NCBI GenBank assembly: GCA_030611205.1 | Contig: JAUWQF010000011.1 | Coordinates: 1-32,149 of the forward strand | Source: Methanothrix sp. | Lineage (GTDB): Archaea > Halobacteriota > Methanosarcinia > Methanotrichales > Methanotrichaceae | Reading direction: 5' to 3' | DNA: 32,149 nt | Shown: piece by piece, positions 1 to 32,149 of the stretch | Layout of the letters: every line of letters begins with the position of its first letter | How positions within the stretch are numbered: position 1 is the stretch's first letter | Notes under the pieces: model-generated | Databases searched by the model: none | What the model saw: the letters and a program-made list of their open reading frames with translations, nothing else | Told to the model about the DNA's origin: nothing | Program-made: the position numbers and the translations under genes

Positions 1-306
1 ACCTGCAATAGCAAGACCAACTCCTGCAAGAACGCCCATTATAACCCGAGTAATTCGTATATTCCAGACTACTATTGGTGCAAGCTCTGGCACGTCGAAG
101 ATATTGGGAAAGAACCTATCAAGAATTGTAGCATATACCTCTAAGACTGTAAACTTCAGAGGACCAAGGGATATGCTTATACCACATAAAAGTACTGTTA
201 ATATAATAAAGAAAGAAATAAAAAATATCTTCCTACCAATAAACTTTTCGTATTCTTGTTTTATCTCACCTCTTGTTACGGTTGCAGCATCCTCTACTCC
301 TGCCAT
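1..306 (-). CDS. BtuC/FecCD-type ABC permease, N-terminal part (runs off the left edge)
   Basis: The first 102 codons of a B12/iron-chelate importer permease. A short charged cytoplasmic start (MAGVEDAATVTRGEIKQEYE) is followed by a hydrophobic first membrane helix at about residues 28-48, then a VYATILDRFFP segment and the RITRVIMGVLAGVGLAIAG start of the next helices. The same order is seen in the complete permease at 27177-28250. The ATG sits one base after the stop of the upstream methyltransferase gene, with GAGG about 8 bases before it, so the two genes are translationally linked. The rest of the gene lies outside the window, so whether it is intact cannot be judged. The family moves corrinoids, ferric siderophores or heme; the substrate here is unknown. 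Confidence 0.85.
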   Translation of the reverse strand, partial: MAGVEDAATVTRGEIKQEYEKFIGRKIFFISFFIILTVLLCGISISLGPLKFTVLEVYATILDRFFPNIFDVPELAPIVVWNIRITRVIMGVLAGVGLAIAG

Positions 307-307
307 T

Positions 308-1135
308 TTAAGCCTCTTCGTGTGTATTCGTCTGCCACCATATCATAGCGCTTTTTGATTTACGCTTCAAGCAGAGCGCCCCATTATATTCTACCAGTGT
401 TTTGGATAGATGCGCCCTCAGGATCTCCTCTTTTTCTGATGGCAGGTCATATGTTTCTTTTAGTTTGGCCACAGCCTCATCTAGACCGACATAGTGCTGT
501 TCAAATTCTGAGTCCCATATTTCCACATTCGCATATATGCCCATGTCGTGCAGGATATTGCAAAGGTAGATGTAATCCGACCATGAGGAACGTTTTTCAC
601 CGTAAATTTTCTCCCAGAGTCCCCCATCCATCCATCTGCCTGCAAATGTGAAGAGATAAACACATTTTTTTGCGGTGGCATCCATTTTTGCAAGCGCATC
701 CTGTATATCAAGCATGGCAAGCGAATGGGACGCTATTACAACATCATGCTGCTCTATATCAACGCCCAACTCGATGTCTTCCCACCTTTTATTAAGATAT
801 GTGATGTTTTCCACTCTTTCTTTTTCCATGTTTTCTTTAAGACACGCAAGCATGCCTCTGGATGGGTCTATCGCAGTCACACTCTTTACGCACTTTGCGA
901 TAGGAATTGCAAGTCTCCCAGTGCCAGCACCCACATCCAGAACCGAATATTCTGGAGCGAGTTTGATCTTCGCTATTTGCTTCTCAGCACGTTCTCTGTT
1001 CTGCATCGTGGATTCATTGAACTGCTTTGCTCTACCGTCCCAGAAGCTACCAGCGGGTTCGTCGAGGGTTCTTCTCCATGGAGAGCTCGATCTCATCACC
1101 TTCCACAATTCGTTCCAATTTATTATTCCTTCCAT
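308..1135 (-). CDS. Class I SAM-dependent methyltransferase (copy 1)
   Basis: A 275-residue Rossmann-fold methyltransferase. Motif I is VLDVGAGTGRLAIPIAK near residue 70, followed by an acidic residue in TAIDPSRGML that should bind the SAM ribose and a post-I segment ending in ENMEKE. I chose the ATG at 1135 (MEGIINWNEL) because homology with the second copy at 3319-4146 begins there and both then have the same length. An upstream in-frame extension has no counterpart in the other copy. It lies between a dockerin-SBP gene and a btuC gene and ends one base before btuC. The context suggests methylation of a corrinoid or other tetrapyrrole, or of a metal ligand, but nothing in the sequence fixes the substrate. 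Confidence 0.85.
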   Translation of the reverse strand: MEGIINWNELWKVMRSSSPWRRTLDEPAGSFWDGRAKQFNESTMQNRERAEKQIAKIKLAPEYSVLDVGAGTGRLAIPIAKCVKSVTAIDPSRGMLACLKENMEKERVENITYLNKRWEDIELGVDIEQHDVVIASHSLAMLDIQDALAKMDATAKKCVYLFTFAGRWMDGGLWEKIYGEKRSSWSDYIYLCNILHDMGIYANVEIWDSEFEQHYVGLDEAVAKLKETYDLPSEKEEILRAHLSKTLVEYNGALCLKRKSKSAMIWWQTNTHEEA

Positions 1136-1339
1136 GTTATTATCACTTTTGTTATTCTGTGGAATATATTCAAACGACAGCCATATGTTAGATATTCTTA
1201 AAAAAATACAAGGGCAGGAAGTGGGCGGAAATAAGAAATATCTTCCTCCCAACAAGGACAGTGGAAAGACCCAGTCGAGGTATATCGGCAAAGAATTCCA
1301 CCTGATGGCCATTCAGGTTGCAGATGTCGCGCATATTCG

Positions 1340-2578
1340 CTACTCCTCCCACCTGCAGAAGTTGTAATTCTGAAGTAACCATGTATATAAACCATCAGCT
1401 CCATAAAATCTTTCGAGGATCTCGTTACACTCCTTCTCTACATCCAAATCCTTGAATTCATCTGGGTGGAAAAGCTTAGCCATATAAAAAGTCTCAGTAA
1501 GGCCTGTTGCAGGATCCCAACCTATCATGTAGCCTTTTGTATAATAGACTTTTTTGTTCTTTACAGCATTTACGGTCTGTAAGTCAGGGTCTGCGAGTAT
1601 ATCCTCTATTGAAAGATCCCACTGGCCCGTCTTTGACCCACCATGAAGTAGAATTATGTCAGGATTCCACTTGAGAATCTGCTCTTTTGAAACTATCGAA
1701 CTACCACTGCTAAGTACTTGATCTTTTGCCACATTTATGCCGCCAGCTAGGTCTCCAGGCGCATAGCGACCCCATGTTTTTGTAATCTCACAAATACCTT
1801 GACAGCAGGATACAAAATACACTTTTGGCTTCTCATCTTCGGGTATTTGCGATGTAACTTCTGTTATCTCCTCAATTTTTTCATTAGCGTATGATATTAG
1901 CTCTTCGACCTCATCCTCTTTATCTAAAACTTTGCCTGCAAGTCTATATGATTCCCACGAACCTTCATCGAAGTATGAGGGTGTTGTAATAGTTATAACG
2001 GGAATACCTGTTTTTTCTTGGAGCACATCGGCGTTCGCCGACCAACTGAAAACCACATCTGGTTTCAGATCTAATATTAACTCTGCGTTAGGTTCTGTAT
2101 GCATGCCTACAGTAGGAAGCTCTATAAGCTCTGGATATGCCTGTAAACATAGCATTTTTCCTGTATATTTGGTAAGAACACTAGATACTCCTGCAAGTCT
2201 ATCGGGTCCATCAACCACAAGAACTGCTCTAGTAGCCGAGGGAAAAGTAGTAATCACGCGTTCTATCGGCCTTGGCACCGTCACGATCCTATCTGCCTGA
2301 TCAATTAGCGTAAGCTCCTTCTCCTCCCCACTTATGATCAGCTCGATCTGGGTTATGTCATCTTCATCAACTTCGCCGTCATAGTTAGCATCTGCCAGCT
2401 CAGTCTCTTCATTCGTTCCGTCGATTATGCCCTCTACGTATGCTATGTCATCCTCGTCTATCGTATCATCCATGTTCGCGTTACCGAAGATGCCCAGCGT
2501 GTAATCTGCTGCACTCGCAGGCACAACCGCCAGCGACATGCATGACATCATCACCAATATACAGACCATTATCTTCAT
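1340..2578 (-). CDS. Dockerin-bearing substrate-binding protein, BtuF/FepB type (SBP1)
   Basis: A 412-residue exported binding protein. Residues 1-23 form a Sec signal peptide with an ASA cleavage site. A dockerin-like module follows, with calcium loops at about 33-44 (NANMDDTIDEDD) and 63-74 (DANYDGEVDEDD), each spacing acidic or amide residues at positions 1, 3, 5, 9 and 12. From about residue 95 comes a PF01497-type ligand domain, opening with DRIVTVPRPIERVI and ending near FHPDEFKDLD. A CCQGIC cluster in the second lobe is unusual and could bind metal. The start is the ATG after a GGTGG site. An in-frame upstream extension reads through the conserved leader and would hide the signal peptide. 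It heads an SBP-methyltransferase-btuC module. The ligand is unknown. Confidence 0.88.
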   Translation of the reverse strand: MKIMVCILVMMSCMSLAVVPASAADYTLGIFGNANMDDTIDEDDIAYVEGIIDGTNEETELADANYDGEVDEDDITQIELIISGEEKELTLIDQADRIVTVPRPIERVITTFPSATRAVLVVDGPDRLAGVSSVLTKYTGKMLCLQAYPELIELPTVGMHTEPNAELILDLKPDVVFSWSANADVLQEKTGIPVITITTPSYFDEGSWESYRLAGKVLDKEDEVEELISYANEKIEEITEVTSQIPEDEKPKVYFVSCCQGICEITKTWGRYAPGDLAGGINVAKDQVLSSGSSIVSKEQILKWNPDIILLHGGSKTGQWDLSIEDILADPDLQTVNAVKNKKVYYTKGYMIGWDPATGLTETFYMAKLFHPDEFKDLDVEKECNEILERFYGADGLYTWLLQNYNFCRWEE

Positions 2579-2817
2579 TTTGCCACCTATTAACCCATCG
2601 GCCAGCCGGTCCAGCAATAGCACCTCACAGAGACCAGAACCGCCGGAGTAATACAGATCATCCGATATGTATGCAAACAACCCCTTGGTTTATAACATTA
2701 TCGGTAGATGTATTATAAAATATGACATAAGTTGACAAAATACTTACAGGATGAACGCAACCGGGGTGAAGAGAACGAGAGCCCGCCTCATCGTCCCAAT
2801 TGCCGGTATAAAATCAA
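2579..2817 (-). promoter_or_regulatory. Promoter and leader of SBP1 (repeat copy A)
   Basis: This gene-free stretch is one of three near-identical upstream regions, the others being before SBP2 and before the SBP at 22311. On the minus strand it carries a dyad with TTTATAA-type arms (about 2691-2721 on the plus strand) that doubles as a TATA-like element. An about 110-base leader then runs to GGTGGCAAA just before the ATG. The leader keeps a codable stretch beginning DDLYYSGGSGLC. This copy has drifted from the perfect dyad seen in copy C. The sequence shows the repeat and dyad; an operator role is inferred. Confidence 0.5.
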
Positions 2818-3317
2818 CCCTTAATGACCTTGGCAACCTTCTGCGATCTCATCGAGCGCCCAAGTTTTGTTCTTCTCGAAGAACTTTCGCACCTCATCAT
2901 CCAGAACGAACGTCTCTGCGAATTGTGGCATATACCTCTAAGACATGACTTTCGGCCATATAGATTATAGCGACATATTAAATCGGACAAGATTGAAATT
3001 GTACTGCACCCGATTAAGTATTTCATTCCCATGCAGTTAGTTGGAAGGGCGCTTAGTGCCGATTCTAACTTTCTCATAATATCTTCATGTTTTGGTAGAT
3101 TGATATTGTCTAATCTAACCTGTCGATAACATGATAATCGCCGAAAGTCATGTAAGACTGAAAACTTCAGAGGTCCAAGTGATATGCTTATGCCACATAA
3201 AAGTACTGTTAATATAATAAAGAAAGGAATGAAAAATATCTTCCTACCAATAAACTTTTCGTACTCTTGTTTTATCTCACCTCTTGTTACGGTTGCAGCA
3301 TCCTCTACTCCTGCCAT
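2818..3317 (-). pseudogene. Fused remnants of btuC (head) and cobN (tail), interrupted by a MITE
   Basis: The reading frame starts like the permease at the left edge (MAGVEDAATVTRGEIKQEYE, first membrane helix) for about 53 codons and is then broken by the insertion at 2944-3152. Beyond the insertion a few more btuC bases (attgtggcatatacctc) join directly to a cobN 3' fragment matching about 22760-22830. A second internal deletion of about 185 bp then leads to the last CobN codons (KVAKVIKG). The btuC-to-cobN junction lies at a short shared GCGA. The remnant shows that this module once had btuC, btuD and cobN in the same order as the intact set at 28250-22546. The start is one base after the methyltransferase stop, as in copy 1. 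Confidence 0.8.
2944..3152. mobile_element. MITE-like element, 209 bp, inside the btuC remnant
   Basis: The element has perfect 13-bp terminal inverted repeats (CATGACTTTCGGC at 2944-2956 and its complement at 3140-3152). It is flanked by a 5-bp direct repeat TAAGA (2939-2943 and 3153-3157). The empty site survives in the sister btuC copy, where a single TAAGA continues straight into CTGTAAACTTC near position 140. The interior carries no gene. This fits a non-autonomous transposable element. The parent transposase is not in the window and its family is unknown. Confidence 0.85.
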
Positions 3318-3318
3318 A

Positions 3319-4146
3319 TTAAGCCTCTTCGTGGGTATTCGTCTGCCACCATATCATAGCGCTTTTTGATTTACGCTTCAAGCATAGCGCTCCATTATCT
3401 TCTACCAGTGTTTTGGATAGATACTCCCTCAGGACCACCTCTTTTTCTGATGGCAGGTCATATGTTTCTTTTAGTTTAGTCACTGCCTCATCTATACCGA
3501 CGTAGTGCTGTTCAAATTCTGAGTCCCATATTTCCACATTCGCATATATGCCCATGTCGTGCAGGATATTGCAAAGGTAGATATAATCCGACCATGAAGA
3601 ACGTTTTTCACCGTAAATTTTCTCCCAGAGTCCTCCGTCCATCCACCTACCTGCAAAAGTAAAGAGATAAACACATTTTTTCGATGCGGCATCCATTTTT
3701 GCAAGTGCATCCTGTATATCAAGCATGGCAAGCGAATGGGACGCTATTACAACGTCATGCTGCTCTATATCAACGCCCAACTTGGTGTCTTCCCACTTTT
3801 TATTAAGATATGTGATGTTTTCCACACTTTCTCTTTCCATGTTTTCTTTAAGACACGCAAGCATGCCTCTGGATGGGTCTATCGCAGTCACGCTCTTTAC
3901 GCACTTTGCGATAGGAATAGCAAGTCGTCCAGTACCAGCACCCACATCCAGAACCGTATATTCTGGAGCGAGTTCGATCTTTGCCATTTGTTTTTGAGAG
4001 CGTTCTCTGTTCTGCGTCATGGACTCGTTGAACTGTTTTGCTCTACCGTCCCAGAAGCTACCAGCGGGTTCGTCGAGGGTTATTCTCCATGGAGAGCTCG
4101 ATCTCGCAAGCTTACAGAGTTCGTTCCAGTTTATTATTCCTTGCAT
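3319..4146 (-). CDS. Class I SAM-dependent methyltransferase (copy 2)
   Basis: A 275-residue paralogue nearly identical to the gene at 308-1135, with the same motif I (VLDVGAGTGRLAIPIAK), the same SAM-ribose acidic motif (TAIDPSRGML) and the same C-terminus (WWQTNTHEEA). The ATG at 4146 (MQGIINWNEL) was chosen because similarity to copy 1 stops there; the open frame continues 50 codons upstream without any match. It follows SBP2 and ends one base before a btuC start, so the SBP-methyltransferase-btuC order is the same as in copy 1. The methyltransferase is intact although its downstream btuC partner is destroyed. It may therefore act with transporters encoded elsewhere, or be at an early stage of decay. 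Confidence 0.85.
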   Translation of the reverse strand: MQGIINWNELCKLARSSSPWRITLDEPAGSFWDGRAKQFNESMTQNRERSQKQMAKIELAPEYTVLDVGAGTGRLAIPIAKCVKSVTAIDPSRGMLACLKENMERESVENITYLNKKWEDTKLGVDIEQHDVVIASHSLAMLDIQDALAKMDAASKKCVYLFTFAGRWMDGGLWEKIYGEKRSSWSDYIYLCNILHDMGIYANVEIWDSEFEQHYVGIDEAVTKLKETYDLPSEKEVVLREYLSKTLVEDNGALCLKRKSKSAMIWWQTNTHEEA

Positions 4147-4317
4147 GTTATTCCCATCTGAAAAAATCGATGTGGTAGTTTTTGATCCAGTTTTAGCTAT
4201 GTTCATTTGCCATGCCTTCTTACCTAAATAATGAAAAGAGGAGGAAAACCCTCCAAACAAACTTTCTCGTTTTTCTGCATTGCTCTTGTGTCTCATTACA
4301 CATTCTGGTGCCTTATA

Positions 4318-5631
4318 CTACTGACTATCCAACCACTCTCGAAGCCAGATCGTTGCATCAGCATACTCTGTGAAAAGACCGTCGACTCCTAGAAATTTTT
4401 CATATATCTCGTTACCCTCTTCTTCTACATCCAGATCCTCGAATTCTTCTGGGTGGAATAGTTTAGCCAGATACATCATATTGGCAAGGTTTCTATCCTG
4501 TGGGGTACCACAGCAGTAGGGATACATGCTAAAGTAGACTCTGTGATTCTTTACAGCATCTAAAGTCTGCAAATCGGGGTCTGAGAGTATCACCTCTACA
4601 TCATTTACCTCATCTAACGGTGTGTCAAAGCTGTGAGCAACGATAATTATATCAGGATTCCATGCGATGATCTGCTCTTTTGAAACATCCACTGCGGCCC
4701 CTGGACTTGTTCCACAATCTTTTGCTACATTTATACCACCAGCTATATCTAGAGGCTCATAGAAATTTGTGGTAGTAGTAACACCACCAAAATATGCAGA
4801 TGGTTCTACCCCCCGGGACGCAAAATATACTGTCGGCTTCTCATCATCAGGTATTTCTGATGTGACTTCTCCCACTTCATCAATTTTTTCTTGGACAAAT
4901 GTGACTATCTCTTGTGCCTCATCTTCTTTTGTAAGTATTATTCCCAAAAGCTCTGCCGCCTCGTATAGCTCTTCGAATTTATGGCCACCTGATTTGACGC
5001 ATACAACGGGAATACCTGTTTGCTCTTGGAGTGTATTGGCAGCATCTGAGTACGTACTACTTGCACCATAAGCAAAAATCACATCAGGCTCTAAGGAAAG
5101 TGTTAGCTCTGCATTATCAATGGATACACACCAACCTACCACAGGAAGTTCAAAGAGCTTCCCACCACATACTTCTGCTGCACATATTGGTGCAACTTCC
5201 GGGCTATTATAACAAAGACAGGTACTACCGTAGCTATTTATTCCTACGAGTTTATTCCCCTCACCAAGTGCAACAATTAATCGGGTTGGATCTGGAGGAC
5301 CAGAAACCACTCGCTCTATCGGTCTTGGCACCGTCACCGTTCTATCAATCATATCGATAAGCGTTAGCTCCTCCTCCTCCCCACGTATGATCTGCTCTAT
5401 CTGAGTTATGTCCTCCTCGTCGATCTCGCTATCGTAATTGGCATCTGCAAGCTCAGTACGTTCATTTGTTCCATCGATTATGCCCTCTACGTATGCTATG
5501 TCATCCTCATCTATCGTATCATCCATGTTCGCGTTTCCGAAGATGCCCAGCATATAATCAGATGCACCCGCCGGCATAACAGCCAGCGATATGCATGACA
5601 TCAGCACCAATACACAGACCATTCTCCTCAT
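4318..5631 (-). CDS. Dockerin-bearing substrate-binding protein (SBP2)
   Basis: A 437-residue exported binding protein. A signal peptide (about 1-23, AGA cleavage site) precedes a dockerin-like module with calcium loops at about 33-44 and 63-74 (DANYDSEIDEED). A PF01497-type ligand domain follows, starting near DRTVTVPRPIERVV. The ligand domain differs strongly from SBP1 although signal peptide, dockerin and upstream DNA are nearly the same. It is longer and has several cysteines (LCYNSPEVAPICAAEVCGG; YPYCCGTPQ), which may be disulfides or metal ligands. The C-terminus ends in an amphipathic IWLREWLDSQ instead of the usual GVFVYP tail. The ATG follows GAGGTGGCAAA. It is probably co-transcribed with the methyltransferase downstream. 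Confidence 0.88.
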   Translation of the reverse strand: MRRMVCVLVLMSCISLAVMPAGASDYMLGIFGNANMDDTIDEDDIAYVEGIIDGTNERTELADANYDSEIDEEDITQIEQIIRGEEEELTLIDMIDRTVTVPRPIERVVSGPPDPTRLIVALGEGNKLVGINSYGSTCLCYNSPEVAPICAAEVCGGKLFELPVVGWCVSIDNAELTLSLEPDVIFAYGASSTYSDAANTLQEQTGIPVVCVKSGGHKFEELYEAAELLGIILTKEDEAQEIVTFVQEKIDEVGEVTSEIPDDEKPTVYFASRGVEPSAYFGGVTTTTNFYEPLDIAGGINVAKDCGTSPGAAVDVSKEQIIAWNPDIIIVAHSFDTPLDEVNDVEVILSDPDLQTLDAVKNHRVYFSMYPYCCGTPQDRNLANMMYLAKLFHPEEFEDLDVEEEGNEIYEKFLGVDGLFTEYADATIWLREWLDSQ

Positions 5632-5857
5632 TTTGCCACCTCTTAATCCAGCAGCCAGCAGTAACACCTCACAGAGACCAGAACCGCTGGAGTAATACAG
5701 ATCATCCAATATGTACACAAACAGCAGCTTGGTTTATAACATTGTCGGTAGTTGTATTATAAAATATGACTCAATCTAACAAAATACATACACAATGAAC
5801 GCAATCCGGGTGAAAAGAACAAGAGCCCGCCTCATCGCCCCAATTGCCGGTATAAAA
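5632..5857 (-). promoter_or_regulatory. Promoter and leader of SBP2 (repeat copy B)
   Basis: The second copy of the shared upstream region. It holds the same drifted TTTATAA dyad (about 5732-5762) and leader as copy A and is likewise preceded by a cobN 3' end. A TATA-like run lies within the dyad, so a repressor or activator bound there could control transcription. The role is inferred from conservation among the copies and not shown directly. Confidence 0.45.
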
Positions 5858-6139
5858 TCAACCCTTAATGATCTTGGCAACCTTCTTCTTCCACCCAGCA
5901 ACATCCTCCATCGTCATCACATCTATCGATCCACCCTGGAAATCACCACCAATATCACCAATCCGCTCCTCGATCGAACCCTCCATCTCCAGGTGATCAA
6001 TCACGGTCCAGACCCCCACGTCCAGCTGCTTCGCTATCTCGTTTAAGTAGAAGGGCCGGAAAGATAGGATATTGAGGATGCGCCTCAGGTTCTCGTTTCC
6101 CAGGACGTCTAAAGACCCGGCTGGGTCCAAGCTCATCAT
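5858..6139 (-). pseudogene. Winged-helix regulator head fused to a CobN tail
   Basis: A 93-codon frame with two unrelated halves. The first, about residues 9-52, is an ArsR-like helix-turn-helix (SLDVLGNENLRRILNILS, then LNEIAKQLDVGVWTVIDHL). The second half, from EMEGSIEERIGD onward, matches the last about 40 residues of the intact CobN (EMEGWIEERMGD ... GGSIDVMTMEDVAGW). The switch occurs at LEMEG, where the two parent genes share sequence, so this looks like a recombination scar. The frame is open and could still make a protein whose dimer or effector region has been replaced. I start it at MSLDPAG, residue 36 of a longer open frame. It sits directly upstream of the SBP2 promoter. Confidence 0.65.
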
Positions 6140-6272
6140 CAGAAACGTTGTTTTGTTGGTAACGGGTCGTGTGGGCGAGTTACTGAAAAGCGCTAACATG
6201 TGGTGCAATGGATATTTACTGCGAAAATGAATCAATTGCATTTGATTTTTGGTGATGATTTTTCAGTAACCT

Positions 6273-6554
6273 TCAGCCATGACGTTCAAATCGTATCTCT
6301 TCTCCTATCCTCAGCCCATGGTCAGGCTTTGCCCACATGCGGATGAAACGATCCCCACGACGCACGCCAATCGCGAGAAGCTCCTCCTCTGCGATGGCAC
6401 TCTCCAGTACCAAAAGGCCGTTGCGTCTCATTTTGGCAAAGGACATCAATCTGCTTGCATCATGACCTTCTGCGCAGATAAATATGGCGGTAACAATATA
6501 TAATCCGCTGTTGCAGCCGCTTTTTCTAATATCTGTGATCATCAGCGAGGTCAT
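6273..6554 (-). CDS. Small protein of unknown function (93 aa)
   Basis: I do not recognise this protein. It has a mildly hydrophobic N-terminal stretch (SGLYIVTAIFICAEGHDASR) and a C-terminal part rich in charged residues (ELLAIGVRRGDRFIRMW ... GEEIRFERHG). It lacks obvious catalytic motifs. Composition is plausible for a real gene, and GGAG lies about 13 bases before the ATG. It is surrounded by gene fragments (cobN tail, btuD remnant), so it may itself be a fragment of a longer gene. It could also be an intact passenger of the rearrangement. Confidence 0.4.
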   Translation of the reverse strand: MTSLMITDIRKSGCNSGLYIVTAIFICAEGHDASRLMSFAKMRRNGLLVLESAIAEEELLAIGVRRGDRFIRMWAKPDHGLRIGEEIRFERHG

Positions 6555-6902
6555 GGCAATGCAGCTCCTATCTGTATGATCTCCATCGTCTTTTCAGAAG
6601 GAGGAGTCCGGCCTGGCAGTTTGGCCGGAGCCCGACGATAGGTAAACGACGGTAAAGGAGGTCAATCACTCTTCGTCGCCTTTCCTAATGTTATGATATT
6701 ACTAATTAATAAACGTTTCGATTATAGTAGCAATAAGACTTGATAAGCGCGTTTGGCGCGATTGCAATAATGCTGCCTGAAGAGAGCAGCTTTGGAAAAG
6801 GGAAATACTTCTATTGCATCCCAGTTGTCTGAGGGACCTTGAGTGGCCCGGTTGCGTAGCCCTTCTGGCCAGTCGAGGCTTTCAGAGTCGTTCCATATCC
6901 AT
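6555..6902. other. Gene-free spacer between small ORF and btuD remnant
   Basis: No credible gene is visible here. It contains a GC-rich inverted repeat (TCCGGCC at 6607-6613 and GGCCGGA at 6623-6629, 9-base loop). Further right is an AT-rich block (about 6685-6735) and a GCGCGTTTGGCGCG near 6750. The hairpin has no adjacent T-run on either strand, so a terminator role is weak. Confidence 0.4.
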
Positions 6903-7478
6903 ATGATGTGAGCAGGGAGACCGGATCTCCTGTTGCGTAGATCCTACCCTTCTTCAACATCACGTGGGTATCGGCGTACCGTGATGCCAGGTTCAAGATC
7001 GTGGATGGCCATCACAGCCGAGATATCTATATTCCTGACGAGATCACGTATGATCCCCATCACCTCGAGCTGGTGTTTCAGATCCAGGTTGCTCGTCGGC
7101 TCGTCCAGAAGAAGAACCGCGGGCTCCTGGCAGAGCGCACGGGCGACGAGCACCTTTTGCTTCTGTCCCCCGCTCAGCTCGTTGAAGTCCTTCAGGGCAA
7201 ACTCATCGATGTGGAGAATCTCCATTTATATCCACAACCCTCTCTATGTCCTCCTCGGCTACGCGCCAGCCCATGTGCGGCCATCTCCCCATCAGGATGG
7301 TATCAAAGACCGCTGTCGAAAGGATGCTGGAGCTGGACTGGGGGGACGTACCCGATGTACCTTGCGATATCCTGCCTGCTCATCGCCTCGATATCCCTTC
7401 CATCCAGGAAGATGCTACCCTTCGGCTTGAGGATCCGGTCGATGCACTTGATGAGCATCGTTTTGCCGGAAAGGATAA
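6903..7478 (-). pseudogene. Decayed btuD (ABC importer ATPase) copy
   Basis: The sequence matches the intact ATPase gene at 26395-27183 closely but is broken. It begins inside the Walker A motif (SGKTMLIKCIDRILKPKGS), shifts frame near IGYVP, shifts again before [17 protein letters not shown], keeps Walker B (VLLLDEPTS), shifts after AIHDL, and ends near GDPVSLLTS. Both the first about 38 residues and the last about 30 are missing. It cannot make a working ATPase. With the cobN tail at 5858 it marks a former btuC-btuD-cobN copy. Its 5' side abuts a transposase fragment, which may explain the truncation. Confidence 0.85.
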
Positions 7479-7484
7479 TTCCTG

Positions 7485-7781
7485 GGAAAAAGCACGGCAT
7501 ATATCGAAAGGACACATATAACCATGCGAGTATTTAACGGTCGGCTAACTCGCAAGATGTTGGCCTTTTCGAAGCTGCTGCCGATGCATCGTGCATCCAC
7601 TGCATGGGAAGACATCATTTACAACCTGGTGCGACCTCTAAAGACATTACGTGTAGAGATCTTCAACGATCCCGGTCGTCACTGGAAACCACGTACGCCT
7701 GCCATGACGGCTGGGTTAACGAACCATATTTGGACTGTTAAGGAGGTTCTGAAAACAGTTGTGACTGCCGACAACACTTAA
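7485..7781 (+). pseudogene. Transposase C-terminal fragment (IS1-like/DDE family)
   Basis: The plus-strand frame reads YIERTHITMRVFNGRLTRK, then MLAFSKLLPMHRASTAWEDI, then RTPAMTAGLTNHIWTVKEVL. This is the typical tail of archaeal and bacterial IS transposases with the RTPAMAAGLTD-x-x-W pattern. The N-terminal and catalytic DDE portions are absent. Homology begins abruptly next to the btuD remnant, so the insertion sequence was probably deleted together with the start of btuD. I see no clear terminal inverted repeat at the distal end near 7785. The family assignment rests on the tail motif alone. Confidence 0.65.
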
Positions 7782-7826
7782 CAGGGGGACGACCCATTCA
7801 CTCACCTTCGAGCAATTGGTATTGAA

Positions 7827-8639
7827 CTAATACTGAACAAGACTCCCGTCCATCTTTGCTCTCTTGACCGCGTACGTGAACGACAGTAAACCCAGAGGCA
7901 CCAGCACAACCGAGAATATAGAGAGAGCGATTATCTCCGGAGCCAAGGCTGAAAGCGAGTAGCCCTGCAGAAGCGCATGCCTCATCCCGCTCAGCGAGTA
8001 CGTGATCGGCAGAATATGCGAGATTGTCTGGAGCCACTCAGGTAACACGGAAATTGGAAAGAGCACTCCGCCAAAGAGTTCGGATGTGCTCATAAAAAAC
8101 ATGTTGATCGGGTCGCCTCTCTTGAGTACCATGATGAAACTTGCAGAGATTATGCCAATGCTGCCGAAGCATATTATCGTCAGAACGAGGATGATCAGAG
8201 CAGCAAAGATATTTGCATTACTCATGTCCACACCCAGCAAAATACCGATCAAAAGATACATCAAAACTCTGAAAGACATGAAGATAAAACTCCAGAGAGA
8301 GGATAACGTTACTATTGCTGAGGTATCGGTCGGGGTCACGAGCATTGCTTCCAGTGTGCCCATCATCTGCTCACCCCGGATGCTTTCTGAAAAACTCCTG
8401 AGCGCAGTCATCAGATACCCTGAAAAGGCTATGCCTATCAGCACAAAGGAGAAATAGTCCCCACCATACGGCTCAAGATGCGCCATTCCCGCACCCCCGA
8501 CCAGTTTGGAAACAAAGTAGAAGGTAATAACCGAGAAGAGTATGAAGAAGAATCGCAGGAAGAACTCGAACTTATAGCTTGTTGCAAGTACCAGATCTCT
8601 TGTTATGAAGGAAAACGCTTTTTTGGTTAAAATCTTAAT
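7827..8639 (-). CDS. ABC-2 type transporter permease (DrrB/NodJ-like)
   Basis: An about 270-residue membrane protein with six hydrophobic segments, partner of the ATPase upstream. The N-terminal region (AFSFITRDLVLATSYKFEFF and the helix after it) is typical of the family. The middle carries EQMMGTLEAMLVTP and the late FGGVLFPISVLPEW motif. An ATG exists only at 8486, which would cut off the first helix. The homologous frame continues upstream to about 8639 and overlaps the ATPase stop by about 13 bases. No ATG, GTG or TTG lies there: either ATT at 8639 or 8633 is used, or a run of seven G just upstream hides an indel. Such pairs export lipids, drugs or polysaccharide; the substrate is unknown. 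Confidence 0.75.
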   Translation of the reverse strand: MKILTKKAFSFITRDLVLATSYKFEFFLRFFFILFSVITFYFVSKLVGGAGMAHLEPYGGDYFSFVLIGIAFSGYLMTALRSFSESIRGEQMMGTLEAMLVTPTDTSAIVTLSSLWSFIFMSFRVLMYLLIGILLGVDMSNANIFAALIILVLTIICFGSIGIISASFIMVLKRGDPINMFFMSTSELFGGVLFPISVLPEWLQTISHILPITYSLSGMRHALLQGYSLSALAPEIIALSIFSVVLVPLGLLSFTYAVKRAKMDGSLVQY

Positions 8640-9547
8640 CCCCCCCTTCTGCCTCCACGAAACCCACGCATCACTCCTCTACGTCCCGAGTAAGCCCGCT
8701 TTGGTGCTACTTCCTTGAACTCCTTGCCCGTGTAATGCAGGAAGACATCATTCAATCCGGGGTCTGGTTTGTCAAGCGCATCTTTTAGTCCTTCTAACGT
8801 TCCGATCACCTTTATTCTGCCCTCATCAATAATTGCAATCCTGTCGCACAACTCTTCTGCCTCAGGAAGGTTGTGTGTGGATAGAAAAACGGTCTTTCCC
8901 TCGTCCCCTATGATATGCTCTTTGATAAACCCTCTCAAATTCTGTGCCGCGCCCGGGTCCAGAGCCTTGGTTGGTTCATCCATAAACAGAACCGCGGGAT
9001 CGTTCAATAATCCACGTGCAATAGCCATCCGTTGTTTCATTCCAGCGGAATAACTGAGAAACTCATCATCTGCCCTGTCCTTCAAGCCAACGAGACTCAA
9101 TAGCTCATCTATCCGCACTTCCGCATCATTGGAATAGTAATTGTGAAGAGAGGCAAAGAATTTAAGGTTCTGTCTTCCGGTCAGCCGCCAATAGAAGCTT
9201 CGTTCATCAGAAGTAATGAAACCGATCGATCTCCTGACCTTCCCGCTATCCTTTACGAGGTCATACCCGTTTATGTGAGCGGTTCCTTCTGATGGCAAAA
9301 TCAGTGTGCATAACATCTTTATGAGTGTGGTCTTGCCAGCGCCATTCGGTCCGAGAATACCAAACAGCTCGCCTTTCTCGATCTTGATGTTCACCTCTTC
9401 AACGGCTGTTATCTCATCCTTTCTGAATGGATGCAGGAAAAAGTCGGTAAATCCCTTCTGCAGTCCGAACTTCTTTGTCAGTTCGCAAGTCTCAATTGTG
9501 TATCTCAATATATCATCCTTTCCTGATCGTTGTCTTGATGGATCCAA
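8627..9547 (-). CDS. ABC-2 exporter ATP-binding protein (DrrA/NodI/CcmA-like)
   Basis: A 306-residue ATPase. Walker A is GPNGAGKTT near residue 68, the signature is LSYSAGMKQRMAIARG near 163, and Walker B is VLFMDEPT near 185, followed by a D-loop (KALDPGAA) and an H-loop (STHNLPEAEE). The signature YSAGM and the insertion after EEVNIKIEKGE are usual in polysaccharide/drug exporter ATPases rather than in BtuD. The last about 30 residues are basic and glycine-rich (GRRGVMRGFRGGRRGGLRF). This tail is atypical and may reflect a frame change at the adjacent G-run. It forms a two-gene unit with the overlapping permease, inserted among fragments of the B12-type system. Confidence 0.88.
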   Translation of the reverse strand: MDPSRQRSGKDDILRYTIETCELTKKFGLQKGFTDFFLHPFRKDEITAVEEVNIKIEKGELFGILGPNGAGKTTLIKMLCTLILPSEGTAHINGYDLVKDSGKVRRSIGFITSDERSFYWRLTGRQNLKFFASLHNYYSNDAEVRIDELLSLVGLKDRADDEFLSYSAGMKQRMAIARGLLNDPAVLFMDEPTKALDPGAAQNLRGFIKEHIIGDEGKTVFLSTHNLPEAEELCDRIAIIDEGRIKVIGTLEGLKDALDKPDPGLNDVFLHYTGKEFKEVAPKRAYSGRRGVMRGFRGGRRGGLRF

Positions 9548-9580
9548 TCGGTATGATGTATGATGCTTCGGATTGTTTCC

Positions 9581-9865
9581 TTATGACTGCCTCGACATAT
9601 CAAAGACAGAGGTGGGAAAGCCGCGAGAGATAGTCTGCTGAACATAACCTATATTCTTGGCGACCTCCATCCTGCTCATCTTCATGATCTCTCTTCGATC
9701 CAGAAGCACGCTTCCATGATTCGGTTTTATGATCTTGTCTATGCATTTGAGGAGAGTGGATTTGCCAGAGCCATTCGGACCAACGATACCAAGTATCCTT
9801 GACGGGGCAAGCTGGATGGATACATCATCGAGAATCGGCGGACCTGAATACCACAGCACGCTCAT
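9581..9865 (-). pseudogene. Truncated BtuD-like ATPase fragment
   Basis: A 95-codon frame covering only the first third of an importer ATPase. It includes ILDDVSIQLAPSRILGIVG, Walker A (GPNGSGKSTLLKCIDKI), and the Q-loop region (NIGYVQQTISRGFPTSVFD). It stops at MSRQS before the signature and Walker B. It lacks the normal first about 15 residues as well. Its sequence differs from the btuD at 26395-27183, so it comes from another ABC importer. It joins directly to the SPFH-like fragment upstream. It cannot hydrolyse ATP as it stands. Confidence 0.75.
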
Positions 9866-10013
9866 ACTGCCTCACAATCTTCACAGCCGTTACTATGAGA
9901 GCGATCATCAAAAAGCCAGAGATCTTTCCCGGGATTGCGGTAATCCCATGCAGGGGAAGCGTACCATACGCATTCACAAACGACGTTAGAAACGATGATC
10001 CATTCCCTGTCAT
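9825..10013 (-). pseudogene. Possible stomatin/SPFH protein head, truncated
   Basis: A 62-codon frame starting one base after the NifH-like stop. Its central part is a membrane helix followed by a juxtamembrane motif (MIALIVTAVKIVRQYERAVV) that resembles the start of stomatin/prohibitin-type proteins. It then runs out of frame at the junction with the truncated ATPase (RSADSR and stop). The identification rests on one short motif. If correct, a stomatin-like gene once followed the nitrogenase-like operon and was lost by deletion. Confidence 0.45.
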
Positions 10014-10014
10014 T

Positions 10015-10887
10015 TCAAACGTCTCCTGTCAGATTTGAACCAGTCTCCTCTCTTTCCCTCAAGAGAACCTCTATCTCTTCGTTTATCCCATCGAGTTCGT
10101 CATCCGAGAGTGGGTCAGGCATAACCCGATCCTCATTCTCGCAGATGGCAGTAGCGAGGTATCTGAACGTATCTGCGATCTCCGAGTCAGGTACATACTC
10201 GATCACAGTCTTGCGGTGCAACTCAGCCCTTGGTATGAGTATGCTCATCGGGACTCTTCCCAGCACCTTCGTACCCAATCTCGCTGCGAAGCCATCGATT
10301 ATCGACGGTTCATCAACCACACTCCTGCCGTTGTAGATGATTCCGCCGAGGGTTACCGCACCACGGTCTGCGAACCGTTTTATGCATTTGCAGATGTTGT
10401 TTGCGGCATAGATCGCCATGGGATCGCAGGTTGTTACGATGTAGACATCGTCAGCCAGACCCTGTCGGAGAGGCATCGCAAACCCGCCGCAGACAACATC
10501 GCCAAGCACATCGTATATCACGGTATCAGGCTTGATGTCATCGAATACACCAATACGGTCGAGCATATCCACAGCGGTTATCACTCCACGCCCGGCACAG
10601 CCAACACCCGGTTCCGGTCCGCCAGCTTCGATGCAGTGAACACCATTGAAGCCTTTGAAGACGACATCGTCCAGCTTCATCCTATCAGGTCCCTCTGTCC
10701 GGAAGAGATCGAGCACGGTTGGAAGCCTCTTGCCGACCAGATTCCGGGTCATGTCAGACTTCGGGTCACAGCCCATCACCATGATCGTCTCACCGTTCTC
10801 TGCCAGAGCCGCGGCAATGTTTGAGACGATCGTGGATTTGCCGATCCCACCTTTTCCGTATACGCAGAATTTTCTCATTTCATTCAT
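10015..10887 (-). CDS. NifH-like reductase ATPase of a nitrogenase-like complex
   Basis: A 290-residue P-loop iron protein. The Walker A/deviant P-loop is [18 protein letters not shown] at the N-terminus. Switch I carries [11 protein letters not shown]. The two cysteines that bind the bridging 4Fe-4S cluster are in GVGCAGRG (with the Arg that is ADP-ribosylated in NifH) and [11 protein letters not shown]. By family it passes electrons with ATP hydrolysis to a two-subunit component 1. The start overlaps the K-like stop (TGAATG), giving tight coupling in a D-K-H operon. It could serve a tetrapyrrole reductase (compare BchX, BchL, CfbC) or an unknown reductase. Nothing suggests true nitrogen fixation, because neither component 1 keeps the cofactor ligands and nifENB are absent here. 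Confidence 0.9.
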
Positions 10888-12008
10888 CCATAACTCATAA
10901 CAGTGTTAATTATCGCCTCAGTCAGGCAGACAGCACCTCTGAAACCTGCGTAGGGTGCATCATCATATACACAGACATTATCAAAGACAGGATAACAGAA
11001 CCTTATCAGGGGAATATCAAGCGTCCTAGCAATATTCTGCTCAAAGCTGCTTCCGAAAAGGATTGTCGTGTTTGAGTTCCTGACTCCTTCCTCGAATTCA
11101 AAGTAATCGTCCACATTTCTGGCAGAGACCTCGACGTTGAAGCCAAGCTCCCAGTTCAGGAAGTTTGCCATCGCTTCTGCATGGAAATCGCCGATTATTG
11201 AGACCGGGGTTCCGTAGAGTTCATGCAGATATAAGTATACCTTCTTGAACGGTTCGATATCGAACTCCGGCTCATGCCCTGTGCCAAGTTCTTCTGATAT
11301 TGCGCTGGTGAGCTGCGTTGTGCCTTCAAGTCCGTAAGGATACTCCATCTCGAGATATGGCACACCGAACTCTATCTTCATATGCTCTGCAAGCTTACTT
11401 CCCTGCCCGAGTACCACGTTCAGCTCTGCCGCTGGCGCTTTTTTGAACTGCTCCAGACTGCATTTCGATATCACAGAGTTCACTTCCACGCCTGCATCGC
11501 GGAGCAATCGTTTGATCTCTTTCACGTCCGCATCGACCTTGAAGTCATCAGGAGAGAAGCCAATCAGATTGACAGAGTTTTCAATCATATCAGATTCATT
11601 CATCAGCCCTGCCAGATGGGTGAGTGCTTCTTCGTATCCATCCCTCATCGAGCCCTTGAAGCCAGCAGCTTCCATCCACATCACTTCCGCGTCGAGCGTT
11701 ACAGAGTTCACGACCGCCCCAACGTCATCGCCTATGATCGAAGGGGCATCGCCCGCTATGACCAGTAGAATAGGGGTATCGTACAGCTCGTCCGCCCGTA
11801 TCAATGCTTCACGCAGTGCGTCTTCACCACCGAAGACTATCTCTCGTTCGTGCATGACAGTGCAGGCATGTCTCATATCGAACTGATTTGAGGTGGTCTT
11901 GAAGATCGCAGCGCCCCAGTTACATCCAACAGGGACATGATTGAGCACCACTGCATCAGTTATTCCAGAAGATGCCCGGAATGCACCAAAGAATTTACCG
12001 CCGTCCAT
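10884..12008 (-). CDS. Nitrogenase-like component 1, K-type subunit
   Basis: A 374-residue NifD/NifK-superfamily protein. It retains the [10 protein letters not shown] cysteine (residue 29) at the position of the second P-cluster cysteine, and a further cysteine at 49. At the position of the third P-cluster cysteine (before IIGDD) it has aspartate 87. The short N-terminus lacks the first cysteine. The Cys-to-Asp change recalls the mixed Cys/Asp cluster of protochlorophyllide reductase. I prefer ATG 12008, which has GTGAT five bases upstream, over the GTG at 12017. The gene overlaps the D-like gene by about 14 bases and the NifH-like gene by 4. It probably forms a heterotetramer with the D-type subunit. 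Confidence 0.85.
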
Positions 12009-13581
12009 TGTTATCACATCCTTCGCTCTTCATGCTCCACATCCCGGACCACATCTCTCTCGATGCCGAGCATCGGTTATCATCAAGCATGGGGTAGTAG
12101 ATTTTATCATAGTTGAACCTGGAGATTATGGGTTCTCGATGATTCTGACCTGTCTTTCCGGTATTCAGTTCACGGTTGAGATACTTTCCGAACACAACGA
12201 TTCCGGAAAAACCGGTTCGGAAGAGGAGGTATCTCGTGGCAGAGATGTCTGTCACCCCGACTCCACCGCCCTTTTCGTAGATGGGTGGTGTTATGCGATC
12301 GCTCAGGACGTGGTCAACCTTCTTTGCAATTTCCGACATCTCATCGAGTGTCGGGTTCGTTATGACCTCAAATTTCAGGTCCCATTCCTCGAACGCTTCC
12401 TGCATGTTCGTAATCATGACCTCGATCGTTTCCTCAGATATGTTGAGAGCCTTCAGAAGCTGCATATCCACGCAGAGGTATTTTATCGGGAGTTTTAGAT
12501 CGGTTGCATAGATTCTTGCAAGATATGGAGTAAAGAAGAACCCCTGAGTCGAAACAGCGAAATCATCCCTTGCAAATATATTCCGGTATTTCTCAAGTTC
12601 CTGGAGAGATTGCGTCTTCTCTCTTCTGATCGCATCATCTGCTTCTCCATCTAGACCCAGTTTCGATGCTGCATCGTGGTAGAACTTCTCAACACCGTCG
12701 AGACCAAAGTAGAAGAACCATTTCCGGATATAGTCGTTTCCGAATCTCGCCTTCATCCGCTCTGCCCAGCGCAGGTTCCGGGTTACGATGTTGAGTTCTG
12801 CGGCAGGAGCACGTTTTATCTCTTCGACGGTACACGTCGGAAGTGTCAGATTCACACTGACCCCCATCGCACCGAAGATGTGTTTGATCTCCCGAAGCTC
12901 GCTTCTGAATCCGTAAGTGAATCTGCCAAAGGACTCGATGTTCACAAGATTCTCAACGATCTCCTGCTCCTCCATCAGTTGATCCACGATCGAGAACATT
13001 ACCTCCTCATGCCCGCAGCCCCGCAGATCGTACGCCGGAGATCTCGAAGGATCCTTCCACGATTCCGCATAGTCTCGCATAATCATATCGAGCGACTCCC
13101 TGCTCCGATGTGCGAAGCCCTCTGACGGGACATGCAGAAGATCGCAGGGGAGATCGAGTTCTGTGATGACTCCTGAAACGTCATCGCCGACCAGACCCGA
13201 GACGCATGTCGGAAGGACAGCGATCAATGACGGATGGAACCGGCGATAGACCTCGTTGATATTATCTCGCAGCTTATCCTCTCCGCCGTAGATTACATCA
13301 TTCTCGTTTAGATCCGTGCATGGCAGATTGTAGATCGGTGCATACATCTTGCGTGGCGTCAATCGCTGGTGAAAAGCACAGCCACTCGGTCCGTGTATGA
13401 GCGGTATTGCGCCCTCGATCTCTGATACCGCGTAGACGGAGCCAGAGAGCTTACAGTTTATTCCGTAACGGTGAAACTGCCACGTTGTGCCCTGGTGAAT
13501 GCCGTTGAATACGCGATCACGGAATATCTCACGGAGCGGACTTCCATCATCATTTGCCATATCGTGTTTGCTCATTTCCAT
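11995..13581 (-). CDS. Nitrogenase-like component 1, D-type subunit
   Basis: A 528-residue NifD-superfamily protein, first in a D-K-H operon. P-cluster-type cysteines are present at 43 (GINCKLSG), 68 (IHGPSGCAFHQR) and 126 (VLPTCVSGLVGDD), with an extra one at 88. The FeMo-cofactor cysteine of NifD is replaced (LNIVTRNLRW), and I see no counterpart of the cofactor histidine. A cofactor-free reductase is therefore likely, as in ring-reducing enzymes for chlorophyll or F430. Having separate D and K subunits sets it apart from the two-gene CfbC/CfbD F430 reductase. A frameshifted SBP gene lies about 105 bases upstream and an HmdB-like gene precedes that, so the set may be part of a longer operon. 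Confidence 0.88.
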   Translation of the reverse strand: MEMSKHDMANDDGSPLREIFRDRVFNGIHQGTTWQFHRYGINCKLSGSVYAVSEIEGAIPLIHGPSGCAFHQRLTPRKMYAPIYNLPCTDLNENDVIYGGEDKLRDNINEVYRRFHPSLIAVLPTCVSGLVGDDVSGVITELDLPCDLLHVPSEGFAHRSRESLDMIMRDYAESWKDPSRSPAYDLRGCGHEEVMFSIVDQLMEEQEIVENLVNIESFGRFTYGFRSELREIKHIFGAMGVSVNLTLPTCTVEEIKRAPAAELNIVTRNLRWAERMKARFGNDYIRKWFFYFGLDGVEKFYHDAASKLGLDGEADDAIRREKTQSLQELEKYRNIFARDDFAVSTQGFFFTPYLARIYATDLKLPIKYLCVDMQLLKALNISEETIEVMITNMQEAFEEWDLKFEVITNPTLDEMSEIAKKVDHVLSDRITPPIYEKGGGVGVTDISATRYLLFRTGFSGIVVFGKYLNRELNTGKTGQNHREPIISRFNYDKIYYPMLDDNRCSASREMWSGMWSMKSEGCDNNGRR

Positions 13582-13628
13582 ATTTATATTACCCTTTTGT
13601 TTTTGGTTATTGAATTCATGGAAAATGT

Positions 13629-13660
13629 GAAAGGGGGGGCAGGAAACTTTCCCCCGTTTT
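13629..13660 (-). terminator. Possible GC hairpin between SBP3 and the D-like gene
   Basis: A run of seven G (13633-13639) can pair with a run of five C (13651-13655) around an about 11-base loop. A T-rich stretch (CATCTTTTTT on the plus strand) lies beside it. On the minus strand the U-run would precede the hairpin, so it is not a classic terminator for SBP3. It may only modulate read-through or protect the downstream D-K-H message. Confidence 0.25.
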
Positions 13661-13686
13661 CATCTTTTTTGTTGATCTCGTTCATA

Positions 13687-14963
13687 TCAGCTCGGTTCTG
13701 GATACACGAAAACACCATGCTCGTCCAGATCGTAGTCCAGTCCCTGGAACTCTGTCAGATATTCCCGATGGATCGCCTGTGGATCTAGGTCCTCGAAGAG
13801 TTCGGGATGGAACCACTTTGCCATGTATGCGGTGCCTATGAGACAGCCTGATCCGCCTGTCGCAATATCCAGAAACGCCATCATGTAAACATTCCCGGTC
13901 TTCACTGCAGTGACCTCAGCCAATTCAGGACGGTTCATGATATCCTCTCTTGCTGCTGCCATCTCGCCAGAGGCATCCGTACCATAACCGCTGGAGATGT
14001 AGCTACTATATTGTGCAACGATGATCTCGGGATTCTGCGTCACCACCCATTCAGCATCTACTATGGGCCAGGTGCCTAACAGACCCTCAGCCATGTCTCG
14101 TCCGCCAGCTATATCACCCATCTGATGTATTCTACCGGTTTCGTGAATGGTCCTGTAATCTCCTCCCGGTTGGAAGAAGCTCCAGTGGAATACTTTTGGC
14201 TTCTCATCCTCCGAAAGCACCTCTGTACGAGATCTGATCTCATCTGTCCAGCCCTCATGCCAGTTGATGTACTCGGAAGCCTCTTCTTCCTTGTCGACGA
14301 TGTACCCGAGTAATCTCACCCTTTCCGTGAAGCCCTCTGGATTTCTCAGGTTCATACCAATGATCATTACGCCCGGAAGTTTCTCCTCATCCATGTATGC
14401 AGGACCTTTTACAAACGCCAGGAAAAGATCAGGATCCAGACTGAGTATCGCTTCGTAGTCCAGTCCTGGGCCCATCCACTGACCTATGACTGGCAGCTTG
14501 CTGAGCTCCGGAAAGAGAACATCCGCATCCTTGATGTGTGTGCCAACACCAACGATCTTATCCTCCGCATCGATTGATCGCAGTACCTCAGTGGAAGGAG
14601 CCATCAGGACAACGATACGTTCCACTGGCTTTTCAATGGTTATAATTTCAGGCGGTGCCGGTTGAAGCACCTCGGTGGGGGCTATAAAGGTGAGTTCCTG
14701 CTCCTCCCCGCGTATGATCAACTCTATCTGGGTTATGTCATCCTCATCAATTTCGCCGTCGTAATTAGCATCTGCCAGCTCGGTAGCTTCGTTTGTTCCC
14801 TCGATTATGCCCTCTACATATGCTATATCATCCTCATCTATCGTATCATCCATGTTCGCGTTCCCGAAGATGCCCACAGCGCGTAATCAGATGCACTCGC
14901 GGGCATAACAGCCAGCGACATGCACAACATCATCACTACCAATGCACAGACCATTCGCCTCAT
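13687..14963 (-). pseudogene. Dockerin-bearing substrate-binding protein, frameshifted after the signal peptide (SBP3)
   Basis: The signal peptide is encoded from ATG 14963 (MRRMVCALVVMMLC, ending MPASASDYAL). A 2-base insertion near 14874-14880, CTGTGGGC where sister genes have CTGGGC, then throws the dockerin and ligand domain out of frame. Removing two bases gives a 424-residue protein: dockerin calcium loops (NANMDDTIDEDD; DANYDGEIDEDD), a PF01497-type domain with EKPVERIVVLMAPSTEVLRS, and the usual GVFVYPEPS end. The main frame is undamaged, so the lesion is recent, a slippage-prone switch or an assembly error. Without correction the product would start at 14877 and stay in the cytoplasm. 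Its start is five bases after the HmdB-like stop. Confidence 0.8.
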
Positions 14964-14967
14964 TTTA

Positions 14968-16029
14968 TCACTCATATTTGTCAGCTATTTTGGGTTCAAC
15001 TTCCATTCCAGCCCCAGTAATGAATCTCACGGTTGTTGGAAGTAAATTTACAAAGTCTAACATATCATTGATATGTTTTACTTCTGCACTTGTTGTAGGC
15101 CACCTCGAACCATCCCTTACTCTGTGTACTGATGCACCAGCATGGACGACTCTGTTGACTCCAGCCATTATCCAGAGTGGAATGTGTTCGTATCCACTGA
15201 TATGGATGTCAATATCTCGAAAAATCAAACGTGCGATTGCAGCAGTTTTTGCCGCCTCCAGTGGCGAAGCCGGTGGATGGTTAGCCATCGGAGTTCCAGG
15301 ACCCGGATGGAACCATGTGCATAGGAAATACTTGAAATTTTCGAACTGTTTCAGGTAAAACATGTGATCTACGCGGTCATCATAGGATTCTCCCAGTCCA
15401 CTCATTAGCACACTGTTTAATCTCAGTCCTGTATCGTTTATCATGTTAGCAAGTTTTTTTCTTGCATCCAGGTCATCTCCGGGTTTTACTTTTCTAAATA
15501 ACTCTTCATTAAGCGGGTTAACTTCGAAAGAGCTTGTTACATCTACCCCCCCTAAGTTCTTTAATTCCTTTAATGTGTCTTCAGAAAGTGCGGGACCAAC
15601 ATTCACCCAAATATCAAGGTTGGTCGCTCTTTTCACTGCTTTGACGGCTTCAATAACTTTTTCTCCACCATCTCCTACTATTGTTCCGCCACCAAGCTCT
15701 GTCATGCTTATTCCTGCTTCCTCTATCAATCTGGCACCTTCAACTATCTCATCAATGGTCAGAACATTCTCGGGTCCAAAACCAGAGCTGTTTATAGTGC
15801 TCGAATGCCCACAGTATCTGCATGGCGGATCAACAGTGCAGTGCGTAATTAAGCCTATAAAGCCATCCAGCTTAAACACATTCCCAGTTTCGTCATCCCG
15901 TACCCTGCTTGCAAGTTCAAACAGTTTCAATGCTTTGTCATATCTGCCTGTTTCTTTAAACAGATACAGTGCCTCTTCTCTTGTTATCTCACTACTTTCT
16001 GCATTTTTCAATACTTCTTCAAATATCAT
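14968..16029 (-). CDS. HmdB-like radical SAM enzyme (BioB/HydE/PylB superfamily)
   Basis: A 353-residue radical SAM protein. The cluster motif is CTVDPPCRYC, cysteines 64, 70 and 73, a CX5CX2C spacing instead of the usual CX3CX2C. That spacing is known from HmdB, which acts in FeGP-cofactor assembly for Hmd hydrogenase. A GGGT-like SAM-binding motif follows (ELGGGTIVGDGGE). The C-terminal half (HPGPGTPMANHPPAS and later SGYEHIPLWIMAGVNRVVHA) resembles the biotin-synthase/HydE barrel end. A GGAGGG site lies 8 bases before the ATG. No hmd, hmdC or other FeGP gene is in the window, and it lies between SBP genes and the nitrogenase-like operon. A role in modifying a tetrapyrrole or other imported cofactor is possible. 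Confidence 0.82.
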   Translation of the reverse strand: MIFEEVLKNAESSEITREEALYLFKETGRYDKALKLFELASRVRDDETGNVFKLDGFIGLITHCTVDPPCRYCGHSSTINSSGFGPENVLTIDEIVEGARLIEEAGISMTELGGGTIVGDGGEKVIEAVKAVKRATNLDIWVNVGPALSEDTLKELKNLGGVDVTSSFEVNPLNEELFRKVKPGDDLDARKKLANMINDTGLRLNSVLMSGLGESYDDRVDHMFYLKQFENFKYFLCTWFHPGPGTPMANHPPASPLEAAKTAAIARLIFRDIDIHISGYEHIPLWIMAGVNRVVHAGASVHRVRDGSRWPTTSAEVKHINDMLDFVNLLPTTVRFITGAGMEVEPKIADKYE

Positions 16030-16101
16030 TTTTATCCCTCCTGTTGCTATGTTATCTCACTGTTCGTTCCTATGCATTCTACTGCTACCATTCGGTTCCT
16101 C

Positions 16102-17385
16102 CTATTCCGGTTCTGGATAGACGAAAACGCCTTGCGTATCTAAGTCAATGTCCAATCCCTGGAATCTTGTCAGATATTCATGATGAATCGCTTTTGGATC
16201 TAAATCTTCGAACATCTCTGGATGGAACCACTTTGCCATGTATACAGTTTGAAGAAAGCCTCTACATCCACTGGCGGGCCCGTAACAAAGGATATAACCA
16301 CTGATTACGTAAACATCCCCTTCTTTTACAGCCTTCACACTCTCCAATTCAGGCCGACTCATCATTTCATCTCTCATCTCTTCTAACTTTGCTGTATCAC
16401 CTGCATCCAGGTCGTAACCACCACAACTCCCTGATACTTTAACTATAATCTCAGGGTTTTGATCTATTATTGCTTCAGGATTCACAGACCCCATCAAATC
16501 AGGGAAGATGTTCTTGCCACCTGCATTTCCGACGAGTGCACGAGATTCATCAGCAGTACCCCATTTGTTGCTGCCCTCAAAGTATACTTTTGGTTTATCG
16601 TCTTCAGGAATCTCATCCACCACCTCTTCGATCGAGTTCATAATATCCTCATACCAATCAATGAATTCCTCGGCTTCGTCCTGCTTATCAAAGACATATC
16701 CAAGCTTTTCTAATTCTTCACATATATCATTCCCCCATACACCCCCATATACACGAATCACTGTAATGCCAGCGGATTCTAACACATTTTGGGCATTATC
16801 GAGCGTTGGATCGCCACCCAAAGGTTTAGCTATTAACATGACCACATCCGGACGTAGGCTCAATATTACTTCACAATTAGGCTCCCATATCAATCCAACT
16901 GTTGGTTTATCTTGATACTCTGGGAAGAATACTTTATAATTAACTCCATACGGTGGCCCTCCTGATGATTGGACAAGACTTTCTACACCGACTACTTGAT
17001 TCTCCTCTACTCCAATCGATCGTACCATTCCAAGAGCTTGGCGGAACGTGACAACAATCCCATCCACCGGCTTATTCACAGTTATCGTTCTGTCAGCAGA
17101 ATCGATCAACGTGAGCTCCTTCTCATCTCCACGTATGATCTGCTCGATCTGGACGATATCATCCTCATCGATCCCGCCATCATAATTAGCATCAGCCAGC
17201 TCAGTCTCTTCATTCGTTCCCTCGATTATGCCCTCTACATACGCTATGTCATCCTCATCTATGGTGTCATCCATATTCGCGTTCCCGAAGATGCCAAGCG
17301 TGTAATCAGATGCGACCGAAGGCATTACCGCCAGTGTTGACGATAGAAGAAGCATCATCAGCAAAAAATTTGTAGATCTTTTCAT
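16102..17385 (-). CDS. Dockerin-bearing substrate-binding protein (SBP4)
   Basis: A 427-residue exported binding protein, last of five head-to-tail SBP genes. The signal peptide (about 1-26, ending PSVAS) is followed by a dockerin module with loops at about 34-45 and 64-75 (DANYDGGIDEDD). The PF01497-type ligand domain opens with DRTITVNKPVDGIVVTFRQA. The normally basic residue before the first strand (PVxRIV) is replaced by PVDGIV, so ligand or partner contacts may differ. The protein ends FQGLDIDLDTQGVFVYPEPE. Its ATG directly follows the TGA of SBP5, and the Shine-Dalgarno site is made by the last SBP5 codons. The HmdB-like gene begins 72 bases downstream. Confidence 0.9.
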   Translation of the reverse strand: MKRSTNFLLMMLLLSSTLAVMPSVASDYTLGIFGNANMDDTIDEDDIAYVEGIIEGTNEETELADANYDGGIDEDDIVQIEQIIRGDEKELTLIDSADRTITVNKPVDGIVVTFRQALGMVRSIGVEENQVVGVESLVQSSGGPPYGVNYKVFFPEYQDKPTVGLIWEPNCEVILSLRPDVVMLIAKPLGGDPTLDNAQNVLESAGITVIRVYGGVWGNDICEELEKLGYVFDKQDEAEEFIDWYEDIMNSIEEVVDEIPEDDKPKVYFEGSNKWGTADESRALVGNAGGKNIFPDLMGSVNPEAIIDQNPEIIVKVSGSCGGYDLDAGDTAKLEEMRDEMMSRPELESVKAVKEGDVYVISGYILCYGPASGCRGFLQTVYMAKWFHPEMFEDLDPKAIHHEYLTRFQGLDIDLDTQGVFVYPEPE

Positions 17386-18642
17386 TCAGCTCTCCTCCAT
17401 CGGCGGGTAGACAAACACGCCGTGTTCGTCAAGATCATAATCCAGTCCCTGGAATCTGGTCAGGTACTCCTGATGGATCGCCTGTGGGTCCAAATCCTCG
17501 AATAAGTCGGGGCGTAACCATTTTGCCATATATGCTATGGCTATGAAATGCTTTCCACCTGTAAGCTCTTTGATCATTACGTAAACTCTTTCATCCTTCA
17601 CTGCTGAGACGTTCGCCAACTCGGGGCGTTCCGCTATCTCGTCCCTTATATCTTTTAGCCACGTTACGTCGTCTACATTATAGCCATACTTGCCTCTGGC
17701 ATATCCCTGCTTAACTATAATCTCCGGGTTACGCACCATGACCTCTTCTCGGTCTATAACTTTATAGCCAGAAATGTCATCGAAAATGTTCTTGCCGCCT
17801 GCCACCTCCACAATTTGATGAAGTGCGGTCCCCTCTCCACCGATCTTGTAGGGTTCACCAAAACCTTCAAAGTAGACTCTTGTTTTTTTATCCTCGGGAA
17901 TTTCCTCCACACTCTCTTTGATATCATTCGAGTACCCTTCGTAGAATTCAAAGAAATCCTCTGCTTCATCCTCTTTATCAAAGATGTATCCCAGTTTGTT
18001 TACCTCTTCAAGATAATTTTCTGGTTTGAAGCAGTCAAGACGAACCACTGTGATGGAGGCATCTTCAAGCCTTTTTTGAACTTCATCACAAGATGCTTCG
18101 AAGTGTGTTGCATATAGAAATACAGCATCCGGGTCCAGCTCTATTATTTTTTCGATGTCCGGAGACCATCCAGAGCCTGCACTCGGATAGTCCTTGAACT
18201 CCGGGAAAAAATTTTCCTTCCCGATCGTACTCTTTGATACACAGATTATATTCTCTTTTTCCAGCTTGAGAGAACGCATCGCCTCCAGGGTATTCCAGTT
18301 GAGTACAACGACCTTCTCCAGTGGCTTATCTATTGTAACAGTACTTCCTACTGTATCTATGATCGTAAGCTCCTTCTCCTCCCCACTTATGATCTGCTCG
18401 ATCCGGGTTATGTCATCCGCATCAACTTCGCCATCATAATCGGCATCTGCCAGCTCAGTACGTTCGTTTGTTCCATCGATTATCCCTTCTACATATGCTA
18501 TGTCGTCCTCGTCTATGGTATCATCCATGTTTGCGTTACCAAAGACGTCAAGCGTGTAACCGGCTGCAGCTGCTGGTATGATCGCCAGCGGCGCACATGA
18601 TGCGAGAAGCATCACAAGCACAAAAACGATTGATGTTCTCAT
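17386..18642 (-). CDS. Dockerin-bearing substrate-binding protein (SBP5)
   Basis: A 418-residue exported binding protein. The signal peptide (about 1-27) contains LLASCAP, which looks like a lipobox, but the sister proteins lack it and an AAAA|GY cleavage is equally possible. Dockerin loops lie at about 35-46 and 65-76 (DADYDGEVDADD). The ligand domain opens with GSTVTIDKPLEKVVVLNW, with a lysine-rich N-lobe (LKLEKENIICVSKSTIG). It ends GVFVYPPMEES; the codons for EES plus the stop read GAGGAGAGCTGA and serve as ribosome binding site for SBP4. The gene starts directly after the SBP6 stop. The ligand is unknown. Confidence 0.9.
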   Translation of the reverse strand: MRTSIVFVLVMLLASCAPLAIIPAAAAGYTLDVFGNANMDDTIDEDDIAYVEGIIDGTNERTELADADYDGEVDADDITRIEQIISGEEKELTIIDTVGSTVTIDKPLEKVVVLNWNTLEAMRSLKLEKENIICVSKSTIGKENFFPEFKDYPSAGSGWSPDIEKIIELDPDAVFLYATHFEASCDEVQKRLEDASITVVRLDCFKPENYLEEVNKLGYIFDKEDEAEDFFEFYEGYSNDIKESVEEIPEDKKTRVYFEGFGEPYKIGGEGTALHQIVEVAGGKNIFDDISGYKVIDREEVMVRNPEIIVKQGYARGKYGYNVDDVTWLKDIRDEIAERPELANVSAVKDERVYVMIKELTGGKHFIAIAYMAKWLRPDLFEDLDPQAIHQEYLTRFQGLDYDLDEHGVFVYPPMEES

Positions 18643-19851
18643 TTAGCTCTCCTCCGGTGGTGGATAGGCATAAATACCCCGATACGGCATGCCCTGAAAT
18701 CGCTCCAGATATTCCTTATTCATTGCTTCTGGATCCAGATCATCGAATAACTCTGGATAGAACCATTTTGCGAGGCATGCGGCGCCGACAAAATATCTTG
18801 GCTTGGATGTGACCTGAATGGATATACAGTAAATTGCTCCATTCTTCACCGCCGTAACATTAGCCAGTTCATCACGGTTCATGATCTTAGCTCTTACCGC
18901 TTCCAGATTTGATGGATCATCGTGTTCATAACCACAGCCTATGCCTGTAAATGTCTGCCCGATAATGATATCAGGATTCTGCTCTGGCATTATCACCCAT
19001 TCAGGGTCTACATCTCTGTATTGATCAAAATCCGCAATATTTATTCCACCCACCATTGTACACAGATCATCAATTCCCACACCATTACCAATTGCCTTGT
19101 ATTCACTCTCATGCGTCCATATGGACTCAAAATACACCTTTGGTTTCTCTTCTTCTGATAGTTTCCCCACTCGCTCCTCGATCTTACTATTAAATTCCTC
19201 ATAGAAGTCGATAACATCTTCGGCCTCATCTTCCTTCTCGAGGATATACCCAAGTTTTCTAAAATCTTCTATCATATACGATGCCTTACTAAAACCCAAC
19301 CGGACCACAACGACATCGGTACCCTCAAGTTGTTCTTCAAGTCTTTCAGGAGGACATGACCCCGCGAATGCGAGGATAATGTCAGGTTCAAGGCTTAATA
19401 CCTTCTCAATGTCTGGCTCGAATCCACTCCCAACATCTGGCACCTTACTCATCACTGGGAAGAATAGAGAATGTTGTTTGGGCAAATAGTTAGGAATACC
19501 AACTACCTTATCCGTTGCTTTAAGCGATCGTATCGCTTCAGCACCATAGGTGCTCAAGACTATAATACGGTTTATCGGCTTGTATATCGTTACCTCCTTT
19601 CCATAAGGAGGATCGCACACAATCGTCCTCGGATAGTTCTCATGTATATGCCTGATCTCTTCCAGCTGATCAGATGTGATCTTTCCATCCTTGTACGACT
19701 GCTCGGCAACCCCCATCTCCTCATCAGAGACGATCTTGTCATCATTGCGATCGCCATGAACCACTACCCCCTGCGCACCGGCAGGCATTACCGCTAGCAG
19801 TGTAGATGATGCAAGAAGCATCATCAGCACAAAAATGGTATATCTTTTCAT
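18643..19851 (-). CDS. Substrate-binding protein with variant EF-hand/dockerin module (SBP6)
   Basis: A 402-residue exported binding protein. The signal peptide (about 1-26, AGA site) precedes a variant calcium module. One canonical 12-residue EF-hand loop is at 34-45 (DRNDDKIVSDEE). A shortened second loop is near 55 (DGKITSDQL), followed by the helix EEIRHIHENYP. This differs from the two-loop dockerins in SBP1-5 and SBP8 and recurs in SBP7 and SBP9. The PF01497-type domain starts near KEVTIYKPINRIIVLSTYGA, with an insert CDPPYG where relatives have DSAGR. It ends GIYAYPPPEES, whose codons again give the Shine-Dalgarno site for the next gene. Start and order were set by tight head-to-tail packing. 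Confidence 0.88.
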   Translation of the reverse strand: MKRYTIFVLMMLLASSTLLAVMPAGAQGVVVHGDRNDDKIVSDEEMGVAEQSYKDGKITSDQLEEIRHIHENYPRTIVCDPPYGKEVTIYKPINRIIVLSTYGAEAIRSLKATDKVVGIPNYLPKQHSLFFPVMSKVPDVGSGFEPDIEKVLSLEPDIILAFAGSCPPERLEEQLEGTDVVVVRLGFSKASYMIEDFRKLGYILEKEDEAEDVIDFYEEFNSKIEERVGKLSEEEKPKVYFESIWTHESEYKAIGNGVGIDDLCTMVGGINIADFDQYRDVDPEWVIMPEQNPDIIIGQTFTGIGCGYEHDDPSNLEAVRAKIMNRDELANVTAVKNGAIYCISIQVTSKPRYFVGAACLAKWFYPELFDDLDPEAMNKEYLERFQGMPYRGIYAYPPPEES

Positions 19852-19854
19852 TCT

Positions 19855-21063
19855 TCACACCTCTGGATAGACAAATACACCCTGCTCGTCCAGGTCATAA
19901 TCCAGCCCCTGGAATCTGGTCAGGTACTCCTGATGGATTGCTTGTGGATCCAGGTCCTCGAATAAGTCGGGGTGGACCCACTTTGCCACGTAGGCAAGTC
20001 CAACGACATTACTCACCCCATTGCAGATATCCGGGGTAATCAGGTAAATCTTGCCATTTTCTACTGCTGTAGTTTTCTCGAAGCCTAGGCGGCTCATAAT
20101 AGTATCTCTTACTGCTTTCATCTCTGTGGGATCATCTTCATCGTAACCACATGAGACTCGACTGCCAGATATACACTTTAATATAATATCAGGATTTTGT
20201 TCTATTAGCCATTCAGGATCTACTGAAGTAGCTGTAGTCTTTCCTGGCGCTATATCTTTAGCAATATTTATTCCGCCAGCCATCGTACATATCAGGTGAG
20301 TTGGAGAACGTTTATTGCGAGCGTTGTAGTCCCCATAGCATTCAATGTATACTCTAGGCTTCTTATCCTCATATATTCCTTCTATTTTTTCACAGATGGT
20401 ATCTATTTCACTCTGGTAAAAACTAACAAGTTCTTCTGCTTTATCTTCTTTTTCGAGAAGATATCCAATCTTTTCAATATCATCACATAACGCATCCGTA
20501 CTACAACAATCCAAACCAAGCAATAGAATCTCAGTACCCTTCAGATCATCTTCAAGTGCTTCTATTGGCGTTATCAACATAGTTCCGTATACAAGTATAA
20601 TGTCAGGAGACAAGCTGAGTATACCTTCGACATCAAGAGAACTATATTTTCCAACATTTGGCGATTTGCTTAAATCTGGGAAATACACCCCATCACTTGC
20701 AATATAATCACTCACTCCAACTATATTATCTTTTGATTCGAGTGCTCGAATAATCTCGGCACCTTTGGAATGTAGGACAATGATACGTTTTATCGGTTTG
20801 TATATCGTCACCTCTCTTCCGGCTGAATCAGTGATCGTCCTCGGATAGTTCTCATGTATATGCCTGATCTCTTCCAGCTGCTCAGATGTGATCTTCCCAT
20901 CCTGATATGACTGCTCAGCAGCAACCATCTCCTCATCAGAGACGATTTTATCGCCGTCAAGATCTCCTGGGACCACGACCCCCTGCGCACCGGCAGGCAT
21001 TACCGCCAGAAGTGTAGACGATGCTAGAAGAACCATCAACATGAAAATGGCAGATATTTTCAT
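19855..21063 (-). CDS. Substrate-binding protein with variant EF-hand/dockerin module (SBP7)
   Basis: A 402-residue exported binding protein. The signal peptide (about 1-26, PAGA) is followed by a single good EF-hand loop at 34-45 (DLDGDKIVSDEE), a degenerate second loop (DGKITSEQL) and the helix EEIRHIHENYP. The ligand domain opens with the textbook DSAGREVTIYKPIKRIIVL. A cysteine cluster (LDCCSTDALCDD) in the middle is not seen in neighbours and may bind metal or form a disulfide. It ends DLDEQGVFVYPEV, and the GAGGTG encoding the last residues is the ribosome binding site for SBP6, three bases further on. It is nearly identical to SBP6 in the first 70 residues but diverges in the ligand-binding part. 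Confidence 0.88.
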   Translation of the reverse strand: MKISAIFMLMVLLASSTLLAVMPAGAQGVVVPGDLDGDKIVSDEEMVAAEQSYQDGKITSEQLEEIRHIHENYPRTITDSAGREVTIYKPIKRIIVLHSKGAEIIRALESKDNIVGVSDYIASDGVYFPDLSKSPNVGKYSSLDVEGILSLSPDIILVYGTMLITPIEALEDDLKGTEILLLGLDCCSTDALCDDIEKIGYLLEKEDKAEELVSFYQSEIDTICEKIEGIYEDKKPRVYIECYGDYNARNKRSPTHLICTMAGGINIAKDIAPGKTTATSVDPEWLIEQNPDIILKCISGSRVSCGYDEDDPTEMKAVRDTIMSRLGFEKTTAVENGKIYLITPDICNGVSNVVGLAYVAKWVHPDLFEDLDPQAIHQEYLTRFQGLDYDLDEQGVFVYPEV

Positions 21064-22311
21064 TCAGCACTCCTCCAGTGGTGGATAGACAAATACGCCG
21101 TGCTCATTCAGGTCGTAATTACATCCAAAGAATTCTGTTAGATATTCCTGATGAATGGTTTGTGGGTCCAAGTCCTCGAATAAGTCAGGATGTAACCACT
21201 TTGCCCAATATGCAAGAAGCACAGGGTAATCAAGCCCGTAGCTGAGATATGAGCTCACTATGTAGACATGTCCCTTCTTCACTGCAGTAACATTAGCTAG
21301 TTCTGGACGATTCATGATTTCGACTCTTAGCGCCTCCGCTTTTGAAGTATCATCCACACCATAGCCCACATCGCCTTTAGGAATATACTTAATAATAATA
21401 TCTGGATTCTTCACCATTACCTCTTCTGGGTCGATGGTAGCGAAGGGACTATGGCTTACTAACTCGGAAAATATATGCCTTCCACCACTTGTGTCAAGCA
21501 ATTGCTGTGCGACAGAGGTACTGGTATAAGTCTTGTAATCACCGCTGCTGCTCTCAACATACACTTTGGGTCTATCTTCTTCTGATAATCCTTGTGTTCG
21601 TGCTTTGATAAGGTCAACGTATTTGTCATGGAAATCTTCGAGGTAATGCTCCGCTTCATCCCTTTTATCAAGGATATACCCAACTTTTACAAGCTGGTCT
21701 ATCGTAATCTCTGGTGTGGAGGATCCAAAACCAATTACTGTAATATCTGGGAGATTCTCATCAAGTTCTGCAGCCTTTGTGCTATATGCAATCACTAAAT
21801 CAGGGTTGAGACTGAGTATGGCCTCGTAGTCTGGAGTATACCAGGACCCGACAGACGGCCGCTCTGTGAGTTCTGGGTGATAGATTTCATATTCTATGCT
21901 ATCCCGTATATTGCTGGAGACACCGACTACTTTATCCTCTGCACCAAGTACTCCCATCAGTTTGGCATCACGATCGACAAGCGGAATGATGCGTGTTATC
22001 GGCTTGTGAACTGTTACAATTCTATCAGCACTATCGATGAGTGTAAGCTCCTTCTCCCCCCCGCTTATGATAAGCTCTATCTGCGTTATGTCCTCCTCAT
22101 CAATTTTGCCATCATAATTAGCATCTGCCAGCTCAGTGCGTTCGTTCGTTCCATCGATTATCCCTTCTACATATGCTATATCATCCTCATCTATGGTGTC
22201 ATCCATGTTGGCGTTCCCGAAGATGCCTAACGTGTAATCAGATGCACCCGCAGGCATGACCGCCAGCGACATGCATGACATCAGCACCAATACACAGACC
22301 ATTCTCCTCAT
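21064..22311 (-). CDS. Dockerin-bearing substrate-binding protein, first gene of the long operon (SBP8)
   Basis: A 415-residue exported binding protein. The signal peptide (about 1-23, PAGA) precedes a dockerin module with loops at about 33-44 and 63-74 (DANYDGKIDEED). The PF01497-type domain opens with DRIVTVHKPITRIIPLVDR. It ends GVFVYPPLEEC, where GAGGAGTGCTGAATG couples to SBP7. The ATG follows GAGGTGGCAAA. The 234-base upstream region holds the best copy of a perfect inverted repeat and the conserved leader. SBP8 is probably the first gene of a minus-strand operon that may continue through the D-K-H set to about 10 kb. Confidence 0.9.
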   Translation of the reverse strand: MRRMVCVLVLMSCMSLAVMPAGASDYTLGIFGNANMDDTIDEDDIAYVEGIIDGTNERTELADANYDGKIDEEDITQIELIISGGEKELTLIDSADRIVTVHKPITRIIPLVDRDAKLMGVLGAEDKVVGVSSNIRDSIEYEIYHPELTERPSVGSWYTPDYEAILSLNPDLVIAYSTKAAELDENLPDITVIGFGSSTPEITIDQLVKVGYILDKRDEAEHYLEDFHDKYVDLIKARTQGLSEEDRPKVYVESSSGDYKTYTSTSVAQQLLDTSGGRHIFSELVSHSPFATIDPEEVMVKNPDIIIKYIPKGDVGYGVDDTSKAEALRVEIMNRPELANVTAVKKGHVYIVSSYLSYGLDYPVLLAYWAKWLHPDLFEDLDPQTIHQEYLTEFFGCNYDLNEHGVFVYPPLEEC

Positions 22312-22545
22312 TTTGCCACCTCATAATCCAGCGCCAGCCGGTCCCGCAGTAGCACCCTACAAAGACCAGAACCGCCGTAGTAATACAGATCATCCAACTT
22401 GTATGTAAACAACCTCCTGGTTTATAACATTATGGATAGATATGTTATAAAATATGACTTGAGCTAATAAAATACTTACAGAATGAACGCAACCGGGGTG
22501 AAGAGAACGAGAGCCCGCCTCATCGCCCCAATTGCCGGTATAAAA
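22312..22545 (-). promoter_or_regulatory. Promoter, operator-like dyad and leader of the SBP8 operon (repeat copy C)
   Basis: The third and best-preserved copy of the shared upstream region. TTTATAACAT (22421-22430) and ATGTTATAAA (22442-22451) form perfect 10-bp arms around an 11-base spacer, overlapping the likely TATA element. From there an about 110-base leader runs to the SBP8 ATG. It contains AGGAGG about 20 bases inside, followed by a possible leader peptide (DDLYYYGGSGLC), which in this copy is out of frame with SBP8 and overlaps its start (AAAATGA). The dyad is visible; control by a metal- or B12-sensing regulator is inferred. Confidence 0.6.
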
Positions 22546-25500
22546 TCAACCCTTCAGAACCTTAGCCACCTTCTCCTTCCACCCGGCAACATCCTCCATC
22601 GTCATCACATCTATAGATCCGCCCTGGAACTCGCCCTTCACGTCACCCATCCGCTCCTCGATCCATCCCTCCATCTCCAGGTATGCGTTCTTCAACCCGT
22701 CAATCACGTCCGGATCGGCATCCCATAACCCCCGCTCATAAGCCTCAAGCAAGCGTCTCCCGATCTCCTCAAGCGCCCATGGGTTGTTCTTCTCGAAAAA
22801 CTTCCGCATCTCATCATCCAGAACGAACGTCTCTGCGATATCATCGAAGATCCAGTCATCAACCTCCTGGGTCGTCGCTTTCCATCCATAAACACGGCCT
22901 ACCCGTTTGGATATGTCGCCTGCGCCCTTGTATCCGTGTCTCTTCATCCCCTCGATCCACTTCGGGTTGAGGAGCTTTGTTCTGACAACCCGCCGAACCT
23001 CATCTGCAAGCGTTCTGACCTCGATTTTGTCTCCATCTCTGGTATCACCATAATATGCCGGAACATCATGTCCGGAGATCTCCCTTGCAGCGATGGTGAG
23101 GCCACCATGCGTTCCAAAGTAGCAACAGCATCCAAAAAGATCGTATTCATCTGTGACCGTCTTGTTGAAGGTCAGATCAACAGTTTTAAGCTGTGAAACG
23201 AACTTGGAGTGGGATTCCTCCCCGAATTTGCCTTTCCCATACTCATACCCGTTCCAGTAGACGTATACATCGGATAGGTCCTTATTTTCCTTCCAGGCAG
23301 ATGCGTATACAGCGAGGTTCACGCCGTTGCCATACGTTCCGGGCCTGCTCGCAAATATACGTGCACAATCACCGTCTCCACCATCTGCATACGATTCTGA
23401 GACGTGTTTCTTGAGATAATTCATCTCTTCGGGCTCATCGAGCTGTGATACCTCTCGTATCGCATCATCTATGAGTTCGATACAGTTATAGAAGCAATCT
23501 CGGGTAATCCCACTCACCCTGATAGTTACGTCGATTCTTGGACGGTTGAGTTCTTCCAGCGGGGTGATCCTGTACTCTCTCACCTTCCCATCCTTCCAGA
23601 TCGGCTCAACACCGATAAGATGCATGATCTGAGCAAGCTGCTCGCCATCCGCCCACATGATGTCAGAGCACATCCAGTACATGGCGATGTTCTCAGGACG
23701 CTTCCCGTGCTCATCCACGTATTTCTCGATCACGCCATCTGCAAGCCTCTGCCCGATCCGCCATGCCGCCTTCGTCGGCACCTTGTAGGGGTCGAGCGAA
23801 TAGAAGTTCCTGCCTGTAGGCATCACCTCTGGCTTGCCCCGGGTTATGAGGCCGGACGGACCCGGCTCGATATATCCCGCATCGAAGCCATGAAGCAGAG
23901 CACCGATCTCATCCGAGGCATCTATGCTCGAAGATATCTCTGCGATCTTGTCCCTGACCGAGAATATTTTATATTCATCCAGCCTCTTCAATCGATCCCC
24001 AAGTACCTCTTTGCATACTGTAACGGGGTCTTCACCCCTCAAAAAGCCGTTAAGAAGCTCTTTTCCCAGCGCATCGATCTCGCTCAGCACCTCGCTCTTG
24101 GCCTCCGATGGTTCGATATCCATCCCCAGAAGATCGAAAACAAGCTTCCTCATCTCTGAGTCGTACCGGAGTATCGAGTTGATGAACTCGATCTTCTTCT
24201 CCCCTTCAGGATTTTCTCCGAATATGTGCATCCCGTCCGGAATCTGGGTGTTGTATAACTTCGTTATCGCCTCATGAGTCTTAGCTAAGATCTTCTCAAA
24301 AGAGACACCGTTCTCCAACAACACATCAAGCTTTATCTCCTCTGAAAGATTTGTATCTCTTATCAGATCGATGATGATATGCTCAAGCGCATGAGCCCTC
24401 GCCCTGTCGGATACCTTCGTCTTGTTGTACTCTGCAATCTGGTCTTCGAGTTCCTTCAGATCGCCATATAGACCGCTTTCTGTCATAACGGTCTGCATGT
24501 GATCTATCAGGGTGGCATAGCTCCTTCTCTTAGCGATCGTCCCCTCCGGAGGATTGTCCGAGTTGTAGATGTAGAGATGCGGCATATCTCCGATCGCGAT
24601 GTCAGGATAGCAGCTCTCAGAGAGTGCAACCGACTTTCCTGGCAGGAACTCAAGGTTTCCGTGTGTCCCGACATGGATGATCACGTCAGCGCCGAAGTTG
24701 TTCTCGATCCACCGGTATGTAGCCATGTACTGGTGCGGCGGCGGAATCTCGGGGTCATGCAAAATCTTGCAGACCTGTCCGTCACATCGTGTGCCTGCAC
24801 ACCCTCGCTTGGGCTGAACACATACCACAGCGTTGCCGTATCGTACGCCAGTTACAACGATCTTACCATCATAGACCATCGCGGCCGGGACACCGTCCTT
24901 CTCCTCGCCCGGTGGATCCCCCCCCGCATCCCACATCCGCTCCTTGACATCCGGCTTGAGCGTATCGCCCCCTTCTTCGTCCTCCGCCTTTGCAACCCTG
25001 GCAAGTGCGCCGCCCTTGTCCACGATCTCATCGATCGTCGTCCACCTGAACTCCGATATTGCCTTGTGGTCCATAATGTTCTCAATGAGATCTTCCCCGC
25101 TTTCTGGCGGATCAACCGAATATCCGGCCTCTTTCATCGTGTTCAATATCCTTGATACGCTCTCCAGCGTATCGAGATGTGCTCCCCCACCTACTGTCGC
25201 CTCAACCGATGCACAGGGGTTGTTATGCAGAATAAATGCTACCTTGCGCTCGGATTTTGGCGTGTCCCTCAAGGAGATCCATCTCTTTAACCTCCTCACG
25301 ATCTTGGATACCTGCCCGTCGACCGGGACATGACGTTCGAACTCGGTTCCATGCTCCTCTTCGGTTCTCGACGCACCGATGATGATCGGCTCGATCACGC
25401 CCTCGAACTCGGCCATGGCAACGCTCCAGGCGACCTCGCTGGAACTCATCCCCTGGGTATCCTCTTTCCATTCGTCTTCTGTCCTGTGATAGACCATCAA

Positions 25501-26283
25501 CGGATGAAATACCGGAATGTCAAGCATCTTAAGTTTATTTACAGAATTTTCGGCGTTACCTGCATGAAATATTGATTGAAGGTTTATGACGGCATCTACC
25601 CTCGCCGGCTTCATAAAGAACGATTCGGTTACCTCCCCGCTCGATTTAGCACCTAGTTCTGCATCACCCATCCCGAAACAAAAGGCAGGGATCACATCGA
25701 ACTCTTCTTCAAGCTCACGGATCAGCGCATCCACGATCTCAAGGTCTTGATTTACCCAATATGTTCTGAAGAAGAGGATGCCGATCCTATGCTTCTTTGT
25801 TGCGTTGTACCATTCCAGATAGTCATCTACGCCCTCAAAGGCCCTCTCTGCATCTGGGTGGTAGATCCCCTGCCACATGGTCTCGGTTGGAGGATCGAAG
25901 TCGAACTCTAGACCCAGGACTTCTTTTCCAATATACTTAAGCATATTCTTTATGTTCTCTGACCCGCCGTAAACATGGTAGGCGTTGACCGTGGCAACGA
26001 TCTTCAAGGATACGTTTGAGATCGACCAGTAGGATGAATCACGGCCAAATGAGATGACCGGGACGTCCTCGTTCAACCCTTCTACGACCTCGTCCCAGAC
26101 CACATCACTGGTCGGACGCAGGAGGATGAGATCTGCATGTTTGAAGGAGCTTATACAGTTCTCCAGCTTCGCATCATCCTCAAGATCATGTGCGGACCAT
26201 GCGTGCAGTTCTACATCGAGTTCATTGCATGCCTCTGCCAGCAGCGAAATGTCGCTACCCCAGGTTATTGATGTTATCTTCAT
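22546..26283 (-). CDS. cobN: CobN/BchH-type chelatase large subunit
   Basis: A full-length 1245-residue member of the CobN/magnesium-chelatase H family, the porphyrin- or corrin-binding subunit that inserts the metal with help from an AAA+ partner. Recognisable blocks are an N-terminal flavodoxin-like region, HVGTHGNLEFLPGKS near residue 535, and GCCCYFGTHGGLTIAAREIS near 1055 with four clustered cysteines or aromatics. The final about 30 residues (GGSIDVMTMEDVAGW) recur in two cobN tail remnants in this window. Archaea make B12 by the anaerobic early-cobalt route, where CobN is not needed, so this copy may act on salvaged corrinoids, heme or F430-type rings. It follows btuC-btuD. The chlI-like gene at the right edge is a likely partner. 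Confidence 0.9.
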   Translation of the reverse strand: MKITSITWGSDISLLAEACNELDVELHAWSAHDLEDDAKLENCISSFKHADLILLRPTSDVVWDEVVEGLNEDVPVISFGRDSSYWSISNVSLKIVATVNAYHVYGGSENIKNMLKYIGKEVLGLEFDFDPPTETMWQGIYHPDAERAFEGVDDYLEWYNATKKHRIGILFFRTYWVNQDLEIVDALIRELEEEFDVIPAFCFGMGDAELGAKSSGEVTESFFMKPARVDAVINLQSIFHAGNAENSVNKLKMLDIPVFHPLMVYHRTEDEWKEDTQGMSSSEVAWSVAMAEFEGVIEPIIIGASRTEEEHGTEFERHVPVDGQVSKIVRRLKRWISLRDTPKSERKVAFILHNNPCASVEATVGGGAHLDTLESVSRILNTMKEAGYSVDPPESGEDLIENIMDHKAISEFRWTTIDEIVDKGGALARVAKAEDEEGGDTLKPDVKERMWDAGGDPPGEEKDGVPAAMVYDGKIVVTGVRYGNAVVCVQPKRGCAGTRCDGQVCKILHDPEIPPPHQYMATYRWIENNFGADVIIHVGTHGNLEFLPGKSVALSESCYPDIAIGDMPHLYIYNSDNPPEGTIAKRRSYATLIDHMQTVMTESGLYGDLKELEDQIAEYNKTKVSDRARAHALEHIIIDLIRDTNLSEEIKLDVLLENGVSFEKILAKTHEAITKLYNTQIPDGMHIFGENPEGEKKIEFINSILRYDSEMRKLVFDLLGMDIEPSEAKSEVLSEIDALGKELLNGFLRGEDPVTVCKEVLGDRLKRLDEYKIFSVRDKIAEISSSIDASDEIGALLHGFDAGYIEPGPSGLITRGKPEVMPTGRNFYSLDPYKVPTKAAWRIGQRLADGVIEKYVDEHGKRPENIAMYWMCSDIMWADGEQLAQIMHLIGVEPIWKDGKVREYRITPLEELNRPRIDVTIRVSGITRDCFYNCIELIDDAIREVSQLDEPEEMNYLKKHVSESYADGGDGDCARIFASRPGTYGNGVNLAVYASAWKENKDLSDVYVYWNGYEYGKGKFGEESHSKFVSQLKTVDLTFNKTVTDEYDLFGCCCYFGTHGGLTIAAREISGHDVPAYYGDTRDGDKIEVRTLADEVRRVVRTKLLNPKWIEGMKRHGYKGAGDISKRVGRVYGWKATTQEVDDWIFDDIAETFVLDDEMRKFFEKNNPWALEEIGRRLLEAYERGLWDADPDVIDGLKNAYLEMEGWIEERMGDVKGEFQGGSIDVMTMEDVAGWKEKVAKVLKG

Positions 26284-26339
26284 GTTATGCCCCCAACTGT
26301 GTTTTTATCGTAAGCATAGTAAGAAATTAAGTAAATCCA

Positions 26340-26396
26340 TTAGCTTCCCGGTTCCGGGTATACAAACACACCTTGCTCGCCCAAGTTGTCGATCTC
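26340..26396 (-). pseudogene. C-terminal remnant of an SBP gene
   Basis: Eighteen codons reading EIDNLGEQGVFVYPEPGS and stop. GEQGVFVYPEP is the conserved end of the SBPs in this window (DEQGVFVYPE). It starts within the btuD stop and has no start codon or signal of its own. It shows that an SBP gene was once between btuD and cobN, or that the present joint arose by recombination between SBP copies. Confidence 0.7.
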
Positions 26397-27183
26397 ACCC
26401 GGATGCCTTGCCCCCGTTGAGAGATCTTATCGGCACGACATAGGGGGTCTCGAAGCTATCGATCACCACCACCTCGACACCGTAGACCGACCTTACATTT
26501 CCAGATGTGAGCAGGGAGACCGGATCTCCTGTTGCGTAGATCCTGCCCTCCTTCAGCATCACGAGGGTATCGGCGTACCGTGATGCCAGGTTCAGATCGT
26601 GGATGGCCATCACAGCCGAGATATCCGTCTTCCTGACAAGATCACGTATGATCTCCATCACCTCGAGCTGATGTTTCAGATCCAGATTGCTCGTCGGCTC
26701 GTCCAGGAGAAGAACCTCCGGCTCCTGGCAGAGCGCACGGGCGACGAGCACCTTCTGCTTCTGTCCCCCGCTCAGCTCGTTGAAGTCCTTCAGGGCGAAC
26801 TCCTCGATGTTGAGAAGCTCCATAGTCTCCACAACCCTATCTATGTCCTCCTCGGCGACCCGCCAGCCCATATGCGGCCGTCTCCCCATCAGGATGGTAT
26901 CAAAGACCGTTGTCGAGAGGACGCTGGAACTGGACTGGGGGACGTACCCGAGGTACCTTGCGATATCCTGCCTGCCCATCGTCTTGATGTCCCTTCCGTC
27001 CAGGAAGATGCTACCCTTCGGCTTCAGGATCCGGTCGATGCACTTGATGAGCGTCGTTTTGCCGGAGCCGTTCGGCCCGATGAGACCCAGCACCTCGGAG
27101 TCGCCCACGACGATCTCCAGATCATCCAGGATCTTGTTGCTTCCGTAGCTGAAAGAGAGATCCTTTATCTTGATCTTTACCAA
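26395..27183 (-). CDS. btuD: BtuD/FecE-type ABC importer ATPase
   Basis: A 262-residue importer ATPase. Walker A is GPNGSGKTT at residues 36-44, the Q-loop is GYVPQSSSS near 80, and the signature [19 protein letters not shown] lies near 137. Walker B is VLLLDEPTS near 158 and the H-loop [14 protein letters not shown] near 195. These are the standard features of the B12/ferric-chelate class. It overlaps btuC by 7 bases. It is the only intact importer ATPase in the window, against ten SBPs, one more frameshifted copy and one truncated relative. It should energise uptake for several of the receptors. The symbol reflects the family; an iron-chelate or heme substrate is equally possible. Confidence 0.88.
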   Translation of the reverse strand: MVKIKIKDLSFSYGSNKILDDLEIVVGDSEVLGLIGPNGSGKTTLIKCIDRILKPKGSIFLDGRDIKTMGRQDIARYLGYVPQSSSSVLSTTVFDTILMGRRPHMGWRVAEEDIDRVVETMELLNIEEFALKDFNELSGGQKQKVLVARALCQEPEVLLLDEPTSNLDLKHQLEVMEIIRDLVRKTDISAVMAIHDLNLASRYADTLVMLKEGRIYATGDPVSLLTSGNVRSVYGVEVVVIDSFETPYVVPIRSLNGGKASG

Positions 27184-28250
27184 TACTCCTTCCTCCTTCT
27201 CATGAACAGATAGACAAAGAACGGAACGCCCAAAAACGCGGTCATTATGCCCACAGGCAGGATTACCGGCGCCAGAATCGTTCTTGCGACCGTATCAGCC
27301 CCCAGAAGCAGTATGGCACCCATGAGACCCGAGGCTGGCAGGAGGAATCTGTGGTCTCCTCCTATGACCATCCTGGTCATGTGGGGCGCAACCAGACCGA
27401 TAAAACCAATGGTGCCTGTGAAGCAGATTATGCACGCGGTTATGAGCGAGACCAGCGCCATGCAGATCACCCTCACCCCCTCGACGTTCACGCCCAGGCT
27501 CGTTGCGGTCTCATCTCCCGCGCCCATGGCGTTGATATCCCAGGATTTCAAGAGCAGGTAAGGCATACAGCAGGCGAGAACCACTGTGATGAGTCCTACC
27601 TTGGACCATGAAGACCTTCCCAGGCTGCCCATCATCCAGAAGACGACCTCCTGAACCTCCTCAGATGTGCCTACGTACTGGAGGAATGACGTCATCGCGG
27701 AGAAGAGGTACATGATGGCTATGCCGGCGAGGATCATCGTCTCGGGGGTGATGCCCTTGTACTTTGCCAGCCCGTAGACGGTGAACGAGGCGAGCAGTGT
27801 GAATACGAAGGCGTTTCCCACGATGAGATACTCTCCACCGACGAAGCCTGCTCCGAGAACTATGGCCAGGGAAGCTCCGAAGCCTGCTGCAGAGGCGATT
27901 CCAAGGGTGAAGGGGCTTGCTAAAGGGTTCTTTAGTATACCCTGCAGCACCGCTCCTGCAACGGCAAGCCCCATCCCTCCTACGACGGCCATAAGTACGC
28001 GGTGGAGCCTGAGCTTCCAGACGATCGTATCCACAAACCATGTTGCATGGAAGTGGTCCGGGAAGAACTTTGCCAGTATTGCGGCGTAGACCTCGCCAAC
28101 ACTGATATCGGCCGAACCAAGGGTGGCGGCTACCCCTGCCAGCACGATTATTCCAATGAAAAAAATAAGCATGATGAGGAACTTCCGGCCGACGAACCGG
28201 GTGTACTCCTCCTTCAGATCCGCCTTCTTAACTGCTGTCTCTGGAGGCAT
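27177..28250 (-). CDS. btuC: BtuC/FecCD-type ABC importer permease
   Basis: A complete 357-residue permease with a basic cytoplasmic N-terminus (about 25 residues) and about ten hydrophobic segments. Family motifs seen are RLHRVLMAVVGGMGLAVAGA, LQGILKNPLASPFTLGIASA, WMMGSLGRSSW and the late FIGLVAPHMTRMVIGGDHR loop that contacts the ATPase. The N-terminus matches the partial permease at the left edge. The ATG follows TGGAGG-like purines within the upstream remnant. It forms, with btuD, the importer core. The many SBPs nearby probably deliver to this or similar permeases elsewhere; a docking specificity cannot be read from the sequence. Confidence 0.9.
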   Translation of the reverse strand: MPPETAVKKADLKEEYTRFVGRKFLIMLIFFIGIIVLAGVAATLGSADISVGEVYAAILAKFFPDHFHATWFVDTIVWKLRLHRVLMAVVGGMGLAVAGAVLQGILKNPLASPFTLGIASAAGFGASLAIVLGAGFVGGEYLIVGNAFVFTLLASFTVYGLAKYKGITPETMILAGIAIMYLFSAMTSFLQYVGTSEEVQEVVFWMMGSLGRSSWSKVGLITVVLACCMPYLLLKSWDINAMGAGDETATSLGVNVEGVRVICMALVSLITACIICFTGTIGFIGLVAPHMTRMVIGGDHRFLLPASGLMGAILLLGADTVARTILAPVILPVGIMTAFLGVPFFVYLFMRRRKEYW

Positions 28251-28254
28251 GGTC

Positions 28255-28371
28255 TCAGCGATGCTCGATCAAGTTACTCGGCTTAGGATACTCTGATGAG
28301 AGCACCACACCGGTAAAGAGCGGCAGGCATAACGCCAGCATCACCAGGACATAGAAAGCTTCTTTCTTCAT
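28255..28371 (-). pseudogene. SBP signal-peptide remnant (38 codons)
   Basis: The frame reads MKKEAFYVLVMLALCLPLFT, then GVVLSSEYPKPSNLIEHR. The first 30 residues match the start of SBP10 (MNKKFFCALVALALCLS..., SSEYPK). After SSEYPK the ligand domain is gone and a short unrelated tail ends at the btuC start. This is the head of a deleted, dockerin-free SBP gene that once preceded btuC. The upstream DNA keeps a motif shared with SBP10 (ATCTGTAA-AATGTG around 28410-28435). It could still yield a secreted peptide, but that is unlikely to matter. Confidence 0.7.
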
Positions 28372-28867
28372 ACCGGTTCACCTTTTAGTATGTGTTAGTA
28401 TATTTCATCACACACATTGTTACAGATAATTCTTTGATTCGTATTAACTACCACATCGCAGGTATAGCCGGATGATTGATAAGGATGTCGGTTAAAGTGT
28501 TATAACCTAACATTGCCCCATATAGCAAGCCTCTGAGTTATCCTCTGCCCCGGCAGCTGTATATCCATCAGACGGCCTCTTTTGATGTCAGCAGTTACCG
28601 TATAACCGGGCATAAGATCCATATCGGACCATCATTCCACCGAAGATGTTTCCAGCTGGTCAGTCATACGAACAAAAAAATTTGTGTCACGAAGTATGAA
28701 ATCACTTTGGGAGATCCGGTGGTAGGAACATAGCACCTCGGAAGAGGAATATACATCGACGGTATTATTAAAATATGCATGAGGAGCAACCTCCGGCTGA
28801 CGAAACTCATGCGCTCCTCATCGAACTCCGGATCCTGAGCACGTTATCTGGATATGTATGCACCCAA
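28372..28867. other. Gene-poor spacer with remnants and hairpin
   Basis: About 500 bases between SBP9 and the transporter operon. On the left is a promoter-like stretch for the 38-codon remnant, with a motif also found before SBP10. There is a GTTATAAC palindrome at about 28499-28506, like the half-sites of the dyad at 22421. A 40-codon minus-strand frame (28500-28622, MDLMPGYTVTADIKRGRLMD) has no secure identity and could be the end of a lost HlyD-like gene. A hairpin downstream of SBP9 is listed separately. Confidence 0.4.
28779..28821 (-). terminator. Terminator-like hairpin downstream of SBP9
   Basis: ATGAGGAGC (28779-28787) and GCTCCTCAT (28813-28821) are perfect 9-bp arms with a 25-base loop. 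On the minus strand the hairpin lies about 45 bases after the SBP9 stop and is followed by a T-rich run (GCATATTTTAATAAT). This fits the end of the SBP10-SBP9 transcript. Confidence 0.4.
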
Positions 28868-30073
28868 TCAAGTCATTTCGGGGTATACGAAGACTCCCTG
28901 CTCATCAAGACTGTAATCCAGTCCCTGGAACCTCGTCAGGTATTCCTGGTGGATCGCCTCCGGGTCTATCTCCTCGAAGAGGTCCGGATGGAACAACTTT
29001 GCCATGTAAGCCACCCCGATGAAGTACTTCGCGCCGCCGAGAATATCATTGGAGAGCATGTAAACATCTCCATTCCTCACCGATGTGACGTTATCCCAAC
29101 CAGGTCGGTTTATGACGTTCTCCAATAGATCCTCCATCCCGGAGGTATCGTCCTCGCCATAACCACCAAACTTGAGCTTTCCTGCACCACATAGCTTTAT
29201 CACAACTTCAGGATCCCTCACAATCACGCTCTCCGGCTCAACATCGGCATACGACACAGCCATATCACCGAAGATGTTGTTGCCTCCTGCCATCACCAGT
29301 TTCTGATGCCACCCGGCTCCCTGTGTGCAGGTTCTGTAATCAGACCAGCTCTCCAGGTAAACACGCGGCTTCTCATCCTCTGAGAGGCCGCTCACCGAGT
29401 CCGTTATCCCATCCACACAGCTCTGGTAGAAATCAAGGTACTCCCTGGCTTCGTCCTCTCTTTCGAGTATGACGCCCAGCGTCTCTACCTCTTCTACATA
29501 GCTCTCCGGTTTGTGGCAGTCCAGACGAACAACGGTGATCGCCGGGTCAGCCATTTCTATCGTTTTCTGGATGTTTTCGGCCTTGGAGCTCGAAAATGCT
29601 GCATATAAGAAGACCGCATCAGGATGGAGCACCAGTACAGCCTCACAGTCGGGAGACCATACCGACCCGACGCCGGGTAGTTTGCTGGTCTCGGGGAAGA
29701 ATAGCACATCCTCTTTTGTATACTTGCCTATGCCGATTATCGTCTCCTGCGCCATTAAAGATCGCATCACCTCGACGGTCTCACTGTTGAAGACAACTAT
29801 CTTCCTCAGCGGCTTCCAGATCGTCACCTCTCTTCCGGCAGAATCGGTAATCGTCTTTGGATAATTCTCATGTATGTGCCTGATCTCTTCCAGTTGATCG
29901 GAGGTGATCTTTCCATCCTTGTGCAACTGCTCGGCGATCTCCAGCTCCTCGGGGGATACGACTTTATCGCCATCGCCGTCCCCTGCTACTACTATATCCT
30001 GGGCTGCTGCCGGCATTGCTGCCAGCAGCATACATGATGTGAGAAAGAGTGCCAGTAAAGTGGCAGATCTCAT
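28868..30073 (-). CDS. Substrate-binding protein with variant EF-hand/dockerin module (SBP9)
   Basis: A 401-residue exported binding protein. The signal peptide (about 1-25, PAAA) is followed by one canonical EF-hand loop at 32-43 (DGDGDKVVSPEE), a degenerate second loop (DGKITSDQL) and the EEIRHIHENYP helix, as in SBP6 and SBP7. The PF01497-type domain opens with DSAGREVTIWKPLRKIVVF. It ends DLDYSLDEQGVFVYPEMT-like, as in the other SBPs. The ATG is three bases after the SBP10 stop, and GGTGTGA in the end of SBP10 provides the ribosome binding site. It is the second gene of a short operon. Its module type links it to SBP6/7, 8-10 kb away. Confidence 0.88.
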   Translation of the reverse strand: MRSATLLALFLTSCMLLAAMPAAAQDIVVAGDGDGDKVVSPEELEIAEQLHKDGKITSDQLEEIRHIHENYPKTITDSAGREVTIWKPLRKIVVFNSETVEVMRSLMAQETIIGIGKYTKEDVLFFPETSKLPGVGSVWSPDCEAVLVLHPDAVFLYAAFSSSKAENIQKTIEMADPAITVVRLDCHKPESYVEEVETLGVILEREDEAREYLDFYQSCVDGITDSVSGLSEDEKPRVYLESWSDYRTCTQGAGWHQKLVMAGGNNIFGDMAVSYADVEPESVIVRDPEVVIKLCGAGKLKFGGYGEDDTSGMEDLLENVINRPGWDNVTSVRNGDVYMLSNDILGGAKYFIGVAYMAKLFHPDLFEEIDPEAIHQEYLTRFQGLDYSLDEQGVFVYPEMT

Positions 30074-30076
30074 TTT

Positions 30077-31150
30077 TCACACCGCCGGATAGACAAAGAT
30101 CCTTCCTTTTGGATATTCCAGTCCCATGCGCTCAAGATACTCCCTGTAAACCTCTTCCGGATCCAGATCGACAGAGGGATGGAAGAGCCTTGCCCAGTAT
30201 GTCAGCCCCACAACGCTATCCGCTCCGAAGTGCATTCCCCAGTAGCATACGTAAACCCTATCGTTCTTTACCGCAGAGATATTCTCTGCGCCCGGGCGAC
30301 CGGTTATCTCGTCTATTACCTCTTCGAGCTCATATGTATCACTCCAGCCAAGCTCTTTAACCGATTTGATCTTGACTATTACATCAGGGTTCTGATCTAT
30401 CACCCATTCCCAGTCCACCTTCGGATACTCCGCAAGATCTTTGGCGATGTTATCTCCACCTGCGATCCTGCAGAGATCGTTGAGCGCAGATCCCTCTCCA
30501 TAGGTGCCGAGCGCCCCAAGGCCACCCGTGTCGCTCCCCTGGATGTAGACCTTTGGAGGTTCAAGTCCTTCCACGACACCCTCAACGGCTTCCTCTTTCT
30601 CCTCACACCAGTTGCAGTAGTCCTGCGCTGCCTCTTCTCTCTCCAGTATAGCACCCAGCTCTGTTATCTCGTCCTTTAGAGTCTCCTGTTTGTAGAAGTC
30701 AAGCCCGAGGGCCGCGATGTTCTCGAAGGGAGCCAGACCCTCCTCAACCGCGAAGACGCCATAGGGTCTGTCGGTATAGGTGTAAGCGATCACAATGATG
30801 TTCGGAACAATTGTATCGCTATCCTCCATTGCGATCTCGCCGATCCTCTCGTAATCGAACTCCTTCCATGTACCGATAACCTCCCGATCCTGAAACTCCG
30901 GGAAGTAATAGCTCTTCTTTGTGATACTATCGGTCACTCCGACGACCTTATCGGCTGCACCGAGCAACCTGACAGCCTCTGCACCATCTGTATTCAGGAT
31001 GATTATCCTCTCTACAGGCATCTGGATGGTTACTTCCCTTCCAGCAGAATCCGTCACCGTCTTCGGATACTCTGATGAGAGCGCCACGCCGGTACAGAGC
31101 GACAGGCATAACGCCAGCGCCACCAACGCACAGAAAAATTTTTTGTTCAT
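30077..31150 (-). CDS. Substrate-binding protein without dockerin (SBP10)
   Basis: A 357-residue exported binding protein and the only complete SBP in the window without a calcium module. The signal peptide (MNKKFFCALVALALCLSLCT, cleaved near VALSS) leads directly into EYPKTVTDSAGREVTIQMPV. The rest is a normal PF01497-type domain ending LEYPKGRIFVYPAV. It may be the ancestral free periplasmic or cell-surface form. The start at 31150 follows GGGGTATGGGC; an ATG two codons upstream is also possible. A TATA-like TTCATATATAG lies about 75 bases upstream. SBP9 follows in the same operon. The divergent chlI-like gene shares the intergenic region, so coordinated control is likely. Confidence 0.9.
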   Translation of the reverse strand: MNKKFFCALVALALCLSLCTGVALSSEYPKTVTDSAGREVTIQMPVERIIILNTDGAEAVRLLGAADKVVGVTDSITKKSYYFPEFQDREVIGTWKEFDYERIGEIAMEDSDTIVPNIIVIAYTYTDRPYGVFAVEEGLAPFENIAALGLDFYKQETLKDEITELGAILEREEAAQDYCNWCEEKEEAVEGVVEGLEPPKVYIQGSDTGGLGALGTYGEGSALNDLCRIAGGDNIAKDLAEYPKVDWEWVIDQNPDVIVKIKSVKELGWSDTYELEEVIDEITGRPGAENISAVKNDRVYVCYWGMHFGADSVVGLTYWARLFHPSVDLDPEEVYREYLERMGLEYPKGRIFVYPAV

Positions 31151-31514
31151 GCCCATACCCCACTTAATTACAATAATGTCCTCTACCAGCCACATTATTA
31201 CAGATTATCATTTTACTCATATTAGCTGTCTATATATGAAATGAGCATTCGATTAATTAATAAAGATTACGCTTGAAGTGCTATCATTTGCTCCTCTTGG
31301 AATAATGCCTCCGGATAAGTTCGTATGTTATTATGTACCCGATAAGGAGGCAGGTATTCAACGATCTGTTTTGTTATCGATAGCTGTAACATAATTTGAA
31401 TTAAAATCTATATTAAGTACTTATCTTATTAAATAGATTTTAATTAATTAGTCATACGAAAGATAGATTTATATCATGGAGTGTGAAGATCCTTCATAAG
31501 GTAAGGTGACTAAG
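31151..31514. promoter_or_regulatory. Divergent promoter region of SBP10 and the chlI-like gene
   Basis: On the plus strand a TATA box TTTATAT (31468-31474), preceded by a purine-rich BRE-like ACGAAAG, should start transcription near 31498, and GGTGAC lies 4 bases before the ATG. On the minus strand a CATATATAG element near 31228-31240 should serve SBP10. Two inverted repeats lie between. AATTAAAATCTAT (31399-31411) pairs with 31433-31445 around a 21-base centre that is itself palindromic (TAAGTACTTA). TGCCTCC (31306-31312) pairs with GGAGGCA (31346-31352). The first sits just upstream of the chlI-like TATA and is a good operator candidate. I do not recognise a B12 riboswitch. Confidence 0.6.
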
Positions 31515-32149
31515 ATGCATCATCTCAAGAGAAGAACGCTCCCATTTACATCCATCGTGGGCCAGGAAGACATGAAAGAGGCCCTGATCCTCAACGCCAT
31601 AAACCCCAGGATCGGTGGCGTCCTGATACGCGGCGATAAGGGCACCGCCAAATCGACCGCCGTACGCGCTTTAGCAGATCTGCTCGAAGAGATAACGGTG
31701 GTAGAGGGCTGCCCCTTCAACTGCAACCCCTACAACGACGAGGAGATGTGCGATCTCTGCTATCAGAATAGTGACGATCTGAAGATATCGATGCACCATA
31801 CCCCTGTTGTAGACCTGCCACTGGGTGCGACGGAGGACCGGGTCGTCGGGTCTCTGGACGTCGAGCGGGCCATAAAAGAGGGGATCAAGGCCCTGGAGCC
31901 AGGGATCCTGGCCGCGGCAAACCGGGGAATCCTGTACATAGACGAGGTGAACCTCCTCGACGATCATGTAGCCGACGTCCTCCTGGACTCTGCGGCCATG
32001 GGGGTCAACATCGTGGAGCGAGAGGGCGTATCTGTCGCCCACCCGTCGAAGTTTATCCTGGTGGGCACCATGAACCCCGAAGAAGGCGAGCTGAGACCGC
32101 AGCTCCTGGACAGGTTCGGCCTCCAGGTGAACGTGGAGAGCATCGATGA
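31515..32149 (+). CDS. Magnesium/cobalt-chelatase AAA+ subunit, ChlI/BchI-like (runs off the right edge)
   Basis: The first 211 codons of a chelatase motor subunit. The P-loop is [20 protein letters not shown] (about 38-57), Walker B is [20 protein letters not shown], and the sensor-type [20 protein letters not shown] follows, all in the usual order. An insert between P-loop and Walker B holds four cysteines at 66, 70, 79 and 82 (CPFNC ... MCDLC). It may bind a metal or cluster, and plant and cyanobacterial ChlI lack this exact pattern. By family it drives metal insertion by a CobN/BchH-type subunit such as the one at 22546-26283. A D-type subunit probably follows outside the window. It is the only intact gene on the plus strand. 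Confidence 0.9.

Follow-up and report, generated by a model that had tools for sequence, protein, structure and literature searches.

The nitrogenase-like proteins D1, K1 and H1 encoded on this Methanothrix contig are proposed here, with a confidence that we place slightly above even, to be an ATP-driven reductase (D-K-H) working in an island for remodelling or making tetrapyrroles. This reading is favored because D1 and K1 carry cluster ligands of the COR type, because the best structural match of K1 is BchB, and because cobN and genes for BchU-like methyltransferases recur around D-K-H; the scores against the BchU, BtuC, CbiT and HmdB models, all under cutoff, count against it. An earlier, sequence-only reading of the same DNA had suggested remodelling of an imported corrinoid, F430 variant or heme. 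The ligands, the BchB match and the recurring genes speak for the tetrapyrrole in that suggestion but do not distinguish among the three compounds, or between these and a non-tetrapyrrole chelate.

Organization of the gene run

The window, a stretch of 32,149 nucleotides, is the whole contig, and the island may therefore continue beyond it. Open reading frames and Pfam matches place ten minus-strand genes between 22311 and 10015 (Table 1), confirming the gene content first read from the letters. Receptors S1–S5 come first, in tandem; a radical SAM enzyme with a CX5CX2C motif and receptor S6 follow, and nitrogenase-like D, K and H close the run. The nine joints have gaps of −23 to +105 bp: 0 (S1/S2), 3 (S2/S3), 0 (S3/S4) and 0 bp (S4/S5) between the tandem receptors, 72 (S5/radical SAM) and 90 bp (radical SAM/S6, with the S6 start as listed) around the radical SAM gene, and 105 (S6/D), −23 (D/K) and −4 bp (K/H) in the last part. 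The sequence-only reading had counted at least seven joints, overlapping or within about 105 bases on a single strand; there are nine, all on the minus strand, and a single transcript across 22311–10015 is plausible. The signal peptide of S6 sits one frame off, at about 14963–14880, with a one-base frame shift before the mature part; the listed S6 start is thus an artefact, and the real S6 gene abuts the radical SAM stop. Dockerin_1 matches on the receptors reach 11–15 bits, versus a Pfam gathering threshold of 22.9, with paired EF-hand loops visible.

Table 1 Features of the contig
Feature	Position	Strand	Remarks
Class I methyltransferase paralogue	308..1312	-	homologues in relatives' islands
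S10, receptor	1340..2680	-	real start probably ~2578
Class I methyltransferase	3319..4296	-	weak CbiT/CpaM-like scores; homologues in relatives' islands
S9, receptor	4318..5718	-	real start probably ~5631
ABC-2 exporter membrane subunit	7827..8486	-	PF01061; copies in relatives' islands 89-95% identical
ABC-2 exporter ATPase (DrrA-like)	8627..9547	-	copies in relatives' islands 82-84% identical
H1, NifH/BchL/BchX-family Fe protein, 290 aa	10015..10887	-	NF009701 450.2 bits, cutoff 350
K1, nitrogenase component-1-like, 377 aa	10884..12017	-	PF00148 219.2 bits
D1, nitrogenase component-1-like, 528 aa	11995..13581	-	PF00148 167.9 bits
S6, receptor	13687..14963	-	mature part is ORF 13687-14877
Radical SAM enzyme, BioB/HydE/PylB/HmdB type	14968..16029	-	CX5CX2C motif
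S5, receptor	16102..17385	-	dockerin-like EF-hand pair
S4, receptor	17386..18642	-	dockerin-like EF-hand pair
S3, receptor	18643..19851	-	PF01497 96.8 bits
S2, receptor	19855..21063	-	PF01497 95.1 bits
S1, receptor	21064..22311	-	signal peptide; dockerin-like EF-hand pair
Perfect 9-bp dyad	22422..22450	.	TTATAACAT-N11-ATGTTATAA, in cobN-S1 gap
cobN, CobN/BchH/HmuS-superfamily chelatase, 1245 aa	22546..26283	-	PF02514 1270 bits
Importer ATPase	26395..27183	-	best model corrinoid ABC ATPase, under cutoff
FecCD/BtuC-like importer permease	27177..28250	-	PF01032 297.8 bits; best NCBIfam BtuC, under cutoff
S8, Peripla_BP_2 receptor	28868..30073	-	PF01497 87.1 bits
S7, Peripla_BP_2 receptor	30077..31195	-	PF01497 73.8 bits
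ChlI/BchI-like AAA+ protein, candidate chelatase partner	31506..32147	+	PF01078 44.5 bits; cut by contig end

The cobN gene lies directly upstream of the run, as had been noted earlier; its product exceeds the cutoffs of the NCBIfam CobN model (NF004646, 1796 bits, cutoff 1468) and of the BchH model (TIGR02025, 835.3 bits, cutoff 829), and its CobN-Mg_chel domain is full-length (positions 2–1088 of the 1090 of PF02514). The importer ATPase and permease genes overlap by 7 bp, and a homologue of the ChlI-like AAA+ protein is present in another type-1 island (L044). The dyad before S1, for which 0 occurrences are expected in shuffled sequence, has paralogous copies at 2690–2718 and 5734–5762, because a segment of about 160–300 bp, comprising the cobN 3′ end and the promoter, has been duplicated within the contig. 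No further copy was found elsewhere in the genome, and a genome-wide operator was rejected, the dyad being restricted to the contig and accounted for by the segment duplication. Of the one strong dyad-containing promoter read earlier, the dyad stands, and the promoter is among the copies that the duplication produced.

The radical SAM protein contains the CX5CX2C motif as CTVDPPCRYC and scores 201 bits against the HmdB equivalog TIGR03957 (cutoff 320.9), so that the label HmdB-like holds for the motif and fails as an orthologue assignment by the NCBI model. Its family is tied to receptor/FecCD/cobN modules, adjoining island-type receptors in 11 of 13 loci, and the order radical SAM, receptor, D was found again in one other genome (L117). 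With the family found in other loci, the idea that the gene is unique to the window was overturned.

Ligand pattern and structural models of D1, K1 and H1

The NifH-type motifs of the run are intact, and H1 also exceeds the cutoff of TIGR01287 (405 bits, cutoff 394). The invariant D1 residues C43, C68 and C126 align with the cluster ligands of NifD/BchN/BchY, and K1 C32 aligns with a Cys of BchZ and the Asp of BchB, giving C/C/C in D1 as in BchY, and G/C/D in K1, which matches G/C/S in BchZ. The reference alignment thus presents the 3+1 Cys pattern of COR, at which a cluster is predicted. Such 3+1 ligands are those of known tetrapyrrole reductases and of NifEN, where the site holds a [4Fe–4S] cluster. 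K1 keeps one of the three NifK-type cluster Cys, lacking the first and third, and does not have the six-Cys P-cluster site of nitrogenase and Mar; the equivalents of NifD C275 and H442 are replaced in D1 and D2 by Thr or Arg, with no His. Membership of D1K1 in nitrogenase or Mar was rejected on these ligands. The DPOR set, BchB Asp with three BchN Cys, is likewise absent, K1 having Cys32 in place of the Asp. Scores also stay below the COR cutoffs (BchX 185.6 bits, cutoff 331.2; BchZ 49.3 bits, cutoff 529) and those of CfbCD (NF033200, H1 349, cutoff 402; TIGR03282, D1 62.9 and K1 40.3 bits, cutoff 268).

The ten top PDB matches of the K1 model (pLDDT 77) are all BchB of DPOR, with TM scores of 0.85–0.86, versus about 0.78 for NifEN, 0.80 for MarK and 0.75–0.81 for NifK, and the K1 profile matches BchB over its whole length. 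The fold search with D1 is uninformative because its model is poorly packed (TM about 0.5); its top matches are MarD and NifD, not BchN.

Sister modules and spread of the island

By sequence, D-K-H forms a new clade in trees built without MarDK and IsrDK references, in which the reference families are connected to one another through long branches. The clade has members in Methanotrichaceae, in a second family of Methanosarcinales and in ANME-1, and its modules frequently come as two sisters in tandem. D1 and D2 form sister clades (support 100/98), as do K1 and K2 (98/92) and H1 and H2 (96/94). D1K1H1 and D2K2H2 stand in tandem in the other Methanosarcinales family and in ANME-1; in the source genome D2K2H2 sits on a different contig (C148). 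In a phylum-wide scan, members of the K1/K2 clade, apart from partial genes at contig edges, score at least 375 bits and the next match 233.

Of 27 other D-K-H loci, 21 have a receptor homologue as a neighbour, versus 0 of 32 background regions, and in some of these loci a receptor ends 12–21 bp ahead of D. The coupling thus survived the comparison among ANME and methanogens by which the sequence-only reading could have failed. Also recurring around D-K-H are FecCD, the importer ATPase, cobN, methyltransferases, BchU-like Methyltransf_2 proteins, a PPOX protein and ABC-2 exporters. Receptors are not obligatory, since Peripla_BP_2 proteins are entirely lacking from one of the genomes with the island (G030). 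Taken by itself, the D-K-H stretch is closer in tetranucleotide composition to the other family (0.87) than to its own genome (0.71), and a horizontal origin of D-K-H is probable. That the contig is simply misbinned was judged unlikely, as the whole of it fits its own genome (r 0.88) better than the donor-like family (0.83). The island is conserved and transferable.

Discussion

In the proposed mechanism, in which the substrate class as well as the order and direction of the steps are inferred, extracellular receptors, several of them bearing dockerin-like tags, would feed a BtuCD-like importer, and the CobN-superfamily chelatase, judging from its family and perhaps with the ChlI-like AAA+ partner, would put a central metal in or take it out. 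At the expense of ATP, H1 would deliver low-potential electrons to a D1K1 heterotetramer carrying one [4Fe–4S] cluster of the chlorophyllide-reductase type, held by three Cys of D1 and one of K1. D1K1 may then reduce a double bond in the ring of its tetrapyrrole ligand without a FeMo-type cofactor. The usually adjacent D2K2H2 would probably perform a second reduction, as DPOR is followed by COR; the radical SAM enzyme and methyltransferases may decorate the ring, and the ABC-2 exporters may carry the product or a precursor out.

The same gene content might instead serve to make and recapture a secreted, non-tetrapyrrole, metal-binding natural product, released by the DrrA-like ABC-2 exporters and retrieved as its metal complex by the Peripla_BP_2 receptors, with the nitrogenase-like enzyme reducing a C=C or C–S bond of the ligand. 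Exporter, receptors, O-methyltransferase-fold and PPOX proteins are the usual layout of such a system, and the receptors score best, under cutoff, with ferrichrome-type or PGF-CTERM models. We nevertheless regard this account as unlikely, given the 3+1 ligand set, the lack of backbone-synthesis genes in a non-systematic look at the loci, and the repeated presence in or beside the islands of cobN, whose characterised branches act on tetrapyrroles (PMC12583661). A role in F430 metabolism, H1 donating to CfbD in place of CfbC and D1K1/D2K2 making F430 variants, seems quite improbable. H1 could take part in F430 synthesis, additionally or alternatively, because the source genome has cfbD and no cfbC-type Fe protein. 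The only congener in the set shares this trait and carries a solitary H1-type gene next to fpo genes, with neither D nor K. However, all genomes concerned are incomplete MAGs, most island-bearing relatives also carry cfbC-type genes, D1K1 is a heteromer with ligands unlike those of CfbD, and neither cobN nor outside receptors are needed for F430 itself.

If heme, chlorophyll or corrinoids were instead salvaged or broken down anaerobically, CobN would act as an HmuS-like de-chelatase, and the ring would be opened or saturated by the reductase together with the radical SAM enzyme. This scheme accords with the dominance of importers and receptors in the locus and with HmuS, a CobN relative, taking iron out of heme anaerobically (PMC12583661). 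We consider it highly improbable: none of the known ring-opening enzymes was found, methyltransferases and exporters suit building over breaking, and the contig encodes a ChlI-like AAA+ partner of the sort that insertion chelatases have. There is very little chance, finally, that D1K1 is a NifEN-like scaffold assembling an iron–sulfur or organometallic cofactor with the HmdB-like enzyme; NifEN shares the 3+1 site, and NifE is the top NCBIfam match of D1 (98.6 bits, far under cutoff), but D1 and D2 lack the NifE/NifD cofactor Cys, and most D-K-H loci have no such radical SAM gene next to them.

Returning to tetrapyrrole remodelling, we venture, with more doubt than belief, that methanogens and ANME possess a bacteriochlorophyll-like pathway in which nitrogenase-like enzymes reduce the ring twice in succession, CobN inserts a metal, and BchU-like and radical SAM enzymes decorate the ring. 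The product would be a new hydroporphyrin, exported and recaptured by a scaffold-docked receptor array for shared use as a cofactor or metal carrier. The island points to an undescribed route for remodelling or making a cofactor-like ring compound, and its presence in archaea of the methane cycle suggests that they take up, modify or share a ring-shaped metal compound nobody has looked for. The function of archaeal CobN/ChlH/HmuS homologues has been described as unclear (PMC12583661); the conserved neighbourhood ties them to a new nitrogenase-like clade with a tetrapyrrole-reductase ligand set, and the question thereby becomes testable with defined genes. The island also bears on the origin of DPOR and COR, because here too a whole D-K-H module has been duplicated.

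No description of the receptor/radical SAM/D-K-H cluster was found in the open literature, subscription papers being mostly outside this search, and the island is best compared with partly similar systems. The HmuS operon of Bacteroidota likewise places a CobN-superfamily protein in a metal-tetrapyrrole uptake locus, whereas no nitrogenase-like module has been described there. HmdB shares the CX5CX2C motif and radical SAM subgroup with the present enzyme, which differs in falling under the equivalog cutoff and in its receptor/FecCD/cobN setting. MarBHDK and IsrBHDK combine an H-D-K set with a nearby radical SAM gene, BciD-like in Isr (PMC11423573), and MarD tops the fold matches of the poor D1 model; however, Mar uses nitrogenase metalloclusters (PMC12552129), for which D1K1 has no ligands. 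CfbCD is an archaeal nitrogenase-like tetrapyrrole enzyme sharing hosts with D-K-H, but CfbD is a single subunit with N/C/C ligands, encoded elsewhere in the source genome. DPOR (BchLNB) has the same two-component, ATP-driven tetrapyrrole reductase layout and in BchB the nearest match of the K1 model, but differs in the Asp-to-Cys ligand and in the D-K-H scores far under the BchB/BchN/BchL cutoffs. COR (BchXYZ) agrees in its three subunits, its 3+1 ligands at equal alignment positions and its NifH-family reductase, with a CobN/BchH chelatase and a Methyltransf_2-type protein nearby on the reference photosynthesis plasmid of a phototroph, whereas D-K-H is a separate clade, under the BchX and BchZ cutoffs, in an importer/receptor island of non-photosynthetic archaea.

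Gene organization of the island

The window spans the entire contig C19 (32,149 bp) of an archaeal MAG of 2.19 Mb and 95% completeness. The receptors S1–S5, a radical SAM gene, the receptor S6 and the nitrogenase-like genes D1, K1 and H1 (a D-K-H set) follow one another on its minus strand; upstream of them are two further receptors, a BtuCD-like importer and cobN. The sequence-only reading had proposed at least seven same-strand joints overlapping or within about 105 bases, with cobN directly upstream; nine such joints from S1 to H1 were found, of 0, 3, 0, 0, 72, 90, 105, −23 and −4 bp, the 90-bp one resting on the listed start of S6, and cobN indeed lies upstream of S1–S5 on the same strand. 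That listed start masks a one-base frame shift between the S6 signal peptide and its mature part; the signal peptide, in the other frame, begins at about 14963 and overlaps the radical SAM stop. The shift may be genuine or may stem from the assembly.

Several window receptors have, besides a signal peptide, dockerin-like pairs of EF-hand loops with weak Pfam scores. In genome G026, three cohesin-domain proteins directly follow the sister module D2K2H2 (locus L037, 1010-4673), and dockerin-bearing transport receptors have already been reported for ANME (PMC9012536).

Features of the window
Feature	Position	Strand	Description
S1–S5		−	tandem Peripla_BP_2 receptors
Radical SAM gene	14968-16029	−	
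S6	13687-14963	−	Peripla_BP_2 receptor
D1	11995-13581	−	nitrogenase-like D
K1	10884-12017	−	nitrogenase-like K
H1	10015-10887	−	nitrogenase-like H
Dyad promoter segment with truncated cobN 3' ends	2690-2718, 5734-5762, 22422-22450		three copies, local duplication
Importer-ATPase fragment	6905-7470		92–96% identical to importer ATPase at 26504-27066

Conservation, distribution and history

D-K-H loci of relatives were fetched and their neighbourhoods set against 32 background stretches (397 kb) from other contigs of the window's genome and from related genomes. Receptor homologues occur at 22 of 28 D-K-H loci, against none of the 32 stretches, a contrast that we take as indicative, without a formal probability, because the loci are not mutually independent and the receptor-rich genomes G201 and G206 (68 and 69 receptors) were left out of the background. 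The association proposed between receptors and D-K-H recurs outside the window (21/27 other loci). In G026 the genome's only two receptors are both on the D-K-H contig, and 12–21 bp separate the end of a receptor gene from D in G035, G042 and G206. The island-bearing G030 has no Peripla_BP_2 receptor in its whole genome; the link is therefore common, not obligatory. The further coupling to the radical SAM enzyme is borne out in part: its family, present in 12 of 238 genomes of the class, adjoins a Peripla_BP_2 receptor at 11 of 13 loci, the order in Methanosarcinaceae being receptor-rSAM-FecCD-ATPase, and G042 repeats the window's rSAM-receptor-D order. At L145 (1495-7057; contig C44 of G187, another family), one radical SAM protein shares 88% identity with that of the window and occurs together with another paralogue and with an ABC-2 exporter 80–86% identical to that of the islands, a likeness across families that is a sign of transfer.

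ANME-1 and the other Methanosarcinales family have D2K2H2 directly after D1K1H1; in the window's genome this second set lies on contig C148, downstream of BchU-like methyltransferases, a PPOX protein and an ABC-2 exporter. In trees D1 pairs with D2 (100/98), K1 with K2 (98/92) and H1 with H2 (96/94), so the duplication took in the entire module. Methanotrichaceae also have a third D-K-H type, less closely related (L118, L119, L120, L121), whose neighbours are again receptors together with FecCD or cobN. At L117 (G042, contig C192), L099 and L108, two D-type genes of different kinds stand in succession, which suggests further subtypes.

A scan of named records placed window-type K at 14 loci, in Methanosarcinales MAGs (UBA203, UBA261, CSMAG), Methanothrix harundinacea 57_489, Methanosaeta PtaU1.Bin112, Methan_01, one ANME-1 (Methanophagales) MAG, Guaymas and barite-site MAGs, and one contig labelled Thermotogae, probably misbinned. 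Among 394 genomes of the phylum, the K1/K2 clade has members in the window's family and in two families outside the class, its scores ending at 352–375 bits and the next match at 233 bits; a second family of the class also has members.

GC content is 0.477 in the contig and 0.551 ± 0.013 in the sampled genome. By tetranucleotide profile the D-K-H stretch goes with the other Methanosarcinales family; the cobN part, by contrast, appears native. Together with window K identities of 86–90% to that family versus 64–66% to other members of its own, this composition indicates horizontal acquisition. Within the contig, the promoter segment is duplicated along with 3' remnants of cobN (ORFs 2814-3317 and 5858-6241), and 6905-7470 holds a fragment of the importer ATPase that is likely a pseudogene copy.

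Discussion

On balance we lean towards D1K1H1 being an ATP-driven, FeMo-cofactor-free tetrapyrrole reductase within an island for uptake, metallation and decoration; this and our other functional claims for the island draw on families, ligands and neighbourhood. The window cobN passes the CobN model, the BchH model also being just passed, and the function of archaeal CobN homologues is stated as unclear (PMC12583661). Further genes in relatives' islands encode one or two class I methyltransferases, a PPOX-fold protein, ABC-2 exporters and two Methyltransf_2 proteins; for the last two, BchU is the best-scoring NCBIfam model, at 55.7 and 50.1 bits against a cutoff of 276. The sequence would fit import followed by remodelling as well as synthesis followed by export and recapture, the two being inseparable at this level. 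A literature search found no paper describing a receptor/cobN/D-K-H system.

Both MAGs of the window's genus (G000:C44 and G237:C57) have cfbD and neither has a cfbC-type Fe protein, which raises the question of whether H1 could stand in for CfbC. Next to its fpo genes the congener G237 also has an isolated gene of H1 type (L113, 496-1392). On both counts, H1 may also serve F430 synthesis besides the tetrapyrrole reduction favoured here.

The P-loop and cluster motifs of H1 are intact. The AlphaFold model of K1 (pLDDT 77) is closest to BchB of DPOR, protochlorophyllide reductase, with a TM of 0.85–0.86 over the first ten hits, and NifEN, NifK and MarK rank lower; the model of D1 is poorly packed and uninformative for fold. 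D1 is without the NifD cofactor ligands C275 and H442. In alignment with references from Sulfitobacter and Nitratidesulfovibrio plasmids, the three cluster-ligand positions read C/C/C in BchN, none/D/C in BchB, N/C/C in CfbD, G/C/C in D2, and C/C/C in K2 with the last Cys one residue early. With C/C/C in D1 and G/C/D in K1, the pair is without the six-Cys P-cluster site of nitrogenase, in which NifD and NifK are both C/C/C, and instead has the arrangement of COR, chlorophyllide a reductase (BchY C/C/C, BchZ G/C/S).

Follow-up and report, generated by a model that had tools for sequence, protein, structure and literature searches.

To our knowledge, substrates have been assigned to very few nitrogenase-like enzymes. 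Chlorophyllide a oxidoreductase BchXYZ (COR) has separate H-, D-, and K-type subunits without FeMo-co ligands, with three P-cluster-position cysteines in its D-type subunit and Gly, Cys, and Ser at the corresponding columns of its K-type subunit BchZ, and it co-occurs with a class I chelatase. Dark-operative protochlorophyllide reductase BchLNB (DPOR) likewise consists of three components, with three cysteines in BchN, an Asp ligand in BchB, and one cluster per NB pair, and is encoded together with the BchH chelatase and the BchM methyltransferase. CfbCD is an archaeal tetrapyrrole reductase whose CfbD subunit forms a homodimer and has cysteines at columns 2 and 3 alone; NifEN has a 3+1 cysteine pattern. 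The isethionate reductase IsrBHDK and the methylthio-alkane reductase MarBHDK combine nitrogenase-like HDK subunits with a radical SAM gene. Isr, which acts on a small sulfonate, has four ligand cysteines in total (one in IsrD and three in IsrK), lacks FeMo-co ligands, and depends on an ABC importer as well as on the radical SAM protein IsrB (PMC11423573). Mar has a full cysteine set. Finally, the Hmu heme system (HmuS, HmuTUV) unites periplasmic-binding protein (PBP), FecCD permease, ATPase, and CobN-family genes at one locus. It has no nitrogenase-like genes, and HmuS, a CobN relative that demetallates imported heme (PMC12583661), carries a methionine-rich insertion and has no ChlI partner.

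The window (the whole 32,149-nucleotide stretch of the Methanothrix sp. contig analysed here) encodes a three-part nitrogenase relative of methane-cycling archaea related to ANME-2 that was uncharacterised before now, hereafter D-K-H:

11995..13581, minus strand: D-type subunit, type-1 nitrogenase-like, 528 aa (Pfam PF00148, Oxidored_nitro, E 4e-49; ligand columns; tree)
10884..12017, minus strand: K-type subunit, 377 aa (PF00148, E 1e-64; ligand columns, with Gly/Cys32/Asp90 at the three P-cluster columns)
10015..10887, minus strand: H-type ATP-dependent reductase, 290 aa (PF00142, Fer4_NifH, E 1.5e-110; motifs; type-1 H clade)

The D and K genes overlap by 23 bp and the K and H genes by 4 bp. 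Two PF00148 proteins encoded in one operon with a NifH-type ATPase place D-K-H in the nitrogenase superfamily, and a motif check found the P-loop and both [4Fe-4S] cysteine motifs in H. Because D-K-H sets in Ca. Methanogasteraceae (ANME-2c) are ~90% identical to that of the window, and D and K relatives in family f1 share 50–66% identity with it, the conservation is far beyond chance.

A preliminary description of this DNA had proposed a nitrogenase-like enzyme of three components that lacks the FeMo-co ligands. The three genes are real, and in the alignment D has a gap at the column of NifD Cys275 and a Ser at that of NifD His442. The six P-cluster cysteines of nitrogenase are also absent, as there are three in D and one in K. 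The former (Cys43, Cys68, and Cys126) occupy the three P-cluster columns, as previously described, and every one of the 10 type-1 D sequences aligned over that part retains them. The single cysteine and the Asp at the third position of K were also correctly recognized: columns 1, 2, and 3 are Gly, Cys, and Asp in 9 out of 9 type-1 K sequences (Cys32 and Asp90, counted from an upstream GTG, are Cys29 and Asp87 of that description). However, the proposed mixed Cys/Asp cluster of the DPOR kind does not hold, since BchB has its Asp at column 2 and its Cys at column 3, the reverse of the arrangement in K. The pattern is that of COR, with Asp in place of the Ser of BchZ, and of Nostoc NifEN.

Because the 3+1 pattern matches both BchYZ and NifEN, we infer that D-K holds one all-cysteine [4Fe-4S] cluster, presumably one per pair as in NB of DPOR. 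Four cysteines (three from D and one from K) would be enough for such a cluster, and thus Asp90 of K need not be a ligand. The tandem sister set in ANME-2c (type 2) also has four cysteines, split 2+2, and a third, independent lineage (type 3) has four split 3+1, so that selection appears to retain four ligands rather than six. The tandem sisters, which lose different cysteines yet keep four, may also serve as natural material for studying the change between a P-cluster site and a [4Fe-4S] site. A further cysteine, missed by the preliminary description, lies at the NLPCTDL/RHACTVM column (D Cys88 and K Cys52); it is invariant in K, while in D it is replaced by Ser in one relative. AlphaFold models of the single chains had a pLDDT of 39 and a pTM of 0.29 for K (10-row alignment), and a pLDDT of 43 and a pTM of 0.39 for D (12-row alignment).

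Trees built for each of the three subunits concur in uniting types 1 and 2 as one lineage that is separate from Nif, Vnf, Mar-like, Bch, and Cfb, with the deep branching poorly resolved. Comparison with known families, the check suggested earlier, thus leaves D-K-H outside every characterised family tested. D and K also fall outside the NifEN and VnfEN clades and, with full support in trees without IsrD, outside the Mar-like clade, which was defined by the Chlorohelix set, whose closest match in the PDB is MarD. Despite the likeness of its ligands to those of COR, D and K are placed apart from BchYZ in the trees, and the window belongs to a non-phototrophic methane archaeon; AU tests neither support nor reject a join of D or K with Bch subunits, BchN/BchB included (p = 0.24 and 0.29). 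Scores against the NCBIfam equivalogs were far below the cut-offs for DPOR (BchB on K, 112.6 against 490 bits; BchL on H, 220.6 against 345), COR (BchZ on K, 49 against 529 bits; BchX on H, 186 against 331), and CfbD (TIGR03282, 63 bits on D and 40 on K against 268). The earlier separation from CfbCD is borne out for D and K, which are separate genes in a separate clade, and the host genome (G000) carries its own CfbD elsewhere, but H and CfbC can probably substitute for each other in some genomes. No D-K-H relative was found on viral contigs.

The surroundings of D-K-H in the window include probable genes for import and metallation of tetrapyrroles:

308..1312, minus strand: SAM methyltransferase with weak CpaM, CbiT, and BchM similarity (profile matches)
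3319..4296, minus strand: second, duplicated SAM methyltransferase (profile matches)
7827..9547, minus strand: ABC-2 exporter downstream of H (permease 7827-8486, ATPase 8627-9547)
13687..14877, minus strand: Peripla_BP_2 substrate-binding protein, adjoining D on the upstream side
14968..16029, minus strand: radical SAM protein, HmdB/HcgA-like (TIGR03957, 201 bits against a cut-off of 321)
16102..22311, minus strand: five consecutive Peripla_BP_2 substrate-binding proteins (profile match; gaps of 0-3 bp)
22546..26283, minus strand: CobN-type class I chelatase large subunit, 1245 aa (PF02514; NCBIfam CobN NF004646 above cut-off)
26395..27183, minus strand: ABC importer ATPase, corrinoid/heme/iron-complex type (NCBIfam best model corrinoid ABC ATPase, under cut-off)
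27177..28250, minus strand: FecCD/BtuC-type permease (PF01032; NCBIfam best model BtuC, under cut-off)
31515..32149, plus strand: ChlI/CobS-like AAA+ chelatase subunit (TIGR02442, E 1e-105; BchI-ChlI, E 1e-97)

From the permease through H, all genes share one strand and are separated by no more than 234 bp, and the ChlI-like gene is divergent at the end. The latter, which is absent from the preliminary description, is truncated at the right-hand contig end, and the fragment scores under whole-protein cut-offs. The window encodes ten binding proteins in total, and three of the five consecutive ones have N-terminal dockerin-like repeats. The radical SAM protein has a CX5CX2C motif (CTVDPPCRYC). 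The CobN protein also scores marginally above the cut-off of the BchH model; its best PDB match is CobN of M. tuberculosis, followed by ChlH and, more weakly, HmuS. A sequence scan, with residues unaligned to HmuS, found at most 4 Met per 60 residues and no Met-rich stretch.

This linkage recurs in other genomes. CobN lies within 15 kb of 8 out of 17 type-1 to type-3 loci but of none of 39 Nif/Vnf/Mar-like loci in the same order (Fisher p = 2e-5, which is too small because the loci are phylogenetically non-independent). The other nine loci, several of them on short contigs, have no CobN inside that distance, and among the closest type-1 relatives, those of ANME-2c, it was found on one contig only, as a fragment. 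CobN itself is present in 40 of 50 genomes from the order, often without D-K-H. Photosynthesis clusters group their genes likewise (BchN-BchB-BchH-BchL-BchM). FecCD and PBP genes were rejected as specific markers because they adjoin some Vnf loci too. The authors of the HmuS study considered the archaeal use of many CobN/ChlH/HmuS relatives unclear (PMC12583661), and the coupling of CobN to nitrogenase-like reductases would offer a direct, testable answer.

The H subunit is connected to tetrapyrroles in another manner. Just 3 of 33 near-complete genomes lack CfbC while encoding CfbD and MCR, and all three encode a type-1 H (Fisher p = 0.004, likewise too small owing to non-independence). Two of them have no other NifH relative, and in one the type-1 H gene adjoins FecCD/PBP genes. 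As it is present in all of these genomes, type-1 H probably serves F430 synthesis there, and this pattern of replacement ties it to a known tetrapyrrole reduction.

Taken as a whole, D-K-H is, with somewhat better than even confidence, an ATP-driven tetrapyrrole reductase of the nitrogenase superfamily with one [4Fe-4S] cluster per D-K. The absence of cofactor ligands and the ring import and metallation genes around it suggest that a heme- or B12-like ring rather than N2 is probably reduced, and the CobN/ChlI and importer genes favour the tetrapyrrole ring predicted earlier as substrate. The genes, ligand pattern, lineage, neighbourhood, and CfbC replacement pattern are observed, and from them we infer the kind of cluster, the stoichiometry, the class of substrate, and the sequence of steps. 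The Peripla_BP_2 proteins would capture a tetrapyrrole (porphyrin, chlorin, corrin, or F430-type ring) outside the cell, the BtuC/FecCD-type ABC transporter would import it, and CobN with the ChlI-like motor would insert or remove a metal. The H dimer, with one [4Fe-4S] cluster, would hydrolyze ATP and pass low-potential electrons to D-K, the catalytic component, in which D Cys43, Cys68, and Cys126 and K Cys32 would ligate the cluster and a pocket for the organic substrate would replace the FeMo-co site. The ring would be reduced there, and the methyltransferases and radical SAM enzyme may tailor it. More tentatively, methane archaea might possess a dedicated pathway of tetrapyrrole import, metallation, and reduction, with up to three nitrogenase-like reductases (types 1–3), for an undescribed cofactor or pigment, type-1 H also powering F430 synthesis where CfbC is lost.

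Four ligand cysteines without FeMo-co ligands, a radical SAM gene, and importers are also features of Isr, and D-K-H could instead cleave an imported organosulfur or similar small molecule, assisted by the radical SAM protein. We regard this as unlikely because the cysteines are split 3+1 rather than 1+3, D and K lie outside the Mar-like clade, and the partners are of other types: the radical SAM protein resembles neither NifB nor BciD and has only one further occurrence next to D-K-H among the loci seen, and the importer is not of the sulfonate type. This reading also leaves CobN unexplained. A role confined to F430, with H replacing CfbC for CfbD and D-K altering F430 further into an ANME-specific variant, would be a special case of the tetrapyrrole reductase; it agrees with type-1 H in CfbC-less genomes and with the dependence of the hosts on F430, yet it is rather improbable, as two of the three genomes without CfbC have neither D nor K, other D-K-H carriers (G013, G018, UBA203, and UBA261) retain CfbC, and D-K-H is unlinked to cfb genes. 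Moreover, Chadwick et al., discussing modified F430, found little evidence of significant changes in ANME-2 (PMC9012536).

There is also a slim chance that the locus scavenges iron or cobalt from corrinoids or siderophores and that D-K-H only reduces the bound metal for release. The importer and chelatase types would suit B12, heme, or siderophores, and HmuS sets a precedent, but known systems manage without a costly ATP-driven reductase, the ChlI-like motor points to insertion of a metal and not to its removal as by HmuS, and the CobN protein is nearer CobN and ChlH than HmuS. Least probable is a metal-cluster scaffold or maturase like NifEN. Although the ligand pattern equals that of Nostoc NifEN and the genome has a NifB homologue, D and K branch elsewhere and the host lacks NifDK, VnfDK, and any other client enzyme. 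All 11 genomes tested encode NifB, even those with CfbD alone, and its presence is probably explained by MCR activation (PMC12176620); an argument from NifB absence was accordingly discarded.

A misbinned contig was rejected as a simple explanation of the affinity to ANME-2c. Because ANME-2c-like composition is confined to 10–16 kb, while the rest fits the host genome or its family, horizontal transfer of D-K-H appears more likely. The ABC-2 exporter shares 83–87% DNA identity with ANME-2c, and both methyltransferase copies match one and the same ANME-2c gene.

The genes under study form an overlapping trio whose products belong to the nitrogenase superfamily by definition:

11995-13581, minus strand, D-type subunit
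10884-12017, minus strand, K-type subunit
10015-10887, minus strand, H-type subunit

Both D and K scored below the cut-off of every NCBIfam equivalog, and H exceeded it for just two NCBIfam models: nifH, by a narrow margin, and the broad "nitrogenase reductase-like" model. The window is the entire contig C19 of genome G000 (2.19 Mb, 95% complete), in which contig C148 bears another D-K-H set and C44 a CfbD.

Cluster ligands were read from a single alignment that included reference proteins annotated as Nif, Vnf, Bch, or Mar-like. At the three P-cluster cysteine positions (columns 1-3), the window D (type 1) carries Cys, Cys, Cys and its K partner Gly, Cys, Asp (Asp90), with the K Cys and Asp kept in 9 of 9 type-1 K proteins; these residues agree with the preliminary description, as does the absence of FeMo-co ligands. 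The sister set (type 2) has Gly, Cys, Cys in D and Cys, Cys, Ser in K, and a third lineage (type 3) has Cys, Cys, Cys in D and Ser, Cys, Gly in K (one with Ala in place of Gly). The corresponding residues are Gly, Cys, Ser in BchZ and Ser, Cys, Gly in Nostoc NifN, and CfbD carries cysteines in the second and third columns. All three lineages, BchYZ, and CfbD thus share a total of four cysteines per pair, and a [4Fe-4S] cluster would therefore fit the type-1 D-K. The COR cluster is bound by three BchY cysteines and one BchZ cysteine, in keeping with the BchYZ columns of this alignment. The ligand pattern of the window D-K is COR-like. D-K-H lacks the features examined here that define nitrogenase, DPOR, CfbCD, or Mar-like enzymes. 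In DPOR, the NB cluster has as ligands three cysteines of BchN and an Asp of BchB (PMC11423573), but the DPOR-like Cys/Asp cluster proposed earlier misplaces the change: BchB (Pro, Asp, Cys) is altered at column 2, whereas the window K retains Cys there and is altered at columns 3 (Asp) and 1.

Two trees, of 94 and of 52 D/K sequences (without Isr and "group VI"), each united types 1 and 2 in one clade for D (SH-aLRT 100; bootstrap/SH-aLRT 100/99) and another for K (SH-aLRT 99; 99/95), outside the clades of NifD/E/VnfD, NifK/N/VnfK, Mar-like, and CfbD proteins, all of which had full support. Type-1 and type-2 H were also joined (SH-aLRT 92), apart from NifH, CfbC, BchL, BchX, Mar-like, and type-3 H. 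The enzyme is accordingly distinct from CfbC/D, as previously proposed, and falls within none of the tested Nif, Vnf, Mar-like, or Cfb clades; a deep join with Bch subunits was not rejected (AU p 0.24 and 0.29). Because the three trees are concordant, types 1 and 2 are interpreted from the sequences as products of duplication of an ancestral D-K-H, and the two sets occur in tandem in ANME-2c. The ANME nitrogenases of Chadwick et al. are NifHDK of the "methane seep group" with FeMo-co ligands intact (PMC9012536), unlike the window enzyme, which is separate. A search of open-access papers on nitrogenase-like proteins and ANME or CobN yielded no account of it.

Other nitrogenase-like sets were also observed. 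Type 3 is an independent lineage with a 3+1 Cys pattern and a short H (247 aa), adjoining PBP/FecCD genes, with CobN shortly after in several loci:

L137:9208-12582, type-3 D-K-H
L138:8701-12117, type-3 D-K-H
L139:133-3497, type-3 D-K-H
L140:9474-12844, type-3 D-K-H
L141:9726-13008, type-3 D-K-H
L090 and L091, type-3 D-K-H

In one long-branch lineage, H and D are naturally fused into a 755-aa protein (NifH domain, residues 3-269; Oxidored_nitro, 341-739), and the next gene is K-type, with Asp/Cys/Pro at the three columns (L135:7861-11405, in the 5.75 Mb Methanosarcina genome G200, and L145:7446-10972). A separate set in Methanosarcina and relatives (L043:205-3816, L076:9408-13041, L078-L080) is sister to VnfEN with Cys in all six cluster columns. 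At L032:2171-5397, a type-2 D is directly followed by a type-1 D, with no K between, and then a methyltransferase; this could be a product of rearrangement or an atypical D-D layout.

The D-K-H strand encodes, in order, a BtuC/FecCD-type permease, ATPase, CobN, five consecutive binding proteins, a radical SAM protein (CX5CX2C motif), a binding protein, D, K, H, and an ABC exporter, with gaps of ≤234 bp from FecCD to H; two methyltransferases and four more binding proteins flank this run. In the order as a whole, 8 of 17 type-1 to type-3 loci have CobN within 15 kb, compared with 0 of 39 Nif/Vnf/Mar-like loci (hand-coded from search outputs; Fisher p 2e-5, made too small by kinship among the loci). 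The G000 type-2 locus was scored as lacking CobN; CobN fragments (residues 1-108 and 214-366) at L025:9247-9965, ~1 kb downstream of its D-K-H, look like a decayed gene. CobN-family genes are unusually numerous in the order, occurring in 40 of its 50 genomes with as many as 8 copies per genome.

H would pass electrons, with ATP, to a D-K component carrying a [4Fe-4S] cluster, and the substrate would be a tetrapyrrole imported and metallated or demetallated by proteins of the locus; D-K-H may work like COR or CfbCD while being neither. ChlI-type motors are partners of class I chelatases in metal insertion, and a ChlI-like motor gene starting at the window's right end (plus strand) argues for insertion by the chelatase of the locus. 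The HmuS precedent leaves room for metal removal (PMC12583661).

The N-termini of several binding proteins carry almost identical dockerin-like calcium repeats (GNANMDDTIDEDDIAYVEGIIEGTNE...DANYDGEIDEDD), without a Pfam dockerin match at 1e-3:

1340-2680, repeat-bearing binding protein
4318-5718, repeat-bearing binding protein
13687-14877, repeat-bearing binding protein
16102-18642, repeat-bearing binding protein
21064-22311, repeat-bearing binding protein

These repeats suggest that the proteins are assembled on an extracellular cohesin scaffold.

Each of the order's 50 genomes yielded at least one PF00148 match, which scored as CfbD-like where it was the only one (confirmed with TIGR03282 on one such genome), and 30 of 33 near-complete genomes have a CfbC-type H. 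The exceptions are G000, its congener G049, and the 99% complete G004 from another genus; each of them encodes MCR alpha and a type-1 H, from which we infer that type-1 H serves CfbD in these genomes. Type-1 H is the sole NifH relative in G049 and G004, where it occurs without any D or K (L178:496-1392 and L177:10362-11219, respectively) alongside MCR and CfbD, and it is probably a CfbC replacement in both; FecCD, ATPase, and PBP genes adjoin it in G004. G000 retains the apparent cfbA-cfbE-cfbD order (cfbA and cfbE named from position and length alone), with no NifH relative in the 1.3 kb of contig remaining after cfbD.

The named relatives of D (90-92% identity) belong to Ca. Methanogasteraceae (ANME-2c; e.g., UBA203 and UBA261), a different family of the same class as G000. 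DNA identity to ANME-2c is 85-92% over 9916-13610, exactly D-K-H, 83-87% for the exporter (7826-9610), ~84% for the methyltransferase genes, and 86% for one end of CobN, with the rest of the window mostly at 65-70% or unmatched. Such identity could reflect a misbinned contig, which is disfavored as ANME-2c-like tetranucleotide composition is confined to 10-16 kb and the remainder resembles G000 and its family. Identity and composition together are read here as pointing to acquisition of the D-K-H cassette by horizontal transfer. The truncated ABC transporter ATPases at 6944-7225 and 9581-9865 are possibly rearrangement remnants around the transferred block.

Follow-up and report, generated by a model that had tools for sequence, protein, structure and literature searches.

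The protein encoded at 14968-16029 of the window, i.e., the whole stretch of 32,149 nucleotides of Methanothrix sp. DNA analyzed here, is a relative of HmdB that lies in a clade separate from HmdB. The new-type group to which it belongs is very probably an importer-coupled family distinct from HmdB, its genes being linked in operons to importers of three mutually unrelated types, FecBCD-like, Nik/Dpp-like and ECF. We propose that this HcgA-type enzyme makes or remodels a small ligand for the uptake of nickel, cobalt or iron, a reading to which we assign a probability of roughly 0.4, making and remodelling taken jointly.

The plus strand of 14968-16029 is full of stops, hence the genuine open reading frame is on the minus strand. 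As the preliminary description had stated, its product has three cysteines in the spacing of HmdB, CX5CX2C, within the motif CTVDPPCRYC (C64, C70 and C73). The sole Pfam domain found was PF04055 Radical_SAM (47.4 bits, cut-off 29.5), which together with the three-cysteine motif makes the protein a member of the Radical SAM superfamily. Among 18 NCBIfam families, TIGR03957 HmdB matched best (201 bits, E 2.6e-59, residues 17-290), but it stayed below the curated equivalog cut-off of 320.9 bits; BioB and PylB trailed far behind with 79.5 and 75.2 bits. The closest solved structures were PylB, BioB and HydE (E about 1e-11 to 1e-6), and an AlphaFold2 model from six sequences was too poor for use (mean pLDDT 57.6). 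The gene lies among the following features, where SBP is substrate-binding protein.

308..1312, minus strand: class I methyltransferase (Pfam); relatives near the radical SAM gene in loci L114 and L116
3319..4296, minus strand: class I methyltransferase, near-copy of 308-1312 (Pfam, sequence comparison)
10015..10887, minus strand: NifH-like reductase (Pfam, NCBIfam; nifH 405 bits, PRK13230 450 bits)
10884..12017, minus strand: nitrogenase-like component 1 subunit (PF00148), divergent (Pfam, NCBIfam)
11995..13581, minus strand: nitrogenase-like component 1 subunit (PF00148), divergent (Pfam, NCBIfam); a relative lies 3' of radical SAM and SBP genes in locus L117
13687..14877, minus strand: SBP (PF01497) with a dockerin-like N-terminus by eye, separated by 90 bases from the radical SAM gene on its downstream side (Pfam)
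14968..16029, minus strand: HcgA/HmdB-related radical SAM protein, 353 aa, CX5CX2C at C64/C70/C73 (open reading frame, Pfam, NCBIfam, tree)
16102..17385, minus strand: SBP (PF01497) with a dockerin-like N-terminus, separated by 72 bases from the radical SAM gene on its upstream side (Pfam)
17386..18642, minus strand: SBP (PF01497) (Pfam)
18643..19851, minus strand: SBP (PF01497) (Pfam)
19855..21063, minus strand: SBP (PF01497) (Pfam)
21064..22311, minus strand: SBP (PF01497) (Pfam)
22546..26283, minus strand: CobN-type chelatase large subunit (Pfam, NCBIfam)
26395..27183, minus strand: ABC transporter ATPase, FecE-like (sequence reading; seed of the ATPase HMM)
27177..28250, minus strand: FecCD-type permease (Pfam, FecCD search)

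SBPs had been named as the neighbours before, and PF01497 proteins indeed flank the gene on both sides. In all, the window holds ten PF01497 genes between 1340 and 31195, a many-copy family, and the FecCD permease closest to the radical SAM gene is 11 kb off. By eye, most of the ten SBPs have a dockerin-like N-terminus; on the three that were scanned, Pfam Dockerin_1 reached only 11-13 bits against a cut-off of 22.9. SBPs of ANME that bear dockerins, Nik/Opp types among them, are described in the part of PMC9012536 available to us. The NifH-like protein passes the nifH cut-off (405 against 394 bits), and no NCBIfam family came near its cut-off for the two component 1 subunits (10884-13581). 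Elsewhere in the window, 142-1141 and 3153-4152 form a 1-kb repeat at 93%. Among broken pieces at 2842-2922, 5861-6055 and 6904-7470 are leftovers of the 3' end of CobN and, spread over several frames, of an ABC ATPase gene, the latter 92% identical to 26493-27066.

A scan of genome contigs with short peptide patterns gave three loci, close copies of the protein in the named genomes Methanophagales CSMAG_2436 (90%), Methanosarcinaceae CSMAG_2493 (88%) and Methanosarcinales Met33H (73%). The named genomes with a new-type gene are MAGs, and sampling in depth covered one phylum. Of the 392 genomes of this phylum, five had a match to the HmdB model above its cut-off; another 47 had sub-threshold matches (E <= 1e-25), PylB or BioB in many cases. 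A new-type profile found members in 12/237 genomes of the window's class (E <= 1e-40), in 2/58 of the class of G297 and in 6/59 of the class of G134, where six further genomes have a more distant type, g37. The resulting sample comprises 22 loci in 21 genomes (12 + 2 + 6, and Met33H, which is G111). Distribution is patchy: the single genome of the same genus (G001) lacks the gene. Plasmid records gave eight relatives of 23-28% identity, seven of them annotated bioB; the viral contigs searched held no relative. The G177 gene lies in two parts at contig ends (L081:108-1190 and L125:9389-9682), the 5' part being by eye fused in frame to a transposase-like N-terminus, from either insertion or assembly error.

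We built a tree of 42 proteins, 33 with CX5CX2C and nine references with CX3CX2C. The 33 CX5CX2C proteins all group in a single branch (94/91), and none of the nine references carries that motif. Inside this branch, the five true HmdB make up a clade of their own (100/99) without the window protein, which is found in a second clade of 23 new-type and five g37 rows (93/93, just under the starred level). It groups there with the copies of ANME-1, Methanosarcinaceae and Met33H (98/98). Forcing this group of four, picked after the tree had been seen, to join true HmdB cost 38 log units in the AU test (p 0.0006). New-type proteins and true HmdB share 21 conserved positions; S167, D185, A194 and R271 of the new type, also W286 and others, differ from true HmdB. 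BioB, PylB and HydE were ruled out as the identity of the window protein by CX5CX2C, the NCBIfam scores and the tree position outside these families.

The preliminary description had seen no hmd gene near the radical SAM gene and had proposed a search of the whole genome, besides a tree and a comparison of neighbourhoods. The window's own genome (2.19 Mb in 181 contigs, 95% complete, i.e., about 5% missing from the assembly) gave no HMD domain and no HmdC, and M. jannaschii as positive control was matched. Likewise, HMD and HmdC were each found in 0/21 new-type genomes and in 5/5 genomes with true HmdB. The loci of four of these five with wide flanks (L076-L079) read by eye as hcg/hmd clusters. 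In one (L079:1-7628, G212), a CobN-like gene and NikR-like genes are seen by eye near the true HmdB cluster.

What accompanies the new-type gene is an importer. We classed neighbouring genes by small HMMs built from the collected loci and confirmed key members by Pfam or NCBIfam. In 21 of the 22 loci from 21 genomes, an importer gene on the same strand is either next to the enzyme gene or separated from it by a single gene; such linkage would be expected of a metallophore biosynthesis and uptake system if the importers carry a metal chelate. The one locus without such a partner is L109, a contig of 3 kb whose ABC ATPase gene is on the opposite strand. Partners are of the FecBCD type in the window (SBPs), L067, L069-L075, L114-L121 and L125, of the Nik/Dpp type in L066 and L005, where the importer gene is 3' of the second of two enzyme copies, and of the ECF type in L068. 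A methyltransferase gene stands between enzyme and importer in L075 and L115. The enzyme gene overlaps an SBP, FecCD or ECF-S gene by four bases in 13/22 loci (11 ATGA, 2 GTGA), in either order; the SBP gene precedes the enzyme gene in Methanosarcinaceae and follows it in loci of the G134 class. Twelve of the 21 genomes have a FecCD gene within 5 kb of the enzyme gene, where 0.4 would be expected; the computed p of 2e-16 overstates independence, given the relatedness of the genomes and the placement of the 12 in four tree groups. Near true HmdB, FecCD was found in 0/5 genomes.

The importer link is not general to all CX5CX2C proteins, since it is lacking around g37 genes, which carry the motif and fall inside the same broad clade as the new type. 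Six g37 loci (L080, L082, L122, L123, L124 and L126, two of them on contigs of about 5 kb) have no importer gene within 1 kb; in L124, Dpp genes are four to six genes from the enzyme. In L080:5549-10206, the g37 gene is followed by genes for a NEW3-domain protein of 692 aa and, 2.1 kb away on the same strand, an MFS transporter, and relatives of both lie 3' of the importer genes in L125.

Nickel or cobalt is the substrate class that FecBCD, Nik/Dpp and ECF importers can share. The ECF genes and enzyme copy of Met33H have nikR and cbiM on either side, each scoring over a cut-off. Between cbiM and the divergently oriented ECF-S/radical SAM operon, L006:9285-9314 is the perfect inverted repeat ATTCACA-N16-TGTGAAT, a possible NikR operator with the N16 spacing of the E. 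coli operator. It stays a lead, since it is a single site and NikR-type repeats with up to three mismatches were not above chance (1 found, 1.8 expected). The SBP of L066 matched NikA best (266.6 bits, cut-off 393), followed by staphylopine-binding CntA, both below cut-off; the same cluster holds DUF364 genes, a domain that Pfam names for heavy-metal chelation. Archaeal nickel and cobalt transporters are treated in PMC2667541, and nickel uptake by methanogens in PMC10617489, in the available part of which the word metallophore does not occur.

Homology to HcgA, the importer neighbourhood, the shared Ni/Co substrate class and the presence of NikR and CbiM together lead us to the ligand hypothesis. 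Small-molecule radical chemistry would follow from the homology: with a 5'-deoxyadenosyl radical, the enzyme would assemble or rearrange an organic ligand that is small and probably heterocyclic (pyridinol-like). This ligand, or its nickel, cobalt or iron complex, would be imported by the neighbouring SBP/permease or ECF S-component. The precedent for such chemistry is the HcgA product, 6-carboxymethyl-5-methyl-4-hydroxy-2-pyridinol, for which the available part of PMC10100467 gives the precursor as unknown. As the residues named above differ from true HmdB, the new-type product may not be a pyridinol. Ligand tailoring could fall to the O-methyltransferase (4/22 loci), class I methyltransferase, cupin (L071 and L114, 50% identical to each other) and PNPOx-like (2/22) genes; that most of these occur in a minority of loci counts against the ligand reading, as do the distant FecCD permease and many-copy SBPs of the window and the g37 loci without a close importer. 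In only 2/22 loci (L118, 3.1 kb; L125, 5.6 kb) does an MFS gene, a possible exporter, lie within 6 kb downstream of the enzyme gene in the same orientation. Its product could transport in either direction, so a secreted metallophore is hypothetical. The wider proposal that archaea, including methane-metabolising lineages, build a pyridinol-like nickel or cobalt metallophore with an HcgA-type enzyme and retake it via FecBCD, Nik-type or ECF importers is doubtful.

The preliminary description had suggested an HmdB relative recruited to modify a tetrapyrrole or to make another cofactor. A relative that is not HmdB and occurs without Hmd does exist, as judged from tree, AU test and absence of Hmd and HmdC; the tetrapyrrole or cofactor role is not established, the constant partner across the 22 loci being an importer. 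In the window lineage, the enzyme may nevertheless act on a corrinoid, an F430-like or a novel tetrapyrrole, because its cluster combines CobN (22546-26283), the NifHDK-like set (10015-13581) and two methyltransferases. Chelatase and nitrogenase-like reductase would then work with the enzyme, and the SBPs would import the tetrapyrrole or its metal; importers of B12 and heme are indeed among PF01497/FecCD systems. Parts of the set recur in G539 and G453, i.e., CobN near the enzyme in L114 and L116 and NifDK-like genes in L117, and with the window this makes four of 22 loci. The 6-kb surroundings of the other 18 are free of both CobN and NifDK (several contigs are short), and the nearest enzymes, HcgA, BioB, PylB and HydE, act on small molecules, not on macrocycles. 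We regard the tetrapyrrole role as unlikely, although the sequence by itself would not separate it from a ligand role. Similarly unlikely is intracellular breakdown or opening, by the enzyme, of a metal chelate or cobamide after import, which would free the metal or allow a part to be salvaged. The tight pairing with importers, the scarcity of exporter candidates and the possibility that different chelates enter via three importer types would suit degradation, but the closest characterised relatives are biosynthetic, and partners of the O-methyltransferase and PNPOx-like kinds suit synthesis better than breakdown.

The NifHDK-like operon, 1.4 kb from the window gene, also raises the idea of a radical SAM maturation protein of a nitrogenase-like enzyme, like IsrB, MarB or NfaB. 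Group IV systems have such a B-H-D-K set according to the available part of PMC11423573, which further limits the likeness of the Isr, Mar and Nfa B proteins to the radical SAM motif. These systems resemble the window in having nitrogenase-like genes, a radical SAM gene and, for Isr, an importer in one neighbourhood, and in L117 an SBP gene and then two NifDK-like genes come after the enzyme gene. However, NifDK-like genes are near the enzyme in two of 22 loci, with an SBP intervening in both, and are absent nearby from the other 20; we consider a B-protein role very improbable. Least probable of all is that an HmdB has been left over or scavenged and goes on making the FeGP pyridinol: HmdB is the best NCBIfam family and the cysteine motif is the same, but the score below cut-off, the exclusion of the window group from the true-HmdB clade and the 21 genomes without HMD or HmdC largely refute it.

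Compared with known systems, the importer-coupled enzyme is closest to HcgA, the pyridinol synthase of the [Fe]-hydrogenase cofactor, with which it shares CX5CX2C and homology over most of its length. It differs from HcgA in score, clade and a genome without hmd and hmdC, and its genes stand in importer operons instead of an hcg/hmd cluster. BioB, PylB and HydE are related radical SAM families of about 23-28% identity to the window protein, but have CX3CX2C in 9/9 reference rows outside the CX5CX2C branch. L066 recalls staphylopine-type (Cnt) and NikABCDE operons in placing a Nik/Dpp-type importer beside small-molecule enzymes; unlike in those, its SBP stays below the NikA and CntA cut-offs, and by eye no staphylopine enzymes were seen. 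By title and abstract, we found no account of the new-type group in the open-licence literature.

Both PMC10100467 and PMC3087415 describe CX5CX2C as unique to HcgA. Our results show that it marks a branch wider than HcgA, of which most sampled members are importer-linked and occur in archaea without [Fe]-hydrogenase; the HmdB annotation is therefore wrong for the new-type group. These relatives may help in finding the HcgA substrate, and the new type offers a testable lead on how its archaea acquire nickel, cobalt or iron. If the pyridinol-like metallophore proposal is true, metal-ligand chemistry of this kind would be wider, with the [Fe]-hydrogenase cofactor enzyme as one of its branches.
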